DNA from: Siderastrea radians
Taxonomy: Eukaryota; Cnidaria; Anthozoa; Scleractinia; Rhizangiidae
Direction of reading: 5' to 3'
NCBI GenBank assembly: GCA_964017195.1
Contig: OZ024892.1
Location: 8,165,866 to 8,229,865, forward strand
Length of the DNA: 64,000 nt
The position numbers were made by a program, and so were the translations under genes. Each line of letters begins with the position of its first letter. Position 1 is the stretch's first letter. The notes under the pieces were generated by a model that was given only the letters and a program-made list of their open reading frames with translations, ran no database searches and was not told the DNA's origin. Shown here piece after piece: positions 1-64,000 of this stretch.

Positions 1-344
1 AAATGCACATCTTTATTAAGCGTTCTCCGTCTAAAACGTGTAACTGGCCGTTGCTGGTGGTTGTAACTGGTAATGTTCTTTTATAGTCTTCTTCTTCTGA
101 AGAAGAATGTGCACCATGTCAGTAGCAGCCAAGATACGTTTTTTCATTTCTGAAAACAATGATTGAAATGTAATTATTACTAAGAAATATAATAGTGATT
201 CATGATAAATAGTTATTCTGCAAAACTAAAGCTTTCTTTGGAATTAGCCAATCTGCGTTGCATTACAAGGTACTTGTGAATAATATCACTGAATTATTAT
301 ATTCTGACCAAGTTATGGATGTTAGCCTCCTGGAACAGTTGTCC

Positions 345-680
345 AAGGCTAAACTTTCCTGACTAAACCAATAAACTGGGTTAAACTAGGATCTCGCTCC
401 ATGAAGGTCTTGATAGGCAGAGGCAAACTAGAATGACGAATGAGACTTAGCATTGCTTTTACTCCGTTGATAAGGTTGGACCTCGCAAAGTATTGTTTGT
501 TCAAGAAATTTTACGGAAACACTTATGCCTTTATATTTATCCTTTACCCTACATTTGACACATCTTCCAAATGCACCCTTTCCTAAAATCATGTCACTTT
601 CAACCTCTAGCAAGCTTTTGGTCACATAATCTTCAGTGCTTCTTGGAATACCTATATATCTACTTCCTTAAAATTACTGC
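345..680 (-). pseudogene. protein-kinase-like exon, frameshifted relic
   Basis: Read leftward, an open frame from about 680 to 428 contains a glycine-rich loop (GKGAFG) followed about 20 residues later by VSVKF, which fits the kinase N-lobe and its ATP-binding lysine. The frame then loses kinase character. A second frame continues with kinase-like helix C text (GVKAMLSLIRHSSLP) to about 345, so one frameshift or a missed splice separates the halves. No catalytic loop or DFG motif is visible; they would lie further left. I read it as a decayed kinase copy. A real exon with an unusual splice is the alternative. Confidence 0.4.
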
Positions 681-1029
681 TGCATGGTAGAAGAAACAAG
701 TCCATTGTTGTTATCTTCCTTTGTCTTCTACCATTTGCAAAAATATCCATACGCAATTTCCTTGGCCGTCTTACATGTTATCCTCAGGCTCAAATATTAT
801 TTTCTCGTTGACTGCTTTAGCCGAACTGGTTTTCAAAAAAGTTTTTTTTTTTTCGATTTAAACAGTTAATTCTTTATCTACTTTTTCGTTTATTTCTTTC
901 CACCTCTTGGGGACCTGGGGGACTGAACTTGTCGCCTGCAGGTTAATTCCAGACGGTGTTGCTGCTCAAAGCTGCTTGAGTCACTGAGGGCAAGATCTTA
1001 TTTAAACCGATAAATTAAAATTGAATTTG

Positions 1030-2690
1030 GTACATCGTAGACAGAATTTAAGTAACTGTAAAAAATGTGAGCTAGGTCAATCAAGAAAGCAAGAACTCAC
1101 AGGCAGACTACAGCCCAAGCAAGGCTGCCAAAGTGACAACCTCAGCAAGGAAATTGTCAGTAGGCAAGCAATTAAATCTTGCCTTGACAAAACTACGGCT
1201 TTAGACTGCTGGAGTTCAGTTTCTCTGTCTCAACCCTTATCACATTTAAAACAATTCAGTCCTTTAACTACAGTTTACGTACTGAATTTTATAATGGCCC
1301 ACAGGCAGCCTTTAGTCTCCTGGAAAGTCTGATAACCATAAACACTACAAGGTTTTCTTCTGAGGTGACTTGGAAATGACACGCATTTTAAGATCATCAA
1401 GCCTGATAGAAATTACCGATAATAAACTACTTTTTGAGACAGTTCAGTTCAGCCACGATACTCAAACAGCACGCTAAACATAATATTCAGCACTTTTTGA
1501 GACCTGAGAGGCCAATAGAAAGCAATTTCCAAGACTTCAAGACTTAACTTTTTGGAAGAAAACATTTAAAGCGATTTTCTCCTTTCTCATTGTCTAGCTA
1601 TCCAACTGAAAAATGTCTGACAGATTCCCCTTGTAACAATAGCTTAAAAACAGCTGAATGAATTTTCTAGATAATTCAGTCCAGTCACGATACCCAAACA
1701 GCACGCAAAATATAGTAATAAACCTGAGTGGCCCATGAAAAGCAATTTCCAAGACTTTTAGTTTGGAAGAAGCCAATTGCATCTACCTTAGCTTTGAACT
1801 GATAACTGAAGCATTGGTTCGGGAGGAAAAGTATCAACTTCTAATCACCAGGAAAAATGCCCAAGCAAGGCTGCCATTACAGACAACCTCAGCCAGGAAA
1901 TTGTCAGAAGGCAAGCACAGATCTTGCCTTGACAAAACTACGGCCTCCCGGTTACAGAAGTGAACTTCCCTTAACTGGTTTCAGTTTATATTATAATTTG
2001 ATCAAAAACGACAAATTCTAACGAAAGTACCTTCAAATAAAACAATAAAATATTAACGTTTTGGAAGAAAACATTTTAAGCGAATTTCCCCTTTCTCGTT
2101 GTCTAGCTATCCAACTGCAAAATGTCTGACAGATTTCCCTTGTAACAGTTTTTTATGCTGTAATTATTTTTATTTCTATTTATTTTGACAAAATAAAATG
2201 GTTGTTGTTGTTGTTGTTGTTGCTGTTTAGCGCTCTTTTTCTCAATTCACGCTTTCCCCACTATCTCGGAGCCTGGAACAGGCTACAGTTGAATGGATTT
2301 TCTAGATAATTCAGTTCAGTCACGATACTCAAACAGCACGCAAAATATAGTAATAAACAATCTATTAAACCTGAGTGGCCAATGAAAAGCAATTTCCAAG
2401 ACTTTCAGTGTGGAAAATGTAAAGAAGTCAATTGCATGTACGTTGGCTTTGAATTGATAATCGAGGCATTTGATCGGAAGGAGCAGTATCAACTTCTAAT
2501 CACCACGAATAAAGCCCAAGCAAGGCTGCCATTTACAGGCAACCTCAGCCAGGAAATTGTCAGAAGGCAAGCACAGATCCTGCCTTGACAAAACTACGGC
2601 CTTCGGGTTACAGAAGTGAACTTTCCTTTACTGGTTCGAGTTTATACTATAATTTGATCAAAAACGGCAAATCATTATGGAAATTATTTT
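1030..2690. repeat. three diverged tandem copies of a roughly 0.5-0.6 kb unit
   Basis: The same blocks recur in order three times. Examples are ATTCAGTTCAGTCACGATAC (about 1445, 1675, 2310), AGCAATTTCCAAGACTT (about 1520, 1741, 2388), GCCCAAGCAAGGCTGCC (about 1112, 1859, 2513) and CTTGCCTTGACAAAACTACGGC (about 1180, 1924, 2580). Small open frames inside follow the repeat and are not credible genes. The unit is not a family I recognise. Confidence 0.75.
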
Positions 2691-3984
2691 CAAATGACTG
2701 ACAGCTTTATGCACCCACTTCCGCTGCTAATAGGCACGCGCGTCGCTTGAAGTCGCCGGAAATAATTATGTGACAGGCGGTAACAAATATAATTACACAA
2801 AGAACATTCATATCTTTTATAAAAAAGTGACCGTTGGTTTAAGCGGGAAATTGTCATCGAAATAACGGCACAAAACTATATATCTCATAGATCCCGCACG
2901 TAAAAAGTGTAAGTGTTACTGGAAACGTTCATGCATATATGTAGGCTAGTTCTAGAAGCACAAAAAATTCAGACATTCAGATCACAGCTCATCAAAGTTT
3001 TGGCGGGAAGTTTATGCACTGCGTTTCAATTCAACGGCACGAATTAAAACATTGTTGCACATAAAACAGTCATAACTCCGTAAATATTGATAGCTTTGAT
3101 CGTCTCACAATGATTAAAACGTAAAAATGAAAACAGCTCGAATAAGCTACTTTGCTTATATATTTTAAATAAACGGCAGTTTACTTACCACGACCTAACC
3201 GGCGATGGCCTGGCGCCACGACAGCATGAAGATCGTCTAGGGGAGAATTTTCTTCACGGCTTACGGAGAAATACGGCCCGCCGTTGTGTTAAGTTGTACT
3301 TGCCGTAAAAATAAAGTAAAACAAAAAGTGGAAAATATAAGCTTGAGCAAATGTGGGAGACTGAACAACATCGATATATCGGCAAGAAGTGATCTTCGTT
3401 TGATTCATTCAATCTCATGTAGCTCCCCACCTGATTCCAAAGAAAGCATAGCGCAACTGGCATGTAGTCAATATAAAGAAACAACCACTGCTGTGCGAAT
3501 TGTCCGTGCCTCTGAACTAGAACGAAAAATCCATCCCCGACTGAAAGACGCAAACGTGATTTCAGGTTCAGTGACTGAAAGTGGAGTGAATTGAATGTAA
3601 CTATAATTGTTTAAGGCTTTGTTGGATATTATTCACTGATTGGTCAAAAAATAATAGGATTTAAATTTCTCTATTATGATTGGCTGTAGTGTTTACACAA
3701 GGCGAGATCTAGGACAGAATCTGTCATACCGCAAATACTTGAGGTAGATGACTGCAAATACTTGCCGCGGGTATGCGGATTCCTTGCATAATTGAACGAT
3801 ACATTATCGGCTTTGAGCAATGAGTTATTCAAAATCCAAACGTCACTGAAAAAAGCCAACGTTTTTTTGGTTTAGAAGTTGTGGCTGCAAGATAAAGAAA
3901 AGCTTCAAACAACCTTGCTCGGTGGCGTTTGAGCCGATAACGTGTACCTTATTTCCTGTGGGTCAGTAAAAGTCACGTTATTTT
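2691..3984. other. non-coding stretch, no gene recognised
   Basis: Overlapping open frames of about 100 codons lie on both strands around 3254-3594. Neither resembles a known protein or has convincing exon borders. I see nothing else to annotate. Confidence 0.4.
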
Positions 3985-4599
3985 CTACCCAGCAAGCAAT
4001 AACTAATCCTATTAGTTGAGTTTATCTTAACTAATAGCTTAAGTAGAAACAACCTTAGCTTCCTTTACGGGTCATTTTGTTTTATTATATTGTAAGCAAC
4101 ATGGTAAATCGAACGTCTTTTCATTCAACTTGTCTTTAGTTGATGTTTTACCTCTTGCAAAATGACTGTTTTGATTAGTCACAACCACTCTTAATTGGTT
4201 ATATTGACTGATTTAATAAGAGTAATTTTAACCAGTCATCGAACAGTTACAATAGTTTCTGCTGTGATGAGGGATCAAACGATATGAATCAGTCAACGGC
4301 CTATGAATTTTAGTAGTTTAGCGAGCAGAATGCTCCTGTGGCGAGTTAAATACATTATACTTTACCAACTAGTAAGTCATATGTACCATGACTAATTAGT
4401 TTGGTCGTTTAGACTAATAAGAGAAGTATAGTTATCACAACTAATCTCAATGGTTAAAACAACCTATAGTTAAATGTAACATTAACTATTTTATTTAGTT
4501 GACAAATTTGACTGTTTAAAATAGTTAAAATGACCATTGTTATTAGTTACGACCATTTTAAATAGTCATTTTAACTAGTCAATTTTTACAGTGTATGTG
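3985..4599. repeat. AT-rich degenerate repeat ending in ACAGTGTA
   Basis: The stretch is built from variants of TTAGTTGA, GACTAGTTA and AGTCATTTTAAC in both orientations and ends with TTTTTACAGTGTA. That resembles the end of a non-autonomous DNA transposon with low-complexity internal repeats. The opposite end is not clear. Its right end abuts the segmental duplication starting at 4592. Confidence 0.5.
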
Positions 4600-5214
4600 A
4601 TCTTACGAATATATATTTTTGTAACCTTTTCTCGCACTTTGGACGTCATGTTACGGACGTTTCAACTCTTTTGTCGGACACATTTTTTTATTTAGAACTG
4701 TTTGTCGAATTTTGGCAAAACCCACTATGTTACGTGTAATTACATTTATTTCGTGAACTTTGGCAAAACTTGTGATGCTGCTCCAGCAGATACTTACAGG
4801 AGCACATGGGTTCCTTCTATTTATAATTATTTTCCAACTTTGGCGCCAAAACCAGTGATGATACATACCATCACAACACTTTAAATGCTTTCTCGGACTT
4901 CCGCAAATTACGTGATGCTACGAATATATTTTTAAAGTTTTTTTTGGACGAACTTTCGCAAAACCCGTGACCCTGAGCTTACCAAACCCCTGATGGCGTG
5001 TAAAAGGATACTTGCAGAAGTGTGTAGATTCTTCTAGAGCAATTTTTTTCCCGACTTTTTGGCAAAACCGGCCATCATGTTAAGAAGCAGTTACAAAATA
5101 GTTGTTGGACTCCTGTAATGATAGTTTACAAGCAGTATTTTGCCAGACTTGAGCATACCCTTGATGCTCAAAAACCCTCAAGGAAATAACATAATCATCA
5201 TATCACTATATGTT

Positions 5215-5345
5215 CGATTATGCACCCAACTTTTCCGGTTGCGGAAAGAAAGCCTGAAAAATTTCAGGCATGTACGTTATTCGAACCCATGTCCTCTGCG
5301 ATACCGGTGCAGCACTCTAACCAACTGAGCTAACAAGCCAGCTGG
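5215..5345 (-). mobile_element. tRNA-derived SINE
   Basis: Read on the - strand, the segment has an RNA polymerase III box A (TAGCTCAGTTGG, at 5321-5332) and box B (GGGTTCGAA, around 5280-5288) spaced as in a tRNA. A short CCTGAAATTTTTCAGGCTTTC hairpin and a non-tRNA tail follow. The tRNA 3' acceptor pairing is degraded, so this is a SINE head and not a functional tRNA gene. It lies in the block missing from duplication copy 2. Confidence 0.65.
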
Positions 5346-7224
5346 AAGCTAGTCATTTTGTGGGTTCGTAATAAACCCGTGGAGTATGAACATGAAATGA
5401 AAATTTATGAAAATCGTATGTAAGAAATGTGGAAGAAAGATTTATTATCTTATTATTACTATTATTTTTTATAAATCTTTATTTCGCAGTTTTGATATAT
5501 GATATTCATATATTCATCATTTCTTTGTGTGTTCGGTAACGACTCTTAAAGAAAACAGAGTTTAAGTGGAGAGCAAAGTAAACGCGCTCACCTTCCACCA
5601 GGCAACTACTTAATCTGCTCCCTAGCACTACCTCCTCAGGCTCGTCTGCTCCCCACTACTACCCCCTCAGGCTAAAAACGAGTCAGGGCTGCAACTAGCT
5701 TCCCTTTATTAGCTGAAATCATGGTACGGTGCATTAATGCAAGCAACTGAACACATCAGTTTTGTTGAGCAAACTAGTTACTAGCCTGTCTTATCTCGCT
5801 CACTGCTATGTTTTCCCCATAAACCTTCACCACAGATTCACCACAATGTAATTCCAGCATTACGAATAAAATTCAAGAAATTACTCGCACGTTTTAAGTT
5901 CGCGTTTAGAGAGTTTTCAACCGTTTCAGAGTTTGGTTAGAATGTTGCCAGATAGTTTGACAGCAAAATTATGTCTGAGAATTTTATTATTTATTTATTA
6001 TTGTTATTATTATAATTATTATTATTTCTTTTTTTGCATTCATTCAAACGTTTTGAGCTGTTAAAGACAGAAGGAGGGTGTTTTTTTTTCAAACTTAAGC
6101 ACGTGCAGAAAACAAACCAGGTCACATATCATATAATTTCCCTTCACAGTTTTTGTGACCAAGGCGTGAAGAATACGGCGCTATTTTGGTCTCGCTTTCC
6201 AGATCATTTTCGACTTGAGTGAAACCGAGTTTTAAGGTCTATTTACTTTTGGGAAACGCTGGCTGTTTTTACGATACGTTTACTTTTGTTCTTTACCTTA
6301 ATAGGTTTTCGTAATCTTCAATTGCTAAGCTTTTTATAAAATATATAGTTCGTTAGGGCTTTTGTAAAACGCCCGGCGCAAAAACGGTAATAATTGTGTC
6401 GTTGTTATTTTGGGTACCCTGATACCCTAAACCTATTGTATTATAACAACGGGAACCGGGAATCTCTGGATGCCACTTGTCAATTAATCTTTGTACCAGT
6501 TGATCTAATTATAAGCTACACGAGAGCTTTTGCGCTCAAGTTAGGTTATAGTTGACCTGAAAGACGGCGGCTTGGGTGTGGTTGACGGAAGGAATTCCTT
6601 GCCCATCCCCGTCCCTTACATAGTCTGTTCTTCAAAGTACAACTAGAGCTACAACCTTAGCCTTGCTTCGCAACTGAGTTTAAGATAGAAAGGGGTAGTA
6701 CTGAATAGTAGGGTTAAATGCTTTTGATATATGAGCTAAACCTGATCTTCTGTTTACGTTGTACTACTGAACTAGACAAAGCAATTTTTTGGTGGTGGTC
6801 GCGATATTTTGGTGTAACATTCGGGGGAAGGTGTCTGAAATCTTCGTCATTATTTACAGTGTTTTCAAATCTGCCTACCTGTGTTGATCTCATGATCAGC
6901 ACGATCAAGCCTACTAAATTTACAACGTGAACTAAACATGCAGATTTAGCACAATTCTTCAAGTGTGTCTAGAATTGCGAAACACCAATTGAAAATAACA
7001 AGAATTTCACCTCGCAACATCCCCCTCGTTTAATTACTACATCTCGTGATGCCTCTCCAATCATCAATGTAAGCCAGTAAACGAAAAGAAGATTTTAGTA
7101 ATACTGATCGAAGTGACTACAGCTTCTATAAGGGTATCTACGAGAAAACGATATCCTATTTTGTTCATATATTTCGCTGTCCAATAACGTATTTGATCTT
7201 CCTTTAAGCTGATGTTTTCGTTGG

Positions 7225-7835
7225 TACAACAACAACAACAAGCTTTATTACCAAATAGAAAAGGAAAAAAAAGTTAAACTTTACAATTATAATTTTTTTT
7301 TAATATTAATACAAAAAAGAGGTAATGTTTACTCAGGATAACTATAAAGCTAATCGAGCTGAGTAAAACTAAGTAATGTTTAAGTACAGAAGGTAGGTTG
7401 GCACTAAAGCTTGGTGAAAGCAATTAATTAGTCAATAAAAAGAGACGAAAAGAAGAAATAAAGAAATAAATAAATAAATAAAAATAAATAAATAAAATAA
7501 ATAAACAAATACCAGTTGAAAACTCATGAACAGTGAGACTGTAAGATGTTTAGCTTGACTTTGTTTTTAAACGTATTAAGGGGGAGGTGTTTAATGGTTT
7601 CGTCAAGGTGATTCCAAACTTTTACAGCTGCAAAGCGAATGTTGAATTTACCATAGTTTGTTTTGATGGTATTGATGTAATAGGTCGATTAAGAAGCAAG
7701 CCTAGTATTGTATGAGTGTACATGTACAGATGCTACTGTTTGAAAGAAATTTTCAAAGGAAGATGGAAGAAGATTATAGTAATAGTGATACATGAGGAGT
7801 GCATTGTGAAGGGTAACAAGATCAGTTAAAACCCT
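7225..7835 (-). mobile_element. 5'-truncated LINE, C-terminal reverse-transcriptase ORF remnant
   Basis: On the - strand the translation NTRLAS-stop-STYYINTIKTNYGKFNIRF leads to a KVWNHLDETIKHLP stretch. That is the typical C-terminal end of non-LTR retrotransposon RT proteins (CR1/L2/jockey-like). An in-frame TAA breaks it. The 3' end is a short (TTG)n tail at 7229-7245, as expected for a LINE insertion. Copy 2 of the duplication lacks the whole block (around 51315), so it was probably inserted after duplication or removed from copy 2. Confidence 0.75.
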
Positions 7836-8444
7836 AAAAACTAAACCCGGTTACTAAAATGACCCCTATTTCCCAGAAGCAGTTTTCAACTTGTTTTTCT
7901 TCAATTCGTTATAACAGGAAGATATTTATTTTTTCAACAATATTGTCATACTGAAAATGTCGGACTTTTTGCAGATTTTTAGGATTGATAGGATTATAGA
8001 ACACGCGACCCCCTTTTGAGATTCCAAACAAGAAACGTAGCCGTTTAACTTGATATCAACTGAGTTCTTACTATATCGCTTAACCTTCGTCAAAGAGAAT
8101 TAAGGGAATTTGGGTTGTGTGTGGTAAATATCATAAATGAAAGGAGGAAGCGGTTACGCCCCGGGGGGGGTATTCTGGTATCTTAGGGAAGGGGAGGTAC
8201 GAATGAGACCAAATTATAAGGCCCATTCCCCCCCCCCCAGAAAAAAAGTGCCATTATGCTAAAAAGTCCTTTTCATCTACACTGGTCTTTACTAAAACAC
8301 TTGAACGTGTTGTGCAATAGAAACCCACTATTTCAGCAACCTGATCAGAGGCCACAACTTAACCAAAACCGGTTGGGATTGAAATGGTCGGTCTCAAAGC
8401 AGAACACGTCCACAGTACGTAAAATAAATGTTTTGTTTTTACAG

Positions 8445-8533
8445 GAAGTGGTTCGAGCCTGTCGACTCGCCTTGGAATACAGAATGAAATATAGAAAGGA
8501 TATCATAGTAGACATGCTGTGTTACAGAAGATG
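8445..8533 (+). CDS. DHTKD1: DHTKD1 exon a
   Basis: Follows a TTTTTACAG acceptor, encodes [20 protein letters not shown] and on to LCYRRW, and ends in phase 2 before GTATGT. It is identical over all 89 bases to the copy at 51946-52034. Confidence 0.93.
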
Positions 8534-11500
8534 GTATGTTTGTTTGGAAATCTTTTCTAACTTACTTTATGTTATTGGTAGGTATTTGAGCAATCTCGCA
8601 GTGTAAATTTGTCAGCTAGGCCTCATAAATCTACAGTGTATTGTGGACGTAAACATACGGCAAATGCGTAGTTTCCGCCATAATTTGCGAAGAAAAAATT
8701 TCGCTTAAACCGCAAACATAATGCATTGTTAGTTCAAAATGAAGTAACTGAAGTGAGCAGTTCTACTGGGATATTTCTTGGATCGTTTTTAGACGAGCTT
8801 CATGCTTATAAAAGTTTAAACTGATTTAGATTTTAAAGCTTTGAAAACCTGAAGTGACATTTTTTTGTTTTTCCGTGCAAAGGCGGAAACTGGAGCTTAG
8901 TGGCCGGTCGTAAACAATAGTCAAGTTTTGAGTTCACCAAGACCGTTGAATAACCCTTTAAGCCCTGATATAAAAATGCATATTCTCCTTCTTCATACGT
9001 TTCTTATGGAACTAGTAAGGAGGATATGTCTATGTATCAAGACATTTTAGTCTTGGTGATCACTTCCTTTATTCTCATCACTTGAATGTTTGAACAAGTA
9101 GTGAAAATGAAAAGAGAAATTTCATTTTCGTCACTGTTAGAGCTTGAAGGAATAAACACACTTGTACAGTGTTTAGTCTCAATCTGAGACAGAATATTTA
9201 ACAATTATTCTACGAGGGCGCGCTGGATATGAAATGATAGATAACCAACGAGGCGCGTAGCGCCGAGTTGGTTATAATCATTTGATATCCAGCAAGCCCG
9301 AGTAGAATAATTGTTTTATTAAAAACTTAACTACTATTTTTGTTAAAAAAAATTCAAGAAAGAAAGAGAAAAATGAAAAAAGGGATAAAAAGGGAGCAAG
9401 AATCGATCACATGACTGAACGAAAAAGGCGCCAAAACCTTGCGAAGTGTTGCAGCGTTTCATTGCAAAGCTGATTGAATCAATGAAAACTGCTCGAAAGT
9501 GAACGAAGAGGCACAAGTTTGGGAAAAAATCTTCTAATTATTGGCTCTGAAATATCGTACATGTTTGATTTTTCCCGAAACATTGTTGTAATCATCGTTC
9601 AAAGCGGATTGAAGCTGTACAATTTCACCATATTAGCTGCTGGAGTTGAAACAGAACAAGTTTGTAATCTGTTTGCACAACGGAGCCATCATGTGCGTGT
9701 TTGATCGAAATGAACACAGAACCAATTTGAACTTGAAGAAGTAATTTCTATGCAGCTCAGAAGCAAGATTACTGTAGCGAGGAACATCAGAATTCACCAT
9801 CATAGTTTGTTTAATGCAAAGCACAAAATGCAGTTGTTCTCGGTTTAGAGGTTGCGGACGGATTGGTAAAAACAACATTCAAACAACTCGAAAAGCGATT
9901 CAACTCCGTTTACATGGCATCCGATTTCTATCTGAGCATTTGGACCTGTTGGAACACAGAGCTACAACGAGTGCAGGTAAACCAGTGTCAATTTTGCGTG
10001 TTAAAGCCGAAAAAAATTTTCGCCCTTCCTTCGGCCTTCTTGGTAGTTTGCAGCTGTAGTTTGTTTAGTACTTGTTTAGACTGCTTCATGATTTTCGCAC
10101 CGAATCGTCATGAATGTGTGACAGTTGTTATTAAATGCTTCTGCCCCATTTCACTGTGTTTTATTTTGTCTTGTCTTGATATTTTGAAGTGGAAAGGCTT
10201 CCTGATAAAACCTACCGTTTGTTCAATTTTAATGATCGAAGTGACGATCGATGAAAGAAATTAATTGTAAACACAACGTTCAATGCTTAAATTTCTAATT
10301 TCTTTTTCTGCACAGTTTCTTCAAACAATTTTGACTTGTGTTAGACGACGCTGTTAGTGACGCTGTTGGAATTTCTGCTTAATTCAAATTCGCTGCCAAG
10401 TGATTTTTCTTGTCTATTTTTCTCGCCGGGTTGCTGGTGAGGAAAAAACTTCCAGCCCACTTTGTTCATTTTGTTGTTGAGTGTTCATTGTCCATATTTG
10501 GTCACAGCAGGTATATGAGCTGATAGCCTGGCTCCGTTCAGCCAATCAGAATGGTAGAAATCCAATATACCTAGTCCAGTTTTTAATAATTGCAATTATT
10601 AAAAAACTGGACTAGGTATATTGGATTTCTAGCATTTTGATTGGCTCAACGGAGCTAGGCTATCAGCTCATATACCTGCTGCGACCGAATATGGTCAATG
10701 AACACTCAGCAACAAAGTGAGCTCGAAGTTTTTTCCTCGCGAGCAACCCGGCGAGAAAAATGGATGAGAAAAATCCCTTGCCAGCAAATTTAAATTAAGC
10801 AGAAATTCCAACAGCGTCACCAACAAGCATCACCAACAGCGTCGTCTAACACAAGTCAAAATTGTTTGAAGAAACTGTGCAGAAATAGAAATTTAAGTAT
10901 TAAGCGTTGTGTTTACAATTAATTTCTTTCATCGGTCGTCACGTCGATCATTGAAATTGAACAAACGGTAGATTTTATCAGAAAGGATTTCCACTTCAAA
11001 ATATCAAGACAAGACACAAAGTAAAACACAGTGAAATGGGGCAGGAGCATTTAATAAAAACTATCACACATTCGTGGCGAGTCGGTGCGAAATTCATGAA
11101 GCAGTCTAAACAAGTAGGAAAAAAATACAGCTGCAAACTACCAAGAAGGAAGGAAGGGCGAGATTGTTTTTCGGCTTTAACACGCAAAATTGACACTGGC
11201 TTACCTGCACTTGTTGTAGCTCTGTGTTCCAACAGGTCCAAATGCTCAGATAGAAATCGGATGCCATGCAAACGGAGTTGAATCGCTTTTCGAGTTGTTT
11301 GAATGTTGTTTTTACCATTCCGTCCGCAACCTCTAAACCGAGAACAACTGCATTTTGCGCTTTGCGTTTAACAAACTATGATGGTGAATTCTAATGTTCC
11401 TTGCTACAGTAATCTTGCTTCTGAGCTGCATAGAAAATACCTCTTCAAGTTCAACTGTTCAAATTTGTTCAATCTGTCTTTACTTCGATCAAACACGCAC

Positions 11501-11577
11501 ATGATGGCTCCGTTGTGCGAACAGATTACAAACTTGTTCAGTTTCAACTCCAGTACATATGTAATAGTAACTGGACT

Positions 11578-11618
<41 letters not shown>

Positions 11619-14600
11619 AAAATCGGCCGAGCGCGCAGCGCCTCGTTGGTTATAATCTATCACTCGATATCCAGCGCGCCCTCGTAGAATAATTGTTTTA
11701 AAATTATTATTCAACAAATTGTTACTATGCCCATATATGGTAAGGAAGCCCTCAATATCTGTCATCCGTACATGACAGATATCCTGCGATATACGTAAAT
11801 GACCATATTTGGAAGTGCGCTGCAGCTTTTCTTTCATTACTTGTCTGGCGGCCATTTTGAAAAGCGCGGCAGTTTGAGCAGTGTCCTCCGGAAATTTTAA
11901 CTCCCTGGAAGAAACTTTCCACGATTAAATGCTCTCAAAAAGTCAGGCCTACGGCCTCGTCGGCTAAGTATCAGGTGATATTCCGCGCGATTTCGCGGGA
12001 TAATTGTTAAGTATCACATGAGGGAGAAGATAAACTGTTCACAACCCAGTGCACTGTTTCAATCAAGGATTCAGCACCTCCCTGTTAGTACATGTATTTG
12101 TGGGTTTTTTTTGTTCAGATGGAGACTAACCCTGTAAAAGTGCATATTAGCATTTTTAGTCAGTGGTCTTAGTGATGTCGGACTATTTTCTGTTTGTCTC
12201 GAGTATCTTAGATACCGAATATAGACACTGAAGTTACAACCCAAAGTTGATTTGTTGATTTGCTGGTTGTAGGGGCGATAAATAAATATTTTTTTAGATG
12301 TACGACGTATTGTTAATAGATAATTATTTGTAATTAGTTTTTTAGGACAGTAGGTAGTTTTAGTAGTTTTAATCATTGTATATTTTATATTTTAGATCTG
12401 TGATATTTGTATTTCTTATTTTAGATTTTAATACTTTTTATTTTATGGAGGACCTCCCTGAAAACCACGTATTTACGTGACGGGCGCTTCCTCTTTAAAG
12501 ATTGTTTTTATTATTTATTATTTTTTATTAGGGGCCACAATGAGATTGACGATCCTTCATTCACTCAGCCAATAATGTACCAGCTGATCGAAAACAGAGC
12601 GAGTGTACCAGACAAGTACGTGGATACCTTAGTAAATAGAGGTGTGGTCACTCAGGAGGAGATAACTAAAGATACTGCTGATTACAGCGCAATTCTTAAT
12701 GACGAGTCAAAGCTGTCAGACAACGTTATTCCCCACACCACCCATCTGGAGGGGCATTGGAAAGGGCTGGTGCAGGCGAGTGAAGATAAAACTACCACTT
12801 GGGACACAGGTATGTACACAGGACACCCACCCTCACAACCTCGTCCCCAAGGCCTTCTCCTCGTTCAAAATGGCGGTCGGAGAAACCCCTGGTTAAGGCT
12901 GTTGATATACTCCAAGAATCGTGGAGTATTTTGTCACGTGATACATGATGAAATGGCTTTTTCGGAGGTTGTTTCCAGCGTCTGGCGGCCCTGTTTGTTT
13001 TCTGCAATCGGAAACCGTTGTTCAAACGAAACGAAGTCAATTCATTGCGTTTACGCGACGAAATTCTAAAGAATTTTTGGAGCCACTTTAGCAGTCTTGG
13101 TCAGGGGTTTCTCTGACCGCCATTTTGAACGAGGAGAAGGTCCTGGGGGCGAGGTTGCCACCCTCTCGTTTTGAGTTGTAGTCGCGTTTTACCGCCAACA
13201 ATCAGTTTATTGTCTCTGGTTGAAAAGGATATGTTTGTGCGATGCCATTGGTGGGTTTCAATCCCCTTTGTCAACATCAGCTGCTTTTCACGATCTGTTG
13301 GTTGTCACCGTAAATGTGATTTACGGCAGTAGGAAACGCGGTCCGTTATATAATTAGTGGGCCGAGTGTTTGCCTGTTATCGATTTAGAGGCACTGTAAA
13401 AAAAAGTTTGAGTCAAAACCCAGTAACTTAACCATACTACCTTTTGACACGTAAATAAAGTTGTTATTATTATTGTTACCAATGAAACTTTCCTCAAAAG
13501 TGAAAATTAGTGAAGTCTCTTTGTTGCGGCAATTTTGATTGAAAATTCATAATAGTTTTTAGTTAATCCAAAACTTGTATTTTGATGAGATCCGTGTAGC
13601 TTTATTTGCTAAGCTCCCAAAAATTGCGAGAACTGATGAAATTTGACTCGTCAATTGTAGGCTGAACTTGGAGTCGTATATTTCTGAGAAACATGTCCAG
13701 TGAAATTCACTAACAGCACTGAAACCCATTAAAGTGCACCTAACCCCAAAATATTTTTTACGCTAATATGAAACTTTGCACCTATTTTATAAACATTTCA
13801 CCATTATTTGCAGTTTTTTACTTTTTTACAGGCTTCAAAACTTACAAAAAACTAAGCACCATTTGTCGCAGGACCAAGTCAGAAGGGGCATGGATCTATT
13901 CTTGATTTGACATCACGAACTGCTTTGCATGCATATTTACAAAGACTTAAGGAGATGCAAATCAGTTTGTAATTTCAAATCAAGAATAGACCCATGCCCG
14001 TCACTAGCTCGGTCGTGTAACAGATAATGGCTAGATTTCGTAACTTACAGCCTATAAAAAGTCAAGACTGAGGGGGATTTCATAAAAAAAGGCGCAGTGC
14101 TTTTCGAATACGTACAAAGAGTTATTTTAACGAAAAAATATTTTGGGGTTAGGTGCACTTTAAATTTGGTTATCTATGGGTCAACTTGGAGCTTATTTCA
14201 AGGAACCCTTTTGCCCTTGTGTTCCACATCAAGTTGCTACTATCGATCCTCCTAAGAACTCGAACTGAAGTTAGTTTTCCTCGGATAATATTCCGGCTAC
14301 GTGCGGCGGGCTTTCGCTATCTCGAATATGCAGGGGAAACAATTGTTCCAGACAGCGAGTGATCGCGATATTAAATAAATGAACGATGTCAATCGAGGTA
14401 GCCGGGGTGGAGAGGAAATAGCCGGGGGGTAGCGGGGGGGGAATAGCGGGAGGGGAGGAAAATGGGGGGGCGGAGGAAAAAGCGGGCGGGGGAATTAGCG
14501 GGAGACTGGTGCACTTTACTGCTGGCCATCTCCAACTCCCAATGTCGAGCTGTTTTCCTTCAGCACAATTCTACTCCTACACGAAATGCGAAGTTTATCG

Positions 14601-17600
14601 TCTAATTTATACGTCTTTGCCCTCAGGCTTTCCTCTAGAAGGCTTGCTTTTCGTTGGAGCCAAGTCTGTCGAGACACCAGATTCATTTAACATTCATCCA
14701 CATCTAAAGAAAACTCACGTGGAAGCTAGGATAAAGAAACTCAAGAGTGGAACTGGGATCGACTGGGCCACAGCGGAAGCCCTCGCCCTTGGAAGCCTTC
14801 TGTATCAAGGTTTGAAATCTGAACAGTGACGAAAGTGAAATTTTTCTTTACATCATCATTACTTGTTCAAACATTCAAGTTATGCAAATAAGGAAGTGAT
14901 CATCACGGTTAGGATGTCTTGATATTTAGGGTGTGTTCCTTTGGGATGGTCCAGATCAGGATCAGTGATCCAGGATCACTCGGATCATAGTGCATCAAAA
15001 GAACCGAAGGATCCTTGTCCAGAGTGGATTCATTAGTACCTTTGATGCACCATGATCCAAGTGATGTTGGGTCACTGATCCTGATCCGGATCACCCCAAA
15101 GGAAGGCACCCTTAGACAAATTATCCTTACTAGTTTCCTAAGAAATATATGGAGAACAGTAAGGAGAATATACATTTTTATATCAAGGCTTAAAGGGTTA
15201 CGCTCCAAAAGTACAGCTGTAATCAGGCATGCGTTCCTCGAAAGTCCCGTAACTTTTCGGGCCGATTTCATTTATAACGATTCCTCGTCATAACGAACAC
15301 GTTTTCCTAGTCCCTTGGCATTTTGTTATATCGGGATTCCATTGTAGTTCTTGTGATTGTTCCCTGCGTAAAAGCTTATCTCTGCTCCACAGGGTACCAA
15401 GTGCGATTCAGTGGGCAGGATGTTGGCAGAGGGACCTTCAGTCACAGGCATGCGATGCTGGTTGATCAGTCAACAGATGAGATGCACGTGCCGCTGAACA
15501 ACTTGTTTGAGCAACAGAAGGCCTTCCTTGAGGTACTTGATAATTACGCACATTGTTGTAAGAATTTCCGTTAAGAATACAGTAGCAGAATGGCTGGGAA
15601 CCATTTCTCACTGTTTACTCAAAAGAAGTAACCCGGCCCCCTTGAAACGGAATTATCAATAAATCAACTTCATTTGCAATTCGCGGCCAAACTGGTTCAT
15701 ACAAACTGCACAAGTTTAGAGAAAGAAAAGCAAACAACCACGATCGAATAAATAACCTCTCGCATACATCTCCTCGCTATCTAGAAATAACCCCATGCCT
15801 ATTTTCTTGGGTCTTGGTTTTCGTGACGTAGAGAAAAAAAGCGAAAACAAAGTTTCAAGGCTTCAGGCCTATATTGTCTTTGAAATTGCCAAGTGAGCAG
15901 GGCTCGCGAAATGTCATTCAGTCAATCTTGTGAAATCAAAATGTCATTCAGTCAATCTTGTGAAATCAAGTACCCGGGAAAATTGGTAAGAATAAGGGAA
16001 CAAATGTATCCGAAATTGTCTAGCGTTCTAATTGCGTTTGACGAAGGAGAACGCATCCCTAATCTTGTGTTGGGTGTCCTGTGTTATACAGCCAGAAAAA
16101 ATTGAGATTTTCTCTGTAGTCGACGCCAATTTAGCCCCCCCCCCCCGAAGATTTTTGCAGGGGCCTACGCTCGGCCGGAAACTGGTATGGACTTTGGCCT
16201 CGCTTTCGTAACGCCCAGGTCCCAAAGTGTCAATGATAAGCGCATGAGTGCAGGCGAAATAGATATGGATTCGATGGATTCTGGTTGAGAAATGTTGTTT
16301 ACTTTCTTCGAGTTGTTGAGAAAAGTTTTCGAGTTTGCCGACAAGGCACAATTTGAAGTTCACTTATAAACACAAGCGGCGCAGCTACAATGTATTAGCG
16401 GTGGAGAAAAGGCCGATTATTCGTATGGACTCGGAATGCTGCATGTATGCCTGTTGCTGAATTTGAAGAGATTGAAGAGATGAATTTGTCGAGGACCACA
16501 AAGGCCTTCACAAGACTTTTCGGAGCCAGAAACTAACCTTTCTGGGAAATTTTTCAAGTTGGTTGATAAGACACAGTTTGAAGCGCTCTTACAAACACAA
16601 GCAGTGGAGGTAGGATTGTACAGCGCTGGAGAAAACATCGCTTATTCGTAATTATTCTTTGTTGCTGAATTTAGAGAATTTTGAGAGTGATTTCTGCTGA
16701 CTTTCAGAGCCAGAAACTGGTCATGTTGTTGTAAGTCATGACGATAAAGACTGTCAGGAAGGCTAAATATAACTTTAAATGCAGGATAAAAGTGGATACT
16801 TCTGTTACTTGTCGAGACACGCAACAGCTTAGCTGTGTTACTTTTGACACGAGAAATGTGAATTTGTCTACTGAGGCATCAGATTGCTCCTTGATACTAA
16901 TTCATCATTGTTGTGTAGCGCTTACCTTGATGGTCATTTTTAAAACATGTCACTGGGAAATTCGTTGATGTAAAGTCGTGCACAAACCACCGAAGGGTTT
17001 ATAGTTGAATTGATTCCAGTAATTTTGTATATTGATTAACTGAGATGCCTTCCTGTGAAGCTGTAGAGCCCAAAGCCCCATGCAAACTAGAAATACTATT
17101 GCAAACTGTATTTGCTCGTGTAGATGAGAAAATTTTGTCACATTTTTTAAGGTTGCAAAAGTCTTTGCTAATTAAACTGGCATGTCAGTTTCATTTGTCA
17201 GAAAATTTGTCATGTGAATTTTCTCTTGTAAATAGGTCATCAAAGATTTCTGGAAAATTAGTTTCAGGCCCTCTGTTAGTACATGTTTTGGGGCTTATGT
17301 GCTGTATAACCAAGTGATTTAGCTGGATTGGGTGCTTGTTGTTCCACTGAAGGAAAGACATTGCTAGCACATATTCGAGGACCTTCGTTGTCAGCAGAAA
17401 ATTTGTTCACCATGGTCAAATCATTTCACAGCAATTCTCAGTCAAAACAATTTATAAACCTGAGCTCATTTAACAAAGACCCCATGCCAAATACCCATGC
17501 TCTCATTTAGTGGAAAGCAAAGGACTCAAAGGCTTTCGTCTCTTTGGTGACAACTTGGGAACCAGAAGCCTTGGCTGTCTGATACAATGCAACCAGTCGA

Positions 17601-19506
17601 ACGCACTCTCTTAATCTTCGATTACTACTAGTTAATTACAAGTAGAGGAAGAATTAGGTTAACACGTTTGTCCAAGGTTGAAGCCAGTTGGAATTTCCGA
17701 TCTTTGCTATTAGTTGTTAATACTATTAGCAATCAACTAAACTAGTTTTCTGTTCCGTACAGGTTGTAAACAGTCCTTTGTCAGAAGAAGCATGTCTTGG
17801 TTTTGAATATGGCATGAGTGTAGAAAACCCCAATCACTTGATCATCTGGGAAGCGCAGTTTGGGGACTTCTTTAATGGAGCGCAGATCATTATCGACACG
17901 TTTATTTCAGGGGGAGAGGGTGAGTACGAGCTGTGTGTTTATCGTGTGTAGAGATTTAGGCGGGAAACAGCAAACTGTGACGGACGCGACAAATTTTGGC
18001 GGGAAAATGAAAGATGTGACAGATACGTGGCAGTTTGTTGGTAAAAAAGTTATAGCCCTAACGATTGCGGCGTATTTTGGGGAGAAAAACAAAATGAAAG
18101 CTTTGGCGGAGATGAAAGTGAATCCCAGTAGAGAAAAATCCAATTATAAGACATTTGCCAAACTATGGCGGGAAGTGATTTCAGTGCGAGACGGACGCAA
18201 CTTGCTTGCGGCACACAGTTCAACGCTTTCATGGAAGTGGTGCGTCATGGCAAGAAACAACTGAATGCAGTGACGGAAGTGGTGTATTTTGGCGGGAAAC
18301 AGTTGAAAGCTGTGGCGTACGCCGGAACAATGGCGGGATACAAGCGGGATCCTTCGTTAGACGCTGCCAAATTTGCAACAACATTTCTACCTTTTGATTG
18401 GCTTTGCAGTGTTCTCCTTATCAGGCGGTAATCGGTAAAATTTAGCGCTTGTAGCACCGCTTGTTACCGGTTAGCCGGAACCAGATAAAGGCCTGGATTA
18501 GAAACATCTAACAGTTTGGGATGGGGAAAGATTTATTATCGGATTGTGTTATGACAAGAATTATGTCCGTCGTACTGCGTACCTAGCCTGCGCCGCAGAC
18601 GGAATATGACCGTTAGATTACGTCTGTGACGCAGGCTACTGCGTACCACGTAAGTGTAGTTTTAGTAACTTTTCTCATTGCCCATGCGTTTGTACAATAT
18701 TAGACGTAGTCTTATCATCTCGACGTTTCTAAGTTCGTTAGATAATAGTCTCATCTTCTCTCATTTCTCCGCACGTTTCTACCTTGGTAAGATGTTAGTC
18801 GTATCTTTTTAACGTTTCTCCGTATGCCAGTACATTCTTAAGGTATTAGTCTTCTGGACATTTTCCATGCGATAGTGTGTTCGTCAGTGGTGTAAGGCGC
18901 GGTCTTATCTTCTCGACTGTCGACATTTCTCTGTACGTTAAAACATTCGAAAAATATTATTGTTATCTTCTCAACGTTTGTCCGTGTGCTAGTATATTCG
19001 TAATTTAGATTTTGTTAGTTGTATCTCCTCAACATTTCTCCGTACGTTAGCATTGTGGTGAGATACTAGTGTTATCTTCTTGACGCCTATATCCGTACGT
19101 TGGTTTGTTCAGGTTTGTTCGTAATTTACTCTTAGTATTGCCTTCTCCTCGAAGTTCTTCGTTTGTGCCCTTGTAAGGAGTATGTCTCATCTTCTAGGCG
19201 TTTCTCAGTACGTTTTTTAGGTTGGTGTAAGCTTTTTCTTCTCGACGTTTATCTGTACGTTAATACGTTCCACGTGACAGGAATTACAAACCTCAACCGT
19301 TTTGAAGGGTTTTCGAGACGTGTGTCAGCCTAGTGTCATGCCGGCAACATTTCGGGTCTCATGACGACAATTCCACACCAGGGTAGAAAAAGATTTTCAA
19401 CAGAGCTGCCAGTTTACCGATCCGAAAAACTGACTTACCTGTTACCCTGAAAACTAGGGAGAACACTGGCTTTGCTGTTCATGTCATGGGATAAAGCGTG
19501 TTTTAT

Positions 19507-19538
<32 letters not shown>

Positions 19539-22500
19539 GCTGTTTTATTGAAGGGAAAGGCTTTTTCGTTAAGAATTTTTCATTTTATATGCAAGTTTTG
19601 TGTGTTAAGTTCACAGTATTTTTATTTTGTTTCTCTCTAATTTCGTTTAATTGTCCATTTTCTGAATATAACTTGATAATTTTAGCAAAGTGGCTGCTGC
19701 AGAGTGGTTTAGTGATGTTACTGCCTCATGGCTATGATGGCGCCGGACCGGAACATTCCTCCTGCAGAATAGAAAGGTTTCTTCAGGTTTGTAGCCTGAT
19801 TACTACCACTTACCGTAAGGATAAATGCCCCGTCAACTATTTGTGAAGAAGACTGCTACTGCGAATAGTTCAGAATACCCAAACGCTATTCCCCATTTCA
19901 GAAAACGTTCCCATTTGTGTGGTATATGTTTGCCTCTTCAGTGACTTATCTTGGGAAGATGGAAAGTGATCGCTTACAAGAGAAAATCGCCTCTGTGGGG
20001 TCTTAAGGACAGCCTTTGGCAAGTGATTTAAGCGACGTCAAACATTTTGCCGATTGGCTCGATTTGATGATTCGATTGAATGGTTTCAACATTTGTTCCA
20101 ACATTCGCTCAACATTAAGACCGTTCAAATACGTCTTTCTACATCGTTGAATACTGCAAAAATGATTTAACGTCGCTTTTACATATTACTTTTCAAGAAG
20201 TAAGAAAAGGGAAACTTATTCTCAACATTTCCTTGGACAATTTTAAAACTTTGATGGAATGTGGAGTTAAGAACTGAAACTGTTACATCATGTCGTTGTC
20301 GCTCAGCGAGATTCCAGATTCCAGCTTAACTTACGTAGGAAGAGTACGTCCACCCTCTCCCTCCCCTCCCCCCTCCCCCTCCCCCTCCCCCTCCCCTCCC
20401 CCTTCCCCCGCAATGAAGAATCTTCTTCGTTTGTCCCATGACACTTCAGCTGCCTTGTGTGAGCGTTTTTTTATTTTATTTTATTTTATTTTTTATCTTT
20501 CTTGTTTTTAAAGCTGTCGGACAGTCAAGAAGACGCCGCGGATGGAGATAGTGTGAACATGCATATAGTGAACCCCACTACGCCGGCGCAATATTTTCAT
20601 TTACTACGACAACAGGTGAGAAGATCAAGTGGTAGACTTGGGAAAAGGAGTAGGGGTCGGGTGGGATGGGATGAGAAAAGGGTAGGAAATAAGGTTAAGG
20701 TAGTGGTTTGGGGTGAGGGAGTGAGATGAGGGTTGAAGGGGATGGGAAACTAAGGAAGGGAGGGCAAGGAAGAAGTTTCAGTTCTTCGCGGACCGCGATT
20801 TTGCAGCTGCCGCCTTTAGTCACAGGAAACAACTCGCGCCACTTAACCAATTAGAAGTAATTCTAACACGAATAAACGTACTCGTTTCCCGCGCTTTTCT
20901 TTATTCATTTGTGCTTCTATTTCTGATGAATTATTTTTTATTCTAACTGCTGTGATTGGTCAGAGTAATTACTTTTCATTTGAAAACCACCGAAAACTGT
21001 ACGTTATTATCCAACTGTATTAGTTATTGTACTCGTTGTTTGTATTTTGACTCGCCCTGCGGGCTCGTCAAAATACAGCACAACTTGTAAAAATATACGG
21101 CGATACTTCACACCGAAACATCTAATAAGATACATGTACTTGGATTATACGTGGATTATTGTTGCAAATTACATGTATTTCATCAGTGTTCATAATAACT
21201 TTGTCCCCTTTATTCTCCGTTTCAGATGGTACGCAACTTTCGTAAACCTCTAATTGTCATTGGACCCAAGCTTCTTTTACGGTTACCGGTAAGTGATCAG
21301 AAAAGACTAGGTTTCTTGTGTTTCCACAGCAGAAAGTCTGAATGTGATTATTTTCAGGTCTTCTGAAAACTGCCCCTGTGTGGAGGAGTCAAAGCGCATC
21401 CAACATGACATGGTAAAGGTGCAAAACGCTCAAATTGGTCGGCGATGCTAAATGCAAATGGCAAGCGTTTACTGGATTTTCCAGTAAGAAATATAGAGCT
21501 TATGGTTAAGCTTGGAGTAGGATGGTTCGATTTATTCATTCAGTCATTTATCCATCCAACCCTCCCTCCCTCCCTCCCTCCCTCCCTGCCTTCCTCACAC
21601 CCACCCTCCCTTCGTCCGTCCATCCGTCCATCATTTCGTCCATTTGTTCGTTCGCTCGTTCTTTCGTTCGTTCACTCATTCATTCGTTTTTAGATGGTCA
21701 GAATTATTGTCCTTCTTAATTTAGTTCGGGGAAATTTTACTTCGGCGATAACAGGAGAAGAAAATACTCAAACTAAACTCCGACGAGCCTGGTAACGATT
21801 TGTACGATGACGGTAGGGACATGCACCTTGTGTGTTTCAGCTCTGTCACCTGCCGTGTGATAATGCACCGTTTTGAAATTAATCTCTCCAGGCTGCCGTG
21901 TCGTCTCTTGAGGAGATGGGTCCGGGGACACATTTCAAACCAGTGTTAGGAGATAACAGTGTTGATAGTACGTCTGTGAGCCGTGTGGTGTTTTGCTCAG
22001 GTAAACATTACTACGCCCTGGCCAAACAAAGAGAAGCGACGAACAGCATGGATACAGCCATTGTAAGGCTTCAGGTAAGCGGAGTAAAAAATCTTGAATC
22101 TTCAGTCCTGTAACGTAATAGTAACGTTTGAGTCTGTGGAACAAATCGGGAATGTGACCATTCAAATGAAAGATACTGAGCAGTAGTTTTGTGTGGTGCT
22201 GCTGTTCATTGTCCTGTATAAGACTGTCCTCAAGGTAAATTTTGACTCCATGGGTAAAACTCCTCAAGTGTGACCATTCAAATCTTCAATTGTCACATCT
22301 TGAATGGTTTTATGGTGTTACACTATTTGTTATAAGGTGGCTCTAACTGCCCAGTCGCTGGGCAGCTAGAACCAGGAAGAGTTTTTTGACTTACGTGCGA
22401 TTTCTTTTTTTGCTTTCGTCCCAACTTTCACGCGGCCAGAAGGTGAAAAATTCTTCCAACTTAGTGAAAAAAAAAATTATATGGGTTGAAAAGAAACATT

Positions 22501-23323
22501 AACTGGTATTTATAACGTCTTCTTTCTAGTCATTATGTCCATTCCCCGTGGAAATGATTCGTCAGGAGATGAAAAGGTTTCCTGGGGCAAAAGGTAGGTC
22601 TACAGTTACCATGAAACTAACTGAAAAGGTTAAATACTTCGGAAAAAAATTGTTGATAAAACTTTATCAAAATTCTGGCAAGCTTGTTAATGCATCAGCC
22701 ATTTCCGGCAGTGCACCCCCCCCCCCACCCCCCTGCACTCAGTTGTGACTTGGCTTTCGCAAAGTTTACACATTTTGCACCCATTTCAAACTTCTAAGTT
22801 TTAAGGGGCTTGGCACCAGCAGCTTGTGTTTGTTTGTTGATTTGTTTGTTCTAAACTATCTATCTTTTATTTGTCCACCATTTACTTGAACTTTGCTGAT
22901 CATAATCTAGAACAACTAGCAAATCTGAAAGAGTCCGGTTTGGCCTTTAAGGATGACTCGTTCTATTGCGGCAATATTTGTCATGGAGCTTTCTTTGCTG
23001 TCTTTTATACCTGATTGCTAAGGCTTGAACAAGATGTACTCTCCATTTCAGAATTTGTTTGGAGCCAAGAAGAACACAGAAATATGGGAGCTTGGAGTTT
23101 TGTGTCGCCGAGGTTTGAGAACCTTCTTGGAATCAAGGTAAATGCTCTCATAAATGATTCGACAAGAAACATTTGTGGCTAATCACAAACCTTTCTTCTT
23201 TCTTCCTAGCTCAAATATGTTGGTCGCAATGTCTTGGCAGTGCCCGCGGTGGGCATTGGGAAGCTACACGCACAAGAAGTGACCGAAGTTTTGAATGGCA
23301 CATTTCCAAATAAGGCAAATTAA
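8445..23323 (+). CDS. DHTKD1: 2-oxoadipate dehydrogenase E1 component DHTKD1, C-terminal 12 exons (partial gene)
   Basis: DHTKD1 is the thiamine-diphosphate-dependent E1 subunit of the mitochondrial 2-oxoadipate dehydrogenase complex, in the final common steps of lysine and tryptophan breakdown. Twelve exons, all with GT-AG borders and compatible phases, give 519 continuous codons ending in TAA at 23321-23323: 8445-8533, 12532-12809, 14627-14809, 15393-15532, 17763-17919, 19686-19786, 20514-20615, 21226-21288, 21892-22074, 22530-22593, 23052-23137, 23210-23323. Diagnostic blocks are [52 protein letters not shown] and [17 protein letters not shown] and GYDGAG fit DHTKD1 better than 2-oxoglutarate dehydrogenase (OGDH), which has ERGTF and MEGMG. 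The animal protein is about 920 residues, so about 400 N-terminal residues, including the ThDP-magnesium motif and the mitochondrial targeting peptide, are not visible. No poly(A) site was identified. The frame is intact throughout, so the gene looks functional. Confidence 0.95.
9200..11697. repeat. giant imperfect palindrome (foldback element)
   Basis: The centre is ATAATTGCAATTAT near 10594. The arms (about 9630-10593 and 10594-11560) are inverted copies, for example CTAGTCCAGTTTTT against AAAAACTGGACTAG. The outer ends repeat ACAATTATTCTACGAGGGCGCGCTGGATAT inverted. The left arm carries about 290 extra bases near 9240-9630, including a small internal palindrome. Open frames in the arms mirror each other and resemble nothing known. 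It occupies the intron between DHTKD1 exons a and b. Copy 2 keeps only the right arm (52701-53812). Confidence 0.9.
12532..12809 (+). CDS. DHTKD1: DHTKD1 exon b
   Basis: Begins in phase 2 after TTATTAG, completing the Trp codon of exon a. It encodes [18 protein letters not shown] through TTTWDTG and ends in phase 1 before GTATGT. It differs from the copy at 55311-55588 at two bases, both amino-acid changing (Ser to Asn, Ala to Gly). Confidence 0.95.
12834..13163. mobile_element. MITE with about 60-bp terminal inverted repeats
   Basis: CAACCTCGTCCCCAAGGCC with CTCGTTCAAAATGGCGGTC at 12836-12897 is repeated inverted at about 13097-13160 (GACCGCCATTTTGAACGAG, GGGGGCGAGGTTG). Copy 2 of the duplication has the left half of this MITE and is then interrupted at 55708 by the virus-like element. 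Confidence 0.75.
13164..13729. other. DHTKD1 intron b-c, left part; no gene seen
   Basis: Intronic sequence between exon b and exon c. I see no coding similarity and no clear element before the inverted-repeat transposon at 13732. Confidence 0.5.
13732..14160. mobile_element. TA-flanked DNA transposon relic with terminal inverted repeats
   Basis: The ends AAGTGCACCTAACCCCAAAA and TTTTGGGGTTAGGTGCACTT are exact inverted repeats of at least 20 bp, each bordered by TA (13730-13731 and 14161-14162). Inner sub-repeats around TCTATTCTTGATTTGA and TCAAATCAAGAATAGA are also inverted. There is no transposase ORF. The TA flank fits a Tc1/mariner-type element (inference). Confidence 0.8.
14627..14809 (+). 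CDS. DHTKD1: DHTKD1 exon c
   Basis: Starts in phase 1 after TTGCCCTCAG and ends in phase 1 before GTTTGA. Encodes [19 protein letters not shown] through [16 protein letters not shown], the block before the [10 protein letters not shown] motif. Confidence 0.95.
14929..15111. mobile_element. PIF/Harbinger-like MITE
   Basis: The terminal inverted repeats GGGTGTGTTCCTTTGGG and CCCCAAAGGAAGGCACCC are bordered by TTA at 14926-14928 and 15112-15114. That is the 3-bp duplication typical of PIF/Harbinger. Almost the whole element is palindromic, rich in GATCCNGATC units, and has no ORF. It lies in the DHTKD1 intron between exons c and d. Confidence 0.75.
15393..15532 (+). CDS. DHTKD1: DHTKD1 exon d
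   Basis: Starts in phase 1 after CTCCACAG and ends in phase 0 before GTACTT. It carries [18 protein letters not shown], a strongly conserved active-site block of the E1 family. Confidence 0.96.
15910..15969. repeat. two exact 30-bp tandem units
   Basis: ATGTCATTCAGTCAATCTTG followed by TGAAATCAAA/G occurs twice head to tail in the intron between DHTKD1 exons d and e. Confidence 0.8.
16300..16700. repeat. diverged tandem duplication, about 230-bp unit
   Basis: A block running from TTTTCGAGTTTGCCGACAAG to GCGGTGGAGAAAAGGC and TTATTCG (about 16323-16420) recurs at about 16550-16650 as TTTTTCAAGTTGGTTGATAAG to GCGCTGGAGAAAACATCGC and TTATTCG. The reading frame is not conserved between copies, so I treat it as non-coding. 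Confidence 0.6.
17763..17919 (+). CDS. DHTKD1: DHTKD1 exon e
   Basis: Starts in phase 0 after CCGTACAG and ends in phase 1 before GTGAGT. Encodes [17 protein letters not shown] and [23 protein letters not shown] text, matching the E1 family closely. Confidence 0.96.
17955..18345. repeat. degenerate minisatellite, GGCGGGAAA-containing units
   Basis: Units of about 40-50 bp begin with TTTGGCGGGAAA or variants, followed by (C)AGTGACGGANG and AAAGCTGTGACG-like text, at least seven times. Open frames on both strands here are products of the repeat. It lies just inside the intron after exon e. Confidence 0.7.
18584..18638. mobile_element. 55-bp MULE-like MITE with 9-bp target duplication
   Basis: The inverted ends TAGCCTGCGCCGCAGACG and CGTCTGTGACGCAGGCTA enclose about 19 bp. 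The 9-bp CTGCGTACC occurs directly on both sides (18575-18583 and 18639-18647). A 9-bp duplication is typical of Mutator-like elements. It is one of three such elements in the window (see 26639 and 43010). Confidence 0.85.
18700..19285. repeat. degenerate minisatellite, about 45-60 bp units
   Basis: Roughly ten units share CTCGACGTTTCTCCGTACGTT, a TANTTCGTAAG segment and TAGTCTTATCTT, with strong drift. The array lies in the intron between DHTKD1 exons e and f. No coding potential is seen. Confidence 0.75.
19686..19786 (+). CDS. DHTKD1: DHTKD1 exon f
   Basis: Starts in phase 1 after ATTTTAG and ends in phase 0 before GTTTGT. Carries the DHTKD1-type block [20 protein letters not shown]. Confidence 0.97.
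20345..20410. repeat. CCCTCC-rich simple repeat
   Basis: Pyrimidine tract of CCCTCC/CCCCT units just upstream of exon g. The short open frame across it is low complexity and not a gene. Confidence 0.85.
20514..20615 (+). CDS. DHTKD1: DHTKD1 exon g
   Basis: 34 codons, phase 0 to 0, after TTTTTAAAG and before GTGAGA. Encodes [19 protein letters not shown] and LLRQQ. Confidence 0.95.
21226..21288 (+). CDS. DHTKD1: DHTKD1 exon h
   Basis: 21 codons, phase 0 to 0, after CGTTTCAG and before GTAAGT. Encodes [21 protein letters not shown]. Confidence 0.93.
21560..21700. repeat. CCCT / TTCG simple repeats
   Basis: (CCCT)n grades into (GTTC)n and (CATT)n tetramers in the intron between exons h and i. 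Open frames rich in Pro-Ser and Phe-Val-His-Ser come from the repeat. Confidence 0.85.
21892..22074 (+). CDS. DHTKD1: DHTKD1 exon i
   Basis: 61 codons, phase 0 to 0. Encodes [36 protein letters not shown] and TAIVRLQ, the C-terminal transketolase-like region. Confidence 0.96.
22530..22593 (+). CDS. DHTKD1: DHTKD1 exon j
   Basis: Phase 0 to 1. Encodes [20 protein letters not shown] after TTTCTAG and before GTAGGT. Confidence 0.94.
23052..23137 (+). CDS. DHTKD1: DHTKD1 exon k
   Basis: Phase 1 to 0. Encodes [20 protein letters not shown], the conserved SQEE and GPW-SFV-like block. Confidence 0.96.
23210..23323 (+). CDS. DHTKD1: DHTKD1 exon l (last coding exon)
   Basis: 37 codons plus TAA. Encodes [20 protein letters not shown] to the C terminus. 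Confidence 0.95.
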   Translation, partial: LKYVGRNVLAVPAVGIGKLHAQEVTEVLNGTFPNKAN

Positions 23324-23590
23324 CAGCACGGACTACCGAGCACGTGATCAAGATGGACACAACCTCCCTCCCCCTTCCCTCCACAAATGCCTTTGCTTGC
23401 TGAGATCCCCGCAAATTGCGTGGCCTGGAGCCGAGTCATATCGGATTTTAGTATAAATCTAATAGCGTTCTATCATAAATGCCGCAATCTGATTGACTAT
23501 CCTACTCGCTACTCGCGCCAAGGACGACTGGGAACGAGGCTGCGTGATCTGCAGTCCAAGTAACTATATAGTAAGGCAAACGTTACTGCA

Positions 23591-23592
<2 letters not shown>

Positions 23593-23670
<78 letters not shown>
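23593..23670. repeat. (ATT)n microsatellite
   Basis: About 26 ATT units with one CATT interruption, about 270 bp downstream of the DHTKD1 stop codon. Confidence 0.97.
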
Positions 23671-23671
<1 letters not shown>

Positions 23672-25079
23672 GGCATGGCATGTTTTAAGTGGTTTAGATA
23701 GTTGGAAGCGAAAAGAAGGTGGGCAAAAAACTCTTACTACTGCTGTAAGAAGTGTGCGAGTCTCTCACCGTATGTACAGTGTAGTTCTCTCTGCTTTCGC
23801 TGTCGCTGTCCACAGTCTAAGCGCCAAAAAACAGGCCAAAAAGCTAAGTAGAAACCTAGTAATCTTGCCACGAAACACAAAATATGGCACAATTAATTGT
23901 AGTCCACGAGGCTAATTACCACGGTACCCAACTATCCAAAGTCTGGTTAAAATGCAGCTTAACCTTGTAAATTTTGCATTTTGTTTAGATATTTTGGCTA
24001 CAGAAAGAACATGTTGAAAATATTGCTTGAAACAAAACTTTGAACGAGTTTCATGAACGCAAGAAAAACGGAAAGCTGAATGACAAGGGAACACTGGTGA
24101 AGGAAAGTCAATTCTTGGTGTATCTATAGCATTTCTTCCATACCTTCTTACATGAACAGGTTTAAGAGAACCTGGAAAGCTTTTATCAGCTTTGACTAAC
24201 GCAAGCATATAGTTTTTGCACAAAACAATACTTCGTGACCATACGACTAGACTAGTAAAATACGTTTTGGTTGAGTAAAATCAGACCGTTAAAAGTAAGT
24301 TCCAGGGTTAGTCTCGAGTCGAGGTCCCTGGCTAACTGGGGTTTTTACATAAAAGGGCGATAGATTGAGCAGTATTAAGTGGCGGTGAGGTGGAGATCAA
24401 TTGTGGTGTCAGCTAGAAAGGACGTATTTCATAAAACATGCCTAGCTTGAGTCGAAAAGTAAAAGGTGCACCCAAAGAACTGAACAGGCCTCATGCGCCT
24501 AAAAACTAAAATAAAAGGTTAAGTTAATATTTATTGAGGGTGTATATTATAACATATTTTTAGTACATAATTCGAGGTTTTTAAACCAGTGGAATGTCCT
24601 TCATCATGAGCTGAAAAAATGTAATGTGGAGTCTGTCTGGTGACAATTGTGTGAAGTAAAAGAAATTGATTTTATTGTCTTTTTGAAATGTCATGTTTTC
24701 ATTCGTTTTGCGAGTCGAAAGAAACAGGGAAGATGTCGCTAACATCAACCATTGATATTAATGTGCCAACCAGAGTTCTATTGGCTGTCGAAAGAAAGCT
24801 TTGTTTTGTTTAGTGGTTGGCACATTTAAATAACAATCGTAATGTTTGTAAACAAATATCTTCCCTATGGGTCTTATGTATGTTACGTCACCACTTCAAA
24901 TTTACCAACAAGCCACTCGGAACTGTTTTTGTCTGAGTATTCTTTTTAGCTTTGCTGCGTTGGGAATTCATTGACTGCAAACTTTGTAAGTTCACACTTC
25001 GAAAGAGATGCTTGGTGGTGAAATTAGCTAGTCTGCCGTTAAGGTTCGGTAGACATGCATGAGGACCATTGATAATCGG

Positions 25080-25350
25080 TACTGGACAGGCGGGAGCGTA
25101 GATACGGTGTACTCCCCTCTGAATTTTGTATGGGGATGTGCCAAATCCCTGGGGTGGAGTTACCATTCAGGTGTGTAGATCCCCCTCGGGATACTAGATG
25201 GCTTAGATGGGGCCTTGCTAAACCCTCGGGGTGAAGATGCCCCCCTAAATTGTCGACAGGGTTTTGAATACTCAGGAGCGTAAATGCCCCTCGGGATTTC
25301 GAATGGGATGTGCTGAACTCTCGGGAGTGCAAATACACCTTGGAATTGTG
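25080..25350. repeat. minisatellite of about 64-bp units
   Basis: Four to five units share CCCCTCGGGATT..., GATGGGATGTGC and CTAAACCCTCGGGNGTG with drift. The overlapping - strand frames are frame-shifted readings of the same repeat. Confidence 0.75.
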
Positions 25351-25673
25351 GACGAAGGTGCGTCTTTAGAGCTGGATCTCTTGCATTGAACCCAATCAAA
25401 TCGTGAAATCACAACCCCTAGGTAAACAAAAACAAAAAATAGTGAGGCCAAATCTTGTAGTCTCCTGCGCAGAAAATTTTTAAAAGGTCGTTTTGAATGC
25501 TTCAGGAAAGTTTAAGTGCACGCACGCGCTAAATGAGCAAATGACGTGTAGGTCCAACTCCAGGCTGCTGGTCGAACTCGTTCGATAGAACTCGGAAACG
25601 AAGTTGTTGAAATAGATCTCCTCGCAGTTTTCGAAGCTGTTCAGTTCGGGGAGGGGAAAATGTAAGTTATTAT

Positions 25674-25836
25674 ACCACCGTACGGCCCCGCTGACGCAAT
25701 CCTATTGAAAATGCATCGGCTATCTGACGCGTAGGGCCGAACGGGTTGACGGAAAAAGCCGTCGCGTTCGGCCCTACACACGTCATATCGCCGATGCATT
25801 TTCAATAGGATTGCGTCAGCGGGGCCGTATGGTGGT
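25674..25836. mobile_element. 163-bp palindromic MITE
   Basis: Inverted arms ACCACCGTACGGCCCCGCTG... and ...CAGCGGGGCCGTATGGTGGT pair over about 45 bp. TTATTAT occurs directly on both sides (25667-25673, 25837-25843), a likely 7-bp duplication. No ORF. Confidence 0.8.
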
Positions 25837-26170
25837 TTATTATATGGCCGTGTCTCACAAGGACTGGGAACTACCGAATTCACAATTTGATTGGCTGAAA
25901 TCGATATTGACCGCGGTCTAGATTTTCCCATCTAGACCGGTTACTTTTGGGGGTGACAAAGGTGCAAACTAAACTACAAAAATAATGACTATTTCCTTCT
26001 AAAAATACTAAAATGAAGCGCCAACAAGCCTAACGAGAAAAAAGGTAGAGGACGAGCCAACTGGCAGCTTGAAGTTCAGCTCATCGACTTTTGCAAGCAA
26101 AATGTCAGCTAGTACGAACCATTTACATTAAGCGAATTAAAGTTTTCTTGTTTGGCCATATAATAAACAT

Positions 26171-26305
26171 CTTATTAACTGAGCTTAGTCGGTCTGTATG
26201 GGAGAATCTTGACCTCGGTCGTGTGTACAGACCTCACTGCCTTCGGTCTGTACTCACGACCTCGGTCAAGATTCTCCCAAACAGACCTCCTGCTCGGTTA
26301 ATAAG
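26171..26305. mobile_element. 135-bp palindromic MITE
   Basis: CTTATTAACTGAGCTTAGTC at the left matches the inverse of the right end, GCTCGGTTAATAAG. The inner arms GGGAGAATCTTGACCTCGG and CCGAGGTCAAGATTCTCCC are exact. No clear target duplication. Confidence 0.75.
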
Positions 26306-26584
26306 AGGTAAATATTGATGAGCATCTAATTTCTCCTCACAATATCGTTACTTGGTCAAACATACAGGTCATGAGAATGACGAAAATGATCATTAGAGAT
26401 AAGATGACTTGATTTTTACGCAAATTCTCTCTTCTCGTACTATAAGAAACATATGAAGAGCAGTGAGGAGAAAATGCATGCTGATATTGGGGCTTGGATT
26501 TGTAGGTTAAAATTTATTTCGGGAATATACCGAAAAATCCACCAGCAGCCGAAGACGAGGGGATATCTTATCTCCTTGCATATA

Positions 26585-27000
26585 CAGTGGAATCCCGATT
26601 TGTCGAACCCTCGAGTTTTCGAACCTCCCGGTTTTTCGTAGGCTCAGTCTCCAGCCGTGAGTGTCTCGATGCCCCCGCGAACTCACGGCTGGAGACTGAG
26701 CCTAGGTTTTTCGAACCATGGCACGTTTCCCTTGTATTTCCTTCAGTAAAACACTAGCTTTACCCCCGATTTTTTGAACGCTCCATTTTACGAAACTCAC
26801 AATTTTCGAACCAACTGTTGCCACCCATGGAAGAAATTTATAAGAAATTTACCTTCGATTTCTCGAACTCGCAAGAAATCTTTAAAATACTAGTCTAAAT
26901 GGTCACACGTCTCAGACTCAAAAGGTAGAACCACCTTCTATTACACAGTAAACAGTACCAAGGAAAGTACTGCTCAGTGCCTTCTTTGAATGGCCACTCA
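26585..27000 (+). mobile_element. pogo/Tigger-like non-autonomous element
   Basis: Begins after TA with CAGTGGAATCCCGATTTGTC, followed by repeated TTTTCGAAC. This is the same end sequence seen at 27036 and, inverted, near 42006. It is interrupted by the 66-bp element at 26639-26704. Its inner part carries AATGGTCAC and AAGTACTGCTCAGT text shared with other copies. The 3' border is unclear. Confidence 0.6.
26639..26704. mobile_element. 66-bp MULE-like MITE nested in a Tigger-like repeat
   Basis: Inverted ends TAGGCTCAGTCTCCAGCCGT and ACGGCTGGAGACTGAGCCTA are exact over at least 20 bp. GGTTTTTCG is duplicated on both sides (26630-26638, 26705-26713). The nesting shows it arrived after the host repeat. 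Confidence 0.87.
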
Positions 27001-27035
27001 TTAGGCCTGACTTTTGTGTGGGGGCTGTTTTTAAC

Positions 27036-27255
27036 CAGTGGAATCCCGATTTTTCGAACCTCTTAGGGAAACGGAAATTGGTTTAAAAAATCGGGAGTTT
27101 GAAAAAGTCGAAGGTGGCACGAAATCACGCTTGATTTACGAGGTATTGTTTCATAACAATCGGGAAAGCAAACAGAAATACCACTCTTGTAAAGTTTTTA
27201 GCTTCCATTTGAATGGTCACACTTAAGGGTTTTACTCAAGAACTAGTCTGTAGAG
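27036..27255 (+). mobile_element. pogo/Tigger-like repeat, second copy
   Basis: Starts CAGTGGAATCCCGATTTTTC. The following text (CTCTTAGGGAAACGGAAATTGG, AAGTCGAAGGTGGCA, TTTGAATGGTCACACTT) matches the inverse of 41800-42006. Confidence 0.65.
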
Positions 27256-29250
27256 GTAACATATAAAAAGAACATAACAATCACCAACTAAATCTTACGT
27301 GAGATAAAGCTCAATTAAAAGACAAAATTTTAAAAAAAGGACCGTTCCATAATGAAGGTCGAGAGTGACCCGAAAACGTAGAATTTTCGTCCACAGTAAC
27401 GTGTTCGCACAGTTTTCACCTGTCCAAACCACTTATATGTTTTCGTTTGAAAACGTCTTCTGTCTACACTAAAACGATCGCCGTTTATAACAGTTAAATT
27501 AAACGTCTCCCTTTTAATTTGACCAACCCAAATCTCCGATTTTAGCGCTTTAATTGTTAATAATGTGAACAACAGGCGAAAACTCTTTCGCACAGATGCC
27601 TTGACAGAGCTTAAGGCCTTGCCCACAATGACATGCATGTGTTCTCAAAAATTTTCGTTTTCATCGAAAACGGAACAAAATTCTTCGTCCACGACCTTCT
27701 TCAGATCGTTTTACCTCTACACAAAAACGATACAAACCTTTACCAATAAGCCCGTGAAAGAAATCGCCGTCCACAAGGAAGTGTTTTCAAGAGATTCCAC
27801 TCTGGAGATCCTTTTCAAAAATCCATTCATGTGGATAGAACATTCAATTGAAAAGAAAAGTTTGCGTTTTCAAACAAAGCGCATCCTTATTCCTTGTAGA
27901 CGGGGCCTAAAGGGCTATAACCGGTGTGAATATATGTGTAAATTATGATACTTGGTGTGGTCGTTACCGAAAAAGGGATGTAAAAGTTAATTAAAGATTA
28001 ACGAAGGATCTAGGTGCGAGTTAGCAGTAGACAGTGAAATCCCGCATGACGATCACCTGGTAGGTCATGACGACCCCTTTTCTGTGAACCCAAACGAAAG
28101 CTCAGTCATTTCCTTAACTCAAAAGCTTGATAATGCTACCAACGACCACAGTTTGGAGCAAGCAGTTGTCTTTGCAAATTTATCCCTTAAATACAGACCG
28201 CCACTAGACAAAGGCAAGCAAAAATTGACAAAGAAAATGTCAACAGTATCTTTTAAATGTATTTGGTAGCCAGTAAGAACGGTTCCAATCGAGGGTCGAA
28301 AGTAGTTCCCGTTTTATTTAGGTTTGCCGCACTAAGCTCTGTGATTGGTCAGAAAAACTCGTGCCACTTTCTAAGCGCGGCATGATCGTACGCGTTTTCC
28401 CGCGCTTGACACCAGCTAATTGTATTTGCTTCGAGTTCTAATTGGTTCATTGTTTTGTACATGTTCATTGTGATTGGCCAGTGTGACTATTTAGGTTTTG
28501 CATAAACGACACTCAACTGAAAACCGCTCCGAAACGTTATACGTCCGGCCACTAAATCATGCTGCTTTTCGCTGTTGTTTTTTCGCTTTGCGTTTTCTTC
28601 ATTTTGTAGGTTAATAGCCTGTTAACGGAGCTATGGCATGGTATTTTCATTCGTCTTTCTGATCTGACAGAATTACTTTTCACATTGAAGGAAACCTCAA
28701 AATGATAGCTTCAAGACGTAGAAAAACACCAAAGAAGTAATAATAAACCAAAACTAAACAAGGATGGTCACGACTGAGGGAGATAAGACGGATTACGAAT
28801 GACAAACTTGAAAAAATTTTCCCAATTTTTTTAAGATGCGTTATCCGTGACGTAGCTCTTCCTTTGTTTCTAGCCATTTAGTGGTCCCATAAACTGGGTT
28901 AACTGTGACTTAGATCGATAATTGCAAAGTTTGGAATTTTTGGAGCACTCTTTTAAAGGCATTTTATCAAGTTGTTTTCCCCGACTTTCTAGCACAATTA
29001 GAAGGGAAAAGCTCAGAAAAGATGACAAGCGGTTGTATTCGCAGGCTAGCGCAAAACGGACGGAGCAAAACAGCCCCTCGATCTATTCGCGCTGATCCAT
29101 GCTGTCCATCAGGCACCCAGCAAGAGTAACACTCCATAATTGTCGTGGTGTTACTACTTGCGCTTTTGCGCGGAGTGCGAAGGGTAGTAATGAACACCCC
29201 TTCTATTCCTGATATTAATTATGCTTTAAATTATTGCAACTACATGTTAA

Positions 29251-29456
29251 CGCTTTCACTCCCAAAAGTGCCTTAAATCAAAATTCAAGACAAATCCCAA
29301 ATTTCATTTTGTAAAATACTTCAATACAAACAGTACCATGTGAAAGTACTGCTGACAGTGTTTCATTTGAATGGTCACACCAGAGGATTTCATCCACAGA
29401 CTCGAAAGTTAGAACTCACCTTAATGTCTCCATAACTGACTCTGGGAGTGAAAGGG
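29251..29456. mobile_element. piggyBac-like MITE (TTAA-flanked)
   Basis: Inverted ends C(G/C)CTTTCACTCCCA lie directly next to TTAA on both sides (29247-29250, 29457-29460), the signature target of piggyBac elements. There is no ORF. The interior includes the CATTTGAATGGTCACAC text also found in the Tigger-like copies. Confidence 0.7.
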
Positions 29457-29461
29457 TTAAT

Positions 29462-32290
29462 TTACATCTTTACTTTAATCAATTTAAAATATTGTGATAG
29501 CTTTTATAAAATCAGATATCTATTATTAATTTTATATATTTTTCTTTAAGATTAGTGTAATTCAGTCCTATTTGGATAGGGTTTCAATACCAATTTTTGT
29601 TCAATAAAAAAATTACGTTTTGTTTTCACATAACATGACTATAAACATCGAATTACAAATTAACGATGATCTGTAGAGAAGATATCTGACTGTATGCCAA
29701 TATTCTTCACTTCTGGCTTTGTTACTCAAATGAAAGATCCTCTTAACCATAAGAGCTCTTTGTTTCAATTACCAATATATGAATATCAGTAGGTGACTAA
29801 TCAAAACACTTTTCTTACAAGCTTGCCATCCTTTGTTTCTCGATCGACTCTTTTTTTCAGCATTCTCTTTTCTCCCTCGTAATGTGAGTCGAATCCCATT
29901 AACGGCTCTTATCCCCCCCCCACCCCCACCCCCACCCCTCTCGGGTAAAGCCCCGGGCATTTGACTGTTTTTTAAGGATTTGGTACAATTCCCGACTTTA
30001 CTGGCAGTTTACACGGTCAAATGTCCCACAAGTTCGGGCTTTGCAGAGCGCCAAATTCTACCACCTTCTTGAGAAGAAGGCGTTGAAACTAGTATTTAGC
30101 AAATGAAATTGCCTATGTTTCAGCATATATTCAAATTTAATACCGATTAAAAAAGTTGACCGTTTCTACAAAATTTTAGTCCCCTCAAACTTTAAAACTA
30201 ACTGGAGGATCCAATACAACAGAATTATGCAAAGTCCTTTTCAGTTCATGAGTAACTCGCTTTTTGTCAATATAGGACGTTTTATTCGTGTTTGTTCATG
30301 ATAATAACTATAACAATTAAAAATTTGTATAGCGCCTATCCAGTCCTGCTGTAGGCGCTTCACAAAAGGTTAAAAATGGAATACAAAGCTAAACTAATGT
30401 TTAAACAAAAATTAACATTACTAAGAATCGTATGCTTATTTAATTTTATAACTTGGACTCCGTGACGAGGTACGTTTGTCTCTTTGGGACAGTTCACCAT
30501 TGCAGCAAGCCCACATTGAAAACGGATGTACGCACGTACGGATGCTCCCATGAAACAGAGAATATAAATACCCTTTAAATGCATGGTATTTTTCAATGTA
30601 CACCAGACTCCACTATTTGGAACTCTCAAGAGAAGTAGAAATTTGATAGCGGGGATTCGAGACAGCAAGAGGGGTTTTAAATTCCGTATTTTTATAACTG
30701 AACTATGATTCGAGAGGTCCTTTTTCGACTAGTGGGGTCTGATATGTCTAACATTACTCCAGATTTTTCTATATACTATTTTATTCTTTCCTTAGAAGTT
30801 TTTTAAATTGAAACTTGGATAAAGAGAAACGTACCGAGTATTTGGCTCGCCCATCGTTTTACTTGGCTATTCATAGCCTTTCATAAAAATGTTAATCAAA
30901 AGCTGCATATTGAATATTGTAAAAGTTTATTTCTTTCAGTGACAAGTACTTGAGGTGCCTTACCTTACCTGGGATGCCTTAATTAAACAAGTGGAACCGT
31001 TTATCCTGTTACCTGCAAAGTTAACGCACATAGGACTAGTTTAATACTCCATTCTTTTGAACAAATATTAAAAACTGGTGCACGAATGAAATTTGGCACG
31101 CGTTGGCTCAACGTTTTGAACCAATAAAACTTATCACACAGCCCTGTCGTCCGCTTTGGACAAGCCTTATTTTCATCGATATCACTGGAGAGATAACTAA
31201 CCAACATAACATTTCTTTTATTTCATTTCACGGCTTCAAACGTGCGAAGGTAGTGTGCTTGCGTGTTCATTTTTATGGATTTTTTCTCACATCGCATCGG
31301 TTGCTTGAAAACAGCACACAGCCCTGTTGTCCGCTTTGGACAAGCCTTATTTTCATCGATATCACTGGAGAGATAACTAACCAACATAACATTTCTTTTA
31401 TTTCATTTCACGGCTTCAAACATGCGAAGGTAGTGTGCTTGCGTGTTCATTTTTATGGATTTTTTCTCACATCGCATCGGTTGCTTGAAAACGCTGTTAA
31501 TTATCTAAAGCCGTAAAGGCGTTTTCATGTATTGCTAGTATTGATTATTAAAAGTAAAAGGTTCTTATTGGAAAACGTAATTGACAGATTTTCTTTCATT
31601 TAAACCTTGTCAGTCACGTGGGATAGTGTATCACGGTTCCTAATTGCCACGTGCTGGACTTTACTTCAGCTTACTGATGTCGCCAGTAGATTCTTTCAGT
31701 AAAAGGAAAGTCTTAAATAGTTACGTACTGTTTGTATTTCCCAGTTGCTTTTCACACTTATTCTGATATCAAGATGCACTGTTAACTATCAAAGATGAAA
31801 TCAACTTCGAAAATCTTGCGGCAGGGGAGCATCTCACTTAACCCACCGCCTTTAGAAAGTCTTACCGGTGCACAGTCCACCACAAATACAGAGGGTGGAA
31901 GACCTGTGTGAAAAGTTTTTCGATCAGCCAAGATATCATTGATCAGTCTCTTATTGATATTTGTATATTGGTTACTGAAACAAATATTTCATTCTCCATT
32001 TGTAAAAGCGGATTATTAAAACCAATAACGAAATCAGTTTTGCAATAACGACGGAACCAACTTCAGATTTTATCCTACGTAGGAACGCTTGACCAGGTTT
32101 CACGACAATTTTTTAAAGTTACTATTGAACAAAAATGGTGTGGCGGCCCAGCCGAATAGGACTGAATTACATGCATGTATTCCAGTCACACAAAAGATGA
32201 TTTACGCCTCTCTAAAAATAAAAACTGATTACAATATTTTAAATTGATCAAAGTAAAAATACAATTTGATAGCTGCTCTTTATCGGTGGG
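29462..32290. repeat. inverted-repeat arms enclosing 2.5 kb
   Basis: The left arm (about 29462-29640: TTAATCAATTTAAAATATTG, AATTCAGTCCTATTTGG, TTTTTGTTCAATA) is matched inverted by the right arm (about 32090-32290: TATTGAACAAAAAT, GAATAGGACTGAATT, CAATATTTTAAATTGATCAA). This is either one foldback element or two copies of one repeat in opposite orientation. Confidence 0.6.
31135..31494. repeat. recent 180-bp tandem duplication
   Basis: Units 31135-31314 and 31315-31494 differ at only a few bases (CGTCCGC/TGTCCGC, ACGTGCG/ACATGCG). The whole surrounding block (30930-31630) has an older, diverged relative at 32500-32990. The open frame spanning the units reflects the duplication, not a gene. 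Confidence 0.9.
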
Positions 32291-33299
32291 AGAAAAGAGC
32301 TTAGTTTATGCCGACTTGGGCTAGGCTACGTTCTCGTTCTCCAGATTACGAGCAGTCTCTCTTTCTGCTCAGGCATAGATGAGCAAAAAGAACACGTGAC
32401 GGTGAGCGAACGCGAAAATCGCCTGCCGCGCGGAAACCTGACGCGTGCGTGCGTGGGCCGCTAGCGTTGCAAGGAAGTGATAGTTTTTTTTTTTTCATTG
32501 AGATGACAAGCGTTTAAGGTACCTCACCTTTCTAGCATATGTTAAACACGCGGAATCGTGCATCTTCTTTCCTTTTAAGGCAAAGTCAACGCACGCGGGA
32601 ACTGATATAACACTCCATCAGTTTGAACCAATACTAATTACTGATACACGCATGAAATTTGTCACGCCATTTTAACTTTTTGAAACAATAAAAATGTTTA
32701 CGCACTACTGTTCTGTGCTTTGGTCAGGCCTTATTTTCATGGAAATCAGCAGTCTTAAGATATAGCAAAGAGTAAGTATATATCTAACCGACATAACAAT
32801 TTTTTTAAATTTTATTTTATTTCGCAGCAGTTACGTGCGAAGCCAGTGCGTACGTGTTCATTTTCATTTTCAATTTCTATTGCTTATATTAACTTTTAGA
32901 ACTTCTAGGAAACCTTAATTGACAGCTTTTCTATTATTTTTTAAGACTTGTCAGTCACTTGGGATAGTGTATCACGCTACCTGATCAAAATGGAAGCCAG
33001 GTAGGACAACAATTCATGTTCAGTTAGTCAAAGCTTCCCCACTCCACCGAACCGAAAACATGGCCTAAGAATTCTATTTAAGTGTACAAACCATTTTTGT
33101 TTTTAAGGAACTGACAGCGAAAACTTAGTTTTTGGCTAATGTATTTTGTATATCCGAAACAGTGGTTTTGGCACAAGCGCTTTTCATGTAAAAAGGAGTG
33201 TTTTAGCGTTTGTTAAACTAAAGTGCAGCCCACGAAGGAGTGATTTTACGTAAAGATGTTGTTCCCTTACTCAGTGCTATCTCAGGGTCGTAACGAGGC

Positions 33300-33432
33300 A
33301 TGTGGGATCAGGGATCAAAGGGGTGGGATCAAGGATCAGAAGGTTAGGATCTGGGATCACAGCCCTGGGATCAGGGATCACAGACCATGGGATCGGGATC
33401 AGCAGTTTTTTTAGGGATCAGGGATCAGGCTG
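33300..33432. repeat. GGGATCA minisatellite
   Basis: Irregular repeats of GGGATCAGGGATCA separated by variable spacers, continuing weakly to about 33520. Confidence 0.85.
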
Positions 33433-34106
33433 TACCATATTTGTGGGATCAGGGACGAAAATTGGTCACGCTTTTGGAATCAAGGATCACAAATTTGCGT
33501 ACAAAAATGGGATCAGCGATGAAAAAACATACCTCGTTACCACCCTGCTATGTAGAAGTGAAACTTTCAGTTAATATAAATTCACAAACTGTTCGCATTT
33601 TCAGGTGCTATTGTCATTTATTCTGTCTGAGTTGAGTGTTAACTACATCAGAAGAAACCAATTTGAAACATCTTGCGGGTGAGCATCACAGGTTACTTAC
33701 CTTAGGGGTGGGGGGGGGGGACCACTCGAGGGAGATTACTCTTGTCTCCAATGTTCAGCAGCCTTACTCACCCCACCCCCAGTTAACATGAATGAAACTA
33801 CTTTTTATAGCAGAAGCAGACCCTTGACTTCAAATTCATTTGTTTAGACTAACCAAAGCAATAGTTTTCCATAAAGGAAGCTTACATCTGAAACATATTC
33901 CGTGATTAGAGCAATGCGCGTGATACAATACTTAAGGAAAAGGATGATTTTGTCACGTGCAAGCAAAGGTAATTAGACGTGGCAGTGTTTTGCGTGCAGA
34001 ACTTTCTTCTAATTAAAATAGTTATCATCTAATAGTGGGATGCTATCGTTACGAGAAGAGCATTAAACGGAGAGGATGTTTGTTTTGAACTATCTTCTTC
34101 TTCCAG

Positions 34107-34214
34107 GTTGTGTGCGTCGGAAGCACATAAGAAATGATTTTGAAAGTGATCTAAAGAGCCAGAATCGTGCATTTGCCAATCTTCTGGAAAACCGAGGAGG
34201 AACCCTTTTAGAAG
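34107..34214 (+). CDS. possible orphan exon, unknown product
   Basis: A 108-bp open segment lies between a good acceptor (TTCTTCTTCCAG) and donor (GTAAAA), with symmetric phase 1 ends. It encodes a 36-residue polar stretch containing RNDFESDLKSQNRAFANLL. I do not recognise it. It lies 1.5 kb upstream of the ILEI gene's signal-peptide exon, so it may be an upstream exon of a neighbouring or alternative transcript, or chance. Confidence 0.3.
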
Positions 34215-35684
34215 GTAAAAACTTAAACGTGTTCAACGGAGATGATTTACCTTTTAATGCGTGAAGTTGAGATCGTGAATCGTTTAATTTATCCTTTAAA
34301 AGTTTTCATTTCTTAAGAGTCCTAGCGAAATTCTATATTTTTCAATGACAGTATATTTGAGATCGTGATTCGTGTATCCTTTATATCTAGAAGTTTTCAT
34401 TTCGCAAGAGTCTCGGCGAAATTCTACATTTTTTCAATAAAAGTATTGGTATTCTTAACAAAGTTAAATACGGTAAAGTCTCTACACCCATCAGTTTACT
34501 GTAGGGCATTTTTCTATCGCTACTCTTGGGTGGGCGGTAACGTTCGAAGGTTAGCATGGTTAGCCTCTAATCTCAGCTAGAAAGCAAAAACAAGTATCGT
34601 TTTTGGACCACTTCATCTACTGTCGTGATTTTCCAAAGAAACCTGCAGTTTTCGCTCTTTACACTTTTATTCATGTACATCGATATCTGTTTATGCCGGT
34701 GGAAGAAGCGGTTGTTTCGGATGCATGCAATATTTCTCGCGGCTAGTTTTGGTGGAGAAAATACGTTAAATTGCTACATTTGATTTATTTTTCAAACCGA
34801 AAGACTCGAAAGTAAGGGCACCGAACAAGTCGACAGTTTCTGCAAGCGAACACAGGTTGATCTGATCGGTTTCTCGTAGAAAATTTAGGAACGGAAACAT
34901 ATTTCCCGGCGAAATACTGAGCTCTCAGTGTCGGCTTCCCTAAATGCCAGCTGACCTTACTCCGCACTCTAATATATAGATGTATTAATTTTGTCCTTCA
35001 AAAAATAAAAATAAAATAGATTCATTTTCCCGTGTTCGAGAATTTGAGGTAATATTTCGCTAAGGAAAAGCTTACTTTTTTATCACAATTAAATCAGAAT
35101 TTCTCGGGTGATCGAATTCTTCTGAACAGATATTCGACCAAATAAAATTGCAACGATGGGTACCACCAAGGAAATTGAGTCAGTTTCGAAAAGATCGTTT
35201 TCCCTTGAGATTCTTTGCATTCAGGGAATGTCTCTAGTTTCGGGCTTTGCAAAGAGAAACGCTATTTTCTGGCGTTTTCTAGCCAAGTTGCAGCACAAAA
35301 TACCGAAGAACAAGGAAAAAATACATTTTTTTTCACTTCTTTACCGAAATAATTATCTAGTTATTAGCTGCACTGTACTACTGTTCAACTGTTCTTTTCA
35401 GTTAGAATCAATATTCTTGGTTAGTGCGTACTTTAATTTCTTTCTGTAAGGGATATGCGTACAAATCTCTTCTACAAATACGACTAATACCATTTACGTT
35501 ATATTTCCCCGCAAAGTTAGGTTGACGGTAACTCGATTCAAACTCCAAACATGAATTTCTCGATGCTTTTTAAGTTTATTGTTCATTTATGGCTTTTTAT
35601 GGGACTTCTTCTTTTCTTTATTTTATTTTTACATTTTGTAGTAATAACCAATAATCTATGTTTTAATTTTTTCAGTGTGTAACC

Positions 35685-35733
35685 ATGGAATCTTTCTGGA
35701 CTTTGACCGTTATCCTTTTGGCCCTGTCTTCAG
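35685..35733 (+). CDS. TSP1-ILEI gene exon 1 (signal peptide)
   Basis: ATG at 35685, hydrophobic core LTVILLALSS, ends in phase 1 at CAG|GTAAAA. Confidence 0.75.
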
Positions 35734-37984
35734 GTAAAACTGGCTGGCTCCAGATAGATAACCTTGTATTCTATTGCCTTAAGTTCGCTGGTAAGACCCG
35801 AGCCAGTTTGAAAGCCAGGATAAAACGCACTACACGAAGTGCAACTAACGGTAAAGACACAACGCGGAATATTGATGAACAGCGTCTTTTCCATTTCTGC
35901 AACAGTAGTTGCACAAGTGATTGACATCGCGTGGCACGAAAATAATTCAAGCATTATTCATTAATTCGTTCGTTCATTCATTCGATCGTTCGTTTATTCT
36001 TTCGTTCGTTCGTTCGTTCGTCAGTTTGTTCGTCCGTTCGTTCGTTCGTTCATTCATTCATTCCTCTCTCCCTTCACTCACTCACTCACTCACTCACTTA
36101 CTCACTCACTCACTCGTTCGTTCGTTCGTTCCTTCATTTATTCATTCCTTCATTCCTCCCTCCCTTCACTCACTCACTCACTCACTCACTCACACACACA
36201 CTCATTCATTCATTCATTCATTCATTCATTCATTCATTCATTCATTCATTCATTCAATCGTTTGTTCGTTCGTTCGTTCGTTCGTTCGTTCATTCATTCA
36301 TTCTTTCGTTCGTTCTTTCATTGCTTCCTTCCCTCCTTCGTTCATTCATTTTAAATAACTTTATCGATATTGCAGTTATCAAAATCCAAGGGTTTGTCAA
36401 TTCCAATTGTTCGCATGGCAGAACGAATATTTCTTCTACTTTTAGGAACTGAAGGTGACAGTGATCAGTACCCTGCTTCATGGTCTGCATGCAGTGCGAG
36501 CTGTGGAGAAGGAGTCAAAACTCGTGTCATTACACAGAAGTGCTATGAGAAGCCATGCAGTAAGTACCTAATGAACTTAACTTTTGATTAACTTGTTTAT
36601 GGCCATACATAATACAATGTAATAAATACATTGTCAGACTGGCTTAGCGTTTATCCATATAACGGTATTGCCGGGTAGTCATGGATTGCTCCTGCGAGAT
36701 TCCATAACATGCAGAGCTGCTTTAACGGCCAAATGATGTTTATACTTCTTGTGTTTTGCTAGCTAAGTGTCATGCAAAAGAAGAGAGCTCTGACTTTTCG
36801 CTTTAGTCTGGAAAAAATCTGGAGAGATTTTGTCACGGAGCAAAAGTTTTGTGTAGGGAGGCTAGGGGCAGCAGTTTGTCGCATGCGAATAAAGGATGAC
36901 AATTTTTTTTTTAAATACAGGTTCCTTAGAACCTTTGTCAGTTATAACATAGACTGAAACCGCAAAATAATGGTTTGAACTGATCAATGGTAAAATAAAA
37001 GTTGGCCTTATCGAGAGAATGAATGTGGTTGTCAGGCAAAAACAAGGACAGAAGAACATAGACCTGCTAAAGGGCAATTCGGTGAAGCACGATAAACAGA
37101 AAATTGATCATCCTCTGCCTATTAAGCATTACTTGCCTTTACTTGCAGTCTGCATCCTGGATATTCATATTCGAAGTGAAGCCTGTGATGACCCAGGGAG
37201 AGTACCAGGAACGAATGGTTACACTTACATCAAGGTTAATGGAACAGATCACTCGCTTCACCTCAGAGGACATAACGTTGTTATTGTGGACTCTAAGACA
37301 GGTTTGTGATTAAGAAATAAAGGCACATGATACCCTGAACACGATAAAAAATAACCTCCTTTTCCCTATATTATCTACCTTTCCTTAATTTTGGTTCTTT
37401 GTTTTTGTTGTTGTTGTTGTTTTTCTTTTTGCTGCCCTGTCCTAACGACGTATTAAATATAACAATGTTCTTTAAAACGTATCGCCTCGGAAAATTGATA
37501 CTAAAGCCCCTTGTTTGTACAGGTTCTTTTCTTGAAGCCAGCGTGTTTGATACTTACGACGACAGTTCCGCTGGTAACAAGTTAAGAGACTATCTCAATG
37601 GCATAAGCGGAGAGTAAGTGGCATTTATTTTCAGGCACTGTTGTTTTAATTCATTTTTTTTTCTGGAAAAAACAAAACACATTTTGATTGTATCGCTGAT
37701 CGCCTGCAAATCGCAATTAGTTTCTCTAACAGCCTTCATTCTCTCGCTGTAGTAAAATCGTCTTGGTGGCCATTCAAGATTCTGGCGAGAAATACCTATC
37801 ACCAGCTATCGATGCTCTCAAAAGACTGGGCGCTACTGATCCCATCTTGACGGAGTTTCGGTCTTCATTTGCTCTTGCGGGATACGCAGGGGCCAACAAA
37901 CCACCATGGATTACACAGAAGCAGAACAAAAGATATAAAGGACCTAGCGAGATTAATTTGAAAATCCGACTCACCCAACCATGA
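35685..37984 (+). CDS. secreted TSP1-ILEI (FAM3/PANDER-like) domain protein, 212 aa, five coding exons
   Basis: Coding exons 35685-35733, 36446-36559, 37149-37301, 37523-37613 and 37753-37984 join in phase to 212 codons plus TGA. Exon 1 is a signal peptide (MESFWTLTVILLALSS). Exon 2 is a short thrombospondin type-1 repeat (WSACSASCGEG...TRVITQKCYEKPC). Exons 3-5 form an ILEI/FAM3 domain: a Cys-flanked start, IKVNGTDHSLHLRGHNVVIV, SVFDTYDDSSAGNKLRDYL, KIVLVAIQDSGEKYL and a final FALAGYAG-like turn. FAM3-type domains occur in secreted cytokine-like and sugar-binding-like proteins; the function here is unknown. An acceptor at 35671-35675 just before the ATG suggests a 5' UTR intron, and GTAAGT one base after the stop codon suggests a 3' UTR intron with a possible last exon near 39404. 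Confidence 0.85.
35962..36350. repeat. tetranucleotide microsatellite array in intron 1
   Basis: Long runs of TTCG, TTCA and CTCA tetramers with CCCT and CACA interruptions. The 145-codon open frame over it is repeat-derived (Phe-Ile-His-Ser, Ser-Leu-Thr-His) and not a gene. Confidence 0.97.
36446..36559 (+). CDS. TSP1-ILEI gene exon 2 (TSP1 repeat)
   Basis: 38-residue symmetric phase 1 exon with the WSxCSxSCGxG pattern, after TACTTTTAG and before GTAAGT. Confidence 0.85.
37149..37301 (+). CDS. TSP1-ILEI gene exon 3
   Basis: 51-residue symmetric phase 1 exon, the start of the ILEI domain (RSEACDDPGRVPG, YIKVNGTDHSLHLRGHNVVI). Confidence 0.88.
37523..37613 (+). CDS. TSP1-ILEI gene exon 4
   Basis: Phase 1 to 2; encodes FLEASVFDTYDDSSAGNKL, the ILEI FDTY block, after TTGTACAG and before GTAAGT. 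Confidence 0.88.
37753..37984 (+). CDS. TSP1-ILEI gene exon 5 (stop)
   Basis: Phase 2 start; encodes IVLVAIQDSGEKYLSPAIDA, LKRLGATDPI and the C terminus ending LTQP, then TGA. Confidence 0.88.
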
Positions 37985-39200
37985 AGTAAGTCCATATAAT
38001 AAGCAATGTATCACATTTAATTAACAACAAGCAGATGGAGTTTGCATGGACAACATTGCCTACCTTGGTACTTCTTCAAATCTCTATAGCTTACTTTAGA
38101 GATCATGAAAACATCACTTTTGCTAGCTTTATAATAAACACAGAAATACAAAGCAAACAACATGGCAGTATTATTATGAGGTTTTATTTTATTTCCGTCA
38201 CTTTTCAAAGGCCTAGATTTGGGCTTTAGTTTTGCTAGTTTGATGAACCGATACAAGCATTATAAATGCACATCACACCACACAAACTGAAGTTGGTAGG
38301 CCTGTGATGGCCGAGAACGTTATGGTGAAGAAAACCATTTTTTGCTTCTTGAAGAATGAAGAAATGGCTGAAGACGGTGTTGTGAACTAGAGTCGTCTAT
38401 TACTCTACATCGCCTGTTTCAAGAGCTTCAAATTAAGGAGGAAAAAGTGAAACGCTATTTCCTCAGTGTGTCTAGATGAATGTAGACACAATTTTTGTAA
38501 TGCATGAGTCATTTGAATAAGGTGACTGCTACAGGAAAGTAGTCAGAGCAAAGATATTTCTTCTAACATCTCCAATTTATAGGACACAAAAATTAACAGG
38601 TTAAAATAAAATTTGTGGCTTCTTTGGATTTAACAGTGATGGGCTCGTTTGGATAATCACTGTGGACGGCCTTATTGTTTTCTAAATCTAATTTTAGCCT
38701 TTACGACTATTCCTTTCCCATTTTCATTCCCCATTCCTCATTCTCACGGGCTCTTGCCATTCTCAGTTTTGCCAGCTTCCTCATATTCGTAGCACCATTT
38801 CTTTCTAACATCAGTTTCTCAGTTCCTTTTAAACAAATGAACTAGTTTTATGTCTGTTAGTTCAATGTCAACTGATGAAGCACGTTTAATGATGTGCGAA
38901 TTTTCTAAGCTAAGTATGATAATGCAGGGCAGTAGACAGAGATTCTGGTTGGCTGGTTTACATTCAGGGTGAGTTGAGCCCAGAAAAACGTTTTAACTTT
39001 GAACTTGCAAGGTGACACTAATTCTCTTGGAAGTCAAAAAAATAAAGTTATTCAGTTCTTGAATTAACAGCATGGGTTATATCACGGTCACCGCATAGAA
39101 GTCTGCGAGCGATTTTTTTATTTTAATTTTTACCGAGAACCAAAGTTACGGGACTGTATTTTTCAAAAAATAGCCCGTTTTGCGAAGTGATGCATGCTTC

Positions 39201-39303
39201 ACAGGCCCACCATCCCCTGTTTGTGTGGTGGGCTGTGCATTCATAATGTCGAATTTATTATAAATGCACAGCCAACCACACAAACAAAAGATGGTAAACC
39301 TGT
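39201..39303. mobile_element. 103-bp palindromic MITE
   Basis: ACAGGCCCACCATCCCCTGT with TTTGTGTGGTGGGCTGTGCAT is mirrored by ATGCACAGCCAACCACACAAA with ACAAAAGATGGTAAACCTGT. A one-armed relative lies near 38262-38310. Confidence 0.75.
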
Positions 39304-41769
39304 GCATGTATCGATGGATTCATCAAGATTCCATGCTAAAAAAGATTTATCTCGTTTTCTGGGCTTGTTAATTAGCAGAATATATATATTTTTTATTTTT
39401 CAGAATAAAACATGGCAACACTGGCTTCACACTACCGATTGAGGATCTACGGATAAAACACTTAACAGTGGAAAATAAAATAAATTAAGGACTGGGTCAG
39501 TGTAAATTAAGGTGGGACTAAGGAGGCTTCCCAAACGACACGGGAGCGTTTAAGTGATTAACTGCAAAGTGAAGCTCAATAAAATGGAAAGAAATGGCTA
39601 TGTTGACTGTTCACTCGTCTTACTTTAAAAAACCAAGTAGCTGAGATCTTTACGTTCGTTTTTAAAACTACCCGTTACCATACCAGCCATATTTTAAACT
39701 GCCTTTATATTTTTGAAAGGAAATTTAAAATGCGATGAATTTTGAGCTAGTTCTGACATAAATCTAGCTCAATAAATTGGGCCCGAAATGTCTAGAATCT
39801 GCACAGTGTTTGGGTTTATTTTGTCGAATCAAAATATGTAGCGGTGAAAACAAGATAAGACTTCAACAAAGTATTAAATATAGAAAAAAAAAATCATTGA
39901 AAGAAATCTTTAACCCCGGGCGTTTAGTTGGGGTCGCCTTTCGACAAGTAGTGACGCAAATACACAATTTTGCAAAACGTATGGCATTTCTTGCTTTATT
40001 ATAAAAACGAAAATGCGAAGGCTGTAGGAGAATTCAGAGGTTCAATTCAGCAAATACGGTTTGGGTTGAAGTTCTTGTGCATTATTTTCATTTTTGCCTT
40101 ACGTATTTTTGCTTTTTTGAGAACAGAAAAATTCTAACAATTCAGTAGCTCTTCAACCTAATGGCTCACAAATTAACTCTAGCTTGTAAGGGCCCGTCTT
40201 TGATAAACCACAGGTTTTCTTGTTATTTCTCTTTTACATTTTTTCCTTTGCCCTTACTTTGCCTTCTTTGTTTGTTTGTTTCTTTCTTTCTTTCTCCCTT
40301 CAGTATTTTTCAACGGTGGTTCTCGGGTTTCAAATAAATTTCAAGAAAGATTAGTTTCTTGGAAAAGGAACCGAAATGCTTCTCTAATTGCCGATATTGA
40401 AACCCTTTCTTATAATTCGAAGATAAGCCAAAAACAGATTATCCCGCACACTTTCACTGCACTTGCGTTTTTAGCTGGTTTGTTCGTATTTATTACTCGT
40501 ACGTAGAAAGACTACAGCAGTCTTTCGTATATTTTCAAGTTAAAGGCAAAAATTTTGCAACCTTTAGGTTTTGTAGATATCAGAACAAGAACTTTTCTTA
40601 CACTTTCGTATCTGTCAGCATGAAAAAGGCTAAAAATGTTACGCTCTTTACAGCTGTGCCCTACGTGTAGCCTACTGTGAGGTGTACCCCGCGCGACCTC
40701 AAAAAACTCGGGTTATCAAAGCCTCCTTTAGGAATTCTAGACTTCTAGCTCTCCCTTTTTAGTCAGTCGAGCGGGTGGGCGAAAACCCACGAGCGAATGA
40801 GCGAACGAGTCGAGGGAGAACTGGGGGAGAGAAGTTTCCCACGGCTCGTATTAAATTCGCTTCGCCCGCCCGATCACTGCGGCGGTATATCGCTTGTCGC
40901 TCGACTACCCGGTGAGGGACTGCTAGCAGTCAATAGGAATTCAGCTGAATATACCAATCGTGTGTAATAATAGTGCTTGAGCTTAGAGCGGTCTCAACTG
41001 CCCCCCCCCCCCCCTTCCCACCCTAGTACCCAGTCGTTCTCTTCCCGCTCACACGCCTCGGGAACCCACAACCGCGGTTCGCGTCATGAATGCTCGCCGC
41101 AAATGCTTGTGTTCGATTTATGACAGACTCGCACCACGTAAAACAAACTTTTTTGCTGTGGTAAAAAACAAATTTCTTCCAGTTTTCCGAGGTATGCCCT
41201 CTTATTCCCCACAATTTTCGTCATCCAGCCGTAAAAATGTTCTGGGCTCTCATCTCCCACGGCTCTCGACAATCAGACAAATTGACAAGATGTGGTAAAA
41301 CTTGTTGTATGCGACAGATCTTATTTTCTTTTCTTTTTCACAAAACTTCTTTTACTTTCCCAGTTCAGAAAATCAGCAGAAGCGTTAAAGGTTTATTTTA
41401 CTGAGATTAATCCGGAGTTTAAAGTAGTGCTCAAATAAAGCCAGTCAGAAGTAACGTTTTCACGGAGTTCACAAGTTTTGGTCAAGCTGACGTATGAGGG
41501 CGCGAGCAAAATATGCATGACAGGAAGTGACGATGCATATGACTAATGTTGCGTATGCACGACAGTAAATTGGACGGTTTTGAGCAGAAGTTGCTTATTC
41601 GCCCTTCGGAACAATAGGCGACCAAGAACCTCTGCTTGAAGCAGGGGCGGATCCAAGATTTTATGAAAGGAGGGGTTGTCAGTGGACATGGGGGGTGCTA
41701 CACCAGAAAATTATGAAAATGTAGATCGTAAACTAGCGCGTTTCCTGTGGGTCATTGCTGTTTATTACG

Positions 41770-42006
41770 TGTATACGGTGGTTCTAACTTTTGAGTCTTG
41801 AGTAAAATCCTAAAGTGTGACCATTCAAATGAAAGCTTTAAACTGTACAAGAGTGCCATGATAATTACTGTTTGCTTCCCTGGTTGTTATAAAACAATAC
41901 CTCATAAATCAAGTGTGATTTCATGCCACCTTCGATTTTTGGAACTCCCCATATTTCGAACCAATTTCCGTTTCCCTAAGAGGTTCGAAAAGTTGGGATC
42001 CCACTG
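41770..42006 (-). mobile_element. pogo/Tigger-like repeat, inverted copy
   Basis: Its right end TTCGAAAAGTTGGGATCCCACTG followed by TA is the inverse of the 27036 end. Internal GTGTGACCATTCAAATGAAAG and TGCCACCTTCGATTTTTGG also match that copy inverted. Confidence 0.65.
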
Positions 42007-42314
42007 TATTAAGGTTCGGCACTGAATATGTCGGTTTGCTGAGGCGGAGTAATGTTGGATGAGGGTGGTGGTGATTTCAGGTCACGCTTTGCCAAGAAGA
42101 ATCAAGGAAAAAACCAGCCGGGATTTGAGTCGTCATGCACAGTTCTCCTCCCAACCCCAGCCCCCGTTCCCAAATAGCTAATAACCAAGAAGCGTTGCGT
42201 GAGTGAGAAAGCCACAGCCTTGAAGGAGCAACAATAATTCTAAAAAAAAGCGTTAAAATACAAAGAATGTGCTAGCAATTTCTTTTCAAATTTAAGCTCA
42301 ATTATCTATGAAAC

Positions 42315-42346
<32 letters not shown>

Positions 42347-42565
42347 TCTGATAGCCTTTGCTAAGATCTACTTTTTCCACATAGTCATTAACATTTACTG
42401 TGCAAAAATACTGTTGTGTTGGTGGGCGAATTCCTTAAGAAACCAAAATATCCTGAGATGTGCAGAACATGTACGCGCAGTAACAAAAGGAGGCACCGTC
42501 CTTAACACTGATAGTTCTAATGACAAGCTGATACTGAACGTCGTTTACTGGTTTACATATTCTAG

Positions 42566-42606
42566 GTTGTTGATGACATTTACAGAAAAGAAATAAAAGG
42601 AAGCAA
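42566..42606 (+). CDS. AQR: AQR exon (VVDDIYRKEIK)
   Basis: Phase 0 to 2, after CATATTCTAG and before GTAAGT; matches the animal IEDIYEKEI region. Confidence 0.8.
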
Positions 42607-45600
42607 GTAAGTTCATCTAAAGCTTCTGATCAGCCTCAAGTTTGGAAATGAAATAGGTGTAGGAGAAAACAGTCCAACGGTTGACAAAGTTTTGTGAAAA
42701 GAGATACTCAAGGTACAAAGTTATCCCAAAGCCATGACACCCCTTAAATGTACAGGTATAGCAGGGTCTGAAATGTAATGTGCATGTGTGTATACATACA
42801 ACTGTTATAAAATGCTTTTCTTTTTTTCTACCCCCAGGTTTGCTGTGAAATGTGTTATGCTTCTAGAATTCAGGTACTGACAATAATAATGATAATAAAA
42901 AAGATCAGCTTTTAGTGTTCTAACATTATTGTTAATAAGAACACCTGCTAAGTGTACACACAGTTTGTTCTATAGCTTTGTGTTTGGTCATTATCTGTTG
43001 TTAACTTGTTAGCCTGAGAAAACAGCTGACGTTTCGCGAGGTAGCCACTTGAGCCCTTGCAAAACGAAGTCTGAGTGACGAGCGCAGAAATTCTATACTG
43101 ATGGCATGTACTACCCAGATCTTAGTAGTGCTTCTGATTGGTTGTGCTGCAAGAGAATTTTCTTTCAACCAATCAGAAGCACTACCAAGATCTGGGTAGT
43201 TCACGTTATCAGTATGGAATTTCTGCGCTCGTTACTCAGAGCTCGTTTTGCAAGGGCTCACGTGGCGACCTCGCAAAACGTTGGCTGTTTTCTCAGACTA
43301 TTAACTTGTCTGACTACTTTCTTTTACAGCCAGTACCTTGAGAATTACCTATGGACCAACTTTGACCCAACTAAGGTTTGAACCTGCAGATGTGTTCTTG
43401 AAATTCTGTCGAACGTGGTATAAATGTACATATGAGTGAGATTTTTATCTTGATGTTACCCAGATTCTGGAAGTTGCACTGACCATTTTGGACTATTGCT
43501 AATTGAAAGTTATTGGAAGATTTCGTAGAAAATGTATTTGCTGACAATTTCTGGGCATATTTGCTGAAGATCTCCCACAATTTCTGAGGATTTTGTGCCC
43601 AGTCATGTTTTTGGAACATCATGATTTTGGATCAATTTGGAGGACTCAAACATGAAGTGAAGCATCATTTGATAAAGAATTTTTTTGTTGAAATACATTT
43701 ACAGCTGCTTTGATACATCATGCTGGAAATAAATTGTTTTTCTTGGCAGCTGCAGGACTTATGTATGTCATAAGATTGCACAAGTTCCTTATTTTCATCA
43801 GAGATAATTATTGCAGAATTGGTGGAACTTCTGCCATCTTGAATTCTTTTTTCCTTAGATGAAAACAATCAGCACACATCCAATGTATTATGGGTTGTGC
43901 ATTATTAATTTTATGCCTTACATTTTGTCAGTAAAATGTTTGTGGTATTATCAAGTAGTTGAAAGCAATTGTACTGAACATGACAGACCTGTTTGTTTCC
44001 TACTAAATTTTTTGTGTTCTTTGTAGGCAACTGTTGAACACTTGATGTCCATTGTAGTGATGGTGAATGAAAAGTTCAGAGAAGGTGTCCCACCATGGGA
44101 GGTAACAATTTGCTAAGAACAGCAAATTTTTGGAATTTTGTTTAGTCAGATTAAGTTGTCTTTGCTGGGGCCTTTCAGGTTATATGGTTGTTGTTTCCAG
44201 TTATAATCAAATAATTCTTTTTAGCCAATGACGTCACGTTAGTGACGTCATATGGCTACTGTCAGAGCCTAAAAATCAACGATATACGTGAGACGAACGC
44301 GAGACGTCTGTCTTACGATTTGTGAGGCTGGGGGGATATTCTGTGAGACGATGGGTGAGGGTGTGCTTCAGGAGACTGAAACTCTTACCTTATCTGCGGC
44401 ACAAACCCATACAGCTTATACTATAGGAGTACGTCCCCCGGGCTTTGAAGTGTTTTGCATTCGCAAGTGTGGATCTACTTCGAATGCCTGTTTTGTGTAC
44501 GTGAGGTCTGGCAGGATTTTATTCGTGTTGTAGTCCTGTGTTTACTTAACTGAAGTACAAATTTCCACAGCAGCAAATACAAGATGGACTTGCCAATTTG
44601 AGATGTTGTATGAACAGAACATGGAAATTAACGTTACTTCGATCCCTAATTAACAGTGAAAGAGACAGTATTTAAAGCCCAAGTTAATAACGATAGTGAA
44701 AAGACTAGAGTAAAACAGCATAAAATTTTTCGGGATTATCTCTCGGTAACAGCGAATCTAAAATTTGCAGTGTCATTTTTGAGTGAGTGTTATAAAACAT
44801 GAACCCCATTTAAAACTAAATCGGAAATTGCGCGGCTTGTTACTAGCTATTCATAAAACTGAAAAACTTGAATGAAACTAGTATTAAAATCCAAGTCACA
44901 GTGGTGATCAAGGAATTAGAGGATGGATGTAGTAAAATCTTTACAAGATACTAAATGTTATTTCGGGGTTATTCATAGCTCAAAGTGTAAAGCGTATGTT
45001 GAGCAAATTTGCATAGTTGACAGCTGTAATTTCAGTCATAGGAATGTAACGCAACACTTAAAATATCTCGAACCGACCGAAACAGTACCGAAAGATTAAC
45101 AACAACAGACATGTGACAAAGCATTCTAATAGAGACCTGTTGGATCTACTGGAAAGGGAGCTGAATTTGAACATTTTCGTACTGTTCGAAGGCAAAGCAA
45201 ACGAAATTTATTCGGCTGTAGGTTGAGACTCAAAATAAACACATGCGCTAAAAATAACTTTGTACTGTGGGAAAGTTACAAATGTAAACATACTTTGGTC
45301 GATTTGTGAAGCAAAAAGATGAAAATTATTACAGCCGACTTGATTACAAAGCAAGCAACTTCAATCAACAGGGGAAATAAATATAGTTGCAAAACTATTT
45401 CAGGCGTGTTTATAAACGCTAGTTCAAACCGATTTCGAACGAAAATATTGTGGATACAAGAAACGCCGTTTGATGGCAGACTCCTGTTTTGACAATACAA
45501 TGTACTAAGAATGTAAGTGGTTGACTGAAACGTCTGAAACCAATTAAACAAAGTAAAGCGAGTCGCGTGTCACGCAAATCACGCAGAGCGTCAAAACGGC

Positions 45601-48600
45601 ACCCTTTAGAAAGTTGGCCGTTTATGTCTCAGCACTGAAAAGTATTGGATATTCGCCGGTAGAAGTAAGAAATTAAAAGGTTCAACTGCAACTTGCATTT
45701 ATTTCTGAAGTAAAATTGTTAACTTTCCACTGATCTTTACCTAAATTATGTGTGCAATATTTTTCGACGGTGAGTTTAAGTTTAAGTTTACTTGTTTTTG
45801 TCTCTGTTCTTTGAAGAACCGTGAAATAAAGAGCTTTCTTCGGTTTCTTTACTCCGCGTAGTCACGCTGCTCAATCATTACCAGGTTTTATAGTGGATAA
45901 CCACAAGATCTTTTTGGTGGTGGTGGGGGGGGGGGGGTTGGGGCTGAGGGGTTAGGGGGGACTTACCGGAGATGTAAAGTCCCATAGGTTGTCAGGATAA
46001 ATTTCACCATATTGTGAAAAAAAAACGTCATTGGCTCTGCGCGCATTGCGTGCCTATGTTTTTTACTTTTGCAGTCATTCAAGAAAAATCCACAGCATTT
46101 CCACGGGTTTTTCCAGCGCATTATGGAAATAAGCTTGGCTGAGGAAGACGTATGTATGATTGTATCTTGAAGTATTATACATAAGTCAGTCAATCTTTTT
46201 ATGTACCATAATCTATGTAAATTAGTTTTAAAAGATGACAAAAAGTGTACTGCATTAAGTACAACCACAGACCTTCACATCCTAAGTCCAACGTGCTAAC
46301 CACCTGCACCACTGCACCCCCATAACTATACAAGTAGAGTTTGCCTCTGTAAAATTATTCAGATTGACAATGTGTGGTTCCAGAAAATATCCATACCCAC
46401 CCATTGGAAATTCTGAGGGGGAGGGGGATCTGAAAGGTCAAAATGTTTAAAGAAGAGTAGGAACCTAAGCTGGAATTTCCATAGGGGAGGGAGGGGGGGG
46501 GGATTCAAACCAAAGACCTTCCTTGGGGGAGTATGGATATTTTCTGGAACAACACAATGTGCTAACACTGGGGAGGATGGGAAATTGTGTTGTTCCAAAG
46601 ACATCCATAAACCCACACGGAAGGTTTTTTTAGTTTGAAACTTCCCACTCCTCCCCGACCCTTCTTGAAATTCCAATTTAGCTTCACCATTTCCTTTTAA
46701 TTAACAATTTTCAAATTTCCAATGACGTTCCTTGGAGTGCACGGTAAGAATACAGTATTATCTACGTCAGGCTGCATAGGCTTATGCACCTGCAGCAATG
46801 ATTGGGTCATTACAATTTTAACATCAATTTGGGAGTGCCTCCTTAAAGGGACTGTGTCATGCTATTTTAGTATTTTTTTTTAAAGCGAAAAGTGTCTTTG
46901 CATCAATTGAATTCCAAAAATAATGGTCTAGCTTTGTTATTTAAGCCTATCTTACGGCACTGAAACTGTTTCCTGTCGTCTGTTGCTACCGATGGCAAGG
47001 ATGGAAATGGATTGAAACTTGAAAAAATTGGGCCAATTTTTTCAAGTTTTGATGCTATGTTCTTAAAAATCACCAAAAAAATTATTATGGTTAGCTTCGT
47101 AGTATTACAGGAGCACTTTGTGTTTGAGTAAAGGCACTGGGTAATGATTTTAGCACAGAATTGACCTAACATAGCAAAATCCTCGTGACGTAACCCCTCT
47201 AAGCAGCACTCAATAAGACTACATAGCATACAGCTGTAGGTCATTATGGTTTTAGTGTAAGGCTAAAATTTAGATTTTTTAAATTTCAGTGACTAAAATT
47301 TGTAATACTGTCTTTTTAGTTTCCTGCTACACAAGAGAGTTTCTTTATTAAACTACCTGTATAATTTATTGATGAGTGATTTATTAATTTGTATGTTTGG
47401 CAGGTCCTATCAATCAGGGAACAGTCTATAATCTTGGTCTTTTTGATTCACTGTTTCAACAGTCTGGTATGGACATGACGTTTAATTGACCTTTTGTAAC
47501 TAATTTGTATGTTTTTGTTAGAATTTGAGGCTAGCTTCTAGAAAACATTAAACTCAAGTTCAGTTGTTGCCTTTAATTAATAATGTGAAAGCTATATCCC
47601 GATTTGTTAACCACAATTATAGTAATGCTTATTTTAATATCGATAGAATAGGCTTCTTTCGATATATTAAAATTCAGCTTGGTAGCGAGGCCTAGAGGAC
47701 ACAAACAAAAGAAATGAATAAACATGCTTGTAAAATTTCTTTTATTTGTGTCCTCTAGGCCTCGCTACCAAGCTGAATTTTAATATATCAAAAGAAGCCT
47801 ATTTGTAGTACATGGAATTAAGCAAGTACATGTATCACACTGCATATTGCTTCTTACAAAGTCAGGATTTTGGACAAGCTTTGATGCTCCTTTTTAAAAT
47901 TAATTTTAATTAATTTATTTCATTTACACATCCATGATTTTCCCCCGTTGAAACATGTGTAGGGTCCAAATTAAAAGAAATTTTAAAAAAGAAATTAATA
48001 ATTTTAAAAAGAAAACCATCTTTTTTTATATAATTATATTCTGTTGTAGGAAATGGACCTTATAAGAGAACAGCTACAACACCTGGTGTCTCTACCAATG
48101 TGGATATGTCTTCTTCCGGTACTTTTTCTCATTGCTTCTTCTTATTTTTGTGTTTGGTATACTAAACAACAAGAGCTTGCTTAAAACATGCAAGGCATAA
48201 GTTGCGCTCTTACTACTCACTTTGAATTACAGTACTGTACTTGACTGTATATCAAGATGCTAATTAAAGTTGTGTATTGTTCTTTATCAAGGAAAAGTGT
48301 TCTGTACTGATAAATTTTAAGGTTCTGCACTGTATGTCAATTTTGTATGATTGCATTTGGACTTCCTGTGGACAGTCACTTTCAGACGAAATTCATAAGA
48401 ATGTTCCATTGGTTGTTTTTCAAGTTTAAACCTCATATTATCAACATTGGGGGGGGGGGGGGGTGGGAATTCTGGTAACTTATGGCTATTTTGGCAAGGA
48501 TTTTTTATTGGTAAAAGAGTTCCACATTTTAACAGATACTTATAAGATCATTGTCAGTAGTAAAAAAAGTTAGATGAAGTTTAATTTATTATACAAATGT

Positions 48601-49493
48601 AGACTGTTTGGTGTGGCTGAGCAGGGCCTAAAATGAATTTAAAAAGTGTGTCATAGGTTGCTACTAAAAAAAATTATGATTCTCATCAGGAACGGTTAGA
48701 ACAAGAGTTGAAGAGTGTGCAAAAATACAGGAAATACTGGAATCACATCAAAAGAAAAGAAGAAAAGGCAGAGGGAAAAATCAAGGCGAAGTGAGTTTTG
48801 TATGTGATGTAAATACATGTACCACTGCCTTGGTTAGCTCATTTGGCCAGGCAGTTGTCTGCAGAGTGGGAGATTGGTGGGTTAAATCCCGGCCAGACCA
48901 CCAACCAGACTCTCCGGTTTTAGACTGGTAACTTAAGATCATCCTGTCTGTGCAGGACACTTTGACCCGGTTCAGGTGATCAACATGTCATTGAGCCATT
49001 GCATTAAGCTATTGGCCTCGTCCCATACATTGCATTACTAAAATTAATTTAGTAGCATAATTAAAGAAGACACTGCTCTCTGCAAAGAGCAGGGAACATA
49101 CATTGTAGTCCCCGCTGTGTTTTGGTCCGACTTATTCACTTCTGATCTAGCATAATTGCTGTTATGATGAGAGTTAAAGACCATCATCCTATAATTAAGT
49201 CTAAATTATTATTATTGTTTGTCTCACAATCTACTCACTTGAGATCACGACTTGCGTCACTTAAAATTATTGTACTCATCCTGATAAACATAAGCCAACT
49301 TTTTCATGACCATTATCCTAGGCAAAATTTCTCTTCTTTCTTTGGGTCTCTTTGGCAGGTGTTATAATTGTGTGTCAAAAAACCTTCATTGAATTATTTT
49401 TTAATTCATTTTTTAGACAGGAAAAAGAGAGGAAATACTTGTCCAACCTTGTTGAAAAGTTTCTTAAAATTTTAGAATCCATTCCAGAGACAG
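42566..49493 (+). CDS. AQR: Aquarius (intron-binding spliceosomal protein) N-terminal exons, partial gene
   Basis: Aquarius (IBP160) is a large SF1-type helicase-like protein that binds introns upstream of the branch site with SYF1 and ISY1 in the nucleus. Nine exons in phase encode about 194 residues of its N-terminal helical-repeat region: 42566-42606, 42838-42873, 43330-43375, 44027-44101, 46075-46149, 47404-47466, 48050-48118, 48690-48790 and 49417-49493. Key matches are VVDDIYRKEIK, KCVMLLEFSQYLENYLW, SIVVMVNEKFREGVPPWE, SFKKNPQHFHGFFQRIM, LVFLIHCFNSL, LQHLVSLPMWICL and YLSNLVEKFLKILESIPET. The protein is about 1,400-1,500 residues, so at least one upstream exon and the whole helicase part are missing from view. 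After the last visible exon (phase 1 end) come the duplicated DHTKD1 segment and the virus-like element. Either the gene resumes right of the window or it is disrupted. Confidence 0.92.
42838..42873 (+). CDS. AQR: AQR exon (FAVKCVMLLEF)
   Basis: Only 36 bp; starts in phase 2 after CTACCCCCAG, ends in phase 2 before GTACTG. Confidence 0.85.
43010..43300. mobile_element. 291-bp MULE-like MITE in an AQR intron
   Basis: Inverted ends TAGCCTGAGAAAACAGC and GCTGTTTTCTCAGACTA continue inward over more than 100 bp (GCCCTTGCAAAACGA, GCGCAGAAATTC, AACCAATCAGAAGCACTAC pairs). TTAACTTGT is duplicated at 43001-43009 and 43301-43309. The element ends 29 bp before the next AQR exon. Confidence 0.9.
43330..43375 (+). 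CDS. AQR: AQR exon (SQYLENYLWTNFDPTK)
   Basis: Phase 2 to 0 after CTTTTACAG, before GTTTGA. Near-identical to the family block SQYLENYLW. Confidence 0.95.
44027..44101 (+). CDS. AQR: AQR exon (ATVEHLMSIVVMVNEKFRE)
   Basis: 25 codons, phase 0 to 0, after CTTTGTAG and before GTAACA. Confidence 0.95.
44102..46074. other. AQR intron, no gene seen
   Basis: Holds a short perfect-looking hairpin at about 44223-44257 (AGCCAATGACGTCACGTTAG and its mirror), and a 14-base G run at about 45926. Otherwise unremarkable. Confidence 0.6.
46075..46149 (+). CDS. AQR: AQR exon (SFKKNPQHFHGFFQRIMEIS)
   Basis: 25 codons, phase 0 to 0, after CTTTTGCAG and before GTATGT. Confidence 0.94.
46266..46322 (-). mobile_element. 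possible tRNA-derived SINE fragment
   Basis: On the - strand, GTGGTTAGCACGTTGGACTTA resembles a tRNA 5' half with a degraded box A. There is no convincing box B. Weak call. Confidence 0.3.
47404..47466 (+). CDS. AQR: AQR exon (LVFLIHCFNSL)
   Basis: 21 codons, phase 0 to 0, after GTTTGGCAG and before GTATGG. Confidence 0.9.
47645..47804. mobile_element. 160-bp palindromic MITE in an AQR intron
   Basis: About 60-bp arms: GAATAGGCTTCTTTCGATAT... GCGAGGCCTAGAGGACACAA against TTGTGTCCTCTAGGCCTCGC ... AAGAAGCCTATT. Confidence 0.85.
48050..48118 (+). CDS. AQR: AQR exon (LVSLPMWICLLP)
   Basis: 23 codons, phase 0 to 0, after TGTTGTAG and before GTACTT. SLPMW is a family signature. Confidence 0.94.
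48690..48790 (+). CDS. AQR: AQR exon (charged helix)
   Basis: Phase 0 to 2; encodes LEQELKSVQKYRKYWNHIKR and a Lys/Glu-rich helix, after TCTCATCAG and before GTGAGT. Confidence 0.92.
48826..49020 (+). mobile_element. tRNA-derived SINE-like repeat
   Basis: CCTTGGTTAGCTCATTTGGCC (box A) and GGTGGGTTAAATCCCGGCC (box B) are spaced as in a tRNA, followed by a non-tRNA body. The cloverleaf is not intact. Confidence 0.55.
49417..49493 (+). CDS. AQR: AQR exon, last one visible
   Basis: Phase 2 to 1 after ATTTTTTAG, before GTATGA; encodes ERKYLSNLVEKFLKILESIP and ET. Confidence 0.93.
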
Positions 49494-49639
49494 GTATGAT
49501 ATTTAAGTATAAGGGGATCCCAAGCATTTAAGATACAGTTGTAAATACCATAAGACAGATTTTTGTATTGACTCTCTTTGTTTCCTAGTTAAATTAAATT
49601 ATTTTAACTTCAGCTTACATAGTAACTCTATTGTTTCAT

Positions 49640-49741
49640 CATGTGGTCATTTATGAGAGCTCATTCTCGTAAGTGAGTAGCTCTAGTTGCGACCACTTTT
49701 CTGAATTCCCAAGGTGGTCGCTTACGAGAGCTTCAACTGTA
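49640..49741. mobile_element. short mariner-like relic
   Basis: GGTGGTCGCTTACGAGAGCTTCAACTGTA at the right end is mirrored imperfectly by TTATGAGAGCTCATTCTCGTAAG at the left. It ends in TA just before the segmental duplication begins. Confidence 0.5.
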
Positions 49742-50055
49742 CTTGTATGTGATCTTAAGAATATATATTTTTGTACCCTTTTTTCGCACTTTGGACGTCA
49801 TGTTACGGATGTTTCAACTCTTTTGTCGGACACATTTTTTTATCTAGAACTGTTTGTCAAATTTTGGCAAAACCCACCATGTTACGTGTAATTACATTTA
49901 TTTCGTGAACTTTGGCAAAACTTGTGATGCTGCTCCAGCTCACACGTTTTAAGTTCACGTTTAGAGAGTTTTCAACCGTTTTAGATTTTGGTTAGAATGT
50001 TGCCAGATAGTATGACAGCAAAATTATGTCTGAGAATTTTATTATTTATTTATTA

Positions 50056-50087
<32 letters not shown>

Positions 50088-51945
50088 TGTTTTTTTTTTA
50101 TTTGTTTTTTTTTTTGCATTCATTCAAACATTTGGAGCTGTTAAAGACAGAAGAGGGGTGTTTTTTTTTCAAACTTAAGCACGTGCAGAAAACAGACCAA
50201 GTCACATATCATCTAATTTCCCTTCACGGTTTTTGTGACCAAGGAGTGAAGAATACGGCGCTATTTTGGTCTTGCTTTCCAGATCATTTTCGACTTGAGT
50301 GAAACCGAGTTTTAAGATCTATTTACTTTTGGGAAACGCTAGCTGTTTTTACGATACGTTTACTTTTGTTCTTTACCTTAATAGGTTTTCGTAATCTTCA
50401 ATTGTTAAGCTTTCATAAAATATATAGTTCGTTAGGGCTTTTTTAAAACGCCCGGCGCAAAAATGGTAATAATTGTGTCGTTGTTATTTTGGGTACCCTT
50501 ATACCCTAAACCTATTGTATAATAACAGCGAGAACCGGGAATCTCTGGATGCCACTCGTCAATAATTATTAATCTTTTTACCAGTTGATCTAATTATAAG
50601 CTATACGAGAGATTTTGCGCTCAAGTTAGGTTATAGTTGACTTCAAAGACGTCGGCTTGGGTGTGGTTGACGGAAGGAATTCCTTGCCCATCCACGTTCC
50701 TTACTTAGACTGTTCTTCAAAGTACAACTAGAGCTACAACCTTAGCCTTGCTTCGCAACTGAGTTTAACATAGAAAGGGGTAGTACTGAATAGTAGCGAA
50801 GGGTTAAATGCTCTTGATATATGAGTTAAACCTGATCTTCTGTTTACGTTGTACTACTGAACTAGACAAAGCAATTTTTTGGTGGTGGTCGCGATATTTT
50901 GGTGTAACATTCGGGGGAAGGTGTCTGAAATCTTCATCATTATTTACAGTGTTTTCAAATCTGCCTACCTGTGTTGATCTCATGATCAGCACGATCAAGC
51001 CTACTAAATTTACAACGTGAACTAAACATGCAGATTTAGCACAATTCTTCAAGTGTGTCTAGAATTGCGAAACACCAATTGAAAATAACAAGAATTTCAC
51101 CTCGCAACATCCCCCTCGTTTAATCAGTACATGCATCTCGTGATGCATCTCCAATCATCAATGTAAACCAGTAAACAAAAAGAAGATTTTAGTAATACTG
51201 ATCGAAGTGACTACAGCTTCTATAAGGGTATCTACGAGAAAAAGATATCCTATTTCGTTCATATATTTCGCTGTCCAATAATGTATTTGATCTTCCTTTA
51301 AGCTGATGTTTTCGTTAATTAAAACGAAACCCAGTTACTAAAATGACCCCTATTCCCAGAAGCAGTTTTCAACTTGCTTTTCTTCAATTCGTTATAACAG
51401 GAAGATATTTATTTTTTCAGCAATATTGTCATACTGAAAATGTCGGACTTTTTGCAGATTTTTAGGATTGATAGGATTATAGAACACGCGACCCCCTTTT
51501 GAGATTCCAAACGAGAAACGTAGCCGTTTAACTTGATATCAACTGAGTTCTTAATATATCGCTTAACCTTCGTCAAAGTGAATTAAGGGAATTTGGGTTG
51601 TGTGTGGTAAATATCATAAATGAAAGGAGGAAGCGGTTACGCTCCGGGGGGGTACTCTGGTATATTAGGGAAGGGGAGGTACGAATGAGCCCAAATTATA
51701 AGGCCCATCCCCCCCCCCCCCCCCCAGAAAAAAGTGCCATTATGCTAAAAAGTCCTTTTTATCTGCACTGGTCTTTACTAAAACACTTGAACTTGTTGTG
51801 CAATAGAAACTCACTATTTCAGCAACCAAAAACAGTTTTAAAATAGTTCTACTTAAGAGGCCACAACTTAACCAAAACCGGTTGGGATTGAAATGGTCGG
51901 TCTCAAAACAGAACACGTCCACAGTATGTTGTTTTGTTTTTACAG

Positions 51946-52034
51946 GAAGTGGTTCGAGCCTGTCGACTCGCCTTGGAATACAGAATGAAATATAGAAAGG
52001 ATATCATAGTAGACATGCTGTGTTACAGAAGATG
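51946..52034 (+). pseudogene. DHTKD1: duplicated DHTKD1 exon a
   Basis: All 89 bases and both splice sites match 8445-8533. As a gene fragment isolated in the AQR region it has no upstream DHTKD1 exons here. AQR's preceding exon ends in phase 1 but this exon starts in phase 0, so inclusion in an AQR transcript would shift the frame. Confidence 0.85.
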
Positions 52035-53812
52035 GTATGTTTGTTTGGAAATCTTTTCTAACTTACTTTATGTTATTGGTAGGTATTTGAGCAATCTCGC
52101 AGTGTAAATTTGTCAGCTAAGCCTCATAAATCTACAGTGTATTGTGGACGTAAACATACGGCAAATGCGTAGTTTCCGCCATAATTTGCGAAGAAAAAAT
52201 TTCGCTTAAACCGCAAACATAACGCATTGTGAGTTCAAAATGGGGTAACTGAAGTCAGCAGTTCTACTGGGATATTTCTTGGATCGTTTTTAGACGACCT
52301 TCATGCTTATAAAAGTTTAAACTGATTTAGATTTTAAAGCTTTGAAAACCTGAAGTGACATTTTTTTGTTTTTCCGTGCAAAGGCGGAAACTGGAGCTTA
52401 GCGGCCGGTCGTAAACAATAGTCAAGTTTTGAGTTCACCAAGACCGTTGAATAACCCTTTAAGCCCTGATATAAAAATGCATATTCTCCTTCTTCATACG
52501 TTTCTTATGGAACTAGTAAGGAGAATATGTCTGTGTATCAAGACATCTTAGTCTTGGTGATCACTTCCTTTATTCTCATCACTTGAATGTTTGAACAAGT
52601 GTGAAAATGAAAAGAGAAATTTCATTTTCGTCACTGTTAGAGCTTAAAAGGAATAAACACACTTGTACAGTGTTTAGTCTCAATCTGAGACAGAATATTT
52701 GCAATTATTATTAAAAACTGGACTAGGTATATTGGATTTCTAGCATTTTGATTGGCTCAACGGAGCTAGGCTATCAGCTCATATACCTGCTGCGACCGAA
52801 TATGGTCAATGAACACTCAACAACAAAGTGAGCTGAAAGTTTTTTCCTCGCGAGCAACCCGGCGAGAAAAATGGATGAGAAAAATCACTTGCCAGCAAAT
52901 TTAAATTAAGCAGAAATTCCAACAGCGTCACCAACAAGCATCACCAACAGCGTCGTCTAACACAAGTCAAAATTGTTTGAAGAAACTGTGCAGAAATAGA
53001 AATTTAAGCATTAAGCGTTGCGTTTACAATTAATTTCTTTCATCGGTCGTCACGTCGATCATTGAAATTGAACAAACGGTAGGTTTTATCAGAAAGGATT
53101 TCCACTTCAAAATATCAAGACAAGACACAAAGTAAAACACAGTGAAATGGGGCAGGAGCATTTAATAAAAACTATCACACATTCGTGGCGAGTCGGTGCG
53201 AAATTCATGAAGCAGTCTAAACAAGTACTAAAAAAAATACAGCTGCAAACTACCAAGAAGGAAGGAAGGGCGAGATTGTTTTTCGGCTTTAACATGCAAA
53301 ATTGACACTGGCTTACCTGCACTTGTTGTAGCTCTGTGTTCCAACAGGTCCAAATGCTCAGATAGAAATCGGATGCCCTGTAAACGGAGTTGAATCGCTT
53401 TTCGAGTTGTTTGAATGTTGTTTTTACCATTCCGTCCGTAACCTCTAAACCGAGAACAACTGCATTTTGCGCTTTGCGTTTAACAAACTATGATGGTGAA
53501 TTCTAATGTTCCTTGCTACAGTAATCTTGCTTCTGAGCTGCATAGAAAATACCTCTTCAAGTTCAACTGTTCAAATTTGTTCAATCTGTCTTTAGTTCGA
53601 TCAAACACGCACATGATGGCTCCGTTGTGCGAACAGATTACAAACTTGTTCAGTTTCAAATCCAGTACATATGTAATAGTAATTGGACTGAGTGGAGTAC
53701 AATTCGGGGAGTAATCGGGCGAGTAATTTCAAAATCGGCCGAGCGCGCAGCGCCTCGTTGGTTATAATCTATCATTCGATATCCAGCGCGCCCTCGTAGA
53801 ATAATTGTTTTA

Positions 53813-53857
53813 GTATATGTAATCGCATGAGGCCGAGTAGAATTAAGGATAAATTTC

Positions 53858-53897
<40 letters not shown>

Positions 53898-54642
53898 CGC
53901 AGCGACGAGGGCACTTTGTGAAAACTTTGAAAATACAAGTGAAATTTATCCTTAATTCTACGAGGACTCAATGCGATTACTTGTTTATAACACAGAGGGC
54001 AAAATTTTCGGAAAACTTTCCATGCACGTTGAAACACAATCAGCCGGCCATCAGAATAATTATAAAAGTACCCGCTCGTAAACAATTCACCAAACAAGCA
54101 TTTTAACTGCTGCTCAGCGCACAGAACAAGATAGACTGACCATTATGTACATCTTAAGAGATAAATACAATTCTAGTTCATTGACAAAACACACTTATAA
54201 CTCAATTAACTAAGTAAATTTTATTCACCTGAGTTGCGAAGCTTCCTCTCGCATGAAAAACTATCGACCACGTCGCTGTAAGTTTTCAGTAGTTTTAAAA
54301 CAAATAACAATTTGCTGTTTCCCGTAACACATATAGGTTCACCTTTTCGAATTCCTCTTCAAGCAAACCCCCGATTTCCATACCATTTTTACCAACCTCG
54401 GTTAAAAGTCAAACTTTGAAGCGATCCTTGCCTTGAACAACTCAAAGTGCAATTTTCGTTTCAAGACGCCTACAAAATGCAAATGGCGCGCTCTCGCGCT
54501 CAGCCAATCAAATGCGAGTAATTTTTGCGCTTGGCCAATCACGAATTAGTATAAATTTTGCCCTCGTCCGAAAGAAAATTAAGAAAAAATGCCCTCTGTC
54601 TCAACCAATCAGCATTCAGTAATTTTGCCCTCTATGTTATAA
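53813..54642. mobile_element. 0.83-kb insertion unique to copy 2
   Basis: The inserted block begins with a 160-bp hairpin (GTAATCGCATGAGGCCGAGT at 53819 and its mirror ending GCGATTAC at 53980). It continues with a unit bounded by inverted ends TTATAACACAGAGGGCAAAATT (53985) and AATTTTGCCCTCTATGTTATAA (to 54642). Copy 1 is continuous at the matching point (about 11700). No transposase ORF. Confidence 0.8.
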
Positions 54643-55310
54643 AAATTATTATTCAACAAATTGTTACTATGCCCATATATGGTAAGGAAGCCCTCAATAT
54701 CTGTCATCCGTACATGACAGATATCCTGCGATATACGTAAATGACCATATTTGGAAGTGCGCTGCAGCTTTTCTTTCATTACTTGTCTGGCGGCCATTTT
54801 GAAAAGCGCGGCAGTTTGAGCAGTGTCCTCCGGAAATTTTAACTCCCTGGAAGAAACTTTTAGCGCTTTCATCATAGAACCATAGTTTTTCTTGTTCTGA
54901 AAATGGTAGTCGACGAGAATTTGTTGAATAATAAAACACTTATCCTGCTCAATCTTGTGGAATATCCCCTGATTTAGCCGACGAGGCCGTAGGCCTCGTC
55001 GGCTAAGTATCAGGTGATATTCCGCGCGATTTCGCGGGATAATTGTTAAGTATCACATGAGGGAGAAGATAAATTGTTCACAACCCAGTGCACTGTTTCA
55101 ATCAAGAATTCAGCACCTCCCTGTTAGTACATGTATTTGTGGGGTTTTTTGTTCAGATGGAGACTAACCCTGTAAAAGTGCATATTAGCATTTTTAGTCA
55201 GTGGTCTTAGTGATGTCGGACTATTTTCTGTTTGTCTTGAGTATCTTAGATACCGAATATAGACACTGAAGTTACAACCCAAAGCTGATTTGTTGATTTG
55301 CTGGTTGTAG

Positions 55311-55588
55311 GGGCCACAATGAGATTGACGATCCTTCATTCACTCAGCCAATAATGTACCAGCTGATCGAAAACAGAGCGAGTGTACCAGACAAGTACGT
55401 GGATACCTTAGTAAATAGAGGTGTGGTCACTCAGGAGGAGATAACTAAAGATACTGCTGATTACAACGCAATTCTTAATGACGAGTCAAAGCTGTCAGAC
55501 AACGTTATTCCCCACACCACCCATCTGGAGGGGCATTGGAAAGGGCTGGTGCAGGGGAGTGAAGATAAAACTACCACTTGGGACACAG
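55311..55588 (+). pseudogene. DHTKD1: duplicated DHTKD1 exon b
   Basis: Open frame and splice sites are kept (acceptor GGTTGTAG, donor GTTTGT). Only two base differences from 12532-12809, both replacing an amino acid. No matching exon c follows before the virus-like element. Confidence 0.85.
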
Positions 55589-55708
55589 GTTTGTACACAG
55601 GACACCCACCCTCACAACCTCGTCCCCAGGGCCTTCTCCTCGTTCAAAATGGCGGTCGGAGAAACCCTGGCCAAGGCTGCTAAAATACTCCAAGAATCGT
55701 GGAGTATG

Positions 55709-55960
55709 AGTAGTAAAGGACGCCCATATGGAGACGTTTGCCTCGTTTTGATGTAAGAATGACGTCATAACCGGAACCGGAAATCACGTGGTTTTAGAAG
55801 GGGAAACCGCTGACCAGTGGATAAAAAGGATCGTGGGCTCATACAACCGGAAGTCACGTGATTTAGAAGGAGAAACCGCTGGCGAGTGTGAAAAAAGGAT
55901 CGTGGGCTCAAGGTGGATGAAAACCGCGGAGAAAACGCGGGCTCAAAGTCCAAAGTCCAT
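55709..55960. promoter_or_regulatory. left terminal region with two 65-bp direct repeats, E-box and CRE sites
   Basis: Units at 55777-55841 and 55847-55910 both run from CCGGAA(A/G)TCACGTG through GAAACCGCTG to GGATCGTGGGCTCA. Each has a palindromic CACGTG (55785, 55855). A TGACGTCA palindrome is at 55760-55767. This should be all or part of the terminal inverted repeat, but the matching right end is outside the window. The regulatory role is inferred. Confidence 0.6.
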
Positions 55961-56011
55961 TTTTTGGAACGGGGGTGACCGGAAAACAAGACAAAATGAA
56001 TAAATTACATT

Positions 56012-56017
56012 TTTATT
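56012..56017 (-). terminator. poly(A) signal for the polymerase gene
   Basis: AATAAA on the - strand, about 245 bp beyond the polymerase stop codon and before the terminal repeats. Confidence 0.6.
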
Positions 56018-56261
56018 GATTTTTACAATAACTGTGGTTTTCCTGAGTGTTCCTTAATGTTCAATAGAGGGTCCCCACCATTGTTTTTGACATCGAGTTA
56101 TTCTTCGCCATTGATTGTTGTCACGGATCCATTGTTGTAGTGGACGTCGATGATTTCTCATCAAAGGTATGGCAAAGGAACTGTAGAATGGGGGTGGTGG
56201 TGGTGGCGCCAAATGTTCTCGATCACAGTGATCACAATCGACGATCTTGTTTTTGGATCTC

Positions 56262-59200
56262 TCACTGGTAGCCATAGGGGTAGGTCTTGAAGGTGCGGGG
56301 ATCGATGACTCTTTTGTCATACACCAAGCGATACCATTTGTGTTGGGGTTGAGTGAGCAAGGTGTAGTTTGTTGGGTTGCGAACAATTTGGTGGGAGTTT
56401 ATCACCTGGATTTCCCGTGGTTTGGTAAGGGGTTTCTGGATTTCATCTTGGACATTCTGTCGCATGATGTTGTAATTTAGCTGGGTGTGTCCTTCGCTGT
56501 TGAGTCGGAAGCCTCTGACCTTGCATTCCACCTTTTCGTTATTCGTAGCATAGCCATAGTTCTTGGGTCCTCCGCTGACGAATTCTTGGATGTATTCATC
56601 ATCAGCTAATTCGGAGGTGAAGTCCCCTAGATAGGAACCCAAGGTAGGTTGGAATTGAGTGGGTGTTTCCTCCAGGTAGATGACGGAGTCGGTGTCAAAG
56701 TAGAGGACTCTTTCCCCTAAGGCTTCCAGGGCGGCATAGAGTTTGAGCCGGGCGTGGCAGGTGGTGAAGCAGGCCACAAAAATGTTGAGGTTGGGTGAAA
56801 CGCGGATGTCCTCTTTTTGGTTTTGGTAGTGCACCTCGACCATGTCGTCATTAATGACGGACACGTGACGTACATCTAAGGCATCGGTATCCAAGAAATC
56901 GTGGAAGGCCTGTGGATCATGAAAGGCTTGAATTTGGGTCTTGTTGAGGCGTTGTCCAAACTTGCCCCACATGGAGTTGAGCATGAGTTTTGTTAGGGTT
57001 CGCAGCCCCGGGTTGTATACGATCTTGTCGTATTCCAACTGGATGCCTTCATGCTCGAAGTACTTCTGGATGTAGTCCTGTTTGGCTTGCTCTGACATGT
57101 CGTCCTTAGGCCACCCACTGGCTTCTTGTTTGATTTTGAGCCAGGTGTTGACATAATCGGCAAAGAGGCCCTCACAGGTTTCTTCAAAATGCCAGGCTTC
57201 ATAGATGTATTGGACTTGGTATCCCAATTCGACGGCTTTGACTAATTCGGGGCTGCACCAGGTACTGGTGAGGGTGCGTTGTTCGTCGGGGTGAGGGCAA
57301 TGATAGGATCTGTCCAAAAGAGGTTTGTCCATTTCTTCTTCCACACAACGGGCACAGAGGGGAAAGAGCAGTTTGTCGCCATGACGGTAAGGCAGCACGG
57401 GATGGTACAATTCACGGGGAGGCAGGATTTTGCATTGGATGAGACCAAAGTACTGGTGGATGTCCGTGTGACCCGGTTGATAATAGATGGTGGGATGTCC
57501 TTTGGGGTACACAGACTTCTTGTTGACCCACGGGTACAAGGAGGTGACATCGATGTAGTGAATTTTTTGGCCGGGGGTGATATGATGGTAGAGTTTGATG
57601 GCATTGGTACGACCTCCACAGAAAGCCTCTCGAGGTTCAAGAGGATCGATAAAGTTGAGTTCCCGGACGAAGGCGTCGATCTCTGGTTGGGTGTCTCGGA
57701 GGTGGTCCCATTCACATCCCCACATTTGAATGACGTTGTACCCTTGGTCGGTAAGCTTTTGGACTTTGTCTTGGGTGGCGTCATAGACGTCCTGCATCGT
57801 CAGATCATAGTTGCGGGGATGTTTTTCGTAGCGATGGGGAAAACAGGTCGGGCATCCGTGGGTGAAACAGCCTTGAAATTCGTAGACGGTGTGGGTGTGG
57901 GGGCAATAACCATCCACATGCAAGTTGGTCCCGGGGATCTTATACTCGCCTTCATTTCGGACATGTTGGATGTACTGAGGCTCTGGATTGGCACTGGCCA
58001 GTAGATCGTCGGGGTTGAGATCTTGGAGGGCGCGTTGACGTAGTTGGTGATCGCACCAGGTTAACCATTGAAGGGCTGGGATGGACTGGTTGATGTTATT
58101 TCTCCATCCCTTAGGACCGGCGGGTTCGCTGGCAATACTGTTGGGGATCATCCGGTTCATACGTAAATCTCGATTACAAGCCGAGGCAATGGTGACGTGA
58201 TCGAAGGGATTGAAGCCGGTCAAGTCTTCAAACAGGCGTTTGAAAGTCAGACATCCTTGTTTCAAGAGACGTACATCCGATTGACAATAGGCGACCAATT
58301 CTTTCTGAAAGTCAAACACGACGTTCTTGGCACGCTGCTCTTGATGCCAGGTTTCGAAGGCTTGTCTTCCTTCGAGTGACATGGTCTCAGGCATGTAGTA
58401 ATCGCGTGAGGGGAGGATGCCCACGTAGTGTTGATGCTTAGATATGTTGAACTTGTGGGGGAAATAGCCTTTGCAGAGTTCGGTCAAGCCAAAGGTTTTG
58501 GGAAACGCGGAGAGGGGCATCTGGAAGAAACTCATCGAATCGATGAACCGGATGCGGTCATGTTTGATCTCTAAGAGTTTACACCCGTTGCGGAGTTGTT
58601 GGACGAGGCGGTTGTCCCCATAGTATTCTTGGATGATGAAGTACCCGTCGTACCCCTGGAAGTTATGGGCGATGACATTGACTTGACGGGTATCGTGGAG
58701 GGTCAAGGTATCCAGCCATTCCAGAAAGTCCCGGATACAAGTGGGACCTGGGAAAGGCTTGGGTTCATCGTTGTCTTCGGTTTCGGCCACGACGAGATTG
58801 GCAATGTGTTTTTCCTGGGGTTGCATGGCTTCGATATCAAAGAAGACGTGTAAGGGAGGCAGGTCTTCCTCGTCCTCGGAGGAGGCATGGGGTTCCGCGG
58901 CGGCACCTCGTTTGGCGCGAGGACCTTTTTGACGGGTCCTCTTTCTCTTCTTTTGGTCTTGAGGTTTGGGGGCTCTTTGTATAAAACAACGGTGGTTGTC
59001 GGCGTGGACGTACTGATGACAAGAAGGGCAATCCACGTGGAAACAAAGGTGACGTTGAATGCGGGACAAGCCCACATTTTGTTGATAACAGTCAGGGCAT
59101 CGGTATCGTTGAGAGCACACGGAGGTCTGGAGGCCCGTGACGGGTTTGCCCGCATGGGTCTTGCTGGCATGGGCTTCCAAACACGCGGGTCCAAAAAAGT

Positions 59201-60431
59201 CCCGATGACACGACTCGCAACGTTGAGTGGCTTTCAGGTGTCGGGGGTACGCATATTGAAAGTCGGGGCAATCTTTCTGTCGACAGGCTCCACACAACTT
59301 GGTCTTGGTGCATCGATGCTTCCCCTCGGTGTCATAGGGTTTCCAACAATCCGCACAGACATAACTGGACCCGAAAAATCCCGGCAATTTGGTGATGACA
59401 TCATAATGGTCTTGGTTGTGCAACAGGATCAGTTGTTTGTCAGAAAGGGGTCCAAACGTCGTGATGTGGAACGATCGCTGTGCATCCACCAGGAGGATCT
59501 GGTAACCCGTGAGGGAGGGAGCTTGACTGAATTGGGTCAAGGCATCATACCCACATGGACCGAAGGATGAAGAAGTGAAGTGATGAAGTAAGAGAGCCAT
59601 TTCTTTTTGGAGGGGTCTTCCTTTTCGAATCGAATGCCATTTCGGGTGCTGGTCCACGCGAGCTTTGGCGGTGACAAGGGCTCTGGCGCAACAGAGCTCA
59701 TCATCATCATTTTGGATGCGGATGACCGACCGTTTGTTGGTTGTCAACATGGTCATGGTGGGATGACCGGGTTTCCGACGACGGGGTTTGCCGGTGCCTT
59801 GAGGAGCATGATGAACTTGCGTAATGGACACTTGAAAGGAATCGTCCATTTCAAATTGTTCGTTGCTGTTGAGGGCTTGGGCTAAACGTTGGAACAGGGC
59901 TTCCACCCGTTCTGTGTCTCGACGCCATTCACCCGCACGTAATCCCCACCCCTGAAAATTATTGTGCAGGCGATCGGATGCTATGGTAAAGTACAGACGA
60001 TCTTGATCGTGGAGGTCGGGGGTGGTGGTTAACACTTGATCGACGGCTCGACGTAATCCGTCTTGGAGAGCTTGGGTTATATTTTGACCTGGAAGCAAGT
60101 TCCCCCTTTGACGTAACTGGGTCTTGAAATGACGTTCTTGTAACCCCATGCGATCACTCTTCCGATTCACAAAAGGTTCTAAGTCAAATTGGAAGGTAAC
60201 GTGTTCAGAGGGATCCAATCCACCCCCACTTTGTTCCCATTGGTCCAAGGCCTCTTCACAAATGGCGTCGTCACTGTCCGTCATGTTTTCGAGGCAAATC
60301 AAAGGTCCCCCACAGGAATGTGGTGTCTCTTCTTCTGGCTCTGAATCGGACATCTCTAGTCCAAGCAAGGAGATGATATCATCGTGGCTAAGGCCGCTTG
60401 GCCCCGCCACATCGTCTTCGTGAGAGGACAT
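56262..60431 (-). CDS. polB: protein-primed family B DNA polymerase (Polinton/adintovirus type)
   Basis: Replicates the element by protein priming (family knowledge). The open frame runs from 60509 (1,415 codons); numbers here use that frame. Order: acidic Ser/Glu-rich N terminus (to about 100); a Cys/His cluster of several CxxC pairs (385-508), probably zinc-binding; a basic linker (518-535); 3'-5' exonuclease motifs FFDIEA (Asp558, Glu560), NFQGYDGYF (Asp621) and YCQSDVRLL (Tyr741, Asp745). Next is a VDGY...YEFQGCFTHGC segment (865-886) resembling an endonuclease-like insert known in related polymerases. Then come polymerase motif A DVTSLYP (987-993), motif B KLMLNSMWGKFG (1174-1185) and motif C YFDTDS (1270-1275). 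All catalytic acids are present, so the enzyme looks intact. I place the start at Met27 (60431) because a TATA box (60466-60473) lies inside the longer frame. It is divergent from the 60660 gene. Confidence 0.93.
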   Translation of the reverse strand: MSSHEDDVAGPSGLSHDDIISLLGLEMSDSEPEEETPHSCGGPLICLENMTDSDDAICEEALDQWEQSGGGLDPSEHVTFQFDLEPFVNRKSDRMGLQERHFKTQLRQRGNLLPGQNITQALQDGLRRAVDQVLTTTPDLHDQDRLYFTIASDRLHNNFQGWGLRAGEWRRDTERVEALFQRLAQALNSNEQFEMDDSFQVSITQVHHAPQGTGKPRRRKPGHPTMTMLTTNKRSVIRIQNDDDELCCARALVTAKARVDQHPKWHSIRKGRPLQKEMALLLHHFTSSSFGPCGYDALTQFSQAPSLTGYQILLVDAQRSFHITTFGPLSDKQLILLHNQDHYDVITKLPGFFGSSYVCADCWKPYDTEGKHRCTKTKLCGACRQKDCPDFQYAYPRHLKATQRCESCHRDFFGPACLEAHASKTHAGKPVTGLQTSVCSQRYRCPDCYQQNVGLSRIQRHLCFHVDCPSCHQYVHADNHRCFIQRAPKPQDQKKRKRTRQKGPRAKRGAAAEPHASSEDEEDLPPLHVFFDIEAMQPQEKHIANLVVAETEDNDEPKPFPGPTCIRDFLEWLDTLTLHDTRQVNVIAHNFQGYDGYFIIQEYYGDNRLVQQLRNGCKLLEIKHDRIRFIDSMSFFQMPLSAFPKTFGLTELCKGYFPHKFNISKHQHYVGILPSRDYYMPETMSLEGRQAFETWHQEQRAKNVVFDFQKELVAYCQSDVRLLKQGCLTFKRLFEDLTGFNPFDHVTIASACNRDLRMNRMIPNSIASEPAGPKGWRNNINQSIPALQWLTWCDHQLRQRALQDLNPDDLLASANPEPQYIQHVRNEGEYKIPGTNLHVDGYCPHTHTVYEFQGCFTHGCPTCFPHRYEKHPRNYDLTMQDVYDATQDKVQKLTDQGYNVIQMWGCEWDHLRDTQPEIDAFVRELNFIDPLEPREAFCGGRTNAIKLYHHITPGQKIHYIDVTSLYPWVNKKSVYPKGHPTIYYQPGHTDIHQYFGLIQCKILPPRELYHPVLPYRHGDKLLFPLCARCVEEEMDKPLLDRSYHCPHPDEQRTLTSTWCSPELVKAVELGYQVQYIYEAWHFEETCEGLFADYVNTWLKIKQEASGWPKDDMSEQAKQDYIQKYFEHEGIQLEYDKIVYNPGLRTLTKLMLNSMWGKFGQRLNKTQIQAFHDPQAFHDFLDTDALDVRHVSVINDDMVEVHYQNQKEDIRVSPNLNIFVACFTTCHARLKLYAALEALGERVLYFDTDSVIYLEETPTQFQPTLGSYLGDFTSELADDEYIQEFVSGGPKNYGYATNNEKVECKVRGFRLNSEGHTQLNYNIMRQNVQDEIQKPLTKPREIQVINSHQIVRNPTNYTLLTQPQHKWYRLVYDKRVIDPRTFKTYPYGYQ

Positions 60432-60659
60432 GATCAGATGAACTCCGCTGGCGATCGGGGCTCTGTTTTTATAGAGAAAAAAAGGGTCACGTGAAGAAGA
60501 AGCAGCCAATCACAAGCAGTCCCCCCCGGGGCCTCTGGGAGGGGTGGGACGGGGGTGGGGGGACCCCCCTCCCCCCTCTCTAGTTGGGACCCATGGGGCA
60601 TCACGGGAACGAATAAACCGCTATAAAAGAAATCGAATCGTCGGCGGAGTCATCTCAAA
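60432..60659. promoter_or_regulatory. bidirectional promoter between polymerase and small-gene block
   Basis: TATAAAAA on the - strand (60466-60473) lies about 40 bp before the Met27 codon of the polymerase. TATAAAA on the + strand (60622-60628) lies 38 bp before the ATG at 60660. A CACGTG (60488-60493), shared with the terminal repeats, and a G/C-run block (60515-60575) that could form G-quadruplexes lie between. Both mRNAs would have very short leaders. Confidence 0.65.
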
Positions 60660-61097
60660 ATGGAGGTTGATCAAGACAAGCTGTTGGAAGCCTTTGAAAC
60701 GTTTGAAGCGGATTTAGAAGTGGATGAGATTTTGAAGAAAGTCAAGAAGGAGTTGGCGCTGGACTCAAGTGTCACAGAGTTTGGGGAGAAGCTCAAGCAA
60801 AGGGAGCAGCTCAAAGAGGCAGCTCAGGCAACCCGGGCAGCACGAGCCGCCTACTTCCACCCCCTCTGCTACCCTCAACACACCTGCGACTGGTTTATCG
60901 AGGGGTTGGACTATTGCTGCTCGTATTGGCGCTACCAATTCAAAAGGCCAGATACCCCTCCACCAGTACCGCCACCCTCTCCCGATGTGTGCCGCAAGAG
61001 AATTGCGTCCCCGCAGAGCCCCCTACAAGGGCCAAGAAAGTGCTGCCGAACCCAAACAGACAGCTCTCCAAAGAGCCCGGCGTCGGGGGGAAACTGA
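60660..61097 (+). CDS. 145-aa Cys-containing early-type protein, unknown
   Basis: First gene after the + strand TATA box. The N-terminal half is an acidic then Lys-rich helix (FEADLEVDEILKKVKKELAL). The middle is Cys/aromatic-rich (FHPLCYPQHTCDWFIEGLDY, then CCSYW). The tail is Pro/Ser-rich with a CRKR basic patch. I do not recognise a family. Promoter-proximal divergent placement suggests an early regulatory role (inference). No LxCxE pocket-protein motif is present. Its 3' two-thirds overlap the 302-codon frame at 60769. Confidence 0.6.
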   Translation: MEVDQDKLLEAFETFEADLEVDEILKKVKKELALDSSVTEFGEKLKQREQLKEAAQATRAARAAYFHPLCYPQHTCDWFIEGLDYCCSYWRYQFKRPDTPPPVPPPSPDVCRKRIASPQSPLQGPRKCCRTQTDSSPKSPASGGN

Positions 61098-61677
61098 CAG
61101 GTGCTACCAGCCCCCGCATCGCCCCCTGCGCCCCAGGTCGACCCAAAGAGAGTTGCGCCCCCGCAGAGCCCCCGTCACGTACCACGAAAGCGATGATGAC
61201 GAACGACCACCCCCCCCCCCCCGACCGGGGCCAAGAGCCCGGCGGGCGGCGGCCGACAGGCGTCGCCAGGCAACGCGTCGACCCCCGCGGCCGGAGTCCG
61301 ACAGGCGTTACCGAGCAAAACACCGAGAGCGCATATTGGAGACCGACAAGCGTTACAGAGAACGACATCGAGAGCGCATAAGGGAGAAAGACAGGCGGTA
61401 CTTTCAAGCCAATCAAGAACGGATCCTGGCGCGTCAGCAACGATATCGGGAGGCCCATCGGGAGGCGGTGAGGGAGACACAGCGACGATATCGAGAGAGC
61501 CGTCGAGAGGAGGCGAGGGAGAAACAGCGACGATATCGAGAGAGTCGTCGAGAGGAGTTGAGGGAGCAAGAGAGGCAGCGTTATGCCCGTTATCGGGAGG
61601 CCCATCCCGAGCTGGTGAGGGAACAAAACAGGATTCGTCAACCCGTTTTCGGGCGAAAAAGAGAATGGAGAAGTTGA
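60769..61677 (+). CDS. Arg-rich repeat protein (RYRE repeats), overlapping frame
   Basis: An open frame of 302 codons in another frame from the 145-aa gene. The first 70 or so residues look like a shadow of that gene, so the real N terminus is probably downstream or joined by splicing. From about residue 75 the content is specific: ELRPRRAP occurs twice in frame, then a Pro/Arg linker. About seven 16-18 residue units of the type RRYRERHRERIREKDRRY follow (about 173-290), predicted as highly basic helices. Similar Arg/Glu heptad-like repeats occur in viral and phage proteins of unknown role; nucleic-acid binding is plausible. It ends 13 bp inside the next gene. Confidence 0.6.
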   Translation: MSQSLGRSSSKGSSSKRQLRQPGQHEPPTSTPSATLNTPATGLSRGWTIAARIGATNSKGQIPLHQYRHPLPMCAARELRPRRAPYKGQESAAEPKQTALQRARRRGETDRCYQPPHRPLRPRSTQRELRPRRAPVTYHESDDDERPPPPPRPGPRARRAAADRRRQATRRPPRPESDRRYRAKHRERILETDKRYRERHRERIREKDRRYFQANQERILARQQRYREAHREAVRETQRRYRESRREEAREKQRRYRESRREELREQERQRYARYREAHPELVREQNRIRQPVFGRKREWRS

Positions 61678-62099
61678 TGACGTTAACCATCCCCCTGACG
61701 GATTGTCGGATGCCTGTGACGGACTATGTCCAAACCTTTTGTGACTCGCTGGACTCTGTGGATACCCCGCTCCCGGAATCGCAGGACTCTGTGGATACCC
61801 CGCTCCCGGAATCGCAGGACTCTGTGGATACCCCGCTCCCGGAATCGCAGGACTCTGTGGATACCCCGCTCCCGGAATCCTTTCTTCAACTCCTTGAGGA
61901 GGACGGGCCTACGCGCCTTGATTCGGGAACTATGCAAGGCGGTGAACCCTCTGACTTGGATGACCTTTCATTTTTGTCGGATTTATTGTCACCCGACGAT
62001 GTGCAGGATTTTGATGTGGAGGCTTTCGTTGCTGATTGGTTGGAGGACATGACGTCATCCGACGAGGGTGTCGATTTGATGTATGATTTAGTGTCTTAA
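61665..62099 (+). CDS. 144-aa acidic repeat protein, activation-domain-like
   Basis: Starts within the end of the Arg-rich frame (13-bp overlap). The N terminus is short. Four direct copies of an 11-residue unit (DSVDTPLPESQ) follow, encoded by 33-bp DNA repeats (61752-61880). The C terminus is strongly acidic with hydrophobic spacing (SDLDDLSFLSDLLSPDD, then VEAFVADWLEDM), a pattern like acidic transactivation domains. No enzyme motif and no recognised family. The repeat number is likely to vary between copies of the element. Confidence 0.6.
   Translation: MEKLMTLTIPLTDCRMPVTDYVQTFCDSLDSVDTPLPESQDSVDTPLPESQDSVDTPLPESQDSVDTPLPESFLQLLEEDGPTRLDSGTMQGGEPSDLDDLSFLSDLLSPDDVQDFDVEAFVADWLEDMTSSDEGVDLMYDLVS
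61752..61880. repeat. 33-bp direct repeat, four units, within the acidic protein gene
   Basis: GACTCTGTGGATACCCCGCT begins each unit at 61752, 61785, 61818 and 61851 with almost no variation. A multiple of three, so the frame is kept. Confidence 0.95.
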
Positions 62100-62103
62100 C
62101 CCT

Positions 62104-62188
62104 CGTTTCCGTCATTTGACAGAACATGCAATCGTTTCCGTATTTGACAGAACATGCAATCGTTTCCGTATTTGGCAGAACATGCCAT
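62104..62188. repeat. three 28-29-bp direct repeats between convergent gene blocks
   Basis: CGTTTCCGTATTTGACAGAA with CATGCAAT occurs three times with small changes. It lies right after the + strand stop codon (62099). It may be a terminator, spacer or replication-related iteron; nothing decides between these. Confidence 0.9.
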
Positions 62189-62239
62189 CGTGACATTGTG
62201 GTAGAACGATCAAAGAGACAGTGTTTGACATTTTCATTT

Positions 62240-62245
62240 TTTATT
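62240..62245 (-). terminator. poly(A) signal for the - strand late-type block
   Basis: AATAAA on the - strand about 40 bp past the PLA2 gene stop codon. An ATTAAA on the + strand at about 62274 could serve the convergent block. Confidence 0.55.
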
Positions 62246-62284
62246 GACACAACATGTAACTGGGGGTGTCATTATTAAAGTGTT

Positions 62285-62647
62285 TTACAATTTTAAACGT
62301 TTCTTGGCTTGCATGATTTTCTTGACCACCCGTTCCGTCTTGGTTTTCTTGCCGGGTAATTTATCAATGGCTTGGATCATCTTGGTATCGGCTTTCCATT
62401 TATCTTGCAAATTCTTGGCACGGCTGTAATCAATGTCGTGTTGTTTCGCAATCCGGTCCAAGCGATTGATCCCGGGATCCCCACGTTTTAGACGTTTGGC
62501 TAAATGCGTCCCAGGGCCCATGTATTGATAGCCAGGCCAATGAAATTCTTTGCCGGTTTTAGCAATCCATTTTTGGACATCCAAGGCCCCTCCGCGTTGA
62601 CGGCGTTTCACACCCCTTCTCCTCCTCCTCTTGGTACGGGGGGCCAT
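62285..62647 (-). CDS. parvovirus-type phospholipase A2 domain protein, 120 aa
   Basis: The N terminus is a run of Arg/Lys. It is followed by RQRGGALD and a compact PLA2-like core: calcium-loop motif YMGPGT (42-47) and active-site helix RIAKQHDIDY with His70-Asp71 and Tyr74. This is the GPG plus HDxxY pattern of parvovirus VP1 and related virion PLA2 domains, which act on membranes during entry (family knowledge). The tail is basic. RQRGG-A resembles a Gly-Gly cleavage site for an adenain-type protease and is repeated in the 56-aa peptide at 63795. The start lies 3 bp after the stop of the 214-aa gene. Key residues are present. Confidence 0.85.
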   Translation of the reverse strand: MAPRTKRRRRRGVKRRQRGGALDVQKWIAKTGKEFHWPGYQYMGPGTHLAKRLKRGDPGINRLDRIAKQHDIDYSRAKNLQDKWKADTKMIQAIDKLPGKKTKTERVVKKIMQAKKRLKL

Positions 62648-62650
62648 CTT

Positions 62651-63295
62651 TTAGTCCGTGTCGTAATCCAATCGACGTCGTAACTTTTTGCCTTGGTGCC
62701 AATCTTCCCACCCGGGTAAGGGTTTTAATGCTTGCACTTCACGGGAGACGCCTTTGCCTTTGCCTTTGCCTTTACGACTCTCGGCTAACTTTTTTTCCAA
62801 GGCCTTGCGCTGTTCTCGAATGGCTTCTAAACGCGACCGGCTATCCCCTCGACTGGTGGAAGGGCTCCCTTTCTTGACAATCTTACTGGTGGTGGCGGCT
62901 GCTCCTTTGCCTTTCTTGGTAGCAGGGGTAATGGGTGGTTTGGGCGTCGACGGGCTGCCTTTTATCATGCGCTTCAACCATTGTTCCACGGGTCCGGTCA
63001 CCAAATCCCCGGCCTCTTCTTCTTCGTCTTCGCCTGGTGGACCACCCGGGGCACCCACTCCTACGCCTCCGGGAAATTGACGAATGCGTTTGGTTAACTT
63101 GGTTAATTCTTGACTCAACGGTTTGGTTTGAGCATTGACCAGGGCCGGGGGCAATTGGGGGTTGGCCAACAAGACATGTTTTTGGGCGGCGAGCGTCGCG
63201 GCTTTGTTCAACAAGGCATTTTCGGTGAGTTCTCCTTTGTAATATTGAACGAGTTGTTCCAAGTCCTTGTGGGGAATCATGTAGACCTCGTCCAT
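62651..63295 (-). CDS. 214-aa virion-associated-type protein, unknown
   Basis: Helical N terminus (HKDLEQLVQYYKGELTENAL), a Gly/Pro linker (QFPGGVGVGAPGGPPG), an acidic run (EDEEEEAGDLV) with WLKRMIKG, then a Lys/Arg/Ser-rich disordered half ending with a basic helix and LRRRLDYDTD. No enzyme motif. Its position between PLA2 and the small basic genes suggests a structural or scaffold protein of the virion block (inference). Confidence 0.7.
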   Translation of the reverse strand: MDEVYMIPHKDLEQLVQYYKGELTENALLNKAATLAAQKHVLLANPQLPPALVNAQTKPLSQELTKLTKRIRQFPGGVGVGAPGGPPGEDEEEEAGDLVTGPVEQWLKRMIKGSPSTPKPPITPATKKGKGAAATTSKIVKKGSPSTSRGDSRSRLEAIREQRKALEKKLAESRKGKGKGKGVSREVQALKPLPGWEDWHQGKKLRRRLDYDTD

Positions 63296-63486
63296 GGGGG
63301 TTGACTACACTCGGAGCAAAGTTCCCCGTCTTCTATCTGACGACAGCTCTCACAAAGACGGGCCTTTAAGATGTGCTATTTATGCTTCCAATAATGACAC
63401 TCGTCTTTCCACTGGTCGGTAGTCCGATTGGCCTCTTGTAACAGGGTGATCCATGTGGCCAGGGTTAACGGGTCGGTCGAGCACAT
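63277..63486 (-). pseudogene. small Zn-ribbon-like ORF interrupted by an in-frame TAG
   Basis: On the - strand an ATG at 63484-63486 opens 36 codons (CSTDPLTLATWITLLQEANR, then a Trp/Lys-rich end) and stops at TAG (63376-63378). The same frame continues 32 more codons with CESC and CSEC pairs 12 residues apart, then TGA at 63277-63279. The intact second half in the same phase suggests one small zinc-binding protein of about 69 residues broken by a stop, or suppressed or spliced around. It overlaps the end of the 108-aa gene and the start of the 214-aa gene. Confidence 0.5.
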
Positions 63487-63791
63487 TGACATAACACCTC
63501 GTGAAGTCCTTGAAACAAGCCGCGTCCTTTTTGTTGAACCAACCACGCACGCCGTTTTTTGACGGAATGTCGACGACGTCCCAAATCGCGTAGCACCCTT
63601 TTATAGGGTTGAAGTTTAGCCAGCATGGGGGGTGTAACGGGAATCTTGTTTTTTAAGAAGTTCAAGACCAGTTCACTCACAGCATTGATTTGATCGGCAT
63701 TGGCATGTTGTAACAACTCTTGACGTTTGGAACCGTTGGCTTCTTGTAACATGGACCGTAAAAACGGTAATTGACGTCGAAGACGTTGCAT
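63465..63791 (-). CDS. 108-aa basic helical protein of the virion block
   Basis: Pattern: LRRQLPFLRSMLQEANGSKR, a helix with LVLNFLKNKIPVTP, then LQPYKRVLRDLGRRR, a Lys/Arg patch and LVQQKGRGLFQGL. Small proteins of this layout (basic, hydrophobic helix, basic patch, QxG(R)G-like site) recur in Polinton/adintovirus-like elements in marine invertebrates, as I recall the family. The function is not established. KGRG-L may be a protease site. Starts 3 bp after the stop of the 56-aa gene. Confidence 0.7.
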   Translation of the reverse strand: MQRLRRQLPFLRSMLQEANGSKRQELLQHANADQINAVSELVLNFLKNKIPVTPPMLAKLQPYKRVLRDLGRRRHSVKKRRAWLVQQKGRGLFQGLHEVLCQCARPTR

Positions 63792-63794
63792 CGT

Positions 63795-63965
63795 TTATCG
63801 GTGACGGCGACGATAGCGTTGATTGGCTTTTTGGATCGTGCGTTTTATACGTTTATCCGTTTCCAAGGCCACGGCTTTCCCTAATCCTACCATGGCAGGG
63901 ACCAATAGATTTAAAAAACCACCTCGTTGACGACGTCGTCGTCGTAATCTTCTTCTCCTCACCAT
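63795..63965 (-). CDS. 56-aa Arg-rich peptide, adenovirus pX/core-like
   Basis: Translated by hand from the - strand: an Arg-dense start, RQRGGFLN, a hydrophobic helix (LLVPAMVGLGKAVAL), then a basic tail ending in YRRRHR. This Arg-rich, Gly-Gly, hydrophobic-helix layout is like small condensing or membrane-active virion peptides such as adenovirus pX. The similarity is of layout only. The ATG at 63963-63965 overlaps the end of the upstream frame. Tight spacing and the shared RQRGG motif with the PLA2 protein support it as real. Confidence 0.65.
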   Translation of the reverse strand: MVRRRRLRRRRRQRGGFLNLLVPAMVGLGKAVALETDKRIKRTIQKANQRYRRRHR

Positions 63966-64000
63966 GGACGGTTCGTCAATAGACGTTGAAGGACTTTGTT
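63959..64000 (-). CDS. C-terminal end of the next upstream virion-block gene (partial)
   Basis: The - strand frame entering from the right edge reads NKVLQRLLTNRPW then TGA (63959-63961), overlapping the 56-aa gene's ATG by a few bases, as in the rest of this packed block. Too short to identify. Confidence 0.4.
   Translation of the reverse strand, partial: NKVLQRLLTNRPW

Follow-up and report, generated by a model that had tools for sequence, protein, structure and literature searches.

A Polinton/Maverick-like integrated element with SLOG, SLATT and phospholipase A2-like genes in the genome of the coral Siderastrea radians

A 21,560-bp element in the genome of the coral Siderastrea radians is very likely an integrated double-stranded DNA virus of the Polinton/Maverick (adintovirus) kind, and it encodes SLOG, SLATT and phospholipase A2-like (PLA2) proteins. 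The analysis started from a window of 64,000 nucleotides (contig OZ024892.1, here C6, positions 8165866–8229865) of the 804.8-Mb host genome, whose GFP-like genes point to a stony coral. The full element is C6:8221574–8243133, from window position 55709 to 13.3 kb beyond the window end. With both ends located, 8.3 of its 21.6 kb lie in the window (55709–64000) and the remainder is C6:8229866–8243133. A first-pass annotation of the window had read this region as Polinton/adintovirus-like, and the ends, the duplication, the flanks and the gene set were all found as it predicted.

Insertion site and element ends

The host segment at the insertion point has a second, empty copy in the window, as the first-pass annotation claimed. 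The two copies are 97.5% alike over 401 bp and diverge after window positions 12929 and 55707. The left junction runs from GGAGTATG across the border into AGTAGTAAAGG, and the right junction from CCTTTACTACT across the border into AGTATG TTGTCACGTGACACATG. The 6-bp AGTATG duplication that had been proposed is present on both sides of the element; junction comparison places its left copy at 55703–55708 (plus strand). In the empty copy, comparison of the two host copies gives the target as AGTATT (12925–12930, plus strand), one difference between the paralogs. The right flank agrees with the sequence from 12931 onward, with one difference among the 17 bases originally quoted, and the joined host flanks minus one AGTATG are 96.7% identical to the empty copy over 1,069 bp. 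Around the empty site lies a self-complementary host repeat (12836–13157; 68.6% self-inverse match), earlier described as a MITE. To the left of the insertion, a host exon (55354–55590, plus strand) is DHTKD1-like (PDB match, E 6.8e-12). The empty site thereby belongs to a paralog of the gene segment rather than to an allele. The DHTKD1-like gene is duplicated, and the element sits behind the exon in one of its copies, probably within the intron.

The left terminal inverted repeat (TIR) is 266 bp long (55709–55974, plus strand), contains two 69-bp units (55775–55910, plus strand; repeat comparison) and starts with AGTAGTA, the AG start of Polinton/Maverick elements. Its expected inverted copy lies outside the window at C6:8242868–8243133 (minus strand), with 2 mismatches (99.25% identity). 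The exact 6-bp duplication and the AGTAGTA start are found in 10 of 10 elements for which both ends were compared, and because all ten share this design, it is beyond chance. Between the two TIRs of one element the difference has a median of 0.75% (mean 1.4%, range 0–4.5%, 10 elements), while between elements the mean is 11.6% (range 4.2–16.3%); for all 10, the nearest TIR relative of each end is the other end of the same element. Together with a SLOG pN/pS of 0.094 in nine first-lineage elements picked by TIR, this pattern indicates that most of the divergence arose before insertion and under constraint. Values from the top 20 matches (0.027 for SLOG and 0.043 for SLATT) are biased by picking on protein score and were set aside. 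The element had been suggested to be young or still active. Its youth is borne out by the 2 of 266 TIR bases that differ and by the many similar insertions, but continuing activity is not.

Genes of the element

The largest gene in the window encodes a stop-free family B DNA polymerase of 1,415 aa (PolB; 56262–60509, minus strand), and its PF03175 match (E 6.7e-43) identifies the polymerase type of Polinton/Maverick. Its N-terminus may resemble the OTU-like domain of adintovirus PolB; the family profile search gave no OTU match. No match was found for its N-terminal 836 residues in phage records or for PolB in the PDB. On the plus strand follow an accessory ORF of 145 aa (60660–61097) and an Arg-rich repeat ORF of 302 aa that overlaps it in another frame (60769–61677), both without a credible family match, and, from the ORF listing, an acidic ORF of 144 aa (61665–62099) with four 33-bp repeats at 61746–61879. 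The minus strand encodes the PLA2 protein (120 aa, 62285–62647; PF08398, E 3.4e-11), a 214-aa ORF (62651–63295) with no family matches, a 108-aa ORF (63465–63791) with weak profile matches only, and a basic core-like ORF that crosses the window end (63795–63998; Adeno_PX E 0.0069, below cut-off).

The capsid, ATPase, protease and integrase genes predicted downstream were found, the first three by weak profile scores together with gene place. The capsid-like ORF (466 aa, L102:61–1461) matches Capsid_N at E 0.026 on an N-terminal piece and has no match on the whole ORF. The ATPase-like gene (L029:2007–2660; Pox_A32 E 6.9e-4 and AAA_16 E 5.6e-4) and the protease-like gene (L029:2819–3358; Peptidase_C5 E 0.0037) score below cut-offs and fit in gene place. 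The integrase is of retroviral type (L103:159–1286; rve 48.2 bits, cut-off 32.6), with a Chromo match at its C-terminal end (E 5.9e-5, 23.4 bits) below the cut-off of 25.1. Three further proteins of about 350 aa, two pairs of which are clearly related, are presumably penton-like, as suggested by gene place. The remark that frames are largely intact applies to the polymerase, integrase, ATPase, protease, capsid-like and PLA2 genes, all open in this copy; for PolB, capsid and integrase, the reading covers this copy only.

SLOG and SLATT proteins

The phage DprA-like SLOG gene lies beyond the window end. Its protein matches PHROG 768 (E 8.8e-11; best phage tblastn E 9e-22) and, like the phage DprA-like/SLOG proteins of that family, retains nucleotide-site motifs; identity to four phage proteins is 33, 31, 26 and 31%. 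This homology and the motifs assign it to SLOG, with Pfam matches below cut-off. PDB matches are at chance level, and PADLOC gives only a weak ShosA match (E 0.01). Its likeliest role, in our view somewhat less than evenly probable, would be to bind or break down a nucleotide of the NAD/ADP-ribose type that belongs to the host response.

The SLATT gene, also beyond the window end, encodes a two-transmembrane (2TM) protein with hydrophobic stretches near residues 51–69 and 72–90. It is assigned to SLATT by this hairpin and by profile: the protein itself scores 20.5 bits against SLATT_1 (cut-off 26.3), and a relative (L104) that is 52% identical over 159 aa scores 40.1 bits. A match to Exosortase_EpsH (E 0.001) was rejected as membrane-segment resemblance, since SLATT_1 gains in the relative and EpsH does not. 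Searches with the 2TM protein gave chance-level matches only in the PDB and none in PADLOC, and neither it nor its relative matched PHROGs. Its likeliest role, with about even probability, would be that of a membrane pore acting during entry or exit.

Copies and a second lineage

Two single-gene probes, each followed to its best 150 matches, together touch at least 271 places in this genome; the copy number is judged from these two lists and a rough capture-recapture estimate. Stop-free matches are 149 of 150, biased upward by being the best 150 by score. The genome also holds a second, deeply diverged Polinton lineage, with SLOG-, SLATT-, ATPase-, protease-, capsid- and GRF-like genes.

Do SLOG and SLATT act together?

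It is possible that SLOG and SLATT act together. In the fullest form of this reading, which is unlikely, an animal integrating virus lineage would have acquired the two partners of a nucleotide-signalling conflict system of the bacterial type: a phage-like SLOG sensing or destroying a signal of the ADP-ribose type, and a SLATT pore that this kind of signal gates. The pair, retained despite deep divergence, would serve in corals for counter-defence or as a switch that kills the host. There is an even chance instead that the two are unrelated accessories, SLATT an entry pore as in cryptophyte Polinton-like viruses (PLVs) and SLOG a DprA-like DNA-handling protein. In 29 of the 29 pairs among the matches listed, the genes are 9.8–11.6 kb apart on opposite strands, neither adjacent nor fused as in the bacterial SLOG-SLATT conflict system, and the best-matching relatives of SLOG come from phages and are annotated as DprA-like. 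SLATT genes in cryptophyte PLVs have been proposed as endosomal-escape pores, a hypothesis that, in the available text, drew on the absence of lipases (PMC12220804). Here, however, PLA2 is also present, and both SLOG and SLATT are retained in two deeply diverged lineages. SLOG, SLATT and PLA2 in one element bear on the published idea of SLATT in place of a lipase.

Virus or transposon

Whether Polintons are viruses or transposons is a standing question. As an integrated virus, the element would copy its linear genome with identical ends by its own, putatively protein-primed, polymerase, package it with the capsid proteins and insert it through a 6-bp staggered cut by the retroviral-type integrase. 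We infer that the copies arose via functional, probably particle-forming, rounds. It is improbable that the element is instead a large transposon multiplying by its own polymerase and integrase, particle-free and with capsid-like genes as passengers. Such a transposon would agree with the integrated state of every copy known here and with the viral-contig scans, which reach close relatives only: PolB found no relative, and SLOG gave three pattern matches, none encoding a relative. Against it, this copy has open frames for the capsid-like, protease, ATPase and PLA2 genes, the second lineage preserves capsid (73%) and ATPase (72%) well, and in vertebrate Mavericks, as far as the available text goes, purifying selection acts on all core genes, morphogenesis included (PMC8097293). 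With many similar, datable insertions in the coral genome, selection on each gene becomes measurable separately before and after insertion.

It is very unlikely that the SLOG-like protein is losing its function and persists as a leftover with a structural or regulatory part. In the second lineage, the first motif (GGAxGxD) is absent from the matched stretch of both copies and one retains GGTGW, but in the first lineage the motifs are intact and pN/pS is 0.094 across nine elements. An assembly artefact or chimera, of which no sign was seen, is extremely unlikely, given the exact duplication, the matching paralogous empty site and nine further elements of identical design.

Relation to known elements

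The virus reading places domains of bacterial and phage conflict systems in an animal virus. SLOG domains in viruses were at one time stated to be limited to caudoviruses and NCLDVs (available text of PMC9503650), and none was found in Polintons in the literature searched. SLATT is already published for algal Polinton-like viruses (PMC12220804). The coral element shares with those of cryptophytes a SLATT gene in an integrated, many-copy dsDNA virus group; they have algal hosts, lipase genes reported absent and no occurrence of SLOG in the available text (PMC12220804), whereas the coral element combines PLA2, SLATT and SLOG in an animal host. With adintoviruses, including the Stylophora coral adintovirus, it has in common an adenovirus-like gene set (likened by description), an rve integrase with a chromodomain-like end and, for the Stylophora virus, a coral host; SLOG and SLATT occur nowhere in the available text of these papers (PMC11071296, PMC11071308). 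With animal Polinton/Mavericks it shares the family B polymerase, the integrase, TIRs, 6-bp duplications and purifying selection, along with putative counterparts of their ATPase and capsid set, and to the vertebrate set, in the text available, it adds SLOG, SLATT and PLA2 (PMC8097293). The same text counts 134 vertebrate elements with seven or eight intact genes across 17 species, with at most 38 per genome, while the number of places touched in this one coral genome is a looser measure than such a count of intact elements (PMC8097293).

Element boundaries and insertion site

The element is a well-preserved Polinton-type insertion of known kind, spanning 21,560 bp (C6:8221574-8243133) in an assembly of 804.8 Mb; the window itself corresponds to C6:8165866-8229865. 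The first-pass annotation had placed its left end by comparing two copies of a host segment, and alignment bears this out: the copies are 97.5% identical over 401 bp and diverge at window positions 12929/55707. The inverted copy of the left end expected downstream was found by a genome search, about 21 kb off on the same contig, and the proposed AGTATG duplication flanks the element on both sides. The predicted right flank reads TTGTCACGTGACACATG, with 1 of 17 bases changed. With one AGTATG removed, the joined host flanks align to the empty copy at 96.7% over 1,069 bp. Since the inverted end and the right flank both match, neither observation named in advance as contrary to the insertion was made, and the finding is correct as a whole. 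Two 69-bp units lie within the terminal inverted repeat (TIR) at window 55775-55910, and additional diverged copies of the unit occur further inward at the right end (L009, a fetched stretch of the same genome).

The exon left of the element matches a solved DHTKD1 protein in a PDB comparison (E 6.8e-12). Because GT follows this exon, the insertion probably lies in the intron after it. The host segment with the exon is duplicated (window 4592-12929 and 49744-55707, plus the right flank); its copies are ~43-45 kb apart, roughly 93-100% identical piecewise, and told apart by insertions. GFP-like genes give 68 exon matches in the genome, all but two clustered on two contigs, with large clusters at C4:13.76-14.0 Mb and C1:59.6-60.1 Mb. 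The best PDB matches of one GFP-like exon are Azami-Green and next Dronpa, both proteins of stony corals.

Gene content

In the window the element encodes a stop-free PolB of 1,415 aa (PF03175, E 6.7e-43) as well as a PLA2-like protein (PF08398, E 3.4e-11); an Adeno_PX match there is weak (E 0.0069). Beyond the window lie an integrase of 375 aa (rve E 1.4e-12, Chromo E 5.9e-5) and a GRF-zinc protein (E 6.6e-6), together with an ATPase-like and a C5-protease-like protein whose profile scores are weak. A capsid-like ORF of 466 aa, also beyond the window, shows a weak Capsid_N match on its N-terminal piece and no match as a whole. Three related proteins of ~350 aa, likewise beyond the window in this one element (fetched stretches L030:1348-3455 and L002:115-1185), are taken by us to be penton-like; PEN1 is 40% identical to PEN2 and 22% identical to PEN3 (E 5e-7). 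The accessory gene set makes the element a variant of the known Polinton design. An acidic ORF holds four 33-bp repeats (window 61746-61879, 99% matches) coding for SQDSVDTPLPE units, and their copy number may differ among elements. Cnidarian capsid genes are described as sitting outside the main animal Maverick cluster (PMC10120064), and a Stylophora coral adintovirus is named in PMC11071308.

Age and abundance of sister copies

A genome search with the TIR gives 42 matches. Both ends were compared in ten elements of 21.6-23.1 kb, leaving out at least two other likely pairs among the 42. Each of the ten begins with AGTAGTA and is flanked by an exact 6-bp duplication. The TIRs differ by 0-4.5% inside one element (median 0.75%, mean 1.4%) and by a mean of 11.6% among different elements (range 4.2-16.3%); the nearest relative of each end is the other end of its own element in 10 of 10. 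The ends of such elements are identical at insertion. If this holds here, the low difference within and high difference between elements make most insertions young relative to lineage divergence.

The best 150 of 1,307 first-look candidates were scored for SLOG and the best 150 of 2,176 for the SLATT-like protein; 149 of 150 are stop-free in each list, a share biased toward intact copies since the lists are the best by score. In the 29 elements that the lists share, the two genes always lie 9.8-11.6 kb from each other on opposite strands; the lists combined touch 271 places, spread over 22 contigs. Treating the two lists as independent draws, a rough capture-recapture estimate would be about 776 elements, which would occupy near 17 Mb (2% of the genome). 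High abundance is not new: PMC11370458 reports three corals in which no other classifiable repeat is as abundant as Mavericks, which make up 5.20%, 6.74% and 1.41% of these genomes.

The SLOG protein and selection on its gene

The 240-aa SLOG protein matches PHROG 768 (DprA-like) with E 8.8e-11; in Pfam it has weak hits to DNA_processg_A (E 0.0033) and cpYpsA (E 0.092). Phage records give 71 matches at an E limit of 10, the best of which (E 9e-22) covers 80% of the query at 32% identity. The single plasmid record matched, at E 5, is not meaningful. In an alignment with four phage proteins, GGAxGxD, RN and GGTxW are invariant, as is a GxR strand late in the sequence, an order of motifs that suggests a circularly permuted SLOG. 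No SLOG in any Polinton appeared among the matching papers listed for SLOG/DprA, SLATT, Polinton and adintovirus, which covered few subscription papers. According to PMC9503650, caudoviruses and NCLDVs were at the time the only viruses with known SLOG domains; the paper also describes TIR-SLATT neighbours in phages.

In nine of the ten compared elements, picked on the basis of their ends rather than their protein, SLOG has pS 0.164 and pN 0.0155 as uncorrected proportions, a ratio of 0.094. For SLOG, the one gene measured in this way, constraint thus acted prior to insertion. The tenth element's SLOG is stop-free and among the best 150 of 1,307 candidates. Across all 36 fetched copies, 32 of them drawn from that score-ranked list and three without the first 8-10 residues, the ratio is 0.081 and none holds a stop. 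Strong purifying selection is reported for vertebrate Mavericks (PMC8097293).

SLATT and a second lineage

The 223-aa protein matches SLATT_1 below the curated cut-offs of both Pfam (E 5.3e-4) and NCBIfam (E 8.7e-5). In a genome-wide SLATT_1 search, 150 of 820 candidates were scored and 64 of these exceed the cut-off (top 40.6 bits); among 14 control genomes, one also has a match, below cut-off. The best locus, in fetched stretch L104, reaches E 4.3e-10 alone and is 52% identical to the 223-aa protein over 159 residues. The region upstream of this locus encodes the C-terminal half of a capsid-like protein (73%) along with a protease (46%) and an ATPase (72%). With these neighbours the locus belongs to a second, deeply diverged Polinton lineage, so SLATT is conserved in two or more Polinton lineages of this genome. 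SLATT is reported in 868 cryptophyte PLVs, and earlier in PLVs, with pore-based escape suggested where lipases are absent (PMC12220804).

The second lineage also has two SLOG-like stretches (31% and 33%) adjoining two GRF-like stretches (41% and 29%). In neither SLOG stretch does the matched part include the first motif; one retains GGTGW. The gene has been kept in this lineage but may have a changed site, which counts against one strictly conserved enzyme. That SLOG and SLATT act jointly is offered as a hypothesis, not a result. A protein kinase ORF (fetched stretch L112:3-686, Pkinase E 3e-40), which may or may not be part of the element, adjoins the second-lineage SLOG-like stretches. Several top-scoring SLATT_1 places among the 150 scored lie at C2:30.6-34.5 Mb and also on C10 and C25, which suggests further or nested Polinton lineages.
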